Source of the DNA: Candidatus Gastranaerophilales bacterium
Lineage (GTDB): Bacteria; Cyanobacteriota; Vampirovibrionia; Gastranaerophilales; Gastranaerophilaceae
Assembly (NCBI GenBank): GCA_944322885.1
Contig: CALUQH010000001.1
Coordinates: 1 to 54,609 of the forward strand
Direction: 5' to 3'
Length of the DNA: 54,609 bases
The notes under the pieces were generated by a model, which did no database searches, was not told the origin of the DNA, and saw only the letters and a list, made by a program, of their open reading frames with translations. Shown piece after piece: positions 1 to 54,609 of this stretch. The position numbers and the translations under genes are program-made. Every line of letters starts with the position of its first letter. Positions within the stretch are counted from its first letter, which is position 1.

Positions 1-92
1 AAAATCCGCAAAAACAACTCGATAAACTGATAAATCACATAAATAGTATTGATACAGGAAAAAATTTAGTCGCAAGTGCAGAAGCAATTTAA
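1..92 (+). CDS. C-terminal end of an unidentified protein (cut by the window edge)
   Basis: The frame that is open from base 3 ends at TAA 90-92 and gives 29 residues finishing in LVASAEAI. No stop interrupts it, and the next gene begins 11 bases later behind its own AGGAG, so this looks like the true 3' end of a gene in the same operon as the exonuclease-BRCT gene. The short helix-forming tail (Leu, Ile and Lys/Gln at regular spacing) is too little to assign a family. The alternative is that this is simply an open stretch of non-coding DNA. Confidence 0.5.
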   Translation, partial: NPQKQLDKLINHINSIDTGKNLVASAEAI

Positions 93-103
93 TAGGAGTA
101 AAT

Positions 104-1477
104 ATGAAAAAGGTTTTATACTTTGACGTAGAATATGCAAATGCAAAAAACAAATCCATCTGCCAGCTGGGATTATTGAGCGAATATTACCCCTCAGGAG
201 ACCCTGTTTTCCCAGAGAAAAATATTTTTATAAATCCGGAGGACGGCTTTCAGGACTGGTGTATAAAAGTTCATGGAATTACCGAAAAACAAGTTGAAAC
301 TGAACCAAATTTCCCTGAAGTATGGAAAGATATTGAAAAATATTTTGCGGATGCTGTTATTGTCGGTTATAATGTTTTCGTTTCTGATTTAACGGCATTG
401 TCAAAATCTTGTGCAAGATACAATATTAAATTACCGGATTTATACTATATTGATGTAATGCGAATGGCAACTGACAATATCCCTTATTATGCAGTCAAAG
501 ATTTTACTCTTGAAAGTGTGTGTGAATGCTTGGAAATTGATATGGACAGATCCCATGATGCATTTGATGATGCCTGTGCCACATCTGATTTATTTAAATA
601 TCTGATTGAAAATTATGAGATAGATATAAATAAGTACATAAGAAAATTTTCACCGATTGTGGCAAAAGAATTTGTAAACTATGTTGCAGATCCTGTTTTA
701 CGACGATCCATGAGTGAATTTTACGGAGTTATCCAGGGGATAATGCTGGATTGTAAAATTAAACCTGAAGAAGAATCTTTTATAAAACAGTGGAAAAAAG
801 ATAATAACGCTTTTGAGTCAAAAGAAGAACTTGTTCCAATATTTTATACTGTGAATAAAATTCTTGAAGATAATGTGATTACATTAGAGGAAGTGAATGA
901 ATTAAAATCGGTTGTAAGAAAATATTATGAAACAATTCTAGGTTCACCGATCACAAATTCATTACAGGAATTAAGAGGAATATTAAAAGGAATTATTGTA
1001 GATAATAAAATTTCCACGGAAGAAGGCGAAAATCTTATGAAGTGGTTATATAATAATATCCATTTGAGTGAATACTATCCGTATAATCATATTTCTGACA
1101 TATTTGAAACAGTTTTAGAGGACGGTATAATTACCGAAAAAGAATCAAATTCATTAATAGAAATAATTAACTCTATATTATCTCCTGTAGAATCATTAAA
1201 AGAACAAATTTCCGGAGTTAGGAATAAACACGTCTGTTTGAGCGGGAATTTTTCACATGGTCAAAAAGGAGATGTAGAAAAAATAATTACAGAAAAGGGC
1301 GGTATTATTGATTCGGGATTAAAAAAGTCAACTGATATTTTAATTATCGGCGATTATGAAAGCCAGGCCTATGCACATGGGACCTACGGGACAAAAGTTC
1401 GAAAAGCAATGGAATATAATAGTAAGGGATGTAATATTTGTATTCTTAAAGAAGCAGATTTTTTTGCAAATAGTTAA
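104..1477 (+). CDS. DEDDh 3'-5' exonuclease with C-terminal BRCT domain
   Basis: The 457-residue protein begins with a DnaQ-like exonuclease fold: Asp8 and Glu10 in YFDVEYANAK form motif I, GYNVFVSDL is motif II, and His151 with Asp156 in HDAFDDACAT form motif III of the DEDDh type. These proteins cut single-stranded DNA or RNA 3' ends with two metal ions. Residues about 368-450 resemble a BRCT domain (HVCLSGNF, then IIDSGLKKSTDILIIGD), which in DNA ligase and replication proteins binds DNA ends or partners. Between the two lie two similar roughly 72-residue units (about 205-275 and 285-365), each with a D-x-KI-x-x-EE start and an LED-x-x-IT-x-EE middle, resembling TerB-like helical repeats. 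AGGAG precedes the ATG by 7 bases. A DNA repair or end-processing role is inference. Confidence 0.8.
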   Translation: MKKVLYFDVEYANAKNKSICQLGLLSEYYPSGDPVFPEKNIFINPEDGFQDWCIKVHGITEKQVETEPNFPEVWKDIEKYFADAVIVGYNVFVSDLTALSKSCARYNIKLPDLYYIDVMRMATDNIPYYAVKDFTLESVCECLEIDMDRSHDAFDDACATSDLFKYLIENYEIDINKYIRKFSPIVAKEFVNYVADPVLRRSMSEFYGVIQGIMLDCKIKPEEESFIKQWKKDNNAFESKEELVPIFYTVNKILEDNVITLEEVNELKSVVRKYYETILGSPITNSLQELRGILKGIIVDNKISTEEGENLMKWLYNNIHLSEYYPYNHISDIFETVLEDGIITEKESNSLIEIINSILSPVESLKEQISGVRNKHVCLSGNFSHGQKGDVEKIITEKGGIIDSGLKKSTDILIIGDYESQAYAHGTYGTKVRKAMEYNSKGCNICILKEADFFANS

Positions 1478-1702
1478 ATTGAATACATACGCTGTTTATT
1501 CCCTGTTAGTATACTTAGGGAATGTAACTAAAAAAGCTCAATATAGCTGTTATACAGTTTCAATATTCTCCAAATTTCCCTGTAATTAAATAAAAATAAA
1601 CTGTAAATTGGATATTATCAGTGAAATTATGCAGAGCCTTTTGCTCTTTGGACTACGATATCCGTTTTTTAGTCCGCAAACTGAGAATCAGTGCAGATAC
1701 AA

Positions 1703-1740
1703 AATTGAAAAACCGCCCTATATGAGGCGGTTTTTCAATT
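1703..1740 (+). terminator. Intrinsic terminator, 15-bp perfect stem
   Basis: AATTGAAAAACCGCC at 1703-1717 pairs perfectly with its complement at 1726-1740 around an 8-base loop. The G+C-rich core is followed by TTTTT on the plus strand and, read the other way, also by TTTTT, so it can stop transcription from either side. It probably ends the exonuclease transcript or a small RNA upstream of it. Confidence 0.85.
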
Positions 1741-1926
1741 GTAAGAAATCAAAGAGAATTTTTATATGCATTTTGATATTTTATTGTCTATTTTGTTCTT
1801 TATATTTCTCATCCGTTATTTTAGAAATTATTACTTCTTATAATCAGGCAATAAATCATGCATCAAAATTTGAACAATCACAGTAAGGATACAAGTTATT
1901 CAAATAATGAATATTTAATATTACAA

Positions 1927-1944
1927 ATAAGTATTTGCTATTTT
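1927..1944 (+). promoter_or_regulatory. Shared promoter-region motif, copy 1 (upstream of flavodoxin gene)
   Basis: The 18 bases ATAAGTATTTGCTATTTT recur with one change at 3489-3506, upstream of the alpha/beta hydrolase gene. The internal TTGCTA could serve as a -35 box with TAAACT at 1957-1962 as -10 (16-base spacing). The two copies lie upstream of the two genes flanking a LysR regulator gene, so an activator site of that regulator is the simplest reading, but this is inference. Confidence 0.5.
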
Positions 1945-2007
1945 TTTTAAATTTGATAAACTTGCATTGTAGAAAAATATTTGAATTTTTGTATAAGAGG
2001 TAAAAAA

Positions 2008-2547
2008 ATGGGAAAAAATGTATTAATTATTTCGACAAGTTTGAGAAATAACAGCAATTCGGAAATTCTTGCCGGAGGAACAGCAAAAGGCGCAAAAGAT
2101 GCTGGGCATAACGTTGAATTTGTAACTTTAAAGGACAAAAATATACAATTTTGTAAAGGCTGCCTTGCCTGTCAAAAACTGGGACATTGTGTAATCAATG
2201 ATGATGCCAATGCAATTACCGAAAAAATTATGAATGCTGATGTAATAGTATGGGCAACACCTGTTTATTACTACGAAATGAGCGGTCAGATGAAAACAAT
2301 GATTGACAGAGCCAATGCACTTTTTGCAAGAGATTATAAGTTCAGAGAAGTCTATCTTATAACAACTTCAGCAGACGGGGAAGACGCTATAAAACCGGTT
2401 ATAAACGGGATAAACGGTTGGATTGCCTGCTTTAACGGGGTAAAACTTTGCGGCTACTTAAGCGGCGGCGGAGTTAACGAACCGGCAGAAGTAGAAGCCC
2501 AAAAACAATTGCTTGAAAAAGCTTACAATCTTGGGAAAAACATCTAA
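2008..2547 (+). CDS. Flavodoxin-fold NAD(P)H-dependent oxidoreductase with cysteine cluster
   Basis: A 179-residue flavoprotein of the NADPH-dependent FMN reductase/iron-sulfur flavoprotein group. The phosphate-binding loop is STSLRNNSNSE near residues 9-19, and CKGCLACQKLGHCVINDD near residues 46-63 is the cysteine cluster common to this group, which can bind iron-sulfur or serve in thiol redox. TPVYYYEMSGQMKTMIDR is the conserved flavodoxin-like middle. The ATG at 2008 is chosen because AGAGG lies 8 bases upstream; an in-frame TTG at 1981 lacks a ribosome site. It meets the LysR gene tail to tail with a 4-base overlap and shares a promoter motif with the hydrolase gene on the far side of lysR. 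Substrate unknown. Confidence 0.85.
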   Translation: MGKNVLIISTSLRNNSNSEILAGGTAKGAKDAGHNVEFVTLKDKNIQFCKGCLACQKLGHCVINDDANAITEKIMNADVIVWATPVYYYEMSGQMKTMIDRANALFARDYKFREVYLITTSADGEDAIKPVINGINGWIACFNGVKLCGYLSGGGVNEPAEVEAQKQLLEKAYNLGKNI

Positions 2548-3434
2548 TTAAATTTTTTATATAACATATCCAAAAATAGTTTTGACGCAGGTGAAAATAT
2601 CTGATATTTTTTCCAGACTATATCAAGTCCCGACTCAAGTTTGGGACTGAGTGGCCTGAAACAAATTCCTGAATTTCTTGTTGTATTCACAAGTTTATCC
2701 AACGTAACAGCATAACCCAGTCCCGTTTCTACCATAATCGCAGCATTATATACAAGATTGTATGTTGCTACTATATTCAATTTTTCAAAAGTATCACCAA
2801 ACCAGTCTAAAAATCCGCTGTCTGCAGAATATTTTTTTGACATCTGCCTCGAGGCTATAATTGGTTTGTCTGCCAAATCTTCAAGTGTTATAACATCCTT
2901 TTTAGCAAGCGGGCTGTCCTTTCTCATTATAACACCCCAAACATCTTTTTGGGGAAGAGTTATCGTATCATATTTTGCAAGGTCTATAGGTTGAATTAGT
3001 ACACCAAAATCCAAAAGGCCTTTATCAAGTTTTTCCGTTACATCTTCTGCATTTCCGCTGTGTATATGAAATTTGATATCAGGATATCCTTCTTGAAGAT
3101 CTTTCATAACCTGCGCAATATACTTCATTGATTCTGTTTCGCCGCATCCGATATAAATATCTCCGCCGATAATTTCATTAATGGAATTAAACTCAGCCTC
3201 TGTTTTTTCCACCATATCAACAATTTCTTCCGCACGTTTTCTAAGCATCATACCTTCCGGAGTAAGCGTAACACGTGTTTTCCCACGAATTAAAAGTTTT
3301 TGCCCCAATTCTTTTTCCAGATCCTGAAGTTGTCTGGACAAAGTAGGCTGGGTTAAATGAAGAGAATTGGCCGCTCCGGTTATACTGCCTTCTCTTGCAA
3401 CAGTTAAAAAATATCTTAACACCCGAAATTCCAT
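2544..3434 (-). CDS. LysR-family transcriptional regulator
   Basis: About 296 residues. The N-terminal winged helix-turn-helix is typical: LRYFLTVAREGSITGAANSL followed by LHLTQPTLSRQLQDLEKELG. The rest (about 90-290) is a periplasmic-binding-protein-like effector domain (YIGCGETESMKYIA, PIIASRQMSKKY). Starts at 3434 (MEFRVLRYF), 3449 (ATG) or 3455 (TTG) are all in frame; none has a good ribosome site, and 3434 fits the usual family start. It is transcribed away from the alpha/beta hydrolase gene across a 120-base intergenic region, the classical LysR arrangement, and probably controls that gene and, by a shared motif, the flavodoxin gene downstream of its own end. Effector unknown. Confidence 0.9.
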   Translation of the reverse strand: MEFRVLRYFLTVAREGSITGAANSLHLTQPTLSRQLQDLEKELGQKLLIRGKTRVTLTPEGMMLRKRAEEIVDMVEKTEAEFNSINEIIGGDIYIGCGETESMKYIAQVMKDLQEGYPDIKFHIHSGNAEDVTEKLDKGLLDFGVLIQPIDLAKYDTITLPQKDVWGVIMRKDSPLAKKDVITLEDLADKPIIASRQMSKKYSADSGFLDWFGDTFEKLNIVATYNLVYNAAIMVETGLGYAVTLDKLVNTTRNSGICFRPLSPKLESGLDIVWKKYQIFSPASKLFLDMLYKKFN

Positions 3435-3488
3435 AGAATAATAATACATTTCCAAGATATGCCTGTCAAGTATTTTTAATTATGTAAT

Positions 3489-3506
3489 ATAAGCATTTGC
3501 TATTTT
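3489..3506 (+). promoter_or_regulatory. Shared promoter-region motif, copy 2 (lysR/hydrolase intergenic)
   Basis: ATAAGCATTTGCTATTTT matches 17 of 18 bases of the copy at 1927-1944. It sits in the divergent region between lysR and the hydrolase gene, about 50 bases upstream of the hydrolase start. AGCATTTGCT inside it is a short dyad (AGC/GCT). Candidate LysR binding site and -35 region. Confidence 0.5.
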
Positions 3507-3554
3507 ATTAATATGGTAAATAATTAAGATAGAAAGAAAAAAGGAGAATATCTG

Positions 3555-4430
3555 ATGGAAATAATAAGAGTAAATACCCCGAGAGGTCTTGAATTAAAAG
3601 GTGCAATGTGGGGAGATAACAGTATGGACACCGTTGTAATTATGATGAGCGGAATTTGCAGCAACGTATTCCAAAATGATTTGCTGCCTGCAACAGGAGA
3701 TTTATTAAGCGCCAATAATATTGCATTTATTGCCGGACATGCTATGGATGCTTTTTCAATGATTGCATATTCCGACTTAAAAAATCATGAACAGGTATAT
3801 ACAGGAGTTGTATTCGATGATTTTAACCTTGTATATGAAGATGTGGAAGCTTATGTGAAATACGCAAAAGAACTTGGATTTAAAAACATAATTCTTGCGG
3901 GACACTCACTTGGTTCTAATAAAATTATTGATTATTTAGGCAGCACTCCCGACAATTTTGTCGACTACTTTATAGTTACATCGCCCATTGATCTAGGTTA
4001 CTGGTGGAAGGTTATGCCTAATCTTGATAAATGTCTTGAAACTGCTAAACAGTTCGTTTCAGAAGGAAGAAATAAAGATATTCTGCCTTATGTATTCGGC
4101 GGCTTTTCTCCGATGTGTGCAGAAACAGTGCTTAATTTCCACAATGCACAACATTTAAAAAATTGTCCGGTAATAAGCGGTGAAGGAAGCAGTGAATCAC
4201 TCGCATCCATTAAAATTAACGGAGCCTTTGTTATCGGCGGGAAAGACAGTATGGCAGACGGAGACCCTAAAGGATTTATGGAAAAAATTAATTCCTGCTG
4301 TAAACATCCCGAAGCCAACAAAGTAATTGTCGTTCCTGATGCTTCACATGTTTTCTACAACAAGCATAATGAATATGCTTCAACAATTCTGGGAATTACA
4401 GAAAATGCAGTCGGGACTTTAGTCGGCTGA
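3555..4430 (+). CDS. Alpha/beta hydrolase family protein (DUF1749-like)
   Basis: The 291-residue protein carries the nucleophile elbow GHSLGS near residues 117-122 (serine nucleophile) and a C-terminal DASHVFYNKH in which the histidine would complete the triad. MMSGICSNVFQNDLLPATGD near the start fits the oxyanion region of hydrolases acting on small esters or similar substrates. There is no signal peptide, so it acts in the cytoplasm. AAGGAG stands 9 bases before the ATG. It is divergent from lysR and ends at a two-way terminator at 4446-4481. The natural substrate cannot be told from sequence. Confidence 0.75.
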   Translation: MEIIRVNTPRGLELKGAMWGDNSMDTVVIMMSGICSNVFQNDLLPATGDLLSANNIAFIAGHAMDAFSMIAYSDLKNHEQVYTGVVFDDFNLVYEDVEAYVKYAKELGFKNIILAGHSLGSNKIIDYLGSTPDNFVDYFIVTSPIDLGYWWKVMPNLDKCLETAKQFVSEGRNKDILPYVFGGFSPMCAETVLNFHNAQHLKNCPVISGEGSSESLASIKINGAFVIGGKDSMADGDPKGFMEKINSCCKHPEANKVIVVPDASHVFYNKHNEYASTILGITENAVGTLVG

Positions 4431-4445
4431 TAATTAGTTTTTATA

Positions 4446-4481
4446 AAAAAAATCCGCCTTATCAATTCGGCGGATTTTTTT
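4446..4481. terminator. Bidirectional intrinsic terminator, 13-bp stem
   Basis: AAAAAAATCCGCC at 4446-4458 pairs with its exact complement at 4469-4481 around a 10-base loop. A and T tracts on both sides make it work in both directions, and it lies between the convergent hydrolase gene and DUF362 gene. Confidence 0.9.
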
Positions 4482-4493
4482 ATTTTTGACTTT

Positions 4494-5843
4494 TTATTTT
4501 ATATCAATCAGTTTATATTTTCTAACACCAACCCCAAGATCTGCCGCTGCCTCAACGGTATGAATACCGTGCATTTGTTCCATTCTTTTAATTAAAGAGG
4601 CTTTACCCGGATCTTTGGAATTATAAACCAAATCAACACAGGCCTGATCTAAAGCAACAGGATCATCTGAGGCTAAAATTCCGATATCAGCAATTTCCGG
4701 CTCGGCAGGATTGTTGTTGCAGTCACAGTCAATTGACATCCTGCTCATAACATTTATAAATGTTATATTACCTTTCATATAATCCATAACGGATTTATCG
4801 GCATCAGCCATTGATTCTAAAAATTTATCTTGCTCGCAAGTCCAAATATTTTCAGGTTTTCCTGCCCCATGAATATAAGCTTTGCCGTAAGATGATGCTA
4901 TACCGATAGACATATTTTTCAATGCTCCGCCAAATCCGCCCATCTGATGTCCTTTAAAATGGGATAAAACAAGCATTGAGTCATAATTTTTTAAATGAGA
5001 CCCTACATAATTAACCTTTATCTGCTTTCCGTCAGGAACAGGGAGTTCCATCTGCCCTTCAGAGTCCATAATATCTACTTTAGCAATCTTATCAAAGCCA
5101 TGTTCTGCAATAGCCTTTTTATGTTCTTCCGTTGTGTTTCTTCTACCCTCATAAGCCGTATTGCATTCGACTATTGTACCATTTAAATAGTGTACAAGTT
5201 CTTTCATAAACTCAGGCTGTAAAAAATTATGTCCGCCCGGCTCTCCCGAATGAACTTTTACTGCAACATTCCCGCTCAAATTTTTACCGAGAGTTTTATA
5301 TATTCTAACAAGATTGTCAGAGGTAATGGCAGGAGTGAAATAAACGACGGCTGTATCCGGATGCATTTTTTTATAAATCAACCCGTAAGCCTGCGCAGGG
5401 CTTTCAGCATTTTGGGTTAACTTTTCAAACGGGCACATGTCAGTTTTATCCTTATTCTGAATTTCCTCAACAATATTTTTTGCCTCATACTTAATTTTGT
5501 TTTTCTTCAGAATTTCTATTGCGGGCTTTGATATTGTATCCGCATAAACATAATCCGCATTACCGTAAACATACAGATATGCAGCAGCTCTGCCTACTAT
5601 TCGGTCAAATACCTGAGCGCCTTTAAAATCGCTGTCATCAAGATAGATTAAAAGCGGTTCTATACCTGATTGAACAAACTCGTGAGTATTTCCGTCTTTA
5701 TACACAACAAGGGATGATGTATTTAATTTATTAATAATCATTGCCTTATCCTCCTTTGAAAGTTTCTGATGCGCAGCAAACGCAGGCAGTATTATAACAA
5801 ATAATACACCCACACTAAATAAAAATTTTAAAAAGTTTTTCAT
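4494..5843 (-). CDS. Exported DUF362 domain protein
   Basis: A 449-residue protein with a signal peptide: MKNFLKFLF, a hydrophobic run VGVLFVIILP, then AFAAHQ as cleavage region. The start at 5843 is fixed by AGGAG 9 bases upstream and by the signal peptide; a longer in-frame version adds 19 unlikely residues. The body matches the DUF362 family (LSHFKGHQMGGFGGALKNMS and GILASDDPVALDQACVDLV are the conserved blocks). Some DUF362 proteins carry ferredoxin-type Cys clusters; here only scattered cysteines (a CDCN segment) are seen, so no 4Fe-4S domain is evident. Function in the periplasm is unknown. Confidence 0.8.
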   Translation of the reverse strand: MKNFLKFLFSVGVLFVIILPAFAAHQKLSKEDKAMIINKLNTSSLVVYKDGNTHEFVQSGIEPLLIYLDDSDFKGAQVFDRIVGRAAAYLYVYGNADYVYADTISKPAIEILKKNKIKYEAKNIVEEIQNKDKTDMCPFEKLTQNAESPAQAYGLIYKKMHPDTAVVYFTPAITSDNLVRIYKTLGKNLSGNVAVKVHSGEPGGHNFLQPEFMKELVHYLNGTIVECNTAYEGRRNTTEEHKKAIAEHGFDKIAKVDIMDSEGQMELPVPDGKQIKVNYVGSHLKNYDSMLVLSHFKGHQMGGFGGALKNMSIGIASSYGKAYIHGAGKPENIWTCEQDKFLESMADADKSVMDYMKGNITFINVMSRMSIDCDCNNNPAEPEIADIGILASDDPVALDQACVDLVYNSKDPGKASLIKRMEQMHGIHTVEAAADLGVGVRKYKLIDIK

Positions 5844-5903
5844 ACAACAACTCCTGATAAATAATAATTGTATTTTAAAACTTTTTATACGCGTTGTCAA
5901 AGA

Positions 5904-6689
5904 TTAATTAATAAATTCTCTTAAATTTTCAACCATCTTTTCTGCCGTTTCAAGGCGATTTGAAACTGAACCTACCGAAAGAGTATTAACATCCTGCTCA
6001 AAATCTTTGGGGAGTTCTTTACAGTTTGCTTTTGCAAATTGAACAAGTTTTTTCTCTCCGGGATTTAAAATTTTGTTTTTTGCAAATATTATATCAAAAT
6101 AACTTGCCAAAAATGCCGCTGTTCTGTGATTTACACTAACATAATCGTTTCTTTCAACAGCAGAATTTAACTGATCGTAGTAAGAAAACATAGCATCTTT
6201 TAAATATGCAAAATTCTTGTTTATGATATTTTGTGCTAGTTTGTCGGGGTAAGGAGATTTTGTTTTGTCCTGAAGTTTTTTAAACCATCCGTTCCTATCA
6301 AAAAGTATTTTAGATTTATTGACATTGTCAACAAAACAGGTTGTGTAACCTAAAGATGCATTACAGCCTTCCCAAACCCATTTTATATTGTCTTCAATGC
6401 TTTCTAAAGAACGATACATTATATCAATCGGCTTACCTGTTTCTCTTAAATAATAAACGTCTCCCGTCTCAAAATAATGGTTATCAATTTCAGGGTTATC
6501 CGCATATTTTTCAGCTATTTCGCGGCGTTTGTCAACAGGAGGTTCTTTTGTACAATAAATATAAATATCAAAATCTGACTTATTATCAGCAGTTTTTACA
6601 GTGGAAGATCCGCCGAGAACTATTGCCTCTACTTCATCAAATTGTTTATAATCATTTACCAACTGTGTCAAAATTTTACTGTTTTCCAT
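5904..6689 (-). CDS. Nucleotidyltransferase-domain protein (DUF4037-like)
   Basis: The 261-residue product has the minimal nucleotidyltransferase signature GGSS-x8-SDFDIYIY near residues 25-42: the Gly-Ser loop and the Asp-x-Asp metal ligands that transfer an NMP to a hydroxyl group. The helical C-terminal half (about 150-255) resembles the substrate domain of DUF4037 and streptomycin-adenylyltransferase-like proteins. The start at 6689 has AGGAG 10 bases upstream. The same frame runs open upstream to an ATG at 6827 that overlaps the stop of the acetyltransferase gene as ATGA, so a 307-residue form is also possible. It may form an operon with that acetyltransferase. The acceptor molecule is unknown. 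Confidence 0.75.
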   Translation of the reverse strand: MENSKILTQLVNDYKQFDEVEAIVLGGSSTVKTADNKSDFDIYIYCTKEPPVDKRREIAEKYADNPEIDNHYFETGDVYYLRETGKPIDIMYRSLESIEDNIKWVWEGCNASLGYTTCFVDNVNKSKILFDRNGWFKKLQDKTKSPYPDKLAQNIINKNFAYLKDAMFSYYDQLNSAVERNDYVSVNHRTAAFLASYFDIIFAKNKILNPGEKKLVQFAKANCKELPKDFEQDVNTLSVGSVSNRLETAEKMVENLREFIN

Positions 6690-6823
6690 TTTAATTATCT
6701 CTCCTGATTGTATTTTATTTTTTTCAAATTTATCGTATCCGCGAGATTGAAACGGATAGAAATTTGTATATTCCTGCATTAGTTTTGCAGGCCGAAAATT
6801 CATGATACTGACCGAATTTACCC

Positions 6824-7384
6824 TCATTGTTTAATTTCCTTTACAGGTTTACAGGGATTCCCGACTGCAAGAACATTAGCCGGAATATCTTTTACAACAA
6901 CACTTCCCGCGCCTATAACAGAATTATCTCCGATTGTAACATCCGGTAAAACAACTACATTACCGCCAAACCAGACGTTATTGCCAACTTTTATAGGTTT
7001 TGCAGTTTCAAGACCTTTATTTCTGGTTTCCGCATCCAGAGGATGAAGCGGAGTGTAAAACGCACAATTTGGGCCTATAAAAACATTATCACCGAAAGTA
7101 ACTTTTGCAGGATCAAGAATAATCAAATTATGATTTGCATAAAAGTTATCACCTATTTCAATATTGTAGCCGTAATCACATATAAAAGGCTGCTCTATTA
7201 AAAAATTTTCCTTTGTCTTACCAAGAATTTGTTTAATAATATTTTTACGCTCCTCAAGTTGTTCAGGATGAAGATTATTATATTCATAGCATAAAGACTT
7301 GCATTTAATTCTTTCATCTATCAATGATTTATCATAATTCGCATCATAAAGAAGCCCGTTTAGCATTTTTTCTTTTTCATTCAT
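6824..7384 (-). CDS. Maltose/galactoside-type O-acetyltransferase
   Basis: The 186-residue protein is a left-handed beta-helix acetyltransferase of the Maa/LacA/NodL family, using acetyl-CoA to acetylate a sugar hydroxyl. The N-terminal helical cap is EKEKMLNGLLYDANYD; hexapeptide repeats run through IEIGDNFYANHN, VTFGDNVFIGP and VTIGDNSVIGAGSVV; the catalytic histidine is that of TPLHPLD. The start at 7384 has GGAG at the right distance (9 bases), while an upstream ATG at 7393 sits directly on it. It ends in an ATGA overlap with the nucleotidyltransferase frame. The gene is divergent from an SGNH hydrolase, and together they could adjust acetyl groups on a cell-surface sugar (inference). Confidence 0.85.
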   Translation of the reverse strand: MNEKEKMLNGLLYDANYDKSLIDERIKCKSLCYEYNNLHPEQLEERKNIIKQILGKTKENFLIEQPFICDYGYNIEIGDNFYANHNLIILDPAKVTFGDNVFIGPNCAFYTPLHPLDAETRNKGLETAKPIKVGNNVWFGGNVVVLPDVTIGDNSVIGAGSVVVKDIPANVLAVGNPCKPVKEIKQ

Positions 7385-7441
7385 ATTTTTCATCTCCGTT
7401 TTATAATAATAAAATAAACATAAAAAATTTGGAGCAAAATT

Positions 7442-8056
7442 ATGAAAAAAATATTATGCTTCGGGGACAGCAACACCTACGGTTTTAATCCGAAAGACGG
7501 CTCTAGATATAATAAAGATGTTCGATGGACAGCACTTTTACAAAACAAATTAAAAGATACCTATAAAATTACGGAAGCCGGATGCAACAATCGAACAGCC
7601 TTTTCTGATAATCCCGCAGGCTTAAACTTTACCGGCTATAAAATTCTGCCTGAATATTTAAAAGAAAATTTTGATATAATAATTTTTCAAATCGGCATTA
7701 ATGATCTTCAAAAGTCTTACAATGCAAGTTTAACCTGCTTTGAAAAAGGAATGGAAAAATTTTTTAGTCTTGTAAAACATTATTCTCCATCTTCAAAAGT
7801 AATTATTCTTTCACCATGCGTTATAAAGGACAATATTTTAGACAGCTATTTCAATCTCTTTTTTGATAAAAAATCCATAGAAAAATCCAAACAAATTTCT
7901 CCTGTATATGAAAAAATTGCAAAAGAAAATAAATATCAACTGATTGATTTGAACAAATTTACAGAAACATCAAACATAGACGGGCTGCACTATACGCCGG
8001 AGCAGCATAAAATTATATGTAAGGAAATCGTTAATTGTATTAATCTTTTAAATTAG
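7442..8056 (+). CDS. SGNH/GDSL hydrolase (esterase)
   Basis: The 204-residue protein shows the ordered SGNH blocks: GDSNTYGF at residues 8-15 (Ser nucleophile), a Gly in block II, GINDL (block III Asn), and DGLHYTPE near the C-terminus (Asp and His). It is a single compact domain with no signal peptide. Members are acyl or acetyl esterases, lysophospholipases or carbohydrate deacetylases. Its neighbour on the other strand is a sugar O-acetyltransferase, which hints at an acetyl-ester substrate, but this is not proven. GGAG lies 7 bases before the ATG. Confidence 0.85.
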   Translation: MKKILCFGDSNTYGFNPKDGSRYNKDVRWTALLQNKLKDTYKITEAGCNNRTAFSDNPAGLNFTGYKILPEYLKENFDIIIFQIGINDLQKSYNASLTCFEKGMEKFFSLVKHYSPSSKVIILSPCVIKDNILDSYFNLFFDKKSIEKSKQISPVYEKIAKENKYQLIDLNKFTETSNIDGLHYTPEQHKIICKEIVNCINLLN

Positions 8057-8089
8057 CATAATATACAATGTTTTTTAGAGATTATATCA

Positions 8090-8095
8090 GATAAT
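8090..8095 (+). promoter_or_regulatory. Possible -10 box of tspO
   Basis: GATAAT ends 7 bases before the first base of the tspO start codon and no Shine-Dalgarno site is present, so the mRNA may start at the ATG itself. Weak on its own because no -35 box is visible; listed because other genes here show the same spacing. Confidence 0.3.
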
Positions 8096-8101
8096 TTGAT
8101 T

Positions 8102-8488
8102 ATGGATTTAAACTGGTATAATTCACTAAACAAACCATTACTTAATCCGCCTTCCGAAATTTTCGGGCCTGTGTGGGCGGTTATGTATACTCTCATTTTT
8201 ATTTCATTTGTTCTATTTTTAAATTCAAAAAAATCAAATAACAAAACACCGGGACTTGTTGCATTTGTAATACAACTCTTATTAAACTTCAGCTGGAGTC
8301 CGGTATTTTTCATACAACATAATTTAGCAATAAGTTTTGCAATAATTATTTTGCTAATAATATTAATAATTTTGACAATAATATTTTTCTATAAAGTATC
8401 AAAAGCAGCAGGAATAATACTTGTTCCATATCTTATTTGGACAAGCTTTGCAGCCTATTTAAACTATTCTATAATGGTGCTTAATTAA
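8102..8488 (+). CDS. TspO/MBR-family membrane protein
   Basis: The 128-residue protein has five hydrophobic segments and the family signatures WYNSLNKPLLNPPSEIFGPVW at the N-terminus and PYLIWTSFAAYLN near the C-terminus. TspO (tryptophan-rich sensory protein, homologous to the mitochondrial benzodiazepine receptor) binds tetrapyrroles and is linked to stress responses. The ATG at 8102 is preferred over an in-frame TTG at 8096. There is no ribosome site, and a GATAAT box ends 7 bases before the start. It ends one base short of the convergent AsmA-like gene with no terminator between. Confidence 0.85.
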   Translation: MDLNWYNSLNKPLLNPPSEIFGPVWAVMYTLIFISFVLFLNSKKSNNKTPGLVAFVIQLLLNFSWSPVFFIQHNLAISFAIIILLIILIILTIIFFYKVSKAAGIILVPYLIWTSFAAYLNYSIMVLN

Positions 8489-8489
8489 G

Positions 8490-11288
8490 TTACTGAATTT
8501 TCTTAAGTGACGATATGAAATTGTTATGTTGAACATCCCCGTCAACCTTTGTCAGGAATATCTGACAGTCTTTTTCTTCAGCTTCAATAGGCGGGAGCTG
8601 AGAAATTTCCGCAGCATAATAATTACTGTCATTTCTCGCACTCAAAGGAATTCTGTTTGCAAGGCTGTTAAGAGAAATATTTCTCAAAAATCCAGCAAAA
8701 CCTTTATTATTATTACTAAATTTAGTATAAATTCTCAAAGATGCATCACCTGATTCAAGTTCATAGCGTCCTACGATAAACGAACTCAACTGCGGTGCCG
8801 ATGATTTAATCATCATTTTTTCAACATTGTTATCTTTCAATTCAAGAGAACCGTTTATTTTGTCAAAATTCCCTTCCGGAATATTAACTAGATCCCCGAA
8901 AGTTGAAGGACTTATCATTGCAAGCGGATTTCTGAAAAGCGCGGCGAATTTTAAAATATATTCAACAAGCCCTACTTTTTGAATTGTTCCGTCTTTTATA
9001 TCAAACTTTATAAATCCGTTCATTTTTAAAGAATCATCCGTATTTAAGGCTATAATACCGCTAGCTTTACCTGTAATTTCCCTGGGCAGGGCTAAAAGAG
9101 TTGTTGCTATAACATCAGAATTAACATCTTTTATTCCCAAGACCAAACTGTATAAATGTTTTTTCAAATCACAGTTAATTTTAGCGGACGAATGCCCTTC
9201 TGCAATTTCGAATCTATTTGAATACATATTTAAAACACTATGCTTATCAAGAGATAATGTAGCTTTAACATCTTTAAATACAATATCCTTATATTTTCCG
9301 TTAAGTATATGCAGTACACAATTTTCAACTATAAAATTACCGATGTCAAATGTCGGAGTATTGTCATCATCATCTTTGGCTTCGCCTGATGCCGTTACAT
9401 CAAATTTTGTATCCGTAATTTCTTTTGAACTCTGGTTATTTGCTGATAACAAGAATTTTTCAATATCAACATCATCAACTGTCAAGTTAACGTCTTTTAC
9501 AACAACCGGAAACTTAATTTCATTTATAAGACTTCCTGAAAAATCATAAGAGGAACGTCTGTATTTTCCTTCTGCTGCAAGTTTTAAAAGCCCGTTTTGA
9601 GTCGACATTTCCCCATGTTTTAGATATACTCTCTGCGATGGAATTCTTACATCATCCATAGCCAAATATCCCTTTAAAGCAGGATATTTAGCAGTGTTGT
9701 TATATTCCATAATACCTGCAATTTTGCCGCCCTTAAATAATTTTTGTCCGATTAAAACATTTAAAAATTCACTCGGCAACGGGTTAGGTATTTCAAATCC
9801 TATATTTTTAACATCAGGAACAGGAGTTCCGCAGTCAATATTACCGAAAACTTTTACTACAGGTTTTGCATTTTTCTTTTGTTCTATAGAAAAAGTGTCA
9901 GGTACAATATAGTAATCTACAGATTTTATACTCAAAAGATTATCTTCAAAGTGAATATCTCCTTTAAGTCCTCTTATATATTTGTTCGGAGTCAAAGAAG
10001 CTCCGTCTATAAGAATATCCTGTCCGGCCTTCAAACCGAAGTACCAGGCAAGATCAATTTTATTATTAATAGAATTTATATCCACTCTTGTTTTTGTAGA
10101 ACCGCCCGTGAGTTCAACAGGAATACCAACCATTTTAGAAAAATAATTCTTCATAAAATCGTTTGTTACCGCAGCTTTAGCAATAACATTTGTATCCATT
10201 GTTTTCAGGTAATCTTTTACCGAACCTTCCATTTCAATTTTATTTTCACGGCGGTTATTATAATATCCGTCAAAATCTTTAAGGGTAATATCGTTTTTTG
10301 TCATAACGATTTTCCCCTTATCAAGCATTACCGGAATATTACTCAACGGAACAAGCTTGCATGATATTTTATTTAAATTAACAATACCATTCAAATCTTT
10401 CTTAGTAAGTTTTATATTGAAATTAAAACTGCCGTTTAGATCCTTAAAAAATGCTAAAGGCTGATCAAGATTATTTTCAACAATATCTGAATTAATCAAA
10501 TCCAAAACGTCTGATATATCAATGTTATCAGTAAATATTTCTAGATTATAACCTATTTTACGGCTTGCCTCAGCATTAAAAAAGATTTTAGATTTATTCA
10601 TTGAAAGATAGCAATTCTTGATATATAAAGTTTTATTCTGGGTATAAACAGCATTTCTGTCTGCAATATTAAAATGCGTATTTTTACCGTCTTTTGCAAT
10701 ATCTGCAGTTATATTAAAATGCAAATGTTTAACATCTTTCTGATTATTATCAAGTTCTAAATCATCAGCTTTTAAAGAGACATAAGTTTTGGGTTCAACT
10801 TTGTACAAGAATAAAGATTTTTTTACATACAATAGAGAATCAAACAAATCAATATTCCAATCGCTTTGCGGCTGTTCTTTCTTTTCGCTTTGAGGGGAAG
10901 CAAGTTTTGTCAAATTATTTATATCGGCAAAAATATAATCAGCACCAAGTTTTTTTATAATAATATTTTTCTTAAAAATTTCTTTAAAAGATACGGTTGT
11001 ATCAAAATTTTCAACGGCAAGCAGGCTTTCTTTATTATTAAATAACTGCATTTCATTCACTTTAAAAGAAATAACAGGAGAGAGCTCCGTCGTCAGTTTC
11101 GGATTTTTTATAACTAATTCCAAACTCGTAAATTTATTAATATTTTTTTCAACAAAGTTTATAAAAGATTTATTTGAAACTACAGCCGGCAGAACTTTCA
11201 GATAAGTTCCAAGTACTGCACCGCAAACAATTACAACAGTTCCTAATGATATGAGCGCAATTTTAACCTTTTTTGATATATTAATCAT
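8490..11288 (-). CDS. Large AsmA-family membrane-anchored protein
   Basis: A 932-residue protein with one N-terminal membrane helix (about 9-31, VKIALISLGTVVIVCGAVLG) and a very long beta-rich periplasmic part. The C-terminal 200 residues resemble the AsmA C-terminal region (GKASGIIALNTDDSLKMNG, then a KINGSLELKDNNVEKMMI segment), as in AsmA, YhdP and TamB. Proteins of this group are thought to bridge the periplasm and move phospholipids to the outer membrane. GGAGAGGG precedes the ATG at 11288; an upstream in-frame extension lacks a ribosome site. It is divergent from the WG-repeat gene. A lipid-transport role is known for the family and inferred here. Confidence 0.75.
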   Translation of the reverse strand: MINISKKVKIALISLGTVVIVCGAVLGTYLKVLPAVVSNKSFINFVEKNINKFTSLELVIKNPKLTTELSPVISFKVNEMQLFNNKESLLAVENFDTTVSFKEIFKKNIIIKKLGADYIFADINNLTKLASPQSEKKEQPQSDWNIDLFDSLLYVKKSLFLYKVEPKTYVSLKADDLELDNNQKDVKHLHFNITADIAKDGKNTHFNIADRNAVYTQNKTLYIKNCYLSMNKSKIFFNAEASRKIGYNLEIFTDNIDISDVLDLINSDIVENNLDQPLAFFKDLNGSFNFNIKLTKKDLNGIVNLNKISCKLVPLSNIPVMLDKGKIVMTKNDITLKDFDGYYNNRRENKIEMEGSVKDYLKTMDTNVIAKAAVTNDFMKNYFSKMVGIPVELTGGSTKTRVDINSINNKIDLAWYFGLKAGQDILIDGASLTPNKYIRGLKGDIHFEDNLLSIKSVDYYIVPDTFSIEQKKNAKPVVKVFGNIDCGTPVPDVKNIGFEIPNPLPSEFLNVLIGQKLFKGGKIAGIMEYNNTAKYPALKGYLAMDDVRIPSQRVYLKHGEMSTQNGLLKLAAEGKYRRSSYDFSGSLINEIKFPVVVKDVNLTVDDVDIEKFLLSANNQSSKEITDTKFDVTASGEAKDDDDNTPTFDIGNFIVENCVLHILNGKYKDIVFKDVKATLSLDKHSVLNMYSNRFEIAEGHSSAKINCDLKKHLYSLVLGIKDVNSDVIATTLLALPREITGKASGIIALNTDDSLKMNGFIKFDIKDGTIQKVGLVEYILKFAALFRNPLAMISPSTFGDLVNIPEGNFDKINGSLELKDNNVEKMMIKSSAPQLSSFIVGRYELESGDASLRIYTKFSNNNKGFAGFLRNISLNSLANRIPLSARNDSNYYAAEISQLPPIEAEEKDCQIFLTKVDGDVQHNNFISSLKKIQ

Positions 11289-11332
11289 CTTTTCCCTCTC
11301 CAAAAAAATTATAACACAAATTATCAATTTTA

Positions 11333-11341
11333 TGCTATTAT
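11333..11341 (+). promoter_or_regulatory. Extended -10 promoter of the WG-repeat gene
   Basis: TGCTATTAT fits an extended -10 (TG-n-TATAAT). It ends 7 bases before the ATG at 11348 and no Shine-Dalgarno site lies between, so the predicted transcript begins at or next to the start codon. Confidence 0.5.
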
Positions 11342-11347
11342 ACTGGT

Positions 11348-12259
11348 ATGAAGAAAATTATTACATTATTCGGGATAGCTTTAGTTTTAGGTTCAGGTGC
11401 GTTTGCACAAGAAAATCCGATGCAGCCTATTGAAGGCTCTATTGTTAAAACAAAACTAACTGTCTTTAGTGATGAAAAAAATAATTTTGGATTGAAAGAC
11501 AGTACAGGTAACGTTATTGTAGAACCTGAGTATAAAAAAATGATTAAACTCGGGGATTCCTGGATAATACAAAGGAAATCCAAATACGGGCTGATGGACA
11601 GTACAGGCAAAATCATTATTGAGCCCAAGTACAGACATGTTGACAGAATTTTAGGGAAATATGTAAAACTCGGCAACGATAATGACTTTGGAGTTTATGA
11701 TGAAAAAGGTGAAATTGTAATACCGCCGGAATACACATCGGTTAATATATTATTTGGCGGCATGTTCCTTACTAAAAAGAATTATAAATATGGTGTTTCT
11801 GATAAAAACGGAAGAGTAATACTGGAAAATAAATTTGACGATATATATATGCCTAAACCGAATATAATGAGAATACAATATAACGGTCAGTGGTACGAAG
11901 TTGAACAAATTGCAGGAGGTGAATTTGTTCCGCCCGAAGATATTCAGAATATCAAAAATGACGGGAACTTTAAAGTCACTGCATTCGTTAAAGATCCGGT
12001 TGCAGCATCAGGCTATTCTGCAGTTACTTTTACCGATTACTTCCTGAAAGTATTTTCTTCAATTTCACCAGCCCATGAAGAAACTATTGATGATTTGATG
12101 CTGTCGCAAGGTGCAGATACCGTTAATATATTTATAAAATTCACCTGGCTGCCAAAATATCCGTTTACGTTTGCAAAAAATTATTATCATACATTAAGAA
12201 CACCTAATAACGGGCCTCTTGCAGATGTAAAAACAGAACTTATTCAAAAAATGCAGTAA
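11348..12259 (+). CDS. Exported WG-repeat protein
   Basis: The 303-residue protein starts with a signal peptide (MKKIITLFGIALVLGSGAFA, cleavage after AFA). Residues about 35-170 hold at least three WG-type repeats of roughly 30 residues with the pattern G-L-x-D-S-x-G-x-I-I-x-E-P-x-Y (GLMDSTGKIIIEPKY, GVYDEKGEIVIPPEY). WG repeats form a small beta-structure seen in many exported bacterial proteins of unclear function. The C-terminal 110 residues are unassigned. There is no ribosome site; an extended -10 box ends just before the ATG. Its stop abuts the smtB stop on the other strand without a single spare base. Confidence 0.75.
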   Translation: MKKIITLFGIALVLGSGAFAQENPMQPIEGSIVKTKLTVFSDEKNNFGLKDSTGNVIVEPEYKKMIKLGDSWIIQRKSKYGLMDSTGKIIIEPKYRHVDRILGKYVKLGNDNDFGVYDEKGEIVIPPEYTSVNILFGGMFLTKKNYKYGVSDKNGRVILENKFDDIYMPKPNIMRIQYNGQWYEVEQIAGGEFVPPEDIQNIKNDGNFKVTAFVKDPVAASGYSAVTFTDYFLKVFSSISPAHEETIDDLMLSQGADTVNIFIKFTWLPKYPFTFAKNYYHTLRTPNNGPLADVKTELIQKMQ

Positions 12260-12610
12260 TTACTCGGTTGTATGCTCCAACGCTTTTTCAAGAATAAGTT
12301 TAACATGATGGTCATCAAGTGAATAGTAAACATTTTTACCGCGCTTTGAAGACTTTACAAGCTTTGCTGTACGTAAAATTTTCAACTGATGAGAAACTGC
12401 AGACTTTGTCATATCCAAAAGAACCGCAAGATCATTCACGCACATCTCGGCCTCTTCCAAAGCCCATAATAGTCGTATGCGGGTATTATCTCCCATAACC
12501 TTGAAAAAATCTGACAATTCATATAATATAGTACTTTCAGGCATATCAGGCCTGATTTTGTCAACAAGTTCGGGATTTATAGCGTCGCAATCAGCACGTT
12601 TTATTTCCAT
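12260..12610 (-). CDS. smtB: ArsR/SmtB-family zinc-responsive repressor
   Basis: The 116-residue winged-helix protein has the recognition helix MTKSAVSHQLKILRTAKLV and the C-terminal alpha-5 metal site intact: Asp100, His102, His113 and Glu116 match the D-x-H-x10-H-x-x-E spacing of SmtB/CzrA, which bind Zn(II) (or Co) across the dimer and then release DNA. The alpha-3 site of CadC-type lead/cadmium sensors is incomplete (EMCVNDL has one Cys; CadC has Cys-x-Cys), and Cys8 stands in the N-terminal arm. It is divergent from the metal ATPase gene. A perfect-consensus promoter ends 7 bases before this ATG and no ribosome site exists, so the mRNA is probably leaderless. The symbol reflects type, not proven orthology. 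Confidence 0.88.
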   Translation of the reverse strand: MEIKRADCDAINPELVDKIRPDMPESTILYELSDFFKVMGDNTRIRLLWALEEAEMCVNDLAVLLDMTKSAVSHQLKILRTAKLVKSSKRGKNVYYSLDDHHVKLILEKALEHTTE

Positions 12611-12616
12611 ATAATT

Positions 12617-12646
12617 ATTATAGTTTAACAATTGTTCAATTGTCAA
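12617..12646 (-). promoter_or_regulatory. smtB promoter (TTGACA-18-TATAAT)
   Basis: On the minus strand TTGACA lies at 12646-12641 and TATAAT at 12622-12617, separated by 18 bases. The -10 box ends 7 bases before the smtB ATG at 12610, placing the predicted first transcribed base on the A of ATG. Confidence 0.75.
12624..12639. promoter_or_regulatory. SmtB-type operator O3, inside smtB promoter spacer
   Basis: TTTAACA-AT-TGTTCAA is a 7-2-7 palindrome with one mismatch, similar in layout to O1 and O2. It fills the spacer of the smtB promoter, so binding would block it: autoregulation. Confidence 0.55.
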
Positions 12647-12674
12647 ATTTTTGTAACAAAATATTTTTATAGAC

Positions 12675-12704
12675 TTGACAATTGAATAGTTATTCAATTA
12701 TAAT
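12675..12704 (+). promoter_or_regulatory. zntA promoter (TTGACA-18-TATAAT)
   Basis: Perfect -35 TTGACA at 12675-12680 and -10 TATAAT at 12699-12704 with an 18-base spacer. Operator O1 fills the spacer exactly. Predicted transcript start near 12711, about 40 bases ahead of the ATPase ATG. Confidence 0.8.
12681..12698. promoter_or_regulatory. SmtB-type operator O1, inside zntA promoter spacer
   Basis: ATTGAATA-GT-TATTCAAT is a perfect 8-2-8 palindrome. It resembles known ArsR/SmtB operators (TGAATA-n2-TATTCA type) and occupies the whole spacer between -35 and -10 of the ATPase promoter. Confidence 0.8.
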
Positions 12705-12717
12705 ACTAATAGAACAG

Positions 12718-12733
12718 TTGAATATTTATTCAA
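12718..12733. promoter_or_regulatory. SmtB-type operator O2, in the zntA leader
   Basis: TTGAATA-TT-TATTCAA is a perfect 7-2-7 palindrome just downstream of the predicted transcript start. Its centre is 36 bases from the centre of O1 and its half-sites are the same as those of O1, so cooperative repression is plausible. Confidence 0.75.
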
Positions 12734-12751
12734 TTATTTTGGAGGCCAATT

Positions 12752-14623
12752 ATGTGCAAACATCACCACCATCATGAAGAAAACAAAAATTCTGAAAAAG
12801 TTAAATTAACAAGAATTATAATTGCCGCTGTTATTTTAATTTTTGCTGCAACACTTCAATCTGATTGCATTTTGAAACTTGTTTTATTCATCGGTGCCTA
12901 TCTGACAGCAGGTTGGGATGTAATATTTACAGCCTTTAAAAATATTTCTAAAGGAGAAGTATTTGACGAAAACTTTTTAATGACTATTGCGACAGCAGGA
13001 GCCTTAGCAATTGCTGAATATCCGGAAGCTGTTATGGTAATGCTTTTATATCAAATCGGTGAATTTTTACAGGACAAAGCCGTTGCAAAATCTAAAAAAT
13101 CAATTACTGATTTAATGGATATCAGACCGGACTACGCAAATGTAGAAGAAAACGGACATCTTGTACAAAGACACCCTGAAGATATTGAAATAGGAACTGT
13201 TATTACAGTTAAAACAGGTGAAAAAATTCCACTTGACGGAGAAGTAGTTGAAGGGAATGCAGCTGTCGACACGTCAGCATTAACAGGAGAATCTGTTCCG
13301 AGAACTTTAAGCATTGGGGATAAAGCCGTAAGCGGATGTATTAATACTAACGGACTTTTAAAAATAAAAGTAGAAAAAGTATTTAAAGAGTCAACTGTTT
13401 CTAAAATACTTGAACTTGTTGAACATGCAAGTTCCAAAAAGGCAAAAGCCGAAAAATTTATTACAAAATTTGCAAGAATTTATACTCCGGCAGTAGTTGC
13501 AGGAGCAGTATTATTAGCAATTTTACCGCCGTTATTTATTGAAAATGCACAATTTATAGTTTGGTTTCAAAGAGCTTTGACTTTTCTTGTAATCTCATGT
13601 CCATGCGCGCTTGTAATCTCTGTTCCTCTCGGATTTTTCGGAGGAATCGGCGGAGCATCCAAAGACGGTATCTTAATTAAAGGAAGCAATTATATAGAAG
13701 CGCTTTCAAATACTAAAACAATTGCTTTTGACAAAACAGGAACTCTTACCAAAGGGACATTTAAAGTTACAGAAATCCATCCTTATGCAGGCGATGAAGA
13801 AGAACTTTTGAAATACACGGCTTATGCTGAGAATTATTCAAATCACCCTATAGCTTTATCAATCAAAAATGCTTACAACAAGGAAATCGATACAACCCTT
13901 ATCAAATATGTAACAGAAGTTGCAGGACAGGGAGTAAAGGCAGTTGTTTACGGAGAAGAAATCTTGAGCGGCAACAAAAAGTTAATGCAGACAAATAATA
14001 TTGAAATTCCTGATATTGACGTTGCAGGAACTGTAATTTATATAGCAAAAGATAAAGAATTTTACGGATACATTGTAATTTCTGATGAATTAAAATCTGA
14101 TTCTGTCAAAACTATTTCAACTTTGAATAAATTAGGGATTAAAACTGTAATGCTTACAGGCGACAACCAAAAAACCTCAGAAAAAGCAGCAAAAGGCCTC
14201 GGGATGTCAGATTTTTATCCGGAACTTTTCCCTGAGCAAAAAGTTGAAAAAGTTGAAGAATTAATAAAAAATAAACAGATTAAAACTAGTGTTATGTTTG
14301 TCGGGGATGGGATTAACGATGCTCCTGTTTTAACAAGAGCTGACATAGGAGTTGCAATGGGAGCACTCGGGTCCGACGCCGCTATTGAAGCCGCTGATGT
14401 TGTAATTATGGACGACCAACCATCAAAAATTATGGATGCGATAAGAATATCTAAAAAGACAATGGCAATAGTAAAACAAAACATCATATTTGCACTTGGA
14501 ATTAAAGCTTTATTTCTTATCGGCGGAGCATTCGGAGTCGTTACAATGTGGGGCGCCGTCTTTGCAGATGCCGGCGTCGCCCTCATTGCAGTTTTAAATT
14601 CTTTAAGAACACTGAAAAATTAA
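12752..14623 (+). CDS. zntA: Zn/Cd/Pb-exporting P1B-type ATPase
   Basis: The 623-residue ATPase pumps heavy metal ions out of the cytoplasm. It has the membrane metal-binding Cys283-Pro284-Cys285 in ISCPCALVISVPLGFFGG, the phosphorylated Asp327 in DKTGTLT, the TGES loop (ALTGESVP), the NHP-type HP motif (SNHPIA), GDGINDAPVL, and DAGVALIAVLNSLR in the last helix, whose Asp marks the zinc-type P1B-2 subgroup. There is no N-terminal Cys-x-x-Cys domain; instead the protein begins MCKHHHHHEE, a His-rich metal-binding tail. GGAGG lies 6 bases before the ATG. It is regulated by the divergent SmtB-type repressor through O1 and O2. Its last 4 bases overlap the convergent flavodoxin gene. Confidence 0.93.
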   Translation: MCKHHHHHEENKNSEKVKLTRIIIAAVILIFAATLQSDCILKLVLFIGAYLTAGWDVIFTAFKNISKGEVFDENFLMTIATAGALAIAEYPEAVMVMLLYQIGEFLQDKAVAKSKKSITDLMDIRPDYANVEENGHLVQRHPEDIEIGTVITVKTGEKIPLDGEVVEGNAAVDTSALTGESVPRTLSIGDKAVSGCINTNGLLKIKVEKVFKESTVSKILELVEHASSKKAKAEKFITKFARIYTPAVVAGAVLLAILPPLFIENAQFIVWFQRALTFLVISCPCALVISVPLGFFGGIGGASKDGILIKGSNYIEALSNTKTIAFDKTGTLTKGTFKVTEIHPYAGDEEELLKYTAYAENYSNHPIALSIKNAYNKEIDTTLIKYVTEVAGQGVKAVVYGEEILSGNKKLMQTNNIEIPDIDVAGTVIYIAKDKEFYGYIVISDELKSDSVKTISTLNKLGIKTVMLTGDNQKTSEKAAKGLGMSDFYPELFPEQKVEKVEELIKNKQIKTSVMFVGDGINDAPVLTRADIGVAMGALGSDAAIEAADVVIMDDQPSKIMDAIRISKKTMAIVKQNIIFALGIKALFLIGGAFGVVTMWGAVFADAGVALIAVLNSLRTLKN

Positions 14624-15252
14624 CGGATAAAATTTGTCATAACTTTATCTTCATTTTGAGGAGGTACAATCCCTTGCTGTTTACCTGCCTCAATACATTT
14701 CAAAATCCATGACATATTATCGCCCAATACTCTCATAATCTGTAAGCCTTCAATATCCTGTTTAACATCATCCGGAGTATTCTGCGCACCGTGAACCATC
14801 GGCCAGTAATTTGAAGAAACTACAGGCATTTGATTTATTGTAAAGTGTTTTGTTATTGCATCCAAGGAAGCGGTTGTACCTGCACGTCTTGCAGAAACAA
14901 TTGCAGCCGCAGGTTTAAATGTAAATGCTGCGCCGCCTGCGTAAAATACCCTATCCATAAAAGATAAAAGTCTGCCGCTCGGATGAGCATAATAAACAGG
15001 TGAGCCAAATATAAACCCGTCAGCTCCCTTTGCTTTTTCTATCACTTCGTTTACAATATCGTCTTTAAAAACGCACTTTCCGCCAATTTTTCGACATGCT
15101 CCGCAGCCTATACAATCACGTATTGCATTTTTCCCAACCTGAATAATTTCTGTTTCAATACCGTTTTTTTCAAGAGCCGAAGCTGCCTCTTTTAATGCGG
15201 TATAAGTACACCCGTGTTCATTAGAACTGCCGTTAAATAATAAAACCTTCAT
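14620..15252 (-). CDS. Flavodoxin-family NAD(P)H-dependent oxidoreductase
   Basis: The 210-residue flavoprotein has the FMN phosphate loop NGSSNEHGCTYTAL at residues 7-20, the cysteine cluster CIGCGACRKIGGKC near residues 47-60, and SPVYYAHPSGRLLSFMDRVFY. It belongs to the same broad family as the protein at 2008-2547 but is longer by about 30 residues. The start at 15252 is chosen for the AAGAAGG upstream; the longer frame begins inside that ribosome site. It is divergent from galM. The physiological electron acceptor is unknown. Confidence 0.87.
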   Translation of the reverse strand: MKVLLFNGSSNEHGCTYTALKEAASALEKNGIETEIIQVGKNAIRDCIGCGACRKIGGKCVFKDDIVNEVIEKAKGADGFIFGSPVYYAHPSGRLLSFMDRVFYAGGAAFTFKPAAAIVSARRAGTTASLDAITKHFTINQMPVVSSNYWPMVHGAQNTPDDVKQDIEGLQIMRVLGDNMSWILKCIEAGKQQGIVPPQNEDKVMTNFIR

Positions 15253-15298
15253 AAAAACACCTTCTTTCAAAAAATTAGACTTTTGGTTTCAATTCTTA

Positions 15299-15307
15299 TG
15301 TTATCAT
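15299..15307 (+). promoter_or_regulatory. Extended -10 promoter of galM
   Basis: TGTTATCAT (TG-n plus TATCAT) ends 7 bases before the galM ATG at 15314. No Shine-Dalgarno site is present. Predicted leaderless transcript. Confidence 0.5.
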
Positions 15308-15313
15308 AAAATT

Positions 15314-16291
15314 ATGATTTTAAAGAACGAATTTTTGGAAGTAGAGATTACGGAATACGGAGCTTCAATAGTATCAATAAAAATTCCCGATAAAACAGGA
15401 AAAAAAGTAGATGTTGTTCTGGGGTATGATGATTTAACCAGTTATCAAAAACAAGATAAGTATATAGGAGCAAATATAGGCAGGTGCTGTAACAGAATTG
15501 CAGATGGTCTTATAAAAATCAACGGTAAACAATACAAACTAAACTGCAATGAAGGGAATAACCATCTTAACGGGGGGACACGCGGATTTGATAAAAAATT
15601 CTGGCAGGGTACAAAGGGAGATAATACCGTGAGTTTTCGTTACCTATCAAAAGACGGAGAAGAAAATTATCCGGGTAACTTAAATGTTAATATTAATTAT
15701 TCTCTAAAAAAGAACTCTCTTGTTATTCACTATCAAGCTGTCTCAGATAAAGATACAGTGTGCAATTTAACAAACAATACTTACTTTAATCTCAACGGAC
15801 AGGGGGATATTCTTGATCAGGAAATGCAAATTTTTGCAGACTATTTTACGGAAAATAATCAGGAAATCATACCAACCGGCAAAATAATTTCCGTTGAAAA
15901 TACTCCAATGGATTTCAGAAAGCCAAAAAAAATAAAAGATAACATAAATTCCCAATATTATCAGATAAAATATGCAGACGGATTTGATAATAATTGGATA
16001 GTTAAAAACTTTAACGGAAGGATAAAAAAGGCAGCACGTGTATTTTCAAGAAAAACAGGAATAGAACTGACAGTCCAGACAAATCTTCCCGTTATACAAT
16101 TTTACAGCGGGAACCATTTAAACGGAGCACCAAATGGTAAGAAAAACAGCCCGATAAAAAATCATTCGGGTTTTTGCCTTGAATGCCAATATTTTCCCAA
16201 TGCTTTTGCAAACAAAAATTTTAAACCGCCGATTTTACATGCCGGTGAAGTGTACGATAAAACTATCAAATATAAATTTAAAATAATATAA
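15314..16291 (+). CDS. galM: Aldose 1-epimerase (mutarotase)
   Basis: The 325-residue protein interconverts alpha and beta anomers of galactose or glucose, the first step of galactose use. Signatures: NIGRCCNRIADG (Asn/Arg of the sugar site), NNHLNGGTRGFDKKFW, the catalytic His region NLTNNTYFNLNGQGD, and LECQYFPNAFANKNF near the end, where the Glu acts as base. Length fits the family (about 320-350). No signal peptide. The usual His in the NLTNH-type motif reads Asn (LTNNTYFNL), a substitution worth noting because that His is a catalytic acid in characterised GalM; another His may serve, or activity may be altered. No other Leloir gene is nearby. Confidence 0.85.
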   Translation: MILKNEFLEVEITEYGASIVSIKIPDKTGKKVDVVLGYDDLTSYQKQDKYIGANIGRCCNRIADGLIKINGKQYKLNCNEGNNHLNGGTRGFDKKFWQGTKGDNTVSFRYLSKDGEENYPGNLNVNINYSLKKNSLVIHYQAVSDKDTVCNLTNNTYFNLNGQGDILDQEMQIFADYFTENNQEIIPTGKIISVENTPMDFRKPKKIKDNINSQYYQIKYADGFDNNWIVKNFNGRIKKAARVFSRKTGIELTVQTNLPVIQFYSGNHLNGAPNGKKNSPIKNHSGFCLECQYFPNAFANKNFKPPILHAGEVYDKTIKYKFKII

Positions 16292-16294
16292 AAA

Positions 16295-16327
16295 GGACAA
16301 GATGCCTTAAAAAAGTCATCTGTGTCC
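16295..16327 (-). terminator. Probable terminator of the radical SAM gene
   Basis: GGACAAGATG at 16295-16304 pairs with CATCTGTGTCC at 16317-16327 with one bulged base. Read on the minus strand it is followed by TTTTT, so it best fits the end of the radical SAM transcript. Confidence 0.55.
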
Positions 16328-16384
16328 CTAATTTTTAGGAAAAGCCGGCAAAAGATTTATTATTTATTTTGGTCAAGAAGCAAT

Positions 16385-17188
16385 TTATGTGCCGGCATAG
16401 AAATTTTTATAAACTATTTGATTTTCTTTGCAATATTTTTCTATTGAATCATTCAGTTCATCAAAATACTGAGAATTTTTCATTTCATATATATCATTAT
16501 ACAATGATTTGAAAATTGGATATTCATCGTTTATAAACTTAAACATCTTAGTCTTGAAACTGCTTCTCAAATTAAGTCTATCGAACCAGTATTCATCAGT
16601 AAATTCTTTTGTTTTTTCAACTATTCTTTTAAAATCCGTAATTTGAGGAATAATTGGAGATATAAATACCACCGTTTTAATACCATTTTGCCTTAAAATT
16701 TTTAAAGTTTCAACCCTGTCTTCAATAGATGAAGAATTTGGCTCCAGTTTTTTCTTTAGATTTTCATCCAGCAAGCTTATAGACAAGACTATTTCAATAT
16801 GTTTCATTTTCTTAAACAAGTCAATATCTCTTAATACAAGCTTAGATTTTGTTACTACACTGATATAAGCTTCTGAATTAACAAGCTGTTCCATTATCAT
16901 ACGTGTAATTCTGTACTTTTCTTCAAAAGGATTATACGGATCGGTTACAGTGCTTATCATCACCTTTTTATTTTTAATTTTAAATGTATTAATTCTTTTT
17001 CTTGTATGTTTAACATCAATAAACTCGCCCCATTCTTCTTTATGCTTACTAAAACTTGACATATAAGCGGCATAACAATATAAACACTTATTTGGGCAAC
17101 CGACATAAGGGTTTATCACATAATCCAGCGTTGTTAATTTTGTTTTGGTTAAATAATCTTTAACCCGTGCTGTATCTTCAACTACCAT
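16385..17188 (-). CDS. Radical SAM protein, SPL/SplB-like family
   Basis: The 267-residue protein has the 4Fe-4S ligands Cys31, Cys35 and Cys38 in NPYVGCPNKCLYCYA, the Cys-x3-Cys-x2-Cys pattern of radical S-adenosylmethionine enzymes. STVTDPYNPFEEKYRITR and a later DRVETLKILRQNGIKT segment match the family related to spore photoproduct lyase and the Rv2578c-like proteins. No spore genes are seen here and the protein lacks the length and C-terminal Cys region of true SplB, so a DNA photoproduct repair role is only one possibility. Stands alone between two unrelated genes. Confidence 0.8.
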   Translation of the reverse strand: MVVEDTARVKDYLTKTKLTTLDYVINPYVGCPNKCLYCYAAYMSSFSKHKEEWGEFIDVKHTRKRINTFKIKNKKVMISTVTDPYNPFEEKYRITRMIMEQLVNSEAYISVVTKSKLVLRDIDLFKKMKHIEIVLSISLLDENLKKKLEPNSSSIEDRVETLKILRQNGIKTVVFISPIIPQITDFKRIVEKTKEFTDEYWFDRLNLRSSFKTKMFKFINDEYPIFKSLYNDIYEMKNSQYFDELNDSIEKYCKENQIVYKNFYAGT

Positions 17189-17236
17189 AACAGCATGGTA
17201 AGGGCTTTACAAATATATGTCAACAGTATTGACCTC

Positions 17237-17800
17237 TCATTCGTGAACGGCAATATCTTTTTCCACAATTGGCGGAATTGGTGACGTGATAATCATTTCA
17301 AGGTATTTGTCATTTTCTTTTTTTACTCTTTCAGCAATTTTTTTTATTTCTTCATCATTTGTGAAGAAGTACTTCACTGCATACTTTAAGACCATCATGC
17401 CTTTATCAGGATGTTTTTCAAATTTATATATGTCATATTCGAAATATTTCTTAGCATTTTCACTTCCGTTTACAAGAAAACTTATTGCGGCCTTATCAGA
17501 TTTTTTATTTTCTATCAGTTTTAAAAGCACGCTGTTCTCAGTGGATTCAATTGTTTTGTCAAAATCGTCAGCAAATTTTAAAGGATTATTTTCTTCAGGG
17601 TAGTAGTAAATCCCAATCATTTTTGTCCAATTGGATACATTTTCAGATTTTTTAAAATATTCATTTCCATACCCGTTTGTTTTCGGAGCGAGCGCACTAT
17701 ATTTAAGAGTATAAACTTCATTGTCAAAGTGAATGTCCTCTGCAAAAACCGGAATCTGCATTGCAAGCACTGTTAAAAGCATAAAAATAATTCTTTTCAT
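17237..17800 (-). CDS. Small exported protein of unknown function
   Basis: I do not recognise this family. The 187-residue product begins with a clear signal peptide (MKRIIFMLLTVLAMQIPVFA, cut before EDI), which fixes the start at 17800; an in-frame ATG at 17842 would add 14 residues ahead of it. The mature part is mixed alpha/beta and Lys/Glu-rich with no cysteine, so it is probably periplasmic. No ribosome site precedes the ATG; TGTTTAAAT, a poor extended -10, ends 7 bases before it. Divergent from the YD-repeat gene. Confidence 0.6.
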   Translation of the reverse strand: MKRIIFMLLTVLAMQIPVFAEDIHFDNEVYTLKYSALAPKTNGYGNEYFKKSENVSNWTKMIGIYYYPEENNPLKFADDFDKTIESTENSVLLKLIENKKSDKAAISFLVNGSENAKKYFEYDIYKFEKHPDKGMMVLKYAVKYFFTNDEEIKKIAERVKKENDKYLEMIITSPIPPIVEKDIAVHE

Positions 17801-17965
17801 ATAAAAATTTAAACATTTTTTTATGTAAAAGGAATTATACATAAGTACTACTCAATAGATTAATATTACAATATGTAAAAAATTTATAAATATGTGAATA
17901 AAGCATAATTATAAATTTTTTATATATGCAAGAACTTTTTAAGAATACAGAAAGGAGAGTTTTGT

Positions 17966-19129
17966 ATGACAGGAATAAACAGTTCACAGCCAATGCACCT
18001 CGGGGGGGGGGCATACCAGCTTGCCCAAATACTTGATGCCGCCGATGGAAAGAAAGACGGAAAGATAGATAAATCCGTCTGGAATAGTTTTGTTCGTGGA
18101 AAAGGCGGTAAAGAAATAAAGAATTATATAGAAATTTCAAATGCAAAAAGCTCCATTTCATATTATTTAAAAAATAATTCAAAAACATCGGGTGTAAATA
18201 TTAATAATTTAATACAGGATTGGATTGCCGGCTTAACTAAACAAAATAAAGCTTCTCAACAAAAAACTGTTGAAGCGCAAACAGTTAGTAAAAAGCCATC
18301 AGTTGTTACAAGTGAAGCACAACCTGCAGATACGAAACCTGTTGAGACGGAAACAAATCCTTTTGTAAACAGGACGAAACCTCAAACCGATAATCAATTT
18401 TCACTGGAGTCTAATCCTGCAATGGCCGGAAAAGATGTAGTACAAACAGATAAATCCGGACGTAAAACAGGAGTAATATCGTATGATTCTGCAGGTAACG
18501 TTGATTACTATTGCAGATATGAATATGACAATAACGGAAACCAGACAAAAACAGTATATTATAATCCTGATCAAACAGTGGACGCATCTTTTGTATATGA
18601 ATATGACAGTTCTGGAAATCGAATTAAAAAAACAAGTTACGATTCTGATAACAGGGTTGCTTCATTTTCCGAATATAAATATGACGATGCCGGAAAGCTG
18701 GATAGAGAAATAAGGCATTGTGACAACAGTATTGAAACACTGTATTTTAATAACAAAGGCGATGTTGATGCACGTTTATTTGATGAGTACGACAGTGCAG
18801 GAAACAAACTAAAATCAACCACATACAACTCAGACGATATGAAGGTTTCCGAATATTTATACGAATATGATACTTTGGGAAACAGAACCAGAGAAACAAG
18901 ACTCAATGATAACGGCGACATGGTTCATGAGTATTTATATGAATATGACGCTTTGGGAAACAGAACCAAAGAGACAAGATATAATTCCGACGGAAGTTTA
19001 GATAGTTATTCTTTATATGAATTTGATTCAGACGGCAATAAGACAAGAGAACAACTATATTATCCGGATTCGCCAGAATATGTAGTAATTAACTATAATC
19101 CAGATGGAAGTATTATTGAAGATATTTAG
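17966..19129 (+). CDS. YD-repeat (RHS-like) protein with a G10 tract near its start
   Basis: The 387-residue protein has no signal peptide. Residues 1-75 form a domain with a degenerate EF-hand-like loop (DGKKDGKIDKSVW); 76-150 are Lys/Gln/Thr-rich linker; 150-385 are about nine YD repeats of roughly 23 residues with the pattern Y-E-Y-D-x-x-G-N-x-x-K/R-E-T-x-Y-N-x-D-G, as in RHS and WapA wall proteins but far shorter and with no toxin or core domain. AAGGAGAG stands 8 bases before ATG. Ten G bases at 18002-18011 (codons 13-16) make the gene a candidate for phase variation: gaining or losing one G stops translation within 21 codons. Function unknown; surface or envelope role is inference. Confidence 0.75.
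   Translation: MTGINSSQPMHLGGGAYQLAQILDAADGKKDGKIDKSVWNSFVRGKGGKEIKNYIEISNAKSSISYYLKNNSKTSGVNINNLIQDWIAGLTKQNKASQQKTVEAQTVSKKPSVVTSEAQPADTKPVETETNPFVNRTKPQTDNQFSLESNPAMAGKDVVQTDKSGRKTGVISYDSAGNVDYYCRYEYDNNGNQTKTVYYNPDQTVDASFVYEYDSSGNRIKKTSYDSDNRVASFSEYKYDDAGKLDREIRHCDNSIETLYFNNKGDVDARLFDEYDSAGNKLKSTTYNSDDMKVSEYLYEYDTLGNRTRETRLNDNGDMVHEYLYEYDALGNRTKETRYNSDGSLDSYSLYEFDSDGNKTREQLYYPDSPEYVVINYNPDGSIIEDI
18002..18011. repeat. Homopolymer tract G10 inside the YD-repeat gene
   Basis: Ten consecutive G in a strongly A+T-rich genome, read as GGG GGG GGG G in codons 13-16. The present length keeps the frame open. With 11 G the frame meets TGA 8 codons later, and with 9 G it meets TAG within 18 codons. 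Confidence 0.9.
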
Positions 19130-19144
19130 ATTAAACTAAAAATA

Positions 19145-19186
19145 CTGTAATTATTCTGTTTTTGTATAAAAACAGAATAATTACAG
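19145..19186. terminator. Perfect 19-bp A+T-rich hairpin between YD-repeat gene and tolC
   Basis: CTGTAATTATTCTGTTTTT at 19145-19163 pairs with its complete complement at 19168-19186 around a 4-base loop. It overlaps the stop codon of the tolC-like gene and lies between two convergent genes. The low G+C makes it a weak classic terminator, but the perfect stem is unlikely by chance; it may protect 3' ends of both mRNAs. Confidence 0.6.
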
Positions 19187-20569
19187 ATTATCATTAATTG
19201 TTGTAAAGTCTTTTCCGCCGACTGCTTTGTAAATATCAATTGTTGAAAGCAGATAATTTATCTGGCTGCTGACCTTGTCCTTATCGGCAACTAACAGTCT
19301 TTCATTATCTTTCATTAAATCCAAATTGGATTTTGCACCTATATTGAACTTTTTATCCGCAAGTGTATATTTTTCATTTTCCAAATTATAACGTTTTACA
19401 CTTTCATTATAATTTTTTTCTCTTGTCTTTGCAGCACTAAGAGAGTCATTAACTTCCTGAATAGATGTAAGTATTGCTTTTTCATAAATCTGTTTAGCCT
19501 TTTCAAGCTCAAGTTTAGTCCATCTGAAACGAGCCATTTTAGCACCGCCTGTAAATAAATCTATTGAAGGCATAAAACCCAATAATGATTTAAATGTATG
19601 GTTCCCGAAAATATCACCAAGACTGTATGCATTGAATCCCGCCTGACCGTACAGCACGAATTTAGGAAGAAAATCACGTTTTGCGACTCTTGCATCAATA
19701 CCGATTTTTTCTATATAATCCTGAGCTTTTAAATAATCAGGCCTGTATTGAATAACCTCCGCATTTATTGCTTCAGGTATAGTTAAAAGAGTTAAAGTTT
19801 CATAACCTGATCTAGGCATAGTATTCAAATCTTTCTCTCTTAAGCCGGTCAACACTCCGAGAGCTCTTGCAACAACCTCACGTTTATCTTTATAAACATT
19901 TAACTCCTCTTTCAATTGAGTTAAAAGTTGTTTTTCATCCATTAATTCAGTAACCGGACACAAACCGTTTTTATATTTAATTTCTTCTTTTCTTACGATT
20001 TCTGCCTGAATTTTAACGAGTTCTTCCTGATCTTTTATAAGTTTATCAAATTTTACGAGATTAAAATATTGTGAAGCAACAGCTGAAGTTAAAGAAATAT
20101 AAGACGCTCTTTCATTTTGTTTAACAATTTCATGCTGTTTTTTTACAGATTTAGTCTTTAGATAATTTTCTCCCCAGATATCAACCTCATAACTCATTGT
20201 TAAAGGCAGAAAGAAATTGCTTTGCTTGTAATCAGGAATAACTACATCTCCAAATCTTACTGTTGAAGATGTAAAATCTCTGAATACATCTCCCTGAAAA
20301 CCAACCTGAGGAAGCTGACCTGCAAATGCCATTTTTACAGCCTGTTCAGATTGTTTAACATTTAAAGATGCAATTTTTAAATCCTGATTGTTGTGAAATG
20401 CCGTAGTAATATAATCCGTTAAAACAGGATCATTATATTTATTCCACCAATCTAAATTTAGATATTCCATTCTATAGTCCAGGGTATTTTTTTTGTTTCT
20501 TGCTTCTGCAGTTATATTAAAAGTGCACAGCAAAATAAACAGGGTTAGTAATATTTTAAAAATTTTCAT
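19181..20569 (-). CDS. TolC-family outer membrane efflux protein
   Basis: The 462-residue protein is an outer membrane channel of the NodT/OprM type. A signal peptide (MKIFKILLTLFILLCTFNITAEA) is followed by WWNKYNDPVLTDYITTAF, typical of the first helix pair, and the two halves of long alpha-helical coiled coil with the family blocks YEVDIWGEN and YRPDYLKAQDYIEKIGIDARVAKRDFLPKF. No lipobox Cys is seen. It trims a tripartite pump with the divergent marR-emrA-emrB operon: TolC in the outer membrane, EmrA spanning the periplasm, EmrB in the inner membrane. The start at 20569 has AAGGAAA upstream. Both transcripts arise from one MarR-type palindrome. Confidence 0.88.
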   Translation of the reverse strand: MKIFKILLTLFILLCTFNITAEARNKKNTLDYRMEYLNLDWWNKYNDPVLTDYITTAFHNNQDLKIASLNVKQSEQAVKMAFAGQLPQVGFQGDVFRDFTSSTVRFGDVVIPDYKQSNFFLPLTMSYEVDIWGENYLKTKSVKKQHEIVKQNERASYISLTSAVASQYFNLVKFDKLIKDQEELVKIQAEIVRKEEIKYKNGLCPVTELMDEKQLLTQLKEELNVYKDKREVVARALGVLTGLREKDLNTMPRSGYETLTLLTIPEAINAEVIQYRPDYLKAQDYIEKIGIDARVAKRDFLPKFVLYGQAGFNAYSLGDIFGNHTFKSLLGFMPSIDLFTGGAKMARFRWTKLELEKAKQIYEKAILTSIQEVNDSLSAAKTREKNYNESVKRYNLENEKYTLADKKFNIGAKSNLDLMKDNERLLVADKDKVSSQINYLLSTIDIYKAVGGKDFTTINDNL

Positions 20570-20586
20570 GCTTGCTATTTCCTTTT

Positions 20587-20608
20587 TTGTGTTATTATGA
20601 TAACACAA
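20587..20608. promoter_or_regulatory. MarR operator with two opposed extended -10 boxes
   Basis: TTGTGTTAT-TATG-ATAACACAA is a perfect 9-4-9 palindrome in the 56 bases between tolC and marR. It contains TGTTATTAT (20590-20598, plus strand) and TGTTATCAT (20605-20597, minus strand), each an extended -10. One bound MarR dimer would therefore shut both the tolC and the marR-emrAB promoters. Confidence 0.75.
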
Positions 20609-20625
20609 TAACACAAAGAAAAATC

Positions 20626-21084
20626 ATGGACAAGTTTAATTTATTACAAAGCAGAATTGGTATGAAACTGGTGCGTGTCGGTAAAATGGTTCGCGCCATA
20701 GCAAACCAAAAATTTGCTAAAGCAAAATACCCTATAACCCCCGAACAATTTACAGTATTAACAGCTATTCTTGACCATGACGGTTTGTACCAAAGGCAAA
20801 TTGGGGCATTAACCCTTAAAGACAGACCAAATATTACAAGAATTATAAATATTTTGGAAGAAAAAGGACTTGTTACAAGAACCCCTGACACTAACAAAAG
20901 GAAAATCTTTAAAATTAATATAACTGAAGAAGGAAAACAAGCTTACGAAAAAGTCGTGCCGACCGTATTGGAACACTGGCAAGACACTGTCAAAGGGATA
21001 AGCGATGAAGAATTAACAAGTTGTTTAAAAGTATTAAATAAAATAAAAGCTAATTTGGAAGAAAAATTAAATATGCAGATATAA
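20626..21084 (+). CDS. MarR-family transcriptional regulator
   Basis: The 152-residue winged-helix protein has the family layout: N-terminal dimer helix, DGLYQRQIGALTLKDRPNITRIINILEEKGLVTRTPDTNKRKIFKINITEEGK (helix-turn-helix, then the wing with the conserved D-x-R/K-x-x-x-I/L), and a C-terminal dimer helix. MarR repressors release DNA when a drug or phenolic ligand binds. It is the first gene of marR-emrA-emrB and lies 56 bases from divergent tolC; the palindrome at 20587-20608 is its likely site, giving autoregulation and control of the pump. The ribosome site is weak (AAAGAAA). Confidence 0.9.
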   Translation: MDKFNLLQSRIGMKLVRVGKMVRAIANQKFAKAKYPITPEQFTVLTAILDHDGLYQRQIGALTLKDRPNITRIINILEEKGLVTRTPDTNKRKIFKINITEEGKQAYEKVVPTVLEHWQDTVKGISDEELTSCLKVLNKIKANLEEKLNMQI

Positions 21085-21098
21085 TTAAGAGGTGACAA

Positions 21099-22214
21099 AT
21101 GGCAGAAAAACCCCAAAAGAAAGTTCACGATGAACAATTTGAAGAAAAAGCTAAAGAAAGATTAAAAGAAAGAAAAGAAAAAGCAAAGAAAAAACGCCCG
21201 GAATATAAGAAAAAAAGGGTATTTGTTCCTGTAATAACAGCTGTTATACTTGTATTAATGGGAATTTACCTTGCTATACATGCAACTTTTTTCCAATCTA
21301 CGGACGATGCATTTGTTGAAGGAAGGTTAGTTTCTGTTGCTCCGCGTGTAGAAGGGCCGGTTATAAAACTTCTTGTTGATGATAATGACGAAGTTAAAGC
21401 AGGACAGCTTCTTGTTGAAATTGATCCCGCAGATTATGAAGTAAAACTTCATCAGGCAGAAGCAAAACTTGCGGAAGCTAAAGCTCAATTGACTGTTACC
21501 GAAAAACAAATTGAAGAAGGAACTTCAAATGTTAACCAGTCTTATGAAGATGTTACATCGACTCAATCAAAACTTGATTTTGCGACAAAAGACCACAAAA
21601 GATACACTGATATGTATAAAGAAGGTATAGTTTCAAAACAAGATTACGATAACAGCAACACTCATTATACAGTTGCACAGGCCAATCACAAAGCTGCAAC
21701 AGAAAAATCCAAAGCAATGCAGTCGGCTTTAGAATCCCACCAGGCAAAAGCAGAGGCTGTTCAAGCAGAAATAAAAAGACTGGAAGCCGAAGTGGAACAG
21801 GCAAAATTAAATCTTTCATATACAAAAATCTATGCCCCGCAGTCAGGAATGGTATCTGCAAGAAGCGTAGAAATGGGCAACTATGTTCAGGTTGGACAGC
21901 CGCTTATGAATATAGTCCCGGAACATGTCTGGGTAATCGCAAACTTTAAGGAAATACAATTAACCAACATGAAAAAAGGACAGCCTGTATCTATTAAAGT
22001 AGACACTTACCCGAACAAACGCTTTAAAGGTCATGTTGATAGTATCCAGCGTTCTACTGGAGCAAAATCAAGTTTGTTCCCGCCGGAAAATGCGGTAGGA
22101 AGCTACGTAAAAATCGTTCAGCGTGTACCGGTCAAAATTCTTTTTGACGAAGATATAAAAGATTACAACATTGTCCCGGGAATGTCAGTAGTACCAAAGG
22201 TTAAAATCAGATAA
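21099..22214 (+). CDS. emrA: HlyD/EmrA-type membrane fusion protein
   Basis: The 371-residue periplasmic adaptor has a basic cytoplasmic tail (about 1-40), one membrane helix (about 41-63, VFVPVITAVILVLMGIYLAI), then the lipoyl-like half motif STDDAFVEGRLVSVAPRVEG, a long coiled-coil hairpin (about 115-240), and the second lipoyl half LSYTKIYAPQSGMVSARSVE. It links inner membrane EmrB to a TolC channel. AAGAGGTGA lies 7 bases before the ATG. The stop TAA overlaps the emrB start as TAATG. Length and order fit EmrA; the exported compounds are unknown. Confidence 0.92.
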   Translation: MAEKPQKKVHDEQFEEKAKERLKERKEKAKKKRPEYKKKRVFVPVITAVILVLMGIYLAIHATFFQSTDDAFVEGRLVSVAPRVEGPVIKLLVDDNDEVKAGQLLVEIDPADYEVKLHQAEAKLAEAKAQLTVTEKQIEEGTSNVNQSYEDVTSTQSKLDFATKDHKRYTDMYKEGIVSKQDYDNSNTHYTVAQANHKAATEKSKAMQSALESHQAKAEAVQAEIKRLEAEVEQAKLNLSYTKIYAPQSGMVSARSVEMGNYVQVGQPLMNIVPEHVWVIANFKEIQLTNMKKGQPVSIKVDTYPNKRFKGHVDSIQRSTGAKSSLFPPENAVGSYVKIVQRVPVKILFDEDIKDYNIVPGMSVVPKVKIR

Positions 22215-23752
22215 TGGAAGAAACAAAAAAAACAAACCCCTATATTGTTGCAATATCCGTGTTGCTTCCGGCATTTCTTTCGCTTGCCGCATCATCCGCG
22301 ACAAACGTAAGCCAGCCGCATATTGCAGGTTTTTACGGAGCAACACAATATGAAACAAATACTGTTATTACCTGTTATATTATATCAGGCGGACTTATGC
22401 TCCCTGTTACAGGGTATCTGGTCAGAACAATAGGGAAAAAGCTTTTACTCTTTTACAGTATCTGGATATTTACTCTAGGATGTCTGCTTTGCATTCTTGC
22501 ACCTAACCTGCAGGCTCTTATTGCCGCAAGGGTTATACAAGGTGTGGGAAGCGGTGCAATTTTACCTTTATCTCAGGCTGTATTGCTTGAGATATTTCCA
22601 CCGGAACAAAGAGGTGTTGCAATGGGTTTATTCGGAGTTGCTGCAATGTTTTCACCGCTTGCAGGCCCGTTTATCGGCGGGTATTTGACAGATAATTACT
22701 CATGGCAGTGGATTTTTATCATGAATATTCCGCTGTGTATGATTTCTTTTGCTCTTGTTAAAATGTTTGTACCCAATGACAAACCGGAAAAACAAAAATA
22801 CAACAAAAAGTTTGACATTATAGGTTATAGTGCAATAGTTCTTGCCATGGGATGCATGCAGGTTGTGCTTGATAAAGGCCAGCAGTATAACTGGTTTGAT
22901 ACAACATGGATTTGCTGGACTACTGGAGTATGCGTTTTTGCGTTTGTATTCTTTTATGTTTGGGAACTTGAATATAAGTATCCCGTAATCGACATCAGGG
23001 TGTTCAAAGACAGAAATTTTATGTTTGGAACATTAATAAGTTCTTTTATAAATGTAATGCTTTATTCAACCCTTCTTCTTGTTCCGATGTTTGTACAAAG
23101 TTTACTCGGATACAGCCCGTCAAAATCCGGACTTTCCATGTTTCCGCGGGCAGTAATTTGTCTTATCGGTCTGTTAGTATTCGGCGAACTTTCAAAATAT
23201 ATTAAACCAAAAATAATGGCAGCAGCAGGACTTTTAACGATGTCAGCATCTGTTCTAATGCTTACGCAGTTAAACACAACATCTTCAATAGAAAGTGTAA
23301 TATTGCCAAACATATTGCTTTGTATCGGAGTTCCTATGGCGTTTGTTCCTATTACAGCTCTTTCTTTTCAAACACTTCCGGCTTCTAAAAATGCAGATGC
23401 GGCATCTTTACATGCATTATTCAAAAACATTATAACAGCGATAGCAACATCAGCTTCAGCAACATTTATCGCAAGGGTTTCACAGGTAAGACAGACTTAT
23501 CTCGTTGAGAATCTTGCCCCGCATAATCATATGTATTTATACAAATTAGGAGCATTAAAAACCAAATTTTTAATGCACTACCCTGAAGTTGTTGCGGCCA
23601 AAAAAGCCGGTGGTACTTTATACAATCAAATGTTACAGCAGGCAAGACTCGCATCATTTTTTGATGCTTTTACAGTTCTTGCACTTATGGCTGTGGCTGT
23701 AATACCTTTACTTTTGCTTATTAAATATAAAAAAGCTAAAAAAGAAGCGTAA
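22214..23752 (+). CDS. emrB: DHA2-family multidrug transporter EmrB
   Basis: The 512-residue protein has 14 hydrophobic segments and the major facilitator motifs of drug/proton antiporters: motif A-like region near GYLVRTIGKK, LIAARVIQGVGSGAILPLSQ, and antiporter motif C in GPFIGGYLTDNYSWQWIF. It exchanges protons for hydrophobic compounds and, with EmrA and TolC, moves them through both membranes. Translation is coupled to emrA by a one-base stop/start overlap. It ends 5 bases from the convergent transporter gene, with no terminator between. Confidence 0.92.
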   Translation: MEETKKTNPYIVAISVLLPAFLSLAASSATNVSQPHIAGFYGATQYETNTVITCYIISGGLMLPVTGYLVRTIGKKLLLFYSIWIFTLGCLLCILAPNLQALIAARVIQGVGSGAILPLSQAVLLEIFPPEQRGVAMGLFGVAAMFSPLAGPFIGGYLTDNYSWQWIFIMNIPLCMISFALVKMFVPNDKPEKQKYNKKFDIIGYSAIVLAMGCMQVVLDKGQQYNWFDTTWICWTTGVCVFAFVFFYVWELEYKYPVIDIRVFKDRNFMFGTLISSFINVMLYSTLLLVPMFVQSLLGYSPSKSGLSMFPRAVICLIGLLVFGELSKYIKPKIMAAAGLLTMSASVLMLTQLNTTSSIESVILPNILLCIGVPMAFVPITALSFQTLPASKNADAASLHALFKNIITAIATSASATFIARVSQVRQTYLVENLAPHNHMYLYKLGALKTKFLMHYPEVVAAKKAGGTLYNQMLQQARLASFFDAFTVLALMAVAVIPLLLLIKYKKAKKEA

Positions 23753-23757
23753 AAATT

Positions 23758-25086
23758 TTAACGTAAAAATCTGAGCCATATATAACCTGAACTTAATACT
23801 AAAGATACAAGTACAACAACAACACCATATTTTAAAAATTGCATAAATTCTATTTTATGTCCGTGATGAGCGGAAGTTTCAGATACAATAACATTTGCAG
23901 CCGCTCCTATAATCGTCAGGTTTCCGCCAAGACATGCACCTAAAGACAAACACCACCACAAAGGCAGAGTATATTCCGCCCCCATAACATTTCTTATTTC
24001 TAGAAGCATAGGAGTCATAGTTGCAGTGTATGGAATATTATCAATTACTCCGGAAATCAAACCGGAAGCCCATAGAATAATCATTGCTGTTGCAGTTTCT
24101 GAGCCTTCCGTAACATTCAAAACCCATTTTGCCATAATAGCAATACCGCCTGATGCCTCAAGACCGCCAATTATAATAAATAAACCTATAAAAAAGAAAA
24201 TAGTATTCCATTCAACTTCACAGAATATACTTTTCGGTTTTTCGAACAACAACAAAAAGCTTGCCCCTAGCATTGCAGTGACACATGTTTCTATATGAGT
24301 GACATCGTGAAGAATAAATCCAAGTATAACAAGGCCCAAAACAACAGCACTTCTCACCATTAGAGGGAAATCCGTTATAGTTTTTGAATTATCCATATTA
24401 GCAACAGCTGCCATTTTTTCTTCCGTAGTATGCAGTTCGTGTCTGAAAAACAGCCACATTAAAAACAATACAACCAGCATTATTATGGTAATAATAGGAG
24501 TTAATTCATTTACAAAATCCATAAAAGACAAACCTGCAGCACTTCCTATAATAATATTCGGCGGATCACCAATTAAAGTAGCAGTCCCGCCGATATTTGA
24601 AGCAAAAATTTCGGTCAAAAGATAAGGAACAGAATTTATATTTAATTGTTCAGCAATAAAAAATGTTACAGGCATTATAAGGATTACTGTTGTTACATTA
24701 TCTAGGAACGCTGATGCAACGGCAGTAAATAATCCCAGAGTAATTAAAATTCCAACGGGATGCCCTTTGGTAAGTTTCAAAAGTTTATTTGCAGCCCAGT
24801 TAAACATACCGCTTTTAGCTGCAATACTCACAATTATCATCATCGAAACAAGTAAAAATATTACATTAAAATCAACAAAATTAATAAAATAGTGAGGGTC
24901 AATTGCGCCATCAACAATTTTTGTTTGGCTGACAAGTCCAAGCAAAATCGTAATTCCAGCTCCTAGCAGAGCAACAGTAACCTTAGGGATTTTTTCCAGT
25001 GCAATAAATATATATGCAATTAAAAGTACCCCAGCAGATATTGCAACACTATGGGTCTGAACTATAGAATGTAAATGCTCAATCAT
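23758..25086 (-). CDS. ArsB/NhaD-type ion transporter superfamily protein
   Basis: The 442-residue inner membrane protein has about 11-12 hydrophobic segments and two inverted half-repeats, each with a signature loop: SAFLDNVTTVILIMPVTF and NIGGTATLIGDPPNIIIG in the first half, SGVIDNIPYTATMTPMLLE and GGNLTIIGAAANVI in the second. These are the hallmarks of the ion transporter superfamily (ArsB, NhaD, P protein, SLC13). Sequence alone does not separate Na+/H+ exchange from arsenite or organic-anion transport; no ars gene is nearby. AAGGGAAA lies before the ATG. Confidence 0.82.
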   Translation of the reverse strand: MIEHLHSIVQTHSVAISAGVLLIAYIFIALEKIPKVTVALLGAGITILLGLVSQTKIVDGAIDPHYFINFVDFNVIFLLVSMMIIVSIAAKSGMFNWAANKLLKLTKGHPVGILITLGLFTAVASAFLDNVTTVILIMPVTFFIAEQLNINSVPYLLTEIFASNIGGTATLIGDPPNIIIGSAAGLSFMDFVNELTPIITIIMLVVLFLMWLFFRHELHTTEEKMAAVANMDNSKTITDFPLMVRSAVVLGLVILGFILHDVTHIETCVTAMLGASFLLLFEKPKSIFCEVEWNTIFFFIGLFIIIGGLEASGGIAIMAKWVLNVTEGSETATAMIILWASGLISGVIDNIPYTATMTPMLLEIRNVMGAEYTLPLWWCLSLGACLGGNLTIIGAAANVIVSETSAHHGHKIEFMQFLKYGVVVVLVSLVLSSGYIWLRFLR

Positions 25087-25161
25087 AAAATTTCCCTTTT
25101 TCTTCCGCCTGTTAAACTAATATGTATAAATTATAACATAAGAGAAATTTTATAAAAATTT

Positions 25162-25425
25162 TTACACCAACTCTAAATTGGCAGTCGTAAACATTTTAAT
25201 GTAATTTTTTATATCCTCTGAAGCAACATGACACCTAAATTTACCTAATGGGTACTTACTATAGTGATAAGCAGAAGAAAGAAGTATAAATTTCATTGCG
25301 TCAATAACATTCATAGTTGATAAATCTACAAAAATTTCAGGGCAGTGATGCTTTTTTACATAATTCTTAAATTGCTCAGAAATATTATTATAGTTATACT
25401 TATTGCAATCAAAATACTTTATCAT
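25162..25425 (-). CDS. Small protein of unknown function, STAS-like fold possible
   Basis: I do not recognise this family firmly. The 87-residue protein reads MIKYFDCNKYNYNNISEQF, then CPEIFVDLSTMNVIDAMKFI, a central beta strand and helix that look like the core of STAS-type anti-anti-sigma or sulfate-transporter domains (strand, Asp-Leu-Ser, helix). It has no signal peptide or membrane helix. ATG at 25425 is used; an in-frame TTG is 6 bases upstream, and neither has a ribosome site. It is divergent from kdsD. It could be a partner-binding regulator, but that is only inference from fold impression. Confidence 0.5.
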   Translation of the reverse strand: MIKYFDCNKYNYNNISEQFKNYVKKHHCPEIFVDLSTMNVIDAMKFILLSSAYHYSKYPLGKFRCHVASEDIKNYIKMFTTANLELV

Positions 25426-25500
25426 ATTCAATTTGTCGTATTTTTTTTACAAAATTTAAATATTTTAGCTGAAATTAATACTTTTAAACGATATTTATTA

Positions 25501-25506
25501 TATAAT
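25501..25506 (+). promoter_or_regulatory. Candidate -10 box of the kdsD operon
   Basis: TATAAT lies 26 bases before the kdsD ATG with GGGGGA between, giving a short normal leader. No clear -35 box is seen 17 bases upstream. Confidence 0.4.
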
Positions 25507-25531
25507 TTCATTATTGATGGGGGATTAGGAA

Positions 25532-26521
25532 ATGGAAACAGTAACTATGACTAACAGTAAAATTAACGAACTCGCAAAAAATGTTCTTGATATTGAGGCT
25601 AATTCAATACTTCGTCTGAAAAACAGCATTGGAGAAGATTTCGACAAAGCCGTTGATATTCTCTATAACTGCAAAGGCAGAGTAATAGTTACGGGAATGG
25701 GGAAATCCGGTCTTATCGGAAGAAAAATTGCCGCAACCCTTACATCTACGGGAACCCCTTCTTATTTTCTCCATCCGGCAGAAAGCACCCATGGTGATTC
25801 GGGAATTATTACACGTAATGATGTTGTTATTGCAATATCAAACAGCGGAGAAACTCAGGAACTTTTAAATCTTTTACCGCTTATTAAACGTTTCGGGGTA
25901 ACAATGATAGGTATGACAGGAAAAATGAATTCTACCCTTGCTCATTCATCAGATGTTACGCTTGATATTTCCGTTGAAAAAGAAGCATGCCCGCTCAATA
26001 AAGCACCTACGGCAAGTACAACCGCAACTTTAGCAATGGGAGATGCTCTTGCTGTATGTCTTCTGGAAAAAAGAGGTTTTTCAGAAGAAGATTTTCTTAT
26101 CTTCCACCCGTCAGGCGCGCTCGGCAAAGGATTTACTTATAAGGTCGCAGATTTAATGCTCACAGAATCTGACAAACTGCCTATTGCCAGAGAAACAAAT
26201 TCGTTTGCAGAAGTTATTGAATTAATATCAGAAAAAAAACTCGGTATGGCAATGATTGTAAATGAAGCTGGCGAATTAACCGGAGTTTTGACAGACGGTG
26301 ATATAAGAAGAACGCTTATTAAATATCAAAATATCAGGCCGCTTCTTGCAAAAGATGTAATGTCTGTTAACCCGAAACATATTTCTAAAACAGATTACGG
26401 TGCAAGCGCTCTTAACTTAATGGAAAAGTATTCAATCACAGCACTTGCTGTTGTTGATGAAAATAACAAACCTATAGGGGTAATACATATTCATGACCTT
26501 TTAAAAGCAGGAGTTGCATAA
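25532..26521 (+). CDS. kdsD: D-arabinose-5-phosphate isomerase (KpsF/GutQ family)
   Basis: The 329-residue enzyme converts ribulose-5-phosphate to arabinose-5-phosphate, the first step to Kdo, the inner sugar of lipopolysaccharide. The SIS domain (about 35-175) has VTGMGKSGLIGRKIAATLTSTGTPS and AISNSGETQELLNLLP; STTATLAMGDALAVCLLE and FHPSGALGKG are family marks. Two CBS domains (about 205-329) follow. It is the first gene of kdsD-kdsC-queD-uppP; its stop directly abuts the kdsC start. Its presence implies a lipopolysaccharide outer membrane. Confidence 0.95.
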   Translation: METVTMTNSKINELAKNVLDIEANSILRLKNSIGEDFDKAVDILYNCKGRVIVTGMGKSGLIGRKIAATLTSTGTPSYFLHPAESTHGDSGIITRNDVVIAISNSGETQELLNLLPLIKRFGVTMIGMTGKMNSTLAHSSDVTLDISVEKEACPLNKAPTASTTATLAMGDALAVCLLEKRGFSEEDFLIFHPSGALGKGFTYKVADLMLTESDKLPIARETNSFAEVIELISEKKLGMAMIVNEAGELTGVLTDGDIRRTLIKYQNIRPLLAKDVMSVNPKHISKTDYGASALNLMEKYSITALAVVDENNKPIGVIHIHDLLKAGVA

Positions 26522-26989
26522 ATGACAATAAAACTTGTGGCATTTGATGTTGACGGAGTGTTAACAGACGGAAGTTTAACATTCGATGAAAACGGACATG
26601 AATATAAAACTTTTAATGCAAAAGACGGTCAGGGCATTGTTAATTTGAATAATGCCGGAATTGTTACGGCAATTATTACAGCAAGAAATAACGGCACCGT
26701 TGCACACAGAGCAAAAAATCTAAATATAAAAGAACTTCATCAGGGTTCTAAAAATAAAATCGCAACTCTTGAAGGGATTATGAACAAATATAATATTTCT
26801 TTTGACGAAATTGCATATATGGGAGATGATTTGCCCGATATTTGTATTTTAGAAAAAGTTGCGTTAAAAGGATGCCCTGCTGATGCAGTTGACGAAGTAA
26901 AAGAGATTGCAAATTTTGTTTCTTCTAAAAACGGCGGACGCGGAGCCGTCAGAGAATTTTGTGATTATATATTAAAAAAGAGGATATAA
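26522..26989 (+). CDS. kdsC: Kdo-8-phosphate phosphatase
   Basis: The 155-residue HAD-type phosphatase removes phosphate from Kdo-8-P. Asp9 and Asp11 in FDVDGVLTDG form the catalytic pair; TARNNGTVAHRAKNL and YMGDDLPDI (metal-binding Asp pair) complete the fold. It has no cap domain, as in KdsC/YrbI, which act as tetramers. It starts on the base after the kdsD stop, so the two are coupled. The intervening enzyme (Kdo-8-P synthase, kdsA) is not in this window. Confidence 0.94.
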   Translation: MTIKLVAFDVDGVLTDGSLTFDENGHEYKTFNAKDGQGIVNLNNAGIVTAIITARNNGTVAHRAKNLNIKELHQGSKNKIATLEGIMNKYNISFDEIAYMGDDLPDICILEKVALKGCPADAVDEVKEIANFVSSKNGGRGAVREFCDYILKKRI

Positions 26990-26992
26990 AAA

Positions 26993-27355
26993 ATGTTTGA
27001 AATTAAAACACAGGCTTTTTTTGCCGCTGCTCATCATCTTCTGAATTACGAAGGAGAATGCGAAAATCAGCACGGACATAACTGGATGGTTGAAGTTTAT
27101 GTTAAAGGTAATACGCTTGATAAAAGTAATATATTAATAGATTATAAAGTTTTAAAAAAAGAATTGAAAGCCGTTTTGGATTTGCTTGATCATAAAGATA
27201 TAAATGCACTTCCGGAATTTAAAGGTGAGAGTCCTTCAAGCGAAATGATATCAATGTTTATTTATAATAAATTAAAAGAAAGAGTTGTCCAATTGAGTAA
27301 GGTAACTGTATGGGAAACCCAGACATCATGCTGCAGCTACTATGAAGAAGAATAG
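26993..27355 (+). CDS. queD: 6-carboxytetrahydropterin synthase (QueD/PTPS family)
   Basis: The 120-residue enzyme makes 6-carboxy-tetrahydropterin, the first committed step to queuosine (7-deazaguanine) tRNA modification. Zinc ligands His15, His27 and His29 stand in AAAHHLLNY and ENQHGHNW, the catalytic Cys23 in GECEN, and the C-terminal pterin-binding Glu in VWETQTSCCSYYEEE. It starts 3 bases after kdsC ends, on the same transcript. A PTPS-IV or other subfamily cannot be excluded, but the CxxxHGH spacing is that of QueD. No other que gene is nearby. Confidence 0.9.
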   Translation: MFEIKTQAFFAAAHHLLNYEGECENQHGHNWMVEVYVKGNTLDKSNILIDYKVLKKELKAVLDLLDHKDINALPEFKGESPSSEMISMFIYNKLKERVVQLSKVTVWETQTSCCSYYEEE

Positions 27356-27375
27356 ATTTTAAACAGGAGAATATA

Positions 27376-28221
27376 ATGAATTTTATACAGGCTATATTAA
27401 TGGGGATAGTACAGGGGTTGAGCGAATTTTTGCCTATATCCAGCTCAGCGCATCTGGTTTTTACATCTAACTTTTACAAAGTTTTTAAAGGTATAGAAAT
27501 TGTTCAAACTTCAAATGAAGAAGTATTTTTTGACATTATGGTGCATCTTGGGACATTAATCGCCGTATTAATATTTTTCAGAAAAGACATAATGAATATT
27601 TTAAAAGCAATGTGGCATGCTCTAAAAACAAAAGATTGGTCAAATAATGAAGCAAAACTCGGTTTATTCATTATTTTAGGAACAATTGTCACTGTTGCTC
27701 TTGCCCTGCCTATTAATGAAGTAGCTGAAAAACTTGTTTATGCACCTTCTATTGTGGGAATACTGCTTTTCATAACAGGTTTTACGCTTTTATACAGCGA
27801 ATATAAGTCAAAAAAGATTGAAGAAAAAAAGAGCGAAATGGATTTAAAAACATCAATATTTATCGGTCTGGCTCAAGGTTTAGCCGCACTTCCAGGTTTT
27901 TCCCGTTCGGGTTGGACCATCGCAACAGGTTTATTTTGCGGGTTGGACAGAATAACAGCCGCAAGATACTCATTTTTGCTTAGTATTCCAATTATTTTAG
28001 GAGCTTCCATGGTTTATCCGCTTGTAAAAATTGATATCCATGAAGCCATGCAGTATAATTGGGAAGCAATAACAGCCGGAACAATAGTTTCTGCCGTTGT
28101 AGGATATGTGTGTATAAAATATTTTATGAAATTCATATCAAAGTTTTCTCTTGCAATATTCGGATATTACTGTATTATAGCGGGTCTTGCAACAGCCGTT
28201 TTCTTTGCGGTATACGGCTAA
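27376..28221 (+). CDS. uppP: Undecaprenyl-diphosphatase (BacA/UppP)
   Basis: The 281-residue membrane protein recycles undecaprenyl pyrophosphate to the monophosphate carrier for peptidoglycan and polysaccharide synthesis; extra copies give bacitracin resistance. The two active-site blocks are present: GLSEFLPISSSAHLV near residues 14-28 and ALPGFSRSGWTIATG near 171-185. About eight hydrophobic segments. An AGGAG site precedes the ATG. It completes an envelope operon with kdsD and kdsC. Confidence 0.95.
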   Translation: MNFIQAILMGIVQGLSEFLPISSSAHLVFTSNFYKVFKGIEIVQTSNEEVFFDIMVHLGTLIAVLIFFRKDIMNILKAMWHALKTKDWSNNEAKLGLFIILGTIVTVALALPINEVAEKLVYAPSIVGILLFITGFTLLYSEYKSKKIEEKKSEMDLKTSIFIGLAQGLAALPGFSRSGWTIATGLFCGLDRITAARYSFLLSIPIILGASMVYPLVKIDIHEAMQYNWEAITAGTIVSAVVGYVCIKYFMKFISKFSLAIFGYYCIIAGLATAVFFAVYG

Positions 28222-28316
28222 GTTCTTTGTTAAAAAATGTAAAAATTTAAGCATGACTATCAAAAAATAAAATTCACAGGTATTCTAATTAATACGTCTA
28301 TTTGTGTGGAGTAAAG

Positions 28317-29348
28317 ATGATTTTACCTATCAATAATATCAAAAATTCCATAAATTTTTCTGCTGACAGTAATCCCAAGGATAAGAAGACTCTGGAATAC
28401 GACCATGACACATTGCTGCCAAACAATCTTTCTACCAGCGCAAGAATAGGAATGGATAAATTGACAAATGCTTTTACTTTATATCCTGCTAAAGGAATGA
28501 AGGGAAGTAAGAATGCGAATTTTTATGAATTTTTGACAATGGGTACGGTTCCTTATATTATAGGCAGTATCGGTTTAATGGCCGTATTTAATTTTGCAAA
28601 TAAATTTTTCCCTTCTGCATTTGATAAGATACAAGCATCAAAAATAGGACAAAAAATGGCTCTTGGAGTATTATTTTACGCTGCTGCAAAGAGTCTTTCC
28701 AAACAATTAATAAGCCGTCCCGTTAATATGCTCACCGGCGTAGATATAGACCAGCCCTATGCAAAAGTTATTTATGAACTTCCTGATAACATAAATGATA
28801 CGGATATTACAAGTATAGAATATCATAAAGTATTTGAAAGCGTCGAATTCCCACGCTGGGATTTGTTATACGGAGATGAAAGCAAAGGAGAAAAACGTAA
28901 TTTCCGTTATGACAAAATCGCAAAAAAATTAAATATGGGTGAAAACCTTAATGATTCAGATCAGGAAACAAAACCAAGGATAAAAGAAATTATTGTAAAA
29001 TCAAATGTTGCAAAGAGTATTTCATCGTATATGTGGGCTGCAACCGGAGTTGCACTTGCATTCCAAAAACCGTGGGAAGAATACTTTAACGCAATGACAT
29101 TTAAGTTCTGGAAGCCCCAAGAATTTTTCAAATCAATAAAAGTATTTGGAACAAGCTTTGCTAAAAGTGCCAAAGCACTTTATAAAGGGGAAGGAAATGG
29201 TGTAACAAAACATGCCGGAAAAATTCTTCTCGGAGCAGCAGTCCTTACATCAGCCTTGGGTGTAATAAATACTGTTGCAGGCTCCAGAAATACTCCTAAA
29301 TCAAAATCAGATATCATTAAAACTGACGAAAAACATGTGGTAAGCTAA
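28317..29348 (+). CDS. Unrecognised membrane protein A of the 28-33 kb operon
   Basis: I do not recognise this family. The 343-residue protein begins MILPINNIKNSINFSADSN with no signal peptide. It has two hydrophobic segments near 71-92 (PYIIGSIGLMAVFNFANKF) and 105-120, a conserved-looking FPRWDLLYGDE near 181, a basic/acidic stretch, a further hydrophobic segment near 240 (SSYMWAATGVALAFQ) and one near 315. The order hydrophobic pair, PxWDL motif, helix, hydrophobic segment also occurs in the next gene, so the two are probably paralogues. GTGGAG lies 7 bases before the ATG, which is chosen over a TTG at 28302. One base separates its stop and the next ATG. Confidence 0.65.
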   Translation: MILPINNIKNSINFSADSNPKDKKTLEYDHDTLLPNNLSTSARIGMDKLTNAFTLYPAKGMKGSKNANFYEFLTMGTVPYIIGSIGLMAVFNFANKFFPSAFDKIQASKIGQKMALGVLFYAAAKSLSKQLISRPVNMLTGVDIDQPYAKVIYELPDNINDTDITSIEYHKVFESVEFPRWDLLYGDESKGEKRNFRYDKIAKKLNMGENLNDSDQETKPRIKEIIVKSNVAKSISSYMWAATGVALAFQKPWEEYFNAMTFKFWKPQEFFKSIKVFGTSFAKSAKALYKGEGNGVTKHAGKILLGAAVLTSALGVINTVAGSRNTPKSKSDIIKTDEKHVVS

Positions 29349-29349
29349 T

Positions 29350-31923
29350 ATGACATCAAATTTAATACAAAACTACATAACAAAACCAACGGGCGTTATA
29401 AACCAGCAAACGGTAAAAAAACAAGAAACGCCTAAAAAGCCGATGCCTGATTTTGATATCCAGAGAGAACTTGATAACAGAACATTTATTAAACCTCTTG
29501 AAGGTAAGGGAAGACTGCTTAAGGGGAATATATTTAATGCACCTGCTATATTGGTTAAAGATATAATTTATGATGCAAAAGCTTTAAAACATGCTGTCAA
29601 CGGAAAAGCAAATGATCATGAATTAGGAAAACTTAACGACTTAGGTTTGTTTTTAGGCGGACTTTCAATTGCAGGATACTTGTTTACAAGAAAACAAACT
29701 CCTATGACAAAAGGGATGGAATTTGTAGGACTTGCATCCTTTTTAGGAGCAATGGCAATATGGCCTAAAATAGCAATCCAATTACCAGCTTATTTAATCC
29801 ATGGTGTTAATGTACAGAAAGAATATGAAGACAGTTTTGGAAGGAAAAAACCATTCTATCAGGATCCGCAGTTCCTGCCCTGGGATTTATACAGCGAAAA
29901 AGAAATTGACAAAATGGGCGACAGAATGGGAGTGCCTAAAGATATTCCTAACAGACGTGAATTTATTCAGGAAAAAATGAAAAAAATCGGTATCCAGAAT
30001 AATACTTTATGGATGCTGACAGCAGGTTTTGCCACACCTGTAATGAGCGGTCTTATTTGTAATTTTGCAGAACCTTATCTTAACAAATATCTTGATAACA
30101 AAAATAATAAGGCTGCAGATAAAATTTTAACTGATTTAGACAATTATTCACAAAAATATAAATATACTTCTCTTGAACAGGATTTAATTAAAATATTAGA
30201 TGCAAATCAAAATAAACCTCTAACTAAAGAGATAGAAGAATCAATAACTTCAGTTCTCACAAGATATATGGATCCTGTTACGGCAGAAAGTTTTAAAGCC
30301 GACTTGAAAGAAGCAGCTTTCGGTAAAGAAACTTATAAAATAGAAGACAAAAATGTAACACAAATTATTGAAAATCTGAAAAAAGTATTTAAAAAAGTTC
30401 CGGATGCTGATGAAGAATTTTTAAGAATTGTAATCCCTGATGAAAAACGAATAGTTGATGCACTGAAAAAAAACAATATATTTGGAAAAGATATTACATC
30501 TGTTGAATTCAGTACTGTATCAGATACAATAAGAAACCTTATAACGGAAAATGCAACAGATTATAATAAAACACATCCTGATAAACAAAAAGATATAAAA
30601 TTTATTCGTAAATTAATTATTAATAATATGACAAAAGACAGGGATTCAAATCCTGTAAAAATTGTTCTTTCAAAAGCAACATCTAATATTCTTGATACAA
30701 ATATTGTTAATAAATTGAAAAAAGTTGTGAAATTGATAGACAACTTTAATATGAAACAATTTGCACTGGATGAATACGCTCTGAAAAAAGTCGGCGCAGC
30801 TCCTGAAACAGTTATTGCAAATTACTGGAACGATGTTGCACGTGATCTGATGAAAACTTTAGGCTTTACATCCGAAGACATTGCGAAAACAAGAAGCGAC
30901 AGAACTCTTATGGGAGCCGTTTTAAGAGAAAAAATTGAACATGTTGTTTCAGATAAAAATGCTTACAACAAAGTTATGGAAAAACTGGTTAAGAAAATTG
31001 CTGAAATTAACAGCAAAATCAAAACAAGTGATTTATCAACACCTTTATTATCCAAAACTTCTGCAAACAGTGCTTATGACACGATTGTAGACAGCTTGTT
31101 TGACGGATTTGCCAACCAGTTGAAAAAAGCCGATATAGGCTTTACAAGAACAGCAAAAGCAATTGCAGGTACTGACAGCAATGATGTTACGGGAACAGCA
31201 AAAGAACTCCAGAAAACTTATGTCCGTGAAAGACTGCTGGGAGTAAAAAGTTCTTTCTATAGAATTATTAATACACTTGATATGTACAGAAGAATAGCAA
31301 CTGATGCAAATGCAATACCTGCACTTCAAGGCAAATATATAGAAGTAAAAGAAGAATTAATTGAATTATGTAAAATTATTACTCTGGAGGGTCACTCATC
31401 AGATCATGCGACTAAATTCTACATGCTGAGAAATCAGCATCCTGATAAAACAACCGGTCCTGTTGAAGTTAAAGACGGGAAAGTGGTAAACAAATTCTTT
31501 GGAAAAACTACTCAGCTCGCAGATATTCCTGGTGATAAATACTTCTATCAGGACGCTATGAGACTTATGTATGAAGGCAACATGCACACTGATACAATGT
31601 CGGCGCTTAAAGAATCAAGTATTAAAGATGAAGTTTTGAGATACAGAAATGAGGTTCTTGAAAAATTAGGCGGAGAACTGTATTTTGCAAAACCGCGCCA
31701 CTTAATCAGAGAGTCCAATACTACAGGTTCTGATATCAAATTCCTTTTAACCGGTATAGCTCCGGATGAATTAATATTCAAAACAGGTCAGCAATTATAC
31801 AACAGCAAAAAATGGCTGAAAATATTCGGCGGATTTGGAGCCGGCTTGTTAGGTGTAACTATATTGGCACAGTTCTTCCTCGGCAAAATGAAAAACCCTC
31901 CCAAAACAGGTGAACAAAAATGA
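29350..31923 (+). CDS. Unrecognised large membrane protein B of the 28-33 kb operon
   Basis: The 857-residue protein has no family I can name. Residues 95-145 hold a hydrophobic hairpin (LFLGGLSIAGYLF, VGLASFLGAMAIWP); DPQFLPWDLYSEKEIDKMGDR near 172-191 parallels FPRWDLLYGDE of protein A; a third hydrophobic stretch follows near 220-240. Residues 245-820 are a long, Lys-, Asp- and Asn-rich, mostly helical soluble region with heptad-like stretches, and the end is a membrane helix (WLKIFGGFGAGLLGVTILAQFFLG) before a short tail. The stop overlaps the start of the GH13 gene as ATGA. This shape suggests a membrane-anchored scaffold. Confidence 0.65.
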   Translation: MTSNLIQNYITKPTGVINQQTVKKQETPKKPMPDFDIQRELDNRTFIKPLEGKGRLLKGNIFNAPAILVKDIIYDAKALKHAVNGKANDHELGKLNDLGLFLGGLSIAGYLFTRKQTPMTKGMEFVGLASFLGAMAIWPKIAIQLPAYLIHGVNVQKEYEDSFGRKKPFYQDPQFLPWDLYSEKEIDKMGDRMGVPKDIPNRREFIQEKMKKIGIQNNTLWMLTAGFATPVMSGLICNFAEPYLNKYLDNKNNKAADKILTDLDNYSQKYKYTSLEQDLIKILDANQNKPLTKEIEESITSVLTRYMDPVTAESFKADLKEAAFGKETYKIEDKNVTQIIENLKKVFKKVPDADEEFLRIVIPDEKRIVDALKKNNIFGKDITSVEFSTVSDTIRNLITENATDYNKTHPDKQKDIKFIRKLIINNMTKDRDSNPVKIVLSKATSNILDTNIVNKLKKVVKLIDNFNMKQFALDEYALKKVGAAPETVIANYWNDVARDLMKTLGFTSEDIAKTRSDRTLMGAVLREKIEHVVSDKNAYNKVMEKLVKKIAEINSKIKTSDLSTPLLSKTSANSAYDTIVDSLFDGFANQLKKADIGFTRTAKAIAGTDSNDVTGTAKELQKTYVRERLLGVKSSFYRIINTLDMYRRIATDANAIPALQGKYIEVKEELIELCKIITLEGHSSDHATKFYMLRNQHPDKTTGPVEVKDGKVVNKFFGKTTQLADIPGDKYFYQDAMRLMYEGNMHTDTMSALKESSIKDEVLRYRNEVLEKLGGELYFAKPRHLIRESNTTGSDIKFLLTGIAPDELIFKTGQQLYNSKKWLKIFGGFGAGLLGVTILAQFFLGKMKNPPKTGEQK

Positions 31924-33644
31924 TTAATACGACAAACTTAATTGCTTTAAAAATTCAACAAATACAGCCTAATACTTTTGAAAGTAACAAGAGTACGGAT
32001 ACACAGCCTGCACAAATTAATTCAAGCTCAGGCTTATTAAACGCATATCTGAATAATCTTGCAATGATTAATACTCCTGCCGTTAAAAAGTCTGAAACAA
32101 CTGCACCTGTTAATTACCATAATAACTTTAGAACAATGGTAAAAAATAATGAAGCAAAAATTCTTGCCATTGTAATGAGAACCTTTAACGCAAAAGATAC
32201 AAACGGAAACGATTATATCGACGGGAACGAACAGAATGGCACCTTCCTAAATGCTATAGAAAGACTTGATGAAGTAAAAGCTCAAGGCTTTAACACACTA
32301 CACGTGCTGCCTATTCATCCGCCGGGAAAAATGAAAGCTATGGGAACAGCAGGTTCGATTTATGCGCCCAAAGATATGCTCGCCATTGACCCGAATTTGG
32401 TTGATAAAAATGACCCAAGAACTGATAAAGAGCAATTTAAAGCATTCATAGACGAATGTCATAAACGCGGAATAAAAGTTATGCTTGATATGCCAAGTTG
32501 TGCATCATACGACATGTTCCTTGAGCATCCGGAATGGATGGCAAAAGAACGCGACGGACTTGCTAAAACTCCTCAGGGATGGAACGACATCAGAATGTTT
32601 CAGCCATGGGAAGATGAAGGTAAAAGAACATTAAACCCAAAACTGCTTGAACTTCATAAACAGTTTGTTGACATGTGTATTGATCTGGGAGTTGACGGCA
32701 TCAGATCTGATGTTGCAAGAGCTAAACCGGTTGAATTCTGGGATATTATAATTCCTTATTCACACATGCGTGATCCTGAGTTTGCATGGCTTGCAGAAAC
32801 ATATACATATGAGGACGCTTCTCCGCAGGCAAATATGGCATTTGACAGGCCGGAAGATTCTTTAAGAGCCGGATATGACATGATTTACGGACAATACCAT
32901 ATCTTCCATGAATTTCCGAACGCAACTACATTTATGAATTACGTAAAAGAAATGCTTGATATGTCTTACAGATTACCTAAGGGAAAATCTTTAATAGGTT
33001 CATTTGCAACACATGATGATGTATCTCCAATGTTCCACGGCGGTGCTGCTTATTGTAATCTGACAATGGGATTGCAGGCAACATTACCTATGCTTAATCC
33101 CTATATTGTAGACGGTTATCAATCAGGCGATGATTATATTTATCCTTATGAAGATAAATACAATCCTGTTACACAGACTGACAACCACGAAATGACAGTT
33201 CACAGAGGAAAACTTGATATCTTTAACTTATCAAGAAAACCTGGCGGAACTCAGCCGGAAATAGGGAAATTCATGACAAGTGCCTTTAATATGAGAGATA
33301 AATATCTCGATGTTATCACTAAGGGAACTTTCATTGAATTAGATAAAAAAGGCGATAAAAACGATCAAATAATTACTTATGCAAGACATTTGAACGGAAA
33401 AACACTGCTTGTAGTAGCTAACAAAAATGTTAACCGTTCAGTAGCATGTAAAATAGAAGTTCCGACCTTAAAAGCAACACAAGAATTAAAAAATCTTCTT
33501 CCTTCATACGGCAAAGAAAGCAAATTTCAGGTTCATGACAACGAACTTTGTGTTGATGTAGGTCCTGCTAGAGTTCATGTATTTGAAATAGATACCCCAA
33601 ATATTGAAAATTACAGCAAAAAAATATACAAACAAAATATTTAA
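31920..33644 (+). CDS. Alpha-amylase family (GH13) enzyme with an EF-hand loop
   Basis: The 574-residue protein is a TIM-barrel glycosidase of GH13. The four conserved regions are visible: LHVLPIHPPG; GVDGIRSDVARA with nucleophile Asp264; FAWLAETYTYE with acid/base Glu293; SFATHDDVS with Asp366. A C-terminal beta domain (about 475-560) follows. Residues 1-75 are Asn/Thr/Gln-rich and have no signal peptide, so the enzyme is cytoplasmic or uses a non-standard route. Residues 93-104 are a textbook EF-hand calcium loop (DTNGNDYIDGNE). Substrate could be maltodextrin, glycogen or sucrose-type glucan. ATGA overlap with the preceding gene couples it to two unknown membrane proteins. Confidence 0.88.
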   Translation: MINTTNLIALKIQQIQPNTFESNKSTDTQPAQINSSSGLLNAYLNNLAMINTPAVKKSETTAPVNYHNNFRTMVKNNEAKILAIVMRTFNAKDTNGNDYIDGNEQNGTFLNAIERLDEVKAQGFNTLHVLPIHPPGKMKAMGTAGSIYAPKDMLAIDPNLVDKNDPRTDKEQFKAFIDECHKRGIKVMLDMPSCASYDMFLEHPEWMAKERDGLAKTPQGWNDIRMFQPWEDEGKRTLNPKLLELHKQFVDMCIDLGVDGIRSDVARAKPVEFWDIIIPYSHMRDPEFAWLAETYTYEDASPQANMAFDRPEDSLRAGYDMIYGQYHIFHEFPNATTFMNYVKEMLDMSYRLPKGKSLIGSFATHDDVSPMFHGGAAYCNLTMGLQATLPMLNPYIVDGYQSGDDYIYPYEDKYNPVTQTDNHEMTVHRGKLDIFNLSRKPGGTQPEIGKFMTSAFNMRDKYLDVITKGTFIELDKKGDKNDQIITYARHLNGKTLLVVANKNVNRSVACKIEVPTLKATQELKNLLPSYGKESKFQVHDNELCVDVGPARVHVFEIDTPNIENYSKKIYKQNI

Positions 33645-33668
33645 ATAAGGCACATTAAATAAACAAAA

Positions 33669-33698
33669 AGATGTAACTATTTTACAATAGTTACATCT
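33669..33698 (+). terminator. Intrinsic terminator of the membrane-protein/GH13 operon
   Basis: AGATGTAACTATT at 33669-33681 pairs perfectly with 33686-33698 around a 4-base loop; AATTTTGATTTTTTTTT follows. It ends the three-gene operon 25 bases after the GH13 stop. Confidence 0.85.
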
Positions 33699-33849
33699 AA
33701 TTTTGATTTTTTTTAGTGTTTGAAGTAAAATATTCAGGCAAGGAATAAAACTTTAACCAAGCCGAAAATTTATACAAAATTGTTATAAAAAAAATATAAA
33801 AACGGAAGCGAGCTTAAAAGCAAAGCGCCTGATAAAAATATAAAATGTC

Positions 33850-33866
33850 CTGACAATAACTGTCAG
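33850..33866 (+). promoter_or_regulatory. Short hairpin next to the panD ribosome site
   Basis: CTGACA-ATAAC-TGTCAG forms a 6-bp hairpin that ends on the GAAAGGG ribosome site of panD. It could modulate initiation. The rest of the 180 bases between the terminator and this hairpin shows no clear gene or strong promoter. Confidence 0.3.
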
Positions 33867-33880
33867 AAAGGGTAAAAATA

Positions 33881-34237
33881 ATGCTACAAGAATTTATTAG
33901 TTCAAAAATACACAGAGCAACGGTTACAGACGCAAATCTAAATTATGTGGGATCTATAACTATTGATGAAACGCTTATGAAAGCTTCAAAAATCCAAGAA
34001 TGGCAGAAAGTTGATATTCTTGATATTAATAACGGAGAAAGATTTCATACATACGTTATTAAAGGAAAAGCCGATTCCGGTATGATTTGCCTTAATGGTG
34101 CTGCAGCAAGAAAAGTACAGCCAGGAGATAAGGTTATAATAATTGCATACGGACTTTATAACCCTGAAGAAATGAACAATTACAAACCCAAGATTGTAAT
34201 CGTTGATGATAATAATAAAATTTCTAGTATTCAATAG
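33881..34237 (+). CDS. panD: Aspartate 1-decarboxylase
   Basis: The 118-residue proenzyme cleaves itself between Gly24 and Ser25 (YVGSITID) to form the pyruvoyl group that decarboxylates aspartate to beta-alanine for pantothenate and coenzyme [15 protein letters not shown] at the start, RFHTYVIKG near 49-57 and [21 protein letters not shown] match the family throughout, and the length is normal. Other pan genes are not nearby. Its last 14 bases overlap the end of the convergent XRE regulator gene. Confidence 0.96.
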
Positions 34238-34538
34238 ATTTATAAAAATTATATAGAAGTTTAACAAGCTTTGGTTGGTCTTCTAAAGCTTGTTTTAATT
34301 CGTTTTTCATATCCTCATCAGATATGTCAGTAAAATAATAAAATTCCCATGGCGCAACTTGTAATGCTTCGGATAATTTTTGAAGGGTCTCTACTGAAGG
34401 TGAATACTTACCTGTTTCCAAATAACTTAAACTTGGAGTTTCAATATTAATAAGTTCTGCCAGTTTTTCTTGAGTAAACCCTTTAGATTTACGAATAGTT
34501 TGAATTTTTTTGCCTAACAATTTTTTAAAATCAGACAT
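34224..34538 (-). CDS. XRE-family helix-turn-helix regulator
   Basis: The 104-residue protein has a Cro/CI-type DNA-binding domain at residues 8-63 ([22 protein letters not shown], then [20 protein letters not shown]) and a helical tail of about 35 residues. AAGAGG precedes the ATG. It lies between panD (tail to tail, 14-base overlap) and the prepilin-fusion gene (head to head across 132 bases), so the latter is its most likely target besides itself. No toxin partner is seen. Ligand unknown. Confidence 0.88.
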
Positions 34539-34606
34539 ATTTACCTCTTAAATATTATTTTATAAATGAGGCTAATTAAAAATAATGTAATACTTTATTT
34601 TTTACA

Positions 34607-34635
34607 TTGACTATTAATGCAATATAAGATAAAAT
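34607..34635 (+). promoter_or_regulatory. Promoter of the prepilin-adhesin fusion gene
   Basis: TTGACT at 34607-34612 and TAAAAT at 34630-34635 with 17 bases between form a good sigma-70-type promoter. The start would be near 34642, leaving a 29-base leader with GGGAG before the ATG at 34671. Confidence 0.6.
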
Positions 34636-34670
34636 ATAAATAGTTACATTAAATTTATGGGAGTATTTTA

Positions 34671-36539
34671 ATGTTAAAGATTAAGCCAGGTTTTACATTA
34701 GCCGAAATGATGGTAGTAATGTTAATTTTGAGTATAGTCATGGCAGCAATGGCGCCTGTAATGACGACCCGTAATAAACTGGATCAGTCATCCCCGTGGC
34801 AATGGTCAACCAACGGCTCTGATGCCTATTATGGTCTGGGAGATGCACAGGTAGCCATGATAGGTCAGCAGGAAGCTCAAAACGAAGATGCCGGAGCCCG
34901 TTTGGTTATCAATACTGGAGACGGTAAGGACCATATCTTATTTAAAACGGATGAAACAGTTCTGGGACGTTTAAAGTTTGAGAACAACGGATTATTGCTC
35001 GGGAATTTGGCAAGCGGTAATCTGGTAGAGAATTCTGTAGCTATCGGACGAAATACCCGTGTTTCGGTAGAGGATTCAACGGCAGTTGGTACTAATGCAT
35101 CGGCTCCGAACAATAATGCAACAGCGTTAGGTTATGGCGCTGAATCAAACGGTTATGCATCAATAGCCATAGGCGGAAGTTCAAATGGCGGTCATTCGGC
35201 TCAAGCAACAACTGACGGTTCAATAGCTATCGGCGGGAACTCATATACCGGAGGATTAAATAGTATTGCAATAGGCTTGGGTGCAAATGCCAATGCTGAA
35301 AATAGTATTGCAATCGGTCTGAATACAAGAAATTTGGCTGGCGGTACAAACAGTATTGCAATTGGTCAAAACAATACAGTTAGTACTATTGACGGCATAA
35401 TTTTAGGTAACTCAAATACTATTTCTTCTGGCGGTATAGCCATTGGTAAATCAGTACATACAGGTTTATACGGTGTGGCCATAGGAGTCAATAGTGATGC
35501 TAGTGACGGTGTAGCCATAGGCGGGAGTGCTACTGAGAATTTTGGAGCAGTATCCGGTTATCATTCTATAGCTATCGGTCCAGGTGCCGAAGCTGCGGAT
35601 TATTCAACGGCTATAGGTTACAATGCAACATCTTCGGCCGCTTGGGCAACATCTTTAGGTTACTCTTCACAAACGTCAGAACGTTATGCAACGGCAGTGG
35701 GATATAATTCTGTAGCTTCTGCTTATTATGCAACAGCACTTGGTTACAATGCTGAAGCTTCCGGTACTCATTCTATAGCTATAGGATCGGTTAATGCTGC
35801 TTCTGAAACCAACTCAATAGCTATTGGCTGGGGTACAAATGCATCGAAAGCCAATAATGTAGCAATTGGTGGTTCTGCATGCTATGCTGCTACGGGCAGT
35901 GGCGTAACCTGTATAGGTGCAAATTCCGGGCCTGTTGCCGGTTCCTCTTTAACAAGTGCTTCTAATATAGTATATCTGGGAAATTCAAATGATACAGTAT
36001 ATATTCCGGGTAATTTGGTTGTTGATAATCATGTTTTATTAAATAGGAATAGTAATAGCAAAATCTACTTTCGAGAAGGAGATGGAAACAAAAATATATT
36101 TATGTTTGCTAAAGCAGATTCATCTGGGAAAGCTATGCATGGTAGTTCAATGTATGGAACGATAAATGTCGGAGTATTTGATGCTACAGGTTTTGTTACC
36201 GCTATTGATGGGATAAATTCTGACCGTCGTTTGAAATACGTCAGTAAAGAAAACACATCAGGTTTAGATAAAATAAAACAATTAAAAGTATTTAATTACA
36301 CCTTTAAAAAAGATGAAAAGAAAACTCCACATGTAGGTGTAATTGCTCAAGATTTGCAAAAAGTTTTTCCTGATGCGGTAAAAAAAGGAGTTGACGGCTT
36401 TTTAAACATACGTATGGAAGATATGTTTTTTGCAATGATAAATGCAATTAAAGAACTTGATGCAAAATATCAGGCGCAGGAAGCACGTATCAATGAACTT
36501 GAAGCCCGTATAGAAAAATTAGAAGCAAGAATTAAATAA
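34671..36539 (+). CDS. Prepilin/YadA-head/S74-chaperone fusion protein
   Basis: The 622-residue protein combines three parts. (1) A type IV prepilin leader: MLKIKPG|FTLAEMMVV with Glu at +5 of the mature form and a hydrophobic helix to about residue 32. (2) Residues about 110-445: about twenty copies of the YadA-head/Hep_Hag signature (NSIAIG, YATALG and similar), the left-handed beta-roll of trimeric autotransporter adhesins. (3) Residues about 515-622: an endosialidase-type intramolecular chaperone (peptidase S74) with the Ser517/Lys522 self-cleavage pair in NSDRRLK, HVGVIAQDLQKVFPDAV, and a closing coiled coil (NELEARIEKLEARIK). It has no YadA beta-barrel anchor. Inferred role: trimeric surface fibre displayed through the pilin export system. 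Confidence 0.88.
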   Translation: MLKIKPGFTLAEMMVVMLILSIVMAAMAPVMTTRNKLDQSSPWQWSTNGSDAYYGLGDAQVAMIGQQEAQNEDAGARLVINTGDGKDHILFKTDETVLGRLKFENNGLLLGNLASGNLVENSVAIGRNTRVSVEDSTAVGTNASAPNNNATALGYGAESNGYASIAIGGSSNGGHSAQATTDGSIAIGGNSYTGGLNSIAIGLGANANAENSIAIGLNTRNLAGGTNSIAIGQNNTVSTIDGIILGNSNTISSGGIAIGKSVHTGLYGVAIGVNSDASDGVAIGGSATENFGAVSGYHSIAIGPGAEAADYSTAIGYNATSSAAWATSLGYSSQTSERYATAVGYNSVASAYYATALGYNAEASGTHSIAIGSVNAASETNSIAIGWGTNASKANNVAIGGSACYAATGSGVTCIGANSGPVAGSSLTSASNIVYLGNSNDTVYIPGNLVVDNHVLLNRNSNSKIYFREGDGNKNIFMFAKADSSGKAMHGSSMYGTINVGVFDATGFVTAIDGINSDRRLKYVSKENTSGLDKIKQLKVFNYTFKKDEKKTPHVGVIAQDLQKVFPDAVKKGVDGFLNIRMEDMFFAMINAIKELDAKYQAQEARINELEARIEKLEARIK

Positions 36540-36593
36540 ATTTGTTTATTCAAAATAAACGGCCGTATATCGGCACGTTTACTTTCATTCCTT

Positions 36594-36624
36594 ACCCGCA
36601 TTAAAAATATGCGGGTTTTCTTTT
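36594..36624 (+). terminator. Terminator of the prepilin-adhesin fusion gene
   Basis: ACCCGCAT at 36594-36601 pairs with ATGCGGGT at 36609-36616 around a 7-base loop, followed by TTTCTTTT. Confidence 0.75.
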
Positions 36625-36657
36625 ATAACCCGCACTTTCAGTATCTATAAAAATAAT

Positions 36658-37158
36658 TTATCTGTAATTAGTAAATTGCAAAGGATAATCGTATTTTTCT
36701 TCATTTGAACGCAGAAGCTTGATAATATCCTGCAAATCATCCTTATCTTTTCCGGAAACTCTTACCTGATCTCCCTGTATTGATGCCTGTACTTTCTTTT
36801 TTGAATCTTTAATATCAGCAACAATTTTCTTTGCCAGTTCCTGATTTAGGCCCTTCCTGAGCTTAAACACCTGTCTTACTTTGCCGCCAAGCGCATTTTC
36901 AACAGGTTGAGGATCAAGAATTTTTATACTCAAATTTCTTTTTACAAGTTTTGATTGGAGAATATCATAAATATTTCTCAATTTCATATCATCACTTGTT
37001 GTAATAGTAATTGTTTTATCAGCATCAAGGTCAACAGTTGAACCTGAATCTTTTAAATCAAAACGCGAAGAAACATCACGTTTTACCTGATCAACAGCGT
37101 TTACAAGTTCCTGTCTGTCAAATTCAGACACAACATCAAAACTACAATCTTTTGCCAT
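36658..37158 (-). CDS. yajQ: YajQ-family nucleotide-binding protein
   Basis: The 166-residue protein follows the YajQ pattern along its length: SFDVVSEFDRQELVNAVDQVKRDVSSRFD at the N-terminus, then paired ferredoxin-like domains ending SNEEKYDYPLQFTNYR. Some members bind cyclic di-GMP (XC_3703-type) and act with transcription factors; others bind nucleotides or tRNA. AGAAGGGGG lies before the ATG. It stands alone between the fusion gene (convergent) and a small membrane protein gene. Confidence 0.94.
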   Translation of the reverse strand: MAKDCSFDVVSEFDRQELVNAVDQVKRDVSSRFDLKDSGSTVDLDADKTITITTSDDMKLRNIYDILQSKLVKRNLSIKILDPQPVENALGGKVRQVFKLRKGLNQELAKKIVADIKDSKKKVQASIQGDQVRVSGKDKDDLQDIIKLLRSNEEKYDYPLQFTNYR

Positions 37159-37260
37159 TTGAACCCCCTTCTTTTTTCTTATATGCCATTATAACATGGA
37201 AAATGCAAGATAGAAACTACCTTGCATTTTGTTTTGGATGGGGGGATGGATAAACTTTTA

Positions 37261-37680
37261 TTATGTTGTCTTGTTCTTTTTCTTAAATAAATTTTTTATT
37301 CTTTGCCCCAGAGTAACTTTAGGCTTTTTAGTACCTTTAACCCAATTTACCAAATCATTCCACTTATTGCCCAAATATTTTGTTAACCCGCCCGAAGTTC
37401 TGATACCCTTTCGGATTCTTCCGATGCCGCCCAGTGCAAGAATTACTGCCAATGCGATACCGGCTATTTTCAGAGTTTTCTTTCCATCGTTTTCTTTTTG
37501 CTTCATAGTCTGGAATTTATCATGGTCAAGCTGTCTTGGGAGCTGAACTCCGCCCAGAGCCGAAGAATAAGCACCATACATGCCGGCGCCATAAGCACCA
37601 AACGGCATATTCAAAGGTCCCATTGTGCTGTTTGCAAGATCCTGATACATTATTGGGGTATCAAAATTACTACCTATCAT
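37261..37680 (-). CDS. Small membrane protein of unknown function
   Basis: I do not recognise this family. The 139-residue product has a Gly/Met/Tyr/Ala-rich N-terminal third (GPLNMPFGAYGAGMYGAYSS), one membrane helix near residues 68-86 (LKIAGIALAVILALGGIG), and a strongly basic C-terminal tail (LGQRIKNLFKKKNK). The start at 37680 has GGAG 9 bases upstream; an ATG at 37686 is too close to it. A type II-like membrane protein or a soluble protein that binds membranes or nucleic acid is possible. Confidence 0.6.
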   Translation of the reverse strand: MIGSNFDTPIMYQDLANSTMGPLNMPFGAYGAGMYGAYSSALGGVQLPRQLDHDKFQTMKQKENDGKKTLKIAGIALAVILALGGIGRIRKGIRTSGGLTKYLGNKWNDLVNWVKGTKKPKVTLGQRIKNLFKKKNKTT

Positions 37681-37767
37681 AACCATTTTCTCCAGATTGA
37701 AAACTAACCTTATTTATATAAAGTATTTTTCTATAGAAAAATTTACTAAATTATTAAGAAATATTAA

Positions 37768-37796
37768 AAAAGACCTTGATATACTCAAGGTCTTTT
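37768..37796 (-). terminator. Intrinsic terminator of rpmI-rplT
   Basis: A 12-bp perfect stem (AAAAGACCTTGA with its complement) around a 5-base loop lies 26 bases beyond the rplT stop. On the minus strand a T run follows the hairpin. Confidence 0.9.
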
Positions 37797-37821
37797 CAAT
37801 TAAATTAAGTTTAAAAATAGC

Positions 37822-38172
37822 TTACTTAGCTGCTTTTGCCGCATCAAAGACAACTGAAAAAGCTTCAGGATCTTTAACAGCCAAGTCAGCAAGCATTTTT
37901 CTGTTAACAACAATATTAGCTTTTTTGCAAGCATTAACAAATCTTGAATAGCTCATACCGCGTTCTCTAACAGCAGCATTAATTCTTACAATCCACAAAC
38001 GACGCATATTACGTTTTGTAGTACGTCTGTCTCTGTAAGCATATTTTAAAGCTTTCATTACAGCAATATTGGCAACTTTAAAAATTCTGCTTCTTGCGCC
38101 AATAAAGCCTTTAGCTAATTTTAATATTTTTTTATGTCTTTTACGTAATACATTTCCGCGTTTTACTCTCAT
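37822..38172 (-). CDS. rplT: 50S ribosomal protein L20
   Basis: The 116-residue, very basic protein matches L20 throughout: [44 protein letters not shown] and a globular C-terminus ([20 protein letters not shown]). L20 binds 23S rRNA early in assembly and in many bacteria represses its own operon through a leader that mimics the rRNA site. It follows rpmI by 10 bases and ends at a terminator. A good AGGAGG lies before the ATG. Confidence 0.97.
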
Positions 38173-38182
38173 TTACTGCCTC

Positions 38183-38392
38183 CTATCTCGCATACTTTCT
38201 GTAAGGTAACTCTTTTGAAATCAATTTGAAATGTGATTTAGAAATTGAAATCGTTTTGAAAATTCTGCGTTTTCTTGAAGCAGATTTGTGTTGAAGCAAG
38301 TGGCCGATACCGGCTTGTCTTCTGATAATTTTGCCTGTTGCTGAAACTTTGTAGCGTTTTGCAGCAGACTTGTGTGTTTTCATTTTTGGCAT
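38183..38392 (-). CDS. rpmI: 50S ribosomal protein L35
   Basis: The 69-residue protein is L35: MPKMKTHKSAAKRYKVSATGK, then the RKRRIFK segment and an HFKLISKELPYRK end. AAAGGAGG lies just before the ATG. The usual operon is infC-rpmI-rplT; here infC is missing upstream, and rpmI has its own promoter at 38497-38525 and a roughly 98-base leader with a stable hairpin. Confidence 0.97.
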   Translation of the reverse strand: MPKMKTHKSAAKRYKVSATGKIIRRQAGIGHLLQHKSASRKRRIFKTISISKSHFKLISKELPYRKYAR

Positions 38393-38453
38393 TTTGTCCT
38401 CCTTTTGTTTGCCGTAGCAAAATATTTAAATACTAACGGCCGGTGTGTACCAA

Positions 38454-38488
38454 AGAAGCTTTTGGCATACCAAAGCCATAAAACTTCT
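38454..38488 (-). promoter_or_regulatory. Hairpin in the rpmI-rplT mRNA leader (possible L20 control site)
   Basis: Bases 38475-38488 and 38454-38466 can pair (GCCA and CTTCT blocks with a small internal loop), leaving an 8-base loop with UUUGG. A second UUUGG lies just downstream (38450-38454 region) and could pair with CCAAA of the first stem, so two exclusive folds exist. Ribosomal protein L20 binds such leaders in other bacteria; the link here is inference. Confidence 0.45.
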
Positions 38489-38496
38489 GCATAATA

Positions 38497-38525
38497 ATTA
38501 TATTATGCAAAATCCTTATTTGCAA
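38497..38525 (-). promoter_or_regulatory. rpmI-rplT promoter
   Basis: On the minus strand TTGCAA (38525-38520) and TATAAT (38502-38497) are 17 bases apart. The start would be near 38490, giving a leader of about 98 bases. Confidence 0.65.
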
Positions 38526-38543
38526 GCACTTTGTTTAAATATG

Positions 38544-39335
38544 TTAATCAAAAGTAAGCTTCAAACCCGAATAAACTTCTTTAACTTTCAAATATTCAGA
38601 TAAAACAAGTTTTGAGTTAAGGTCACAGCAATGTCCGGGGTAAAAATTCTGAATATTTAATGATCTTAGATAAATTCCAAGCTCCCTGATTTTGTATTCT
38701 GTTTTATCTTTCAGCCACACTCCGCCGATAAGAGTATTTATACGTTCTTCGCGCGTTACCTTTTTAGCATGATCAATAATATTAGGTAAGCCGATATGCG
38801 AACAGCCTGCCATAATAACAAGTCCGTTAGAGCCTTTATACACAACTGCTGTTTCATCATTGTACTTATAATCAGATTTATATTTTATCGGAATTTCACC
38901 TAAAAATACAAGTTTTGAAGTTAACCAAACAGGCTGATAAGATAATTCCAAATCAAAAACATCGCATAAATCGCCGGCATTACCGGGGAAACCTATATTA
39001 CGTTTTTGTGAGTCCAATTTTGGTTCAAAAACATCAGGATGGGCATAAATAGTTTTATGGGTTAAGCTTATACCCGCAGCAAGCATTTTACGATATAAAA
39101 TATCTAACCTGATAAGCCCAGCTGTATGGTCATTATGCCCATGAGATAAAACAATCTCCGTAACTTCGGTTAAATCAAGCCCCATCTTATATGCATTTTT
39201 TATAAAAATATCGCTGTAACCGCAATCAAATAGTATTTTCTGGTAATCGTTTTCTAACAGAAAAGAAAGACCCGGTTCAGCAAGCATATTAAGATTACAT
39301 CCTGCATTATTGTCAACTAATACCGTGAAATCCAT
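38544..39335 (-). CDS. MBL-fold metallohydrolase (COG1237-like)
   Basis: The 263-residue protein has the metallo-beta-lactamase metal motif LSHGHNDHTAG (His-x-His-x-Asp-His), FDCGYSDIF upstream, GCSHIGLPNIIDHAK, and a C-terminal YPGHCCDLNS. This is the pattern of the family annotated as 7,8-dihydropterin-6-yl-methyl-4-(beta-D-ribofuranosyl)aminobenzene-5'-phosphate synthase-like, a methanopterin enzyme name that does not fit this organism, so the real substrate is unknown. The start at 39335 has GAGGA upstream; the ATG-like start 27 bases further up has none. Last gene of the murC-nadE run. Confidence 0.8.
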   Translation of the reverse strand: MDFTVLVDNNAGCNLNMLAEPGLSFLLENDYQKILFDCGYSDIFIKNAYKMGLDLTEVTEIVLSHGHNDHTAGLIRLDILYRKMLAAGISLTHKTIYAHPDVFEPKLDSQKRNIGFPGNAGDLCDVFDLELSYQPVWLTSKLVFLGEIPIKYKSDYKYNDETAVVYKGSNGLVIMAGCSHIGLPNIIDHAKKVTREERINTLIGGVWLKDKTEYKIRELGIYLRSLNIQNFYPGHCCDLNSKLVLSEYLKVKEVYSGLKLTFD

Positions 39336-39400
39336 TAATTCCTCGTAAACATATATATACACCTATTATAACAGGATTTTTCATGAATTGCAATATTATA

Positions 39401-40804
39401 TTAATAAAATTTTTGGACAACGGGCAGATTTACTCCGTTGCAGAAAGAGCGTTCCGTTAATCTCACACCTAAACAACCCTGATGACGTTTAAACTGCATT
39501 CTGTAAATTGTTTTTATTGTCTTGTCTACAATAGATTTATCGTATTTTGCATAAATTTCTTCCACAGGCTTGTTCTGTTCAATATACATTTCTATAATAT
39601 CGTCAAGAACAGCATATTCAGGCAGTCTATCCTGATCTTTTTGTCCGGGATGAAGTTCGGCGGAAGGAGCTTTATCTATTATTGCTTGAGGAATTATTTC
39701 TTTATCCTTGTTCAAATAATTTGAAAGTTTATAGACATTTGTCTTTGTTAAATCGCAAATCAAATTCAATCCGCCCGCGAGATCTCCGTAAAGTGTTCCA
39801 AACCCCATGGCACTTTCAGATTTATTTCCGGTAGATAGAAGAAGCCTGTTTTCTCTGTTTGAATAAAACATTAAAATCAAAGCTCTTAAACGCGCCTGTA
39901 AATTCTCTTCCGCAAGGTCGTGGAGCCTTTCTCGATCTTTCATAAATGCGTCAAACAAAGGAGTTATAGGTTCTTTTATTGTATTAATTCCTAAATTTTC
40001 AGCAAGCTTTAAACTGTCTGTTACACTGCCTTCAGAAGAAAACATACTCGGCATCAAAACTCCCAAAACATTTTCTGCGCCCAGCGCCTTGACAGCAAGA
40101 ACAGCTGTCAAAGCGCTGTCAATACCGCCTGACAGTCCGAGGACAACTTTTTTAAACCCTGTATTTTCACAATACTCACGTAAAGCAAAAGTTGTAACCT
40201 TTAAAACTTGTTCTTCCATAGGTTCATCATTGAAATCTACAGATTTATGAAAATCTACCTCGGAAACGCCCTCATCACAAACAGGAGCTTGAAGAACTAA
40301 TTCATTTTTACTGTTTTTTGCAAAACTTCCGCCGGCATAAATATTTTCATCAGCCATTCCGACAGCATTAACATATATAAAATCACATTCAGGTTCAATA
40401 CTTTCAACAAAATCTTTATAAGTATTCATTGCAAAGTATCTGTTTTTTGCTAAAACATACAAATCACATTCAACATCTTCAATGCAGGTGTCAGAAACAA
40501 AAACCTTTTTCCCGCAAATTTCAAAATAACCGTCATTTGAAACTTCAACCTCGCCGTTTCTGATTAGAATGTCCCCGATTAGCAAAGCAGGTTTAGATTG
40601 AAGACGGGCAATATCATCATAAAATTTAATCTGTGCTTTCCTGCAATCTTCATCCAATATTAAATCTTTACCGCCCAAATCTTCAATATCCGCACACGGA
40701 AAAACAATCAGATCACAATCATCGTTTATTTTATCTTTAATACTTTTAAAATTATAATTAAAATCTGCTGTTTTTAATTTTGTCTGTGCTAATAAAATTT
40801 TCAT
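39401..40804 (-). CDS. nadE: NAD+ synthetase with a degenerate glutaminase domain
   Basis: The 467-residue enzyme makes NAD+ from nicotinate adenine dinucleotide. The C-terminal synthetase part (about 205-467) is intact: P-loop GLSGGIDSALTAVLAVKALG, LLSTGNKSESAMGFGTLYGDLAGG, and KAPSAELHPGQKDQDRLPEY. The N-terminal nitrilase-like part (1-200) is shortened and altered. The usual FPE catalytic Glu reads FPC, the segment with the catalytic Lys (K-x-x-LPNY-x-VFDE) is missing, and the Cys region reads VSDTCIEDV, not ICED. It may therefore depend on free ammonia. GCAGGAG precedes the ATG. Confidence 0.92.
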   Translation of the reverse strand: MKILLAQTKLKTADFNYNFKSIKDKINDDCDLIVFPCADIEDLGGKDLILDEDCRKAQIKFYDDIARLQSKPALLIGDILIRNGEVEVSNDGYFEICGKKVFVSDTCIEDVECDLYVLAKNRYFAMNTYKDFVESIEPECDFIYVNAVGMADENIYAGGSFAKNSKNELVLQAPVCDEGVSEVDFHKSVDFNDEPMEEQVLKVTTFALREYCENTGFKKVVLGLSGGIDSALTAVLAVKALGAENVLGVLMPSMFSSEGSVTDSLKLAENLGINTIKEPITPLFDAFMKDRERLHDLAEENLQARLRALILMFYSNRENRLLLSTGNKSESAMGFGTLYGDLAGGLNLICDLTKTNVYKLSNYLNKDKEIIPQAIIDKAPSAELHPGQKDQDRLPEYAVLDDIIEMYIEQNKPVEEIYAKYDKSIVDKTIKTIYRMQFKRHQGCLGVRLTERSFCNGVNLPVVQKFY

Positions 40805-40817
40805 AAATCTACTCCTG

Positions 40818-41726
40818 CTATTGTAATTTTAAATAATTAACCTTTTCCCAACTTAAATCAAGATATTTGACTTTTGAATCTACAAGTTTAACCTGCGGTA
40901 AAATTGAAGGAATTCTTTCTATTCTTTTATAAACATTTTCATCCAACCTGCCGAGTCTTATATTTACAGATTTAATTTTCACATAAACATCATTCGGATT
41001 TCTAAAATCTATATATTCAACTGGTTCTTTTGAATAAGTTTCAACATATAATGCAATTTTTTCAATTTGTTTTATTTTATCCAAATTCCATTTTCTGTAA
41101 TCATCCCCTTTATTACCGTAGGACAAAACCAAAATTGTTTTATAAACAGGTTTTAACGGAAGGAATTCGCGTCCGATAAGTTTTCCGTCAGTCGTAAAAA
41201 AGGCAACGGGCTGCACTTTCGCGTCCGGAGAAATAGTAATTGCAGGAATTCTTTCACGTATAATAATCTGAATTCTTGCCGGAAATGCATAACGTCTTAT
41301 ATAAACATTTTCTACCGGGGCAAGTTTCATAAGCTCTTTTTTAATTGAATCTGTCCTTGCCATATATATAGGGACATTAGGCACATCGCTGTTTCTCAAC
41401 AAAGCCAGAATTTTTGACGAAGGCACGATATTATTGTTAATAATTTCTACAGAATTGTCACCAACACGATTAAACGCTGTTGCCGGCAGATACCAGCCGC
41501 GGCATTTTGAACAGTAAACAAGCAGAAATATAAAAAATAAAGAAAGAAAAAATCTCATAAAAGCACGAAAACGTTCCTGCTTGATACGGCCTTTTCTTAC
41601 AAGACGTTCTCTGCGTTTTTTCTTGACAAGATGTTTACCGTCATCAATAGGAGGCTGATTAATCTCATCAGACTCTGAATTTTCCGTATATTCTTCTATA
41701 GATATTTCTGTTATTTCCTCGTCCAT
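40818..41726 (-). CDS. ftsQ: Cell division protein FtsQ/DivIB
   Basis: The 302-residue bitopic protein has an acidic then strongly basic cytoplasmic tail (1-57, KKKRRERLVRKGRIKQERF), one membrane helix (about 58-75, FFLSLFFIFLLVYC), a POTRA domain (about 85-160, VPIYMARTDSIKKELMKL then VENVYIRRYAFPARIQIII), and the FtsQ beta domain. It links early and late divisome proteins. Its ATG overlaps the ddl stop by one base (TAATG), so translation is coupled. It follows the common murC-murB-ddl-ftsQ order. Confidence 0.9.
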   Translation of the reverse strand: MDEEITEISIEEYTENSESDEINQPPIDDGKHLVKKKRRERLVRKGRIKQERFRAFMRFFLSLFFIFLLVYCSKCRGWYLPATAFNRVGDNSVEIINNNIVPSSKILALLRNSDVPNVPIYMARTDSIKKELMKLAPVENVYIRRYAFPARIQIIIRERIPAITISPDAKVQPVAFFTTDGKLIGREFLPLKPVYKTILVLSYGNKGDDYRKWNLDKIKQIEKIALYVETYSKEPVEYIDFRNPNDVYVKIKSVNIRLGRLDENVYKRIERIPSILPQVKLVDSKVKYLDLSWEKVNYLKLQ

Positions 41727-42676
41727 TATTTATTCAATCCGGCACTGTTTAATATTAAAAGAACTAATTCATCATAACTTATGTTCATGGCCGCAGCCTG
41801 TGCAGGAAGATCACTTATTACTGTCATCCCGGGAATTGTATTTATTTCAAGAAGATAAGGGATATCATCTTTCATCATAAAATCAATTCTTGCAAGTCCT
41901 CTGCAGCCCGCTGTTTCAAATGCTTTAACCGAAACTTCTTTAACATGTTTTGTAACACTTTCTGATAAATTTGCAGGACAGATAAAATCCGACATTCCTT
42001 TTGTGTATTTTGCTTCAAAGTCATACCATTCTGTCTTTGGTCTTATCTCAAGAATTTCAGTAGCAAACGGTTCGCCGTTGCATTCAAGCACACCGACTGT
42101 CACAAAAAATCCGTCGATGAATTCTTCAATTAAAACATCATCATTATATTTTACGGCAATTTCATAAGCAGATTTCAAATCCTCTTTTTTATCAACTTTT
42201 GTCATCCCAAAGCTTGAACCCTCACAAACAGGTTTTACAAACAAGGGATAAGTCAGGTCTTTAGTTTTTTCGAAAAGGTCATCACCTTTCCTGACAAAAG
42301 CTGATTTGGCCATCGGTATATCAGGATTTGTAGATAAAATACGTTTTGTAAATTCTTTATTCATACACAAAGAACTAGACATAACGCCGCATCCTGTATA
42401 AGGGATTTGCAGAATTTCCAATAACCCCTGTATACATCCGTCCTCACCGTATTTGCCATGTAAAGCATTAAAAGCACAGTCATATTTGCCGTCCTTTAGT
42501 TTTAATGCTATATCCTTGTCAACAACAACCATTTCCGCATTTTTAAACCCGAGTCTTTGGAGAGCTTCAAAACACCCTTTGCCTGAACGCATTGAAACCT
42601 CTGCTTCTGAAGACATTCCCCCGCACAATACGGCAATTTTCGCATTTTTATCTATTTTTGATACAATATTTTGCAT
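41726..42676 (-). CDS. ddl: D-alanine--D-alanine ligase
   Basis: The 316-residue ATP-grasp enzyme makes the D-Ala-D-Ala end of peptidoglycan precursors. Marks: VLCGGMSSEAEVSMRSGKGC at the N-terminus, FNALHGKYGEDGCIQGLLE, YTGCGVMSSSLCMNK, FVKPVCEGSSFGMTKV, and the metal and substrate block RIDFMMKDDIPYLLEINTIPGMT. The Tyr of YTGCGV in place of the Phe of D-Ala-D-Lac enzymes suggests vancomycin-sensitive D-Ala-D-Ala ends. It starts 25 bases inside the murB end. Confidence 0.95.
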   Translation of the reverse strand: MQNIVSKIDKNAKIAVLCGGMSSEAEVSMRSGKGCFEALQRLGFKNAEMVVVDKDIALKLKDGKYDCAFNALHGKYGEDGCIQGLLEILQIPYTGCGVMSSSLCMNKEFTKRILSTNPDIPMAKSAFVRKGDDLFEKTKDLTYPLFVKPVCEGSSFGMTKVDKKEDLKSAYEIAVKYNDDVLIEEFIDGFFVTVGVLECNGEPFATEILEIRPKTEWYDFEAKYTKGMSDFICPANLSESVTKHVKEVSVKAFETAGCRGLARIDFMMKDDIPYLLEINTIPGMTVISDLPAQAAAMNISYDELVLLILNSAGLNK

Positions 42677-43557
42677 AATTCAACCTCTTTTTCATTTTTT
42701 CCGCCAAGGAACCTTACCTCGGGCTTTAATTCAATACCGAATTTTTCTTTCACTCTCCTGTACATTTCATACATAGCATTTAAAACATCAAGAGAAGTGC
42801 CGTCATCATCATTAATAATAAAGTTTGCATGATTTTCCCAGACATGCACACCGCCTGATACAAAACCCTTCATTCCCGCTTCATCCAGAAGCCTGCCTGC
42901 GGAATTTCCCTCAGGATTTCTAAATGTACTTCCGCAATTTGGCAAAGTCAATGACGGCTGTTTATTTTGTCTGAAAGATAAATTTTCATCCATTTTTGCC
43001 TGAATTTCATCAGGAGATTTTTCTTTAAGTTCAAATTCAGCCTCCAGAACGGAATAAGGCTTTCTCTGGCATATTGAAGTTCTGTAGCTGAATTCCATTT
43101 CTTCATTGCGTAAAGTTATAACGCCTTTTTCAGGACAATAAATTTTTGCAGTTTTTAAAACATCCGCAATCATTTGTCCGTGAGCACCGGCATTCATAAA
43201 TACCTCGCCGCCCACAGATCCGGGGAATGCTACCATAAACTCAAGGCCACTTAAATGATTTTCCAAAGCAAGTTTGGATAATTTTGTTCCCCTCACTCCG
43301 GCACCTGCAGTTACTTTTGTACCGTTGAAAGTTATATTATCCATTTTCTTGGTTAATATAAGAGCTCCGTCATAACCGTCAGATGAAACAAGCACATTAG
43401 ATAAATTGCCCGCTACATAAGCATCAGGTTCCTTTTCTACTGCCTGAACAAATTCTTCAACATTTTCAGGGAAATATACTCTTGAAATTTCCCCTCCGAT
43501 TTTAAAAGAAGTAAGTTTTTTTACATCAAAATTTTCTCTATAATCCAATTCCGACAC
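42652..43557 (-). CDS. murB: UDP-N-acetylenolpyruvoylglucosamine reductase
   Basis: The 301-residue FAD enzyme reduces UDP-GlcNAc-enolpyruvate to UDP-MurNAc. FAD-binding blocks are GGEISRVYFPENVEE and AFPGSVGGEVFMNAGAHG; the active-site serine is in CGSTFRNPEGNSAG, and the last catalytic Glu in PEVRFLG. The short length and FSYRTSICQ without a long insertion mark the type II MurB subgroup common in Gram-positives and cyanobacteria. It overlaps murC by 20 bases and ddl by 25. Confidence 0.94.
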   Translation of the reverse strand: MSELDYRENFDVKKLTSFKIGGEISRVYFPENVEEFVQAVEKEPDAYVAGNLSNVLVSSDGYDGALILTKKMDNITFNGTKVTAGAGVRGTKLSKLALENHLSGLEFMVAFPGSVGGEVFMNAGAHGQMIADVLKTAKIYCPEKGVITLRNEEMEFSYRTSICQRKPYSVLEAEFELKEKSPDEIQAKMDENLSFRQNKQPSLTLPNCGSTFRNPEGNSAGRLLDEAGMKGFVSGGVHVWENHANFIINDDDGTSLDVLNAMYEMYRRVKEKFGIELKPEVRFLGGKNEKEVELCKILYQK

Positions 43558-44914
43558 CTTCTTTATTCAAAGCTAAAAGCTCTTTGCCTAAATTTGTAAT
43601 TGTACCCGCGCCGAGCCCTATTACAACATCATCTTTTTTAAGTTCCGGATATAACTTCTTAGCAACATCTTTTATGCTGCCAGAAATATATTCACAATTA
43701 ACATTTTGAGAAAGCTCTTCTACAAAATTTTTGGAATTTACGCCTTCAATTTCATCCTCAGACGCTGCATAGACATCAGTAACAATAACTTTATCAACTT
43801 TATCAAAAGCCGTTAAAAACTCATCCCATAAATTTTTCAATCTTGTATATCTGTGAGGTTGAAAAACAGCAATAATATGTTTACCGTCCATTCCTTCAGC
43901 AGATGAAAGAGTTGCCTTAATCTCGGTTGGATGATGAGCGTAATCATCATATACTGCTATACCGTCAAACTCTCCGACCTTCTGAAATCTTCTTCCCATG
44001 CCGGAAAACGTTGCGAAATGAGGTTTGATATCACTGATATTTACCCCTGCCTGATGCAAACTTGCAAGAACAGATAAAGCATTATAGACATTATGTCTGC
44101 CTCTTAGAATTATTGTAAGGTCAGTCAAAAATTCACCTTTATAATAAACATCAAAAGTTGTACAATCAGGCTTAAAGGCAATATTTACCGCCTTATAAAC
44201 AGCATCATTGTTAAGTGCGAATGTCATAGTTTTATGCCCGTGAAGACTCATCGTTGCTTCGCAGTCTGCATTAACAAGAACTAACGAATTTTCAGACATT
44301 TTTGAAATAAATTTTTCAAATGTGGAAAGAATTGATTTCAATCCGTCTTTATAAAAATCAAGATGATCCGGTTCAAGATTATTTATTACGCAAATATTCG
44401 GGCAATACTTAACAATAGTTCCGTCACTCTCATCAAGTTCCGCAACAAAATATTTACCGTCCTGAGAATGTGCATTAGTTTCAAGAGAAGGGATAATACC
44501 TCCAACCACATAAGAAGGTTTTAATCCCGCCTTTTCAAGAACGTAAGAAGAAAGCCCGCTTGTTGTCGTTTTTCCGTGTGTCCCCGAATATCCTAAGAAA
44601 AATTTACCCCATCTGGAAATTTCCGCAAGTATATCCGATCTGTGATAAACCGTTAAACCAAGTTCCCTTGCTCTTATCATTTCAGGGTTATTCTCTCTTA
44701 TAGCCGTACTTGCAACAACTATTGCATCAGAAGGCACATTTTCCTTTTTCTGGCCTATATAAACTTTTGCGCCTAAATCTCTTAATTTTTGAATATATTT
44801 ACTGTCCGCTATATCAGAGCCGGAAACTTCGCATCCGTTTTCCAACAAATACTTTGCAAGCCCGCTCATCCCTACACCGCCTATTGCGATGAAATAATAT
44901 TTATGTTTTTCCAA
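43538..44914 (-). CDS. murC: UDP-N-acetylmuramate--L-alanine ligase
   Basis: The 458-residue Mur ligase adds L-Ala to UDP-MurNAc. Start region YYFIAIGGVGMSGLAKYLLE is the UDP-binding Rossmann motif; YSGTHGKTTTSGLSSYVLE is the ATP P-loop; ELDESDGTIVKYCPNICVI and NLEPDHLDFYKD, FQPHRYTRLKNLWDEF and YAASE follow in order. The start is TTG at 44914 (reads LEKHKYYF, with fMet), with AGGGA 7 bases upstream; no ATG fits. First gene of murC-murB-ddl-ftsQ-nadE-MBL. Confidence 0.95.
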   Translation of the reverse strand: MEKHKYYFIAIGGVGMSGLAKYLLENGCEVSGSDIADSKYIQKLRDLGAKVYIGQKKENVPSDAIVVASTAIRENNPEMIRARELGLTVYHRSDILAEISRWGKFFLGYSGTHGKTTTSGLSSYVLEKAGLKPSYVVGGIIPSLETNAHSQDGKYFVAELDESDGTIVKYCPNICVINNLEPDHLDFYKDGLKSILSTFEKFISKMSENSLVLVNADCEATMSLHGHKTMTFALNNDAVYKAVNIAFKPDCTTFDVYYKGEFLTDLTIILRGRHNVYNALSVLASLHQAGVNISDIKPHFATFSGMGRRFQKVGEFDGIAVYDDYAHHPTEIKATLSSAEGMDGKHIIAVFQPHRYTRLKNLWDEFLTAFDKVDKVIVTDVYAASEDEIEGVNSKNFVEELSQNVNCEYISGSIKDVAKKLYPELKKDDVVIGLGAGTITNLGKELLALNKEGVGIGL

Positions 44915-45042
44915 ATTTCTATCCCTATACTCTGTTTTTACATATTCTATTATAATACATAAAAGTTTAATAGGGCTGTTTTTTACTATTTGTAAATATT
45001 AATTATATTAAATTTTTAGCCAAAATTTATCCGTATAAAAAC

Positions 45043-45068
45043 GAACCCCCGAAATTCATCGGGAGTTC
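45043..45068 (-). terminator. Terminator of leuS
   Basis: GAAC-TCCCGA and TCGGGGGTTC (minus strand) make a 10-bp stem with one G-U pair, followed by GTTTTT. It lies 28 bases past the leuS stop. Confidence 0.75.
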
Positions 45069-45095
45069 AAGAATTAAAAAATTTATTCAATAAAT

Positions 45096-47585
45096 TTATT
45101 TAACCACAATATTAACTAACTTTTTCGGAACAACAATAGTTTTGACAATAGTTTTTCCTTCTGTCAGTTCTTTTATTTTTTCACTGGACAAAGCAAGAGC
45201 TTTTAGTTCGTCTTCAGACAATGCCTCATCAGCATCAATTTTGTCCTTAACCTTACCGTTAACCTGAATAACTAAAGTAATTGAACTTGCTTTGGCGAGA
45301 TTTTCATCCCATTTCGGCCATTCAACATCATGAATTGAACCTTCACCGCCCAAATCACTCCAGGCTTCTTCTGTCAAATGAACTGCAACAGGCGACATAA
45401 GTTTGATTAAAGAAACAATTGCAAAACTCAAAACTGCTTTATCTTCTTCATCCAATTGAGCTTTTTTGCCTCTCCAATCATATATTGCATTAACAAGTTC
45501 TCTGTATTTGGAAATTACAGTATTAAACTGGAAATCATTTGAAATGTCATTTGTAATTCCCTTAATTGCAATATGAACAAGACGAACCATATCGTCATTC
45601 TCTTTTTTGAGTGAAGAGTGGAGAGTGAAGGGTGAAACGGTAATATATTCAGCATTTGAAGAGATTAATCTCCAAACCCTGTTCAGGAATTTGTAACAGC
45701 CTTCAACGCCTGCATCTGACCAGTCAAAATCACGTGCCGGCGGTGAATCAGAAAGTATAAACAATCTTGCTGTATCAGCGCCGTAATTTTCGAATATTTC
45801 GTCAGGGTCAACTGTATTACCTTTTGATTTTGACATTTTTGAACCATCTTTCAAGACCATACCCTGAGTTAGAAGATTTTTAAACGGTTCATCAAAGTCA
45901 AGAAGTCCCAAATCTCTTAAAGCTTTTGTAAAAAATCTTGAGTAAAGAAGGTGTAAAATTGCGTGCTCAATACCGCCGACATACTGGTCAACCGGAAGCC
46001 ATTTATTTACCTTGTCTTTTGCAAACGGCATTTTATCATTTTTTGCATCGGAATAACGAAGGTAATACCAGCTTGAGCATACAAATGTATCCATAGTATC
46101 GGTTTCACGTCTTGCAGGGCCGCCGCAGCAAGGACATGTTGTATTTATAAATGTCTTTGATGTGGTTATCGGAGATTTTCCGACAACGCTGAAATCAACA
46201 TCTTTCGGAAGTAATACCGGTAACTGATCTTCAGGTACAGGCTGAATTCCGCATTTATCGCAATATACAACAGGAATAGGAGCACCCCAGTATCTTTGTC
46301 TTGATACAAGCCAATCTCTTAATCTGTATTGAGTTTTAAATTCTCCAAATCCGCCATCAACAGCCTTCTGAGTAATAGCTTTTTTTGCTTCTTCGTTATT
46401 CATTCCGTCAAATTCGTTGGAATTAACAAGAATACCGGGTTCTGTATAGGCTTCTGTAAGTTCCCTCGCCCCTTGTGGGAGAGGGGTAGGGTGAGGGGTA
46501 ATAACTTCTTTTACAGGCAGGTTATATTTCTTAGCGAAATCAAAGTCTCTTGTATCATGGGCCGGAACCGCCATAACAGCACCCGTTCCGTATTCCACAA
46601 GTGCATAATCTGCAGTCCACAGCGGGAATTTTTCACCTGTAAACGGATTTATGCAATGTGTTCCTAGAGGAACCCCTGTTTTAACTCTGTCAGTAGATAG
46701 TCTTTCAATCTCCGTCATTTTACGCGCGTTAGCACGGTACGCTTCAACAGCTTCTTTATTTTCCGGAGTTGTTAATTTTTCAATATCTTTGTATTCGGGA
46801 GCAACAACAAGATAAGTTATACCGTGAACAGTATCAGGTCTTGTTGTATAAACAGGAACTTCCAAATCATTTTCAACGACTTTAAATTTTAAAATTGCAC
46901 CTTGAGATTTACCAATCCAGTTTGCCTGCATTGTTTTAACGTTATCACCCCATCCCGGCAATTTGTCTAAATCTTCAAGAAGAACTTCCGCATAGTCTGT
47001 AATCTTTAAGAACCACTGGGAAAGATATTTTTTCTCAACAACATGGTCGCATCTCCAGCATTTGCCGTCTATAACCTGTTCGTTTGCAAGAACGGTTCCA
47101 CATTCTTCACACCAGTTTACAGCAGCTTCTTTTTTATAAGCAAGACCTTTTTTATACAATTGGAGGAAAAGCCACTGCGTCCATTTATAATAATCAGGTT
47201 TGCAGGTTGTAACTTCTCTGTCCCAATCATAAGAAAGTCCAAGCATTTTTAATTGTTTTGTCATATATGCAATATTTTCATCAGTCCAGGTTTCGGGATT
47301 TGCTCCATGTTTCATTGCGGCATTTTCAGCGGGGAGACCGAAGCTGTCCCAGCCCATCGGATGAAGGACATTATAACCGTTCATCTTTTTAAAACGGGCA
47401 ATAACATCTGTTATTGTATAATTCCTGACATGACCCATGTGAAGTTTACCGGACGGGTAAGGAAACATTGATAACGCGTAATATTTAGGTTTGTCACTGT
47501 TATCAGGGGTTTTAAAAACATCTTTTTCTTCCCATATTTTTTGCCATTTTTTTTCTATTTCCTGTGGAAAATAAGCATCTTTCAT
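45096..47585 (-). CDS. leuS: Leucyl-tRNA synthetase with two repeat-derived insertions
   Basis: The 829-residue class I synthetase charges tRNA-Leu. HIGH-type motif GKLHMGHVRNYTI and KMSKS motif DGSKMSKSKGNTVDP bracket the catalytic core; a zinc-knuckle CEECGTVLANEQVIDGKCWRC and CDKCGIQP...CPCC, the CP1 editing domain (VAPEYKDIEKL to YGTGAVMAVPAHDTRDFD) and the C-terminal anticodon domain are present. Two segments look foreign: residues about 362-375 (ITPHPTPLPQGARE), encoded by a G+C-rich palindromic repeat, and about 650-659 (SPFTLHSSLK), encoded by a heptanucleotide tandem repeat. Both sit in loops and keep the frame. AGGAGAG precedes the ATG. Confidence 0.95.
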   Translation of the reverse strand: MKDAYFPQEIEKKWQKIWEEKDVFKTPDNSDKPKYYALSMFPYPSGKLHMGHVRNYTITDVIARFKKMNGYNVLHPMGWDSFGLPAENAAMKHGANPETWTDENIAYMTKQLKMLGLSYDWDREVTTCKPDYYKWTQWLFLQLYKKGLAYKKEAAVNWCEECGTVLANEQVIDGKCWRCDHVVEKKYLSQWFLKITDYAEVLLEDLDKLPGWGDNVKTMQANWIGKSQGAILKFKVVENDLEVPVYTTRPDTVHGITYLVVAPEYKDIEKLTTPENKEAVEAYRANARKMTEIERLSTDRVKTGVPLGTHCINPFTGEKFPLWTADYALVEYGTGAVMAVPAHDTRDFDFAKKYNLPVKEVITPHPTPLPQGARELTEAYTEPGILVNSNEFDGMNNEEAKKAITQKAVDGGFGEFKTQYRLRDWLVSRQRYWGAPIPVVYCDKCGIQPVPEDQLPVLLPKDVDFSVVGKSPITTSKTFINTTCPCCGGPARRETDTMDTFVCSSWYYLRYSDAKNDKMPFAKDKVNKWLPVDQYVGGIEHAILHLLYSRFFTKALRDLGLLDFDEPFKNLLTQGMVLKDGSKMSKSKGNTVDPDEIFENYGADTARLFILSDSPPARDFDWSDAGVEGCYKFLNRVWRLISSNAEYITVSPFTLHSSLKKENDDMVRLVHIAIKGITNDISNDFQFNTVISKYRELVNAIYDWRGKKAQLDEEDKAVLSFAIVSLIKLMSPVAVHLTEEAWSDLGGEGSIHDVEWPKWDENLAKASSITLVIQVNGKVKDKIDADEALSEDELKALALSSEKIKELTEGKTIVKTIVVPKKLVNIVVK
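45609..45636. repeat. Four 7-base tandem repeats inside leuS
   Basis: GAGTGAA, GAGTGGA, GAGTGAA and GGGTGAA follow one another without gaps (28 bases). They encode residues about 650-659 in the loop before the anticodon-binding domain. The TTCACTC-type heptamer is familiar as an intergenic repeat in many genomes. Confidence 0.75.
46462..46500. repeat. G+C-rich palindromic repeat element inside leuS
   Basis: A 39-base block of about two-thirds G+C in an A+T-rich gene, read on the minus strand as the widespread CCCCTCACCCTA/ACCCCTCTCCC type of repeat with CCCTC/GAGGG complementarity. It adds 13 codons (TPHPTPLPQGARE) without breaking the frame, like Rickettsia palindromic elements in coding genes. 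Confidence 0.7.
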
Positions 47586-47614
47586 TCTTTTATCTCTCCT
47601 AATCTACTTTAAAA

Positions 47615-47623
47615 ATATTAGCA
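47615..47623 (-). promoter_or_regulatory. Extended -10 promoter of leuS
   Basis: TGCTAATAT on the minus strand fits TG-n-TATAAT; it lies 30 bases from the leuS ATG with AGGAGAG between. It overlaps the proposed -35 box of the divergent gene. Confidence 0.4.
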
Positions 47624-47641
47624 CAAAAAAAAGTTTTTATG

Positions 47642-47647
47642 TATAAT
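47642..47647 (+). promoter_or_regulatory. -10 box of the NTF2-like gene
   Basis: Perfect TATAAT ending 7 bases before the ATG at 47654, with TTAGCA at 47618-47623 as a possible -35 box (18-base spacing). No ribosome site lies between. Predicted leaderless transcript. Confidence 0.5.
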
Positions 47648-47653
47648 AAGATT

Positions 47654-48586
47654 ATGAAAAAGTTATCCGTTTTATTATTCACAGCTTTATTATTAATTGG
47701 TAATATACAGATGCCGTGTGAAGCAGTTTTTTTTGCTGCGCAAAAAGCCAGAATAGAACAAAATAGAGTTAATAAGTCTACTTTAAATGCAATAAAAGGT
47801 GTTATTAATCAACAAAGCGTTTATACAAATAAGTATGATCTGGAAGGTCTAAAATCTCTTTATTCGCCCAATTTTGTAAATTCTGACGGATTTACAAGAG
47901 ATATTTATTTCAAACTCATTGAAGAAACATGGAAAATTTATCCTGATATAGTTTATTACACTGATATTAAAAATATTGAATTCAGTGAAAACTATGCTGC
48001 CGTTCTTGTTGAGGAGTCTGCCGTTGCAACATCACAGGAAAATATGGGAGAATTTACAGCAATAGGTGAGCTGTATTCTACATCAAAGTGTATATATTAT
48101 TTGGAAAAACAGGGACAAAAATGGTTAATAAGCTCTGAAAAAATCTTAGAGGAAACATCCTCTTTAAAATACGGTGATGCAAGATATGTAAATATGGAGC
48201 TTACCGCTCCTAATCAGACAGGTGCAGGAAAAACATATACCGCAACTTTAAAAGTAGATACCCCGAAAGATTCTGTAATTGTTGCGTCTATCAATAAAGA
48301 AAATATTGTTTACCCGCAAACTCAAACGAGTGAGGCTTTCAGAAAACTGCCGGATGATAATATTTTAGAGCGTTATTTTACTTCAAATACACAAAATGTA
48401 AATGAATATACCGTTGCCTCTGTAGGGATTACAAGAGCTGAGAATTACTCACCTGACAAAATTCGTGTTTATATGGGCGGGTTAGCATTTTTAATGACAA
48501 GAGTAAATGTAATTCCTCAAAATAATTATGTAAAATTTGATAATGAGCAGCCGGTTAAGGATAATGAAAATGGAAAAGGTAAGTAA
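47654..48586 (+). CDS. Exported NTF2/SnoaL-like protein of unknown function
   Basis: The 310-residue protein starts with a signal peptide (MKKLSVLLFTALLLIGNIQMPCEA). Residues about 55-170 look like an NTF2/SnoaL-type cone: YDLEGLKSLYSPNFVNSDGF, then KNIEFSENYAAVLVEE and a closing YYLEKQGQKWLISSEKIL strand-rich part. The C-terminal 130 residues are unassigned beta-rich sequence. The signal-peptide Cys does not form a proper lipobox. The ATG at 47654 is preferred to one 15 bases upstream because the signal peptide starts there. It overlaps lspA by 17 bases. Confidence 0.6.
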   Translation: MKKLSVLLFTALLLIGNIQMPCEAVFFAAQKARIEQNRVNKSTLNAIKGVINQQSVYTNKYDLEGLKSLYSPNFVNSDGFTRDIYFKLIEETWKIYPDIVYYTDIKNIEFSENYAAVLVEESAVATSQENMGEFTAIGELYSTSKCIYYLEKQGQKWLISSEKILEETSSLKYGDARYVNMELTAPNQTGAGKTYTATLKVDTPKDSVIVASINKENIVYPQTQTSEAFRKLPDDNILERYFTSNTQNVNEYTVASVGITRAENYSPDKIRVYMGGLAFLMTRVNVIPQNNYVKFDNEQPVKDNENGKGK

Positions 48587-49031
48587 ATTTATATATTTTG
48601 CAGTATGTTATGTATTTTTTATTTTTACGGATCTTTACCTGTCCAATATGATGGTTGAACAGCTTGCCGGCGGATATAAGATGTCAAATCCTGTATTTTC
48701 GCTTAATTATATAAAAAATACAGGTGCTGCATTTAGTATTCTACAGGATTCAAGAGAACTTTTGATAATTTTATCAATGATAGCACTTGTTTTACTGGCG
48801 ATTCACGTCATTAAAAATATTAAAACAATTTCTTTAAAAGCAATATTTTTTATTTCTCTTTTATCCGCAGGAATTGCCGGAAATCTGCACGAAAGAATTG
48901 TATACGGATATGTAAGAGATTTTTTTCAGCTTAATTTTATAAATTTTCCAGTCTTTAATATCTCTGATATATTCATAAATATCGGTGTTATTGCACTGAT
49001 AATTTTGATACTTATAAAAAAGACAAAATAA
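48570..49031 (+). CDS. lspA: Lipoprotein signal peptidase (signal peptidase II)
   Basis: The 153-residue inner membrane aspartyl protease cuts prolipoproteins before the lipid-modified Cys. Four hydrophobic segments are present, with the family blocks NYIKNTGAAFSIL, AGIAGNLHERIVYGYVRDFFQ (catalytic Asp in VRDF) and FNISDIFINIG (second catalytic Asp). The usual N-x-x-D-R reads NLHER, a milder variant. Start 48570 is chosen because AAGG lies 9 bases upstream; ATG 48564 is too close to it. It overlaps the preceding gene by 17 bases. Confidence 0.93.
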   Translation: MEKVSKFIYFAVCYVFFIFTDLYLSNMMVEQLAGGYKMSNPVFSLNYIKNTGAAFSILQDSRELLIILSMIALVLLAIHVIKNIKTISLKAIFFISLLSAGIAGNLHERIVYGYVRDFFQLNFINFPVFNISDIFINIGVIALIILILIKKTK

Positions 49032-49079
49032 TGGGAGTTCCTGAAACACAAAGGTCAATTTACAGTTGTTGGACAAATT

Positions 49080-49982
49080 ATGATATTTTATGTTGACGAA
49101 AATGATGAAAATAAAAGGCTTGACAGCTTCTTATCGGAAATAATACCTGATTTATCCCGTTCAAAAATTCAAAATTATATAAAATCAGGAGCGGTAAAAG
49201 TTAACAGACAGGGGAAAAAGCCTTCTTATTCCTTAAAGGAAAGAGATAAAATAGAATTTGAAGCGCCTGAAAAAGAAGATTTATCAATAAAACCGCAAAG
49301 TATTCCGCTTGATATAGTATATGAAGATGAAAATATGCTTGTAGTAAACAAACCTTCGGGAATGCTCACGCACCCTACAGCTTTAGAAAGAGAAAACACA
49401 CTTGTTAACGCTCTTTTATACAAATACGGAAATAATTTATCAGATATTAACGGAGAATTCAGGCGCGGAATTTTGCATAGATTGGACAGAAATACTTCGG
49501 GACTTTTAATGATAGCAAAAAACAACAAGGCTCACGAATTTCTTGCAAATCAAATTAAAAATCACACATTAACAAAAAAGTACCGAGCAGTTGTTAAAGG
49601 GAATTACGAGGCAGATAATGATATTATTGGCCTTCCAATCGGGAGAAACCCTAACCAGCCGCATAAAATGACGGTTAGAGATGACGGAAAAGAAAGTAAA
49701 ACAATCGTAAAAGTTCTTGAACGATTTAAAGATGCAACGTATGTTGAACTTACGCTCATCACAGGCCGAACACACCAGATACGTGTACATCTTGCGTATA
49801 AAAAACATCCGGTATTTAATGACACTCTATACGGGGCAGGACAGAGCAAAGTAAAAACACAGGAGCAGGTTTTGCAATCATATTATCTGAGGTTTACAAA
49901 ACCGTTTGGAGATGAAATAATAGAGTTAGAAATTGAACCTGATGAAAAACTTAAAAAGGTTTTAAAATATTTGAGGAGCTAA
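49080..49982 (+). CDS. RluA/RluD-family 23S rRNA pseudouridine synthase
   Basis: The 300-residue enzyme converts specific uridines of RNA to pseudouridine. An S4 RNA-binding domain (about 12-60, LDSFLSEIIPDLSRSKIQNYIKSG) leads into the catalytic domain with the Asp in RGILHRLDRNTSGLLMIAKN and the block ELTLITGRTHQIRVHLAYKKHPV. The architecture is that of RluD (large subunit positions 1911, 1915, 1917), but RluA-like paralogues cannot be told apart by eye. It follows lspA by 48 bases, in the common lspA-rluD order. Confidence 0.93.
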   Translation: MIFYVDENDENKRLDSFLSEIIPDLSRSKIQNYIKSGAVKVNRQGKKPSYSLKERDKIEFEAPEKEDLSIKPQSIPLDIVYEDENMLVVNKPSGMLTHPTALERENTLVNALLYKYGNNLSDINGEFRRGILHRLDRNTSGLLMIAKNNKAHEFLANQIKNHTLTKKYRAVVKGNYEADNDIIGLPIGRNPNQPHKMTVRDDGKESKTIVKVLERFKDATYVELTLITGRTHQIRVHLAYKKHPVFNDTLYGAGQSKVKTQEQVLQSYYLRFTKPFGDEIIELEIEPDEKLKKVLKYLRS

Positions 49983-49985
49983 AGA

Positions 49986-50360
49986 ATGAAAATAATATCA
50001 ATAATTTCAATACTAATTTTATGCGGACTTTTATTAATGAACTATCAGGATACCGCGGGAATAACTCTTTTGAGCAGCAAAATTGCGCAGATACTTCATA
50101 TTACACCAAAATCAATTACGTTAAACATGTCAGTTTATACACTTGTTGTATTTTTGCTCGGACAAATTTCCGCAATATGCTTTTTCGCTCCGCTTTATAC
50201 ATCATTGAAAGAAAAATATAAAGCTTACAAACGGGAACTTGAAAAAGGCTCTATATCAAATACATCTGCCGAAGCAAAAATTCAGGTGCTTGAAAACAAG
50301 ATTACAGTTCTTGAAAAAGCACTTGACGATGCACTTAGACAACAAAAAAAGGACAATTAA
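49986..50360 (+). CDS. Small two-helix membrane protein with coiled coil (LapA/DUF1049-like)
   Basis: The 124-residue product has two membrane helices (about 3-19 and 50-73) and a C-terminal coiled coil (about 75-120, KIQVLENKITVLEKALDDAL). This layout resembles LapA-domain (DUF1049) proteins such as YciS, which act in envelope homeostasis with LapB in Gram-negatives, but the helical spacing is only a rough fit. It starts 4 bases after rluD ends, behind GAGGAG. The stop codon lies inside a terminator hairpin. Confidence 0.55.
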   Translation: MKIISIISILILCGLLLMNYQDTAGITLLSSKIAQILHITPKSITLNMSVYTLVVFLLGQISAICFFAPLYTSLKEKYKAYKRELEKGSISNTSAEAKIQVLENKITVLEKALDDALRQQKKDN

Positions 50361-50374
50361 AATTGTCCTTTTTT
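50345..50374. terminator. Bidirectional terminator, 14-bp stem
   Basis: AAAAAAGGACAATT at 50345-50358 pairs with 50361-50374. The two-base centre is TAA's AA, so the preceding gene's stop lies in the hairpin. A and T tracts serve both the plus-strand gene and the convergent minus-strand YtxH gene. Confidence 0.85.
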
Positions 50375-50393
50375 ATAACTTCAATAATTAAAT

Positions 50394-50666
50394 TTAAGCT
50401 TCCTGTTTTGCTTCTTTCTGCTGATTAATAAGGTTTTGAAGTTTTTCTTTAATTTCGTCGCCTTTTTTCTGCATATCAGAAACAACATCGTCTGCTTTTG
50501 ATTGAATTTGTTTTACGGTTTCATCGGCTCTTCTCATAGCATCTTTTGCGCTATCGGCTATCATTGCACGTGTTTCTTCACCTGATTTAGGAGCAAGAAG
50601 AATACCTGCTATTGCACCGATTGCTCCACCGACTATAAAACCTGCTAAAAATTTAGTTGCTGACAT
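50394..50666 (-). CDS. YtxH-domain protein (copy 1)
   Basis: The 90-residue protein has an N-terminal Gly/Ala-rich membrane helix (FLAGFIVGGAIGAIAGILLAP) followed by KSGEETR and a long amphipathic helix of about 60 residues, the YtxH (DUF4379-adjacent) layout of small general-stress proteins. The APKSGEE[TS]R block is shared with the protein at 51110-51427. AGGAGTC precedes the ATG. Function unknown. Confidence 0.8.
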   Translation of the reverse strand: MSATKFLAGFIVGGAIGAIAGILLAPKSGEETRAMIADSAKDAMRRADETVKQIQSKADDVVSDMQKKGDEIKEKLQNLINQQKEAKQEA

Positions 50667-50735
50667 AATGACTCCTTTACTGTTTTTCGTTATTATTTTA
50701 ACTTTTACAAATTAATTATTAATCACCATAAACGG

Positions 50736-51092
50736 CTATTTTTTAAATAATTTATAAGCTGTCACAAAACCGTTAAACAACCCGCCGATAAGACTTCCTG
50801 ACACTGCTTTTGTTTTATCAATAATTTTACCTACGGCTGTTTTAAAATCTCCGACCCCTTTATCTGTATTTTTTACTATCTCGTTTATTGAGCTTAAAGT
50901 TTTATTTAATTCCTGCAATGTCGGTTTTAATTCCGTATTAACAATTATTGATGTTTCATTTAGATTTTTTGCCAGTTTTGACAAGTCTATCAAGAGTTTT
51001 ACAAGAAATCCCGCAACCACAATCAAAATTATTCCAGTTGCCCAGGTCAAAAAAGTTAACCCTTGATTTAACGCAATTTGTGACATCTCCAT
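50736..51092 (-). CDS. DUF948-like small membrane protein
   Basis: The 118-residue protein has one membrane helix (about 13-32, FLTWATGIILIVVAGFLVKL) and a coiled-coil-like stretch (LNETSIIVNTELKPTLQELNKTLSSINEIV) typical of DUF948 proteins, which often accompany YtxH genes. AAGGAAA precedes the ATG. It sits between two YtxH genes in one minus-strand run; envelope stress or cell-wall role is inference. Confidence 0.7.
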   Translation of the reverse strand: MEMSQIALNQGLTFLTWATGIILIVVAGFLVKLLIDLSKLAKNLNETSIIVNTELKPTLQELNKTLSSINEIVKNTDKGVGDFKTAVGKIIDKTKAVSGSLIGGLFNGFVTAYKLFKK

Positions 51093-51109
51093 TTATAAAT
51101 TTCCTTTAC

Positions 51110-51427
51110 TTAATTGTATTCTGTGTATTCATCATTAATTTCTTCAAGCTCTTTGGCTTTTTGAAGTTTTCTTGATTTTACCATATTATTAAACTTTCTC
51201 AATTGCCTTTCAAGCTTATATTTCATCAAATCAATGTTTTCAAGTGCCTGCTTTTTAGCTTCCTTAATTGCCGGAGAATTTTTTTCATAGAATTCACAGG
51301 CTGCATCTTTAATCTGACGTCTGGATTCCTCACCGGACTTAGGCGCATACAATACACCCGCAATAATTCCGCCGACAACACCGGCCAACAAGCCCATTCC
51401 AAACATTAATGATTTATTTTTACTCAT
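51110..51427 (-). CDS. YtxH-domain protein (copy 2)
   Basis: The 105-residue paralogue of the 90-residue YtxH protein: LMFGMGLLAGVVGGIIAGVLYAPKSGEESRR, then a charged helix (LENIDLMKYKLERQLRKFNN) ending in an acidic tail (EEINDEYTEYN). Gly-rich membrane helix and APKSGEE[TS]R are the shared features. AGATGAGGT precedes the ATG. It lies upstream of the DUF948-like gene with 17 bases between. Confidence 0.8.
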   Translation of the reverse strand: MSKNKSLMFGMGLLAGVVGGIIAGVLYAPKSGEESRRQIKDAACEFYEKNSPAIKEAKKQALENIDLMKYKLERQLRKFNNMVKSRKLQKAKELEEINDEYTEYN

Positions 51428-51482
51428 AACATAACCTCATCTTTCATTTATTATTTTATCATATTTTTGTTAAGATTACAAG

Positions 51483-51842
51483 CTAAATAATGAAATTGCC
51501 CGCTATATCTTGGATTACGCCTGCTATACTGTAAGCATTTGAATATTTTTTTGATTTTGATTTGAATAGAAAAAGAACTACATAAATAGCAATTACTATT
51601 AAAAGTTTATTAAAAATCTGCTTTTTCTTGTGGCACACAAAATTTATAAACTTATCAAAATTTAAACTTAGAGAAGTTGCCAGACATCTTCCGTACTGCA
51701 AACAAACTTCTGCCAGCGGATTGAATGCCTCAACACAACAATTAAGGTCATTTACCTTCCTGTCCAGTTTTGTTATAAAATTAATCACCGTAACTGCAAT
51801 GATTAATTCAGCTATAAAAATTATTGCAATAAATAAATACAT
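51483..51842 (-). CDS. Small two-helix membrane protein of unknown function
   Basis: I do not recognise this family. The 119-residue product has a membrane helix at each third (about 3-22, LFIAIIFIAELIIAVTVINF, and about 80-92, KLLIVIAIYVVLFLF), separated by a Cys-containing middle (LNCCVEAFNPLAEVCLQYGRC, four cysteines). The first gene of the minus-strand run ending in YtxH copy 1, with AGAGAA before the ATG. The four cysteines could be metal-binding or redox. Confidence 0.55.
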   Translation of the reverse strand: MYLFIAIIFIAELIIAVTVINFITKLDRKVNDLNCCVEAFNPLAEVCLQYGRCLATSLSLNFDKFINFVCHKKKQIFNKLLIVIAIYVVLFLFKSKSKKYSNAYSIAGVIQDIAGNFII

Positions 51843-51924
51843 TTCTCTTATTCTTACTTTTGTATTATATTAATATAGGATAAAATAACAAAGAAAAAAA
51901 TAGAATACGTCTAAAGGACTATTT

Positions 51925-53250
51925 ATGATAAACAAACTTAAGTTTTACCTGTCATTAATAATAGCAAGGTGTGCATATATCGGGATAAAGTTGTTAAACA
52001 AATCTTCAGGGACCTCATTTGTGGGAATGCTGGTCTTAAAAATCTGTCCTGACTTTCTTAAATACTGCTCAAAATATATAAAAAAACGAATTGTTACAAT
52101 AACCGGCACAAACGGGAAATCAACAACATCGGGTCTTATTGCGCATATTCTTGAAACCGCTCATCAGGAGGTTATTCACAATCTGAAAGGCGCAAATATG
52201 CTAACAGGAGTTGCAAATGTTTTTGCACTGTGCATAAGACCGTTCAGAAGATTTGATTACGCAGTTATTGAATCTGATGAAGCTTATCTTTCCAAATTAT
52301 ATGATTTTATGAAGTCTGATTATCTTGTTGTAACAAATCTTTTCCGCGATCAGCTCGACAGATACGGAGAATTAAATACAACAGCAGGTTTCATAAAAAA
52401 TGCAATCGACAAAAATCCTGATTTAAAACTGGTTTTGAACGCTGACGATCCTATTGTAGCGACATTTAACAGAACCAAATATGCTGTTTATTATGGTTTT
52501 GAGAATGTGGAATATAGATGTACTTACGAACATAAATCAAATGCTCCTTCAGAAGTATTTAACTGTGCCTGCGGAGAGGAACTTAAGTATTCAAAACAAT
52601 TTTTTGCACAGCAGGGACACTATTATTGTTCAAAATGCGGTTACAAACGCCCGCAATGTACATACCCTGCAGATGTGATTGTTTATGACGATTACTCAAT
52701 TATTAATGTTCAAAACAGAGGGATTTCTCTGGAATTTAAAGTAGGCCTTGCTGGATTATATAATGCTTACAATGCTCTTGCGGCAATATCATTCGGTTTT
52801 GAATGCGGTCTTAATCAGCAGGAAATCCAAAAAGCTCTGGACAGCTATCACGCAATTTTCGGCAGAACTGAAAAATGTCTGATTAACGGAAATCCGGCCG
52901 TTATACAGCTTATTAAAAACCCGACAGGCGCAAGCGAAGTTTTAAAAACTGTAGATTTAAAATCAAATATTGTAATTGCTATTAATGATAATTATGCAGA
53001 CGGACGCGACATTTCCTGGCTTTGGGACAGCGATTTTGAACAGCTTAAAAACGCGGAAAAACTTGTCATTACATCAGGAACCCGTGCGAACGATATGGCA
53101 ACAAGATTAAAATATGCAGGAATTCCGCAGGAAAAAATTATTATTGAACCAAATATAAAAAAGGCAATAGATAAAGCGACAATGAACGGTAAAACGACTA
53201 TTTTGCCGTCATATACCGCTCTTTTAAAACTAACTAAAGAAAAGAGGTAA
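51925..53250 (+). CDS. murT: MurT-like Mur ligase (lipid II isoglutaminyl synthase subunit)
   Basis: The 441-residue protein has the Mur ligase P-loop TITGTNGKSTTSGLIAHILE near residues 60-78, ESDEAYLSKLYD and NLFRDQLDRYGE, then an inserted zinc ribbon (about 213-240: CACGEELKYS and YYCSKCGYKRP, Cys-x-Cys and Cys-x-x-Cys), and the DUF1727 C-terminal part with NDNYADGRDISWLWD, which holds the catalytic Asp. MurT works with GatD to amidate the D-Glu of lipid II, usually in Gram-positives. A gatD gene is not next to it; pdxJ follows instead. AAAGGA precedes the ATG. Confidence 0.88.
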   Translation: MINKLKFYLSLIIARCAYIGIKLLNKSSGTSFVGMLVLKICPDFLKYCSKYIKKRIVTITGTNGKSTTSGLIAHILETAHQEVIHNLKGANMLTGVANVFALCIRPFRRFDYAVIESDEAYLSKLYDFMKSDYLVVTNLFRDQLDRYGELNTTAGFIKNAIDKNPDLKLVLNADDPIVATFNRTKYAVYYGFENVEYRCTYEHKSNAPSEVFNCACGEELKYSKQFFAQQGHYYCSKCGYKRPQCTYPADVIVYDDYSIINVQNRGISLEFKVGLAGLYNAYNALAAISFGFECGLNQQEIQKALDSYHAIFGRTEKCLINGNPAVIQLIKNPTGASEVLKTVDLKSNIVIAINDNYADGRDISWLWDSDFEQLKNAEKLVITSGTRANDMATRLKYAGIPQEKIIIEPNIKKAIDKATMNGKTTILPSYTALLKLTKEKR

Positions 53251-53252
53251 AA

Positions 53253-53963
53253 ATGTTATTAGGTGTAAATATAGATCATATAGCAACATTGAGAAATGCC
53301 AGAGGCGGAGTTGAACCAAGCGTAGAAAAAGCTGCCGAAATTGCGGAAGAAAACGGTGCTTCATCAATTACAACCCACCTGAGAGAAGACAGAAGACACA
53401 TCAAGGATGAAGATGTGTATTCTCTTATCCATCAGCTTAAAACACGTTTAAACCTTGAAATGGCAATGGCCGATGATATTCAAAAAATTGCACTGGATAT
53501 AAAACCTTATTCCATCTGCCTTGTTCCTGAAAAACGGCAGGAAATAACAACCGAAGGCGGGTTAGATGTTGCAGGGCAGCTTGAAAAAGTAACCGAATTT
53601 ATAAAACCGCTTCTTGATGCAGGAATAATAGTAAGCCTTTTTATTGATCCCGATGAAGAACAGGTCAAAGCATCAGCAAAAACAGGCGCACAATTTATTG
53701 AAATGCACACAGGGACATACTCTGAATGTTTCGGTTACCCCGAAGAAGAACAGGAATTCCAAAAACTAAAAAAATCAGCTGAACTTGCTCAGAGTTTAGG
53801 ATTAAAAGTTAATGCAGGACACGGGCTTAATTACGAAAATGTCCACAGAATGCACGAAATAGAAGGGATTCACGAACTAAATATCGGACACAGCATAATT
53901 TCACGTGCAGTATTCACAGGTTTGCCCGAAGCAGTATCAAAAATGAGGGATTTAATTAAATGA
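53253..53963 (+). CDS. pdxJ: Pyridoxine 5'-phosphate synthase
   Basis: The 236-residue TIM-barrel enzyme makes the ring of vitamin B6 from 3-amino-acetone phosphate and deoxyxylulose phosphate. LGVNIDHIATLRNARGGVEPS at the start, ITTHLREDRRHIKDEDV, and GHGLNYENVHRM and ELNIGHSIISRAVFTG at the end match the family fully. It starts 3 bases after murT ends and overlaps the next gene as ATGA. Confidence 0.96.
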   Translation: MLLGVNIDHIATLRNARGGVEPSVEKAAEIAEENGASSITTHLREDRRHIKDEDVYSLIHQLKTRLNLEMAMADDIQKIALDIKPYSICLVPEKRQEITTEGGLDVAGQLEKVTEFIKPLLDAGIIVSLFIDPDEEQVKASAKTGAQFIEMHTGTYSECFGYPEEEQEFQKLKKSAELAQSLGLKVNAGHGLNYENVHRMHEIEGIHELNIGHSIISRAVFTGLPEAVSKMRDLIK

Positions 53964-54274
53964 AATCAGAAAAAGAAATAGCCGAAGAAATGGCACAGGT
54001 AGTCGAACAAATGCGCCTTGACGATATTGAAGATAACCCTGATATTATAGATGAATATTTTGACTGTGATTGCTGCGGAGAGAATAAATGTCTTGCCGGT
54101 TCTATAGAATATGACGGTTACAGACTTTGCAACGACTGTGTTCTTTTAGCCGAAACAGGATTTGCACTTAATAAAATAAAATCTGTGGCAGAGCTTATTG
54201 AGGCAATAGAAGATAAACATCTTGAAGAACTTGCGAAATTTATACGAGAAGAAGAGAAACGCGAAAATAACTAA
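53960..54274 (+). CDS. Small protein with a zinc-ribbon-like cysteine motif
   Basis: I do not recognise this family. The 104-residue protein is acidic and helical at both ends; the middle holds CDCCGENKC and LCNDC, a possible four- to five-cysteine zinc site. There is no signal peptide or membrane helix. It is coupled to pdxJ by the ATGA overlap. An adaptor or regulatory role would be guesswork. Confidence 0.6.
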   Translation: MKSEKEIAEEMAQVVEQMRLDDIEDNPDIIDEYFDCDCCGENKCLAGSIEYDGYRLCNDCVLLAETGFALNKIKSVAELIEAIEDKHLEELAKFIREEEKRENN

Positions 54275-54281
54275 ACAGCAA

Positions 54282-54332
54282 TTTTAACTAATCCCAAAGA
54301 ATGCGCAAAAGTTTTAACTAATTCTAAAGAAT
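54282..54332. repeat. Two 21-base direct repeats, 30-base period
   Basis: TTTTAACTAATCCCAAAGAAT at 54282-54302 recurs at 54312-54332 with two changes. The second copy overlaps the dyad CTAATTCT-AA-AGAATTAG. Too few copies for a CRISPR array; binding sites are more likely. Confidence 0.55.
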
Positions 54333-54379
54333 TAGAAACATTTCTTTACATATAGTTAAAAAGAATTAGTTTTGTGGTA

Positions 54380-54469
54380 TATAATATATATACGGAAGAT
54401 ATAGGGAGCGAAACTAACAATACATATATAATTCATAAGCATGACGGGTTTGAATCGCAACCCCGTCAT
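54380..54469 (+). ncRNA. Possible small RNA (TATAAT to terminator)
   Basis: TATAAT at 54380-54385 would start a transcript near 54392, and a terminator hairpin (ATGACGGG with CCCGTCAT, followed by TTTTCTTT) ends at 54469. The span of about 80 bases has no convincing reading frame. No -35 box is clear, so this is only a candidate. Confidence 0.3.
54441..54469 (+). terminator. Intrinsic terminator
   Basis: ATGACGGG at 54441-54448 pairs with CCCGTCAT at 54462-54469, with inner TT/AA extending the stem past a bulged C; a T-rich run follows. Confidence 0.7.
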
Positions 54470-54487
54470 TTTTCTTTATTACAAGTC

Positions 54488-54559
54488 GGGGACTATGCGT
54501 CCCCACACCCCGCACTTAATTTCTTTCTTTTTAAGCAACGCAAAAAGAAAGAAATTAAG
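54488..54559. repeat. Palindromic intergenic repeat element
   Basis: A GGGGAC-TATGC-GTCCCC hairpin (54488-54504) is followed by a perfect 18-bp hairpin of T- and A-rich sequence (CTTAATTTCTTTCTTTTT at 54515-54532, complement at 54542-54559, 9-base loop). A partly matching purine-rich copy follows (AAGCAAAGAAAGAAAAACGC). The look is that of a REP- or MITE-like repeat; copy number is unknown. Confidence 0.55.
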
Positions 54560-54609
54560 CAAAGAAAGAAAAACGCGCGATTGTTTGATTACTGCTAAAC
54601 TCAACATGA

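Follow-up and report, generated by a model that had tools for sequence, protein, structure and literature searches.

One question raised by the window, a 54,609-nucleotide stretch of DNA from Candidatus Gastranaerophilales bacterium that is contig C1 of a 1.86-Mb genome in 40 contigs, is why an amylase-type enzyme should be encoded in one operon with two proteins of no recognised family. Gastranaerophilales are widespread gut, non-photosynthetic relatives of Cyanobacteria, known almost wholly from metagenomes. Glycogen use or storage has been predicted in this group (PMC5877343, PMC4040986, PMC3787301), and a literature search found no paper describing this operon. The trio as such matched nothing in any library searched, in agreement with a first-pass annotation, made from the sequence alone, that had called it undescribed. 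The genes and the signal that follows them are:

28317 to 29348, + strand: P1, 343 aa from an ATG start at 28317, predicted to be membrane-associated (ORF)
29350 to 31923, + strand: P2, 857 aa, a predicted membrane-associated scaffold (ORF)
31920 to 33644, + strand: P3, 574 aa, a GH13 enzyme without signal peptide (ORF and Pfam PF00128)
33669 to 33698, + strand: hairpin and probable terminator, a 13-bp stem with 3 G-C pairs, then AATTTTGATTTTTTTT

The ORF coordinates bear out the three reading frames as first drawn, with a single base between P1 and P2 and an ATGA overlap between P2 and P3; the ORF reading also gives an alternative in-frame TTG for P1 at 28302. The operon had been said to close with a strong terminator. 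A hairpin is present (fold z -4.0) and is a real terminator candidate, but strong was generous, because the stem has only three G-C pairs and the T-tract is also interrupted, and plausible is the better word. A scan for sigma-70-like promoter sites yielded nothing above chance, and no Rfam families were found in positions 24000-38000 of the window.

The arrangement of the three genes is not due to chance. Single-sequence searches of 97 related genomes recovered P1 in 71, P2 in 72 and P3-like GH13 proteins in 84, where a secreted paralogue contributes to the last figure. The junctions are equally tight elsewhere: when the best 80 of 330 relatives found were inspected, 77 further loci carried all three genes, with gaps of -19 to +10 nt between neighbours, the remaining three being short contigs that are each one trio gene short. 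In locus maps of divergent relatives, P1, P2 and P3 are adjacent and co-oriented across the whole order while their neighbours change, and a second family of the class keeps the order with two of the genes fused, so the gene order on which the first-pass proposal depended extends well outside this genome. A P2-domain profile run against 386 genomes from the phylum matched only families f1, f6, f7 and f9, all of the same class, and searches of plasmids with the P2 domain and of phages with P1 returned none.

Other genes near the trio were noted in passing. At 34671-36539 of the window (+ strand), Pfam shows a protein in which YadA head repeats and a Peptidase_S74 chaperone domain are combined, unusually, with a pilin-type N-terminal methylation motif, and of which G021 has a diverged copy; at 37261-37686 (- strand) lies a gene for a 141-aa protein with no Pfam match that is conserved in the same relative. 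In G062, tandem genes just downstream of the trio (L139:564-2453 and 2600-4483) encode EF-hand-like proteins, 629 and 627 aa long, that both begin with MTSIQNNMSYDFNKDGKVTYDD.

The strongest evidence for P2 and P3 acting together is a gene fusion found in two class-level relatives, G081 and G091, both of family f9, where P2 and the GH13 enzyme form a single ORF of 1030 or 1082 aa:

L095:5820-8912 and L096:6000-9248: fused P2-P3 ORFs of G081 and G091

In both genomes the fused ORF directly follows a P1 homologue, with a 4-nt overlap; it begins with the P2 N-terminal domain and ends with the GH13 domain, and between them lie first a shorter linker and then the C-terminal hydrophobic helix. Segment D of P2 is the segment that immediately precedes the GH13 domain. 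The fused GH13 domains cluster with P3, apart from the secreted paralogues, in a midpoint-rooted tree. The fusion places the enzyme beside the C-terminus of P2.

A second relationship within the operon links P1 to P2, in which the following parts can be distinguished:

28404 to 29030, + strand: P1 residues 30-238, homologous to the N-terminal domain of P2 (hhalign, P2 profile)
28848 to 28865, + strand: P1 motif FPRWDL, residues 178-183
29506 to 30027, + strand: P2 N-terminal domain common to P1, residues 53-226
29872 to 29889, + strand: P2 motif FLPWDL, residues 175-180
30070 to 31749, + strand: P2 variable insert, residues 241-800, predicted to be nearly all-helical (alignment and model)
31822 to 31878, + strand: P2 C-terminal hydrophobic helix (segment D), residues 825-843

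P1 and the N-terminal domain of P2 align in hhalign with a probability of 98.8 and an E value of 1.3e-16 over 172 columns, and among 1324 proteins searched with hmmsearch the P2-domain profile retrieved 93 P1 proteins and nothing further besides P2; uppP, kdsD and kdsC, included as controls, gave no match. The AlphaFold (AF2) models of P1 (pLDDT 77.8, pTM 0.73) and P2 (pLDDT 83.6, pTM 0.72) have a common order of elements, namely three helices, a beta-hairpin, the FxxWDL motif, a short helix and a long helix. The first-pass annotation had noted a shared order of features around F-x-x-W-D-L in two proteins matching no family it could name, and had asked whether they share a fold; profiles and models answer in its favour. 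The insert of about 560 residues, which precedes the last hydrophobic helix of P2, is fast evolving and little conserved, and its size varies between genera. Homology of the C-terminal region of P2 to P1 was rejected on profile-profile comparison. Neither protein belongs to a Pfam, NCBIfam or PHROGs family, with no curated cut-off reached, and searches of PDB sequences gave no credible relative, only two designed proteins at E 0.016-0.017. Foldseek returned no PDB match for either model at E <= 0.001, and the best VIA Z scores, 7.0 for P1 and 6.8 for P2, are within background for helical models; BAR domains, which top the VIA list for P1 at Z of about 7, are not trusted. Judged by profile comparison and predicted structure, P1 and P2 are members of one domain family, unnamed so far.

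The third protein is a member of a well-known enzyme class, and its conserved sequence regions (CSRs) are located as follows:

32484 to 32507, + strand: CSR-I, LDMPSCAS, without the usual Asn-His
32697 to 32729, + strand: CSR-II, GIRSDVARAKP, with nucleophile D264 at 32709-32711
32787 to 32807, + strand: CSR-III, WLAETYT, with acid/base E293 at 32796-32798
33003 to 33029, + strand: CSR-IV, FATHDDVSP, with transition-state D366 at 33015-33017

P3 exceeds the cut-off of the Pfam Alpha-amylase family PF00128 (23.9 bits against 22), lacks a hydrophobic N-terminus or signal peptide, and retains the catalytic triad, consistent with its initial description as a complete GH13 glycosidase free of a signal peptide. 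D264, E293 and D366 are invariant in 33 homologues (31 of 31 P3 proteins and both fusions). The core D-x-P-S of CSR-I recurs in the fused homologues, with DLPSCAS the form in most P3 orthologues, and this unusual region could reflect a different substrate. The closest solved relatives are AmyB of T. neapolitana (4gkl), the maltosyltransferase of T. maritima (1gju), an amylase of L. plantarum (3dhu) and GlgE. Both the T. maritima enzyme and GlgE transfer maltosyl units, and we infer from these sequence relatives that P3 may have maltosyl specificity. Matches of P3 to GlgE in the PDB span residues 93-297 at most, with no full-length GlgE-type match encountered, and no GlgE model is among its NCBIfam matches. 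A link to anti-phage defence was rejected, the one match being a weak one of P3 to a GlgB model. The secreted paralogue, which has a signal peptide, is encoded at L113:8373-9917 (contig C37 of the window's genome), L131:5767-7314 and L132:1251-2798; in G046 and G042, two genomes without the trio, Ser or Asn stands in place of its nucleophile Asp, and there it may be a non-catalytic glucan-binding protein.

By co-occurrence and adjacency, the trio has a fourth partner, which in the window's genome stands alone:

L135:5402-9574 (G000:C24:46404-50573), - strand in L135: P4, 1390 aa, GH13-like

This protein has an insert of about 500 residues between CSR-I and CSR-II and conserved catalytic residues. 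Complete P4 ORFs run to about 1260-1550 aa and are GH13-like by Pfam in their first third; the RxD, E and HD residues are retained in most sequences that cover them. P4 adjoins the trio in members of f1, f3, f5, f7 and f9, and its presence and absence equal those of P2, since among the 97 genomes it occurs in 71 of the 72 with P2 (the figure is 71 because the P4 match in G076 is weak and lies in an ORF of different size) and in none of the 25 without. Fisher p values for this co-occurrence are 2.6e-22 overall and 6.7e-12 within the order, computed on genomes that are phylogenetically non-independent. Within the order, genomes without the trio are scattered over several genera and families, so that the genes were probably lost together on several separate occasions; the genes missing from G073 (66% complete) probably reflect an assembly gap, since P3 is present. 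A common N-terminal targeting motif, [ILV]xFxG, occurs in 10 of 12 P4 homologues and was rejected, being enriched neither in P1-P3 nor genome-wide.

The genes that accompany these proteins give some indication of the polymer on which they might act. In G091, a cluster at L224:2188-10345 has a GT35 phosphorylase, a GH77 MalQ, a GT5-like synthase and an MFS gene beside P4 and the trio. The window's genome encodes GlgA (contig C12), a GT35 protein (C3), three GH57 and two GH77 genes; its PF00128 matches are P3, P4 and one C31 protein with a hydrophobic N-terminus, to which the secreted paralogue on C37 is to be added, and no GlgB-like GH13 was seen in this genome. Members of f7 (G063, G068, G071) and f9 (G081, G091) have the trio with no GlgA match over the cut-off, and nine or ten genomes of the order without P1, P2 and P4 retain GlgA (for instance G042, G046 and G049). 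The presence and absence of the trio are not tied to GlgA, and its membership of an obligatory GlgA glycogen core was rejected. Long GT5 proteins that resemble starch synthases, 750-1100 aa in length and in one case with a hydrophobic segment at the N-terminus, are found beside or replacing GlgA (L231:4011-6875, L229:5962-8793, L224:6476-8845); patchy and mixed with GlgA matches, they were rejected as a fixed partner of the trio.

A role in cytoplasmic storage-glucan metabolism is favoured because P3 is without a signal peptide, its relatives handle maltosyl units, and GT35, GH77 and GT5-like genes are its neighbours in G091. Of the two machines suggested at first pass, one for storage glucan and one for surface polysaccharide, the former gains from this evidence and the latter finds little to support it. 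The surface version, in which the target is an alpha-glucan of the cell envelope or one that is exported, with P1 and P2 as a transport or assembly platform and P3 and P4 trimming or extending the polymer before or during export, is in our judgement unlikely. It fits the membrane-associated appearance of P1 and P2, the persistence of trio and P4 without canonical GlgA in f7 and f9, and the presence of kdsD-kdsC-queD-uppP upstream of the trio in the window's genus and part of its family, but locus maps show that this KDO/uppP neighbourhood is not retained in divergent families, no export or glycan-polymerase gene was seen travelling with the trio, and P3 lacks the signal peptide that its secreted paralogue possesses. 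That there is no joint machine at all, and that an orphan amylase is simply co-transcribed with two membrane proteins of unrelated function, we consider highly improbable. Operon linkage alone is no proof of common function, and rate co-variation is uninformative (in a mirror-tree analysis that set the trio against neighbouring genes, partial r of 0.36-0.48 within the trio, against -0.06 to 0.62 for other pairs, did not single it out), yet P2 and P3 are fused in one family, the gene order is kept despite changing flanks, and presence and absence are matched with P4.

How P1 and P2 relate to the membrane bears on a further alternative. Their designation as membrane proteins is likely to be right. 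Segment D of P2, present in most homologues, reaches a mean Kyte-Doolittle value of 1.77, and segment C of P2 has no charges inside. These features argue against P1 and P2 coating glucan particles as soluble or monotopic proteins that do not cross the membrane, with hydrophobic helices that pack mutually or bind a polymer or lipid surface. Such a coat keeps a modest probability, as segments A-C are weakly hydrophobic (means of 1.16-1.42), K or R flanks every segment on both sides, and soluble controls in the window have similar hydropathy peaks (2.07 for leucyl-tRNA synthetase and 1.84 for NAD synthetase). No topology is readable for either protein because segments A-C are marginal and positive charge lies on both sides.

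The preferred reading, to which we give an even chance, is that P1 and P2 form a scaffold associated with the membrane, by which GH13 enzymes are positioned on alpha-1,4-glucan in the cytoplasm. Both would be diverged copies of one scaffold domain, composed of a helical hairpin, a beta-hairpin, FxxWDL and a long hydrophobic helix, and would be embedded in, or attached to, the inner membrane on its cytoplasmic side. P2 would add a large helical arm and the C-terminal hydrophobic helix, next to which P3 would be held in a physical complex; in one lineage the two are covalently joined at that point. P3 would most likely cut or transfer maltose units at the ends of alpha-1,4-glucan chains, the giant P4 would work with it, and trio and P4 together would make up a membrane-associated unit whose presumed direction is the remodelling or mobilising of storage glucan.

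If storage glucan is indeed organised at the membrane, this unit, kept in nearly all Gastranaerophilales and built on scaffold proteins that fit no described family, would represent the equivalent, in bacteria, of starch-targeting scaffolds and would show glycogen-type metabolism organised in a new manner. More speculatively, and with little confidence, P1 and P2 might represent a new bacterial class of scaffold that builds a membrane-attached glucan body, a dedicated site at which two unusual GH13 enzymes, P3 and P4, shape or mobilise storage alpha-glucan, and that goes back to an ancestor of Gastranaerophilales and of one or more other families in the class. Family models of P1 and P2 would give several hundred genomes an annotation.

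Among known enzymes, members of GH13_48 (AmyB, 4gkl; 3dhu) are some of the best PDB relatives of P3, which has the GH13 triad in common with them. GH13_48 is recognised by NH at the end of CSR-I, a Cys before the CSR-II nucleophile (found in 81% when two related subfamilies are pooled), the N of NHD in CSR-IV and L-[DN] ending CSR-V, and starch and glycogen are substrates from which AmyB releases maltose (PMC11239784); the title of a reference cited there describes AmyB as intracellular and exo-acting. P3 has neither the CSR-I NH nor the Cys, for which the window's protein has Ser and the orthologues have Ala in most cases and Val or Ile in some, and also lacks the N of CSR-IV; at the aligned position of CSR-V it reads FQ where pairwise alignments read by eye have LD in 3dhu and FD in 4gkl. 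By the published criteria P3 is not a GH13_48 enzyme, and it differs further in that it shares an operon with scaffold proteins and is in some genomes fused to one. GlgE (GH13_3) and 1gju are moderately similar to P3 over the first half of the barrel, which would make cytoplasmic maltosyl transfer plausible for P3; they differ in that the P3 match is of partial length and its CSR-II reads GIRSDVARAKP.

The non-catalytic proteins PTST and LESV/ESV1 of plants position glucan enzymes or polymers, and P1 and P2 may resemble them in function only. Neither has a match to a carbohydrate-binding module in Pfam. In the 4F2hc/rBAT heteromers (SLC3) of animals, a GH13-type domain is extracellular, and that of 4F2hc is without catalytic residues. 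P3 differs in keeping the triad and carrying no export signal, and the membrane partners look unrelated, but the two arrangements would be alike in tying a GH13-type domain to a membrane partner.

Follow-up and report, generated by a model that had tools for sequence, protein, structure and literature searches.

Mosaic adhesive trimer (MAT) fibres of Bdellovibrio are trimeric bacterial surface fibres with mosaic tips, and one subgroup of them ends in a self-cleaving S74 domain with an SDxxxK motif, encoded by many paralogues per genome; self-cleavage at S782 has been described for one such fibre, and S74-driven trimerisation and release have been tested for Bd3182 (PMC10769870). S74 cleavage and trimerisation have been described for MYRF (PMC3742443), and the type IVb pilus proteins TcpB and CofB are homotrimeric tip minor pilins, the pilin helices of TcpB having been modelled as entering the filament as its first subunits (PMC9565799). 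Trimeric autotransporter adhesins of type Vc (YadA, BpaC, BoaA) carry head repeats and are anchored at their C terminus. TcpB and CofB consist of a full pilin domain with a lectin-like end, and are not known to have an S74 domain or a YadA head. In the gut commensal Bifidobacterium breve, a G-tract within the first gene of a sortase pilus sets the reading frame (PMC9187656). Here we describe S74-prepilins, proteins of gut Gastranaerophilales in which the phage S74 chaperone is joined to YadA-type adhesin repeats and a type IV pilin leader, parts of three systems regarded as separate. This is a genuine fusion, and apparently an undescribed way of building an adhesin. A literature search for S74, pilin and YadA fusions, for pili of Gastranaerophilales or Melainabacteria and for phase variation, most subscription papers lying outside its range, turned up no description of either the fusion or the poly-G/C tracts discussed below; the excerpts of two articles (PMC5877343, PMC4451040) report pilus genes only.

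The gene was found in the window, that is, the whole stretch of DNA analysed (54,609 nucleotides of the forward strand of contig 1, CALUQH010000001.1, in the draft Candidatus Gastranaerophilales genome GCA_944322885.1, which spans 1.86 Mb and is 97.7% complete). It lies at 34671-36539 on the forward strand, from an ATG at 34671 to a stop at 36537-36539, and its product has 622 amino acids. Residues 1-7 (34671-34691) form a class III prepilin leader, MLKIKPG, recognised by Pfam N_methyl (residues 7-27, E 2.8e-7, 30.2 bits against a cut-off of 21.2) and by the NCBIfam prepilin cleavage/methylation model TIGR02532. The features looked for in a prepilin leader, namely Gly or Ala at -1, Glu at +5, a hydrophobic helix and Pro22, are all present: the sequence reads MLKIKPG/FTLAEMM (slash at the cleavage motif), with Gly7 at -1, Glu12 at +5 and Pro29 as Pro22 of the mature chain. 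The predicted pilin alpha1-N helix, which contains Glu+5 and Pro22, follows at residues 8-33 (34692-34769; AlphaFold2 (AF2) and alignment), and then a linker with an SPW motif and a small beta region at residues 34-118 (34770-35024; AF2 model, Foldseek and alignment). The YadA-like head occupies residues 119-440 (35025-35990), as judged from the Pfam YadA_head match (E 1.6e-35, in 10 stretches of the protein) and the AF2 beta-roll. A variable, beta-rich stem (residues 441-516, 35991-36218), delimited by alignment in a region where AF2 confidence is low, leads to the Peptidase_S74 domain (residues 517-571, 36219-36383; Pfam E 4.5e-16) with the conserved dyad Ser517/Lys522 and predicted cleavage before Ser517, and the protein ends in a coiled-coil-like helix (residues 582-622, 36414-36536). 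All these parts lie on the forward strand.

The initial annotation had placed a prepilin leader, a YadA-like head and an S74 chaperone in one protein, and this is borne out by the three Pfam matches, each above its curated cut-off and all in a single frame; these independent matches, recurring across the bacterial order, are not a chance assembly. Its leader cleavage motif after Gly7 with Glu at +5 agrees, as a motif, with the sequence, N_methyl and TIGR02532, its estimate of about twenty head repeats compares with the 21 that we counted by eye in the translation, and its Ser517/Lys522 pair is correctly positioned and, together with Asp518, invariant in alignments of 15 and 41 sequences. Like the S74 domains of phage endosialidases and MYRF, the domain has Ser and Lys five residues apart and a helix behind it (PMC3742443); unlike them, it is joined to a prepilin. 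Like the MATs of the S74 subgroup, S74-prepilins combine a C-terminal S74 domain of the SDxxxK type with many paralogues per genome, trimer formation and cleavage being predicted here; MATs, in contrast, are described as starting with a signal peptide, behind which comes a conserved beta-rich domain, and that description sets them apart from proteins with a prepilin leader and YadA-type heads (PMC10769870). The likeness does not imply predation by S74-prepilin bearers.

To place the window protein within its lineage, we analysed 60 S74 loci from genomes of the family (L065-L124) and 80 from a named genome collection (L214-L293), most of the latter titled Candidatus Gastranaerophilales or Melainabacteria and the rest vaguely titled or apparently mislabelled. 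The S74 profile detected 145 ORFs in these 140 loci; the two sets of loci come partly from the same assemblies and the 145 were not deduplicated, so that these ORFs are not independent, whereas the 97 S74-prepilins used below were deduplicated on 200 nt. Of the 111 S74 ORFs whose 5' end is complete, 110 carry a prepilin motif, counted by profile, since a fixed motif pattern overlooks the leader of L095 (one of 60 loci) and several FTLAEA or YTLAE leaders; at the sole exception, L230, a prepilin lies just upstream in a different frame. The initial annotation had regarded homologues without the prepilin part as a sign of an assembly or annotation accident. Such an accident is ruled out by this recurrence; on viral contigs, the motif was present in 0 of 64 S74 ORFs whose 5' end is complete. 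One locus came from outside the family but within the order, and both of its S74 ORFs carry the prepilin motif; none was found at one S74 locus of a distant member of the phylum. The window protein is not a one-off chimera, and is a member of a lineage-wide S74-prepilin family. Three records titled Fusobacterium sp. CAG:439 or Heliobacteriaceae bacterium (L224, L280, L290) match the family, and their titles look wrong.

Within the family, alignments and profiles indicate that both ends are fixed and that the middle varies. Mature Phe1, Glu5 and Pro22 are invariant among 52 aligned sequences, as are Trp36 and Gly58 of the linker in the same mature-chain numbering; the dyad reads Ser-Asp...Lys in 143 of the 145 S74 ORFs (two read by eye) and Cys-Asp...Lys in 2. 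Among 41 full-length sequences, profiles detected S74 in 41, N_methyl in 39 and YadA_head in 34. S74 occurs in 72 of 146 family genomes and 23 of 41 genera, and its absence from the other 74 genomes marks the protein as accessory; across the phylum, 107 of 386 genomes carry it, of which 92 belong to this family, 3 to the same order and 12 lie elsewhere (counted by hand). The window's genome has four S74 matches, and other genomes have up to 12. One of the four (C20) has the same N terminus as the window protein, while the C3 and C10 copies run off the starts of their contigs and are probably whole genes cut at repeats, because two further prepilin N termini of this kind end contigs 19 and 33. 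At L293 (UBA1186), the reading frames of three S74-prepilins overlap within 6601-11740, suggesting an operon, and several genomes have three S74 matches close together, so that heterotrimers are conceivable.

The route by which such a protein might reach the surface was considered in the light of the genome's machinery. We take the cell to be diderm on the strength of KdsD/KdsC-like genes read from the ORF translations of the window. Like trimeric autotransporters, the window protein has head repeats and a predicted beta-roll; unlike them, its anchor is N-terminal, and no YadA_anchor barrel was detected by Pfam in its 622 residues or by profile in any of 142 family genomes, the profile control being positive in Escherichia coli. 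This excludes an autotransporter with a hidden barrel. The window's genome encodes one secretin, beside a PilB-like ATPase (T2SSE and MshEN) and a PilC-like protein. It also has a single A24 prepilin peptidase, which includes its N-terminal domain. With no barrel in those 142 genomes and the machine genes in place, the barrel route seems to be unavailable and the pilin route open.

An AF2 monomer of the window protein, computed from an alignment with 40 relatives (mean pLDDT 74.9), shows a helix at residues 10-32, a beta-roll across the repeats and a helix at 582-621; mean pLDDT is 93-98 in the beta-roll from about residue 300 to 420 and low in the S74 region. In a Foldseek search with this model, the best solved match was the BpaC head (7o23, E 7.1e-7), followed by BoaA, CbpF and YadA, and the nearest solved sequences are the heads of YadA and BpaC and the S74 domain of MYRF. 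A separate model of the N terminus gives helices at 3-19 and 21-25 of the mature chain, broken near Pro22; its small beta region had no Foldseek match at E <= 0.001, at moderate model confidence. The globular alpha/beta-roll domain of pilins is absent after the helix in both models, again at moderate confidence, and on these models the pilin part is the alpha1-N helix only. Like TcpB and CofB, which are modelled at the pilus tip, the window protein sets a prepilin-type N terminus on a beta-rich distal part, and we infer a homotrimer here too; unlike it, they keep a full pilin domain (PMC9565799). Given a lone alpha1-N helix and the bulk of the presumed trimer, the shaft of a pilus is an unlikely place for the protein, and the tip a likelier one. 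The initial suggestion that the fusion is routed through the pilin system thus gains from the conserved fusion, the missing YadA barrels and the pilus machine, but can hardly extend to a place in the shaft.

We lean towards the view that the window protein is a trimeric surface adhesin delivered through the type IV pilus route and not an outer-membrane barrel, folded and trimmed by S74, anchored by its pilin helix and shown at the pilus tip. On this proposal, the prepilin leader would put each chain in the inner membrane, where PilD would cut after Gly7. In the periplasm, by analogy with the S74 family, the S74 domain and the coiled coil would gather three chains and aid folding of the beta-roll heads, after which S74 would cut before Ser517 and depart. 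Three alpha1-N helices with Glu5 and Pro22 may then hold the trimer, which the pilus machine could take up as its first three subunits, as modelled for TcpB, and push out through the secretin, leaving the head at the pilus tip with the surface exposed by the loss of S74 as the presumed binding end. If true, this would let intertwined trimers reach the surface without an outer-membrane barrel, and it would offer a concrete adhesion mechanism for a gut lineage of which little has been cultured.

That the protein enters a pilus cannot be taken for granted, because the alpha1 helix ends near residue 32 with no pilin domain behind it, unlike domain 1 of TcpB and CofB. The protein might instead be a periplasmic or envelope-spanning fibre held in the inner membrane, its prepilin helix merely an anchor and its trimer outside any pilus; the modelled helix of about 25 residues, followed by a flexible linker and no globular pilin domain, would suit such a fibre. 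We regard this as unlikely, since an ordinary anchor would need no PilD-type leader and since Glu+5 and Pro22 are invariant in the 52 sequences. In type IV pilins these two residues matter for pilus packing and not for mere anchoring. A less probable variant, which we consider doubtful, would make the prepilin part a pseudopilin-like carrier with which the machine expels the trimer, the head being released as a secreted binding protein. The finding of one secretin only, which pili and secretion may share, fits this variant; S74 cleavage would free the C-terminal chaperone and not the head, however, and no known cleavage site was seen between helix and head. A domesticated or resident phage tail fibre that gained a prepilin leader by chance is very improbable, for although PHROGs gives phage tail-fibre matches over the head and S74 region, the surrounding genes look like housekeeping genes in their ORF translations, the fusion is lineage-wide and the viral S74 ORFs lack the motif. 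The tip adhesin remains our preferred reading.

The window copy is probably expressed from its own promoter under a divergent regulator, as judged from conserved sequence. A sigma-70-like promoter on the forward strand (34607-34635) has TTGACT at -35 (34607-34612), a 17-nt spacer and TAAAAT at -10 (34630-34635), and a Shine-Dalgarno-like GGGAG (34659-34663, forward strand) lies 7 nt ahead of the ATG. When six loci were aligned, the promoter proved to be kept in five relatives, all of which read TATAAT at -10. Divergently encoded on the reverse strand at 34224-34538 is an XRE-type regulator of 104 amino acids (Pfam HTH_3, E 1.9e-14), 76-81% identical in the five relatives with the conserved locus. 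The inference in the initial annotation, that a strong promoter and an adjacent XRE gene suggest control, stands for the window copy in view of this conservation. Among the 97 S74-prepilins whose upstream sequence runs to 400 nt or more, 11, the window gene included, have a divergent XRE neighbour.

The window gene has no homopolymer tract in its 5' coding region, whereas its C20 paralogue has a G10 tract that is out of frame, and 16 of 53 S74-prepilins of the named records have a tract, in mixed states. A run of eight or more G or C counted as a tract if it lay no further than 330 nt ahead of the cleavage motif. Prepilin repertoires are very large in the genus, with 9 to 146 N_methyl matches per genome in 33 genomes of about 1.6-2.2 Mb; the window's genome has 91 at E <= 0.1 and 80 at E <= 0.001. 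In this genome, 57 of 87 real prepilin motif rows (88 with one false match) have a tract, for example L007, L014, L024 and L035, and the tract is exactly 10 long in 49 of the 57. By hand comparison, 29 of 34 tracts among those listed for this genome lie no more than about 310 nt upstream of an N_methyl match. The start codon was taken as that with the best Shine-Dalgarno score ahead of the tract, a kind of rule that gave the right frame in 28 of 29 scorable prepilins without tracts (31 rows, one a false motif match). On this basis 46 of the 57 tract genes need a shift of +1 (or -2), 5 need -1 and 6 are in frame, the last count being slightly low because at L007 and L161 the chosen start is out of frame although another is in frame. 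Most are out of frame with a tract of 10 but would be in frame with one of 11, and in-frame 11s and 8s occur. An in-frame ATG follows the tract in 18 of the 57 (by eye), which weakens the case for these genes, and stops between tract and motif make tract control uncertain at L173 and L185.

Tracts also occur in related genomes. G188 has them in 24 of 36 prepilins over 400 kb; 22 of these tracts are 10 long and need +1 without exception, and the 2 tracts of 11 are in frame. Over 400 kb of G164 the count is 14 of 21, with 12 tracts of 10 that need +1, and over 240 kb of G073 it is 2 of 3 (one needing +1, one in frame). Exact tracts over the 33 genus genomes number 148 G9, 1621 G10 and 150 G11, a sharp peak at 10. 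Genomes G342 and G426 are exceptions, having 128 and 96 N_methyl matches with 3 and 0 exact G10 tracts, and the L006 group of pilins, 64-88% identical across species, is without tract. Binomial statistics on tracts would overstate the evidence, as prepilin paralogues share ancestry.

We think that the tracts probably, if by no means surely, represent phase variation with OFF as the default. A rather unlikely alternative is programmed slippage, transcriptional or ribosomal, which would let every G10 gene be expressed at a low level. It would explain the uniformity of tract length and the same shift needed by those 46 genes, but it sits poorly with the in-frame 11s and 8s and with two near-identical leaders of one genome, of which L250 has G10 and is in frame and L278 has G11 and is out of frame. 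A comparison of tract lengths between orthologues told us little, close tract-bearing pairs being few; in G164 it picked out two neighbouring paralogues, one with G10 and the other with G11. Under default-OFF phase variation, a poly-G tract lying after the start codon and before the prepilin cleavage site would gate some of the other S74-prepilin copies. The B. breve switch concerns sortase pili at one or two loci (PMC9187656), whereas in Gastranaerophilales tens of type IV prepilin genes per genome are involved. Joining both parts, we tentatively suggest, at rather less than even confidence, that in gut Gastranaerophilales the trimeric adhesin has been remade on the basis of the type IV pilus, as YadA-like pilus tips folded and trimmed by S74, and that much of their prepilin repertoire, tens of genes per genome, works as a combinatorial default-OFF surface switch in which a G10 or C10 leader tract keeps each pilin out of frame and slippage to 11 (or 8) brings individual genes into expression. 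If true, the adhesin together with poly-G-gated prepilins would give a testable model of surface change in this lineage.

We also considered whether the XRE regulator and the tract are mutually exclusive controls. Among the 97 S74-prepilins, 0 have both, 17 a tract only, 11 an XRE gene only and 69 neither; since chance alone would give about 1.9 with both, the counts do not point to exclusion.

Relatives with G/C tracts in prepilin genes include L217, L232, L250 and L278. At L027, L168, L174, L187, L190, L192, L200 and L212, a PSLIREG-like sequence recurs downstream of the tract and ahead of the cleavage site and lengthens the prepilin leader. Within the window, a G10 run at 18002-18011 lies in the 5' coding region of a non-pilin gene, an ORF from about 17967 on the forward strand that encodes a YD-like (RHS-type) repeat protein and is in frame at 10. 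In a LeuRS-like ORF of the window (45096-47585), the stretch TPHPTPLPQGAREL lies within the coding frame and resembles a repeat element that is translated in frame, and similar stretches occur in other frames in the lineage.
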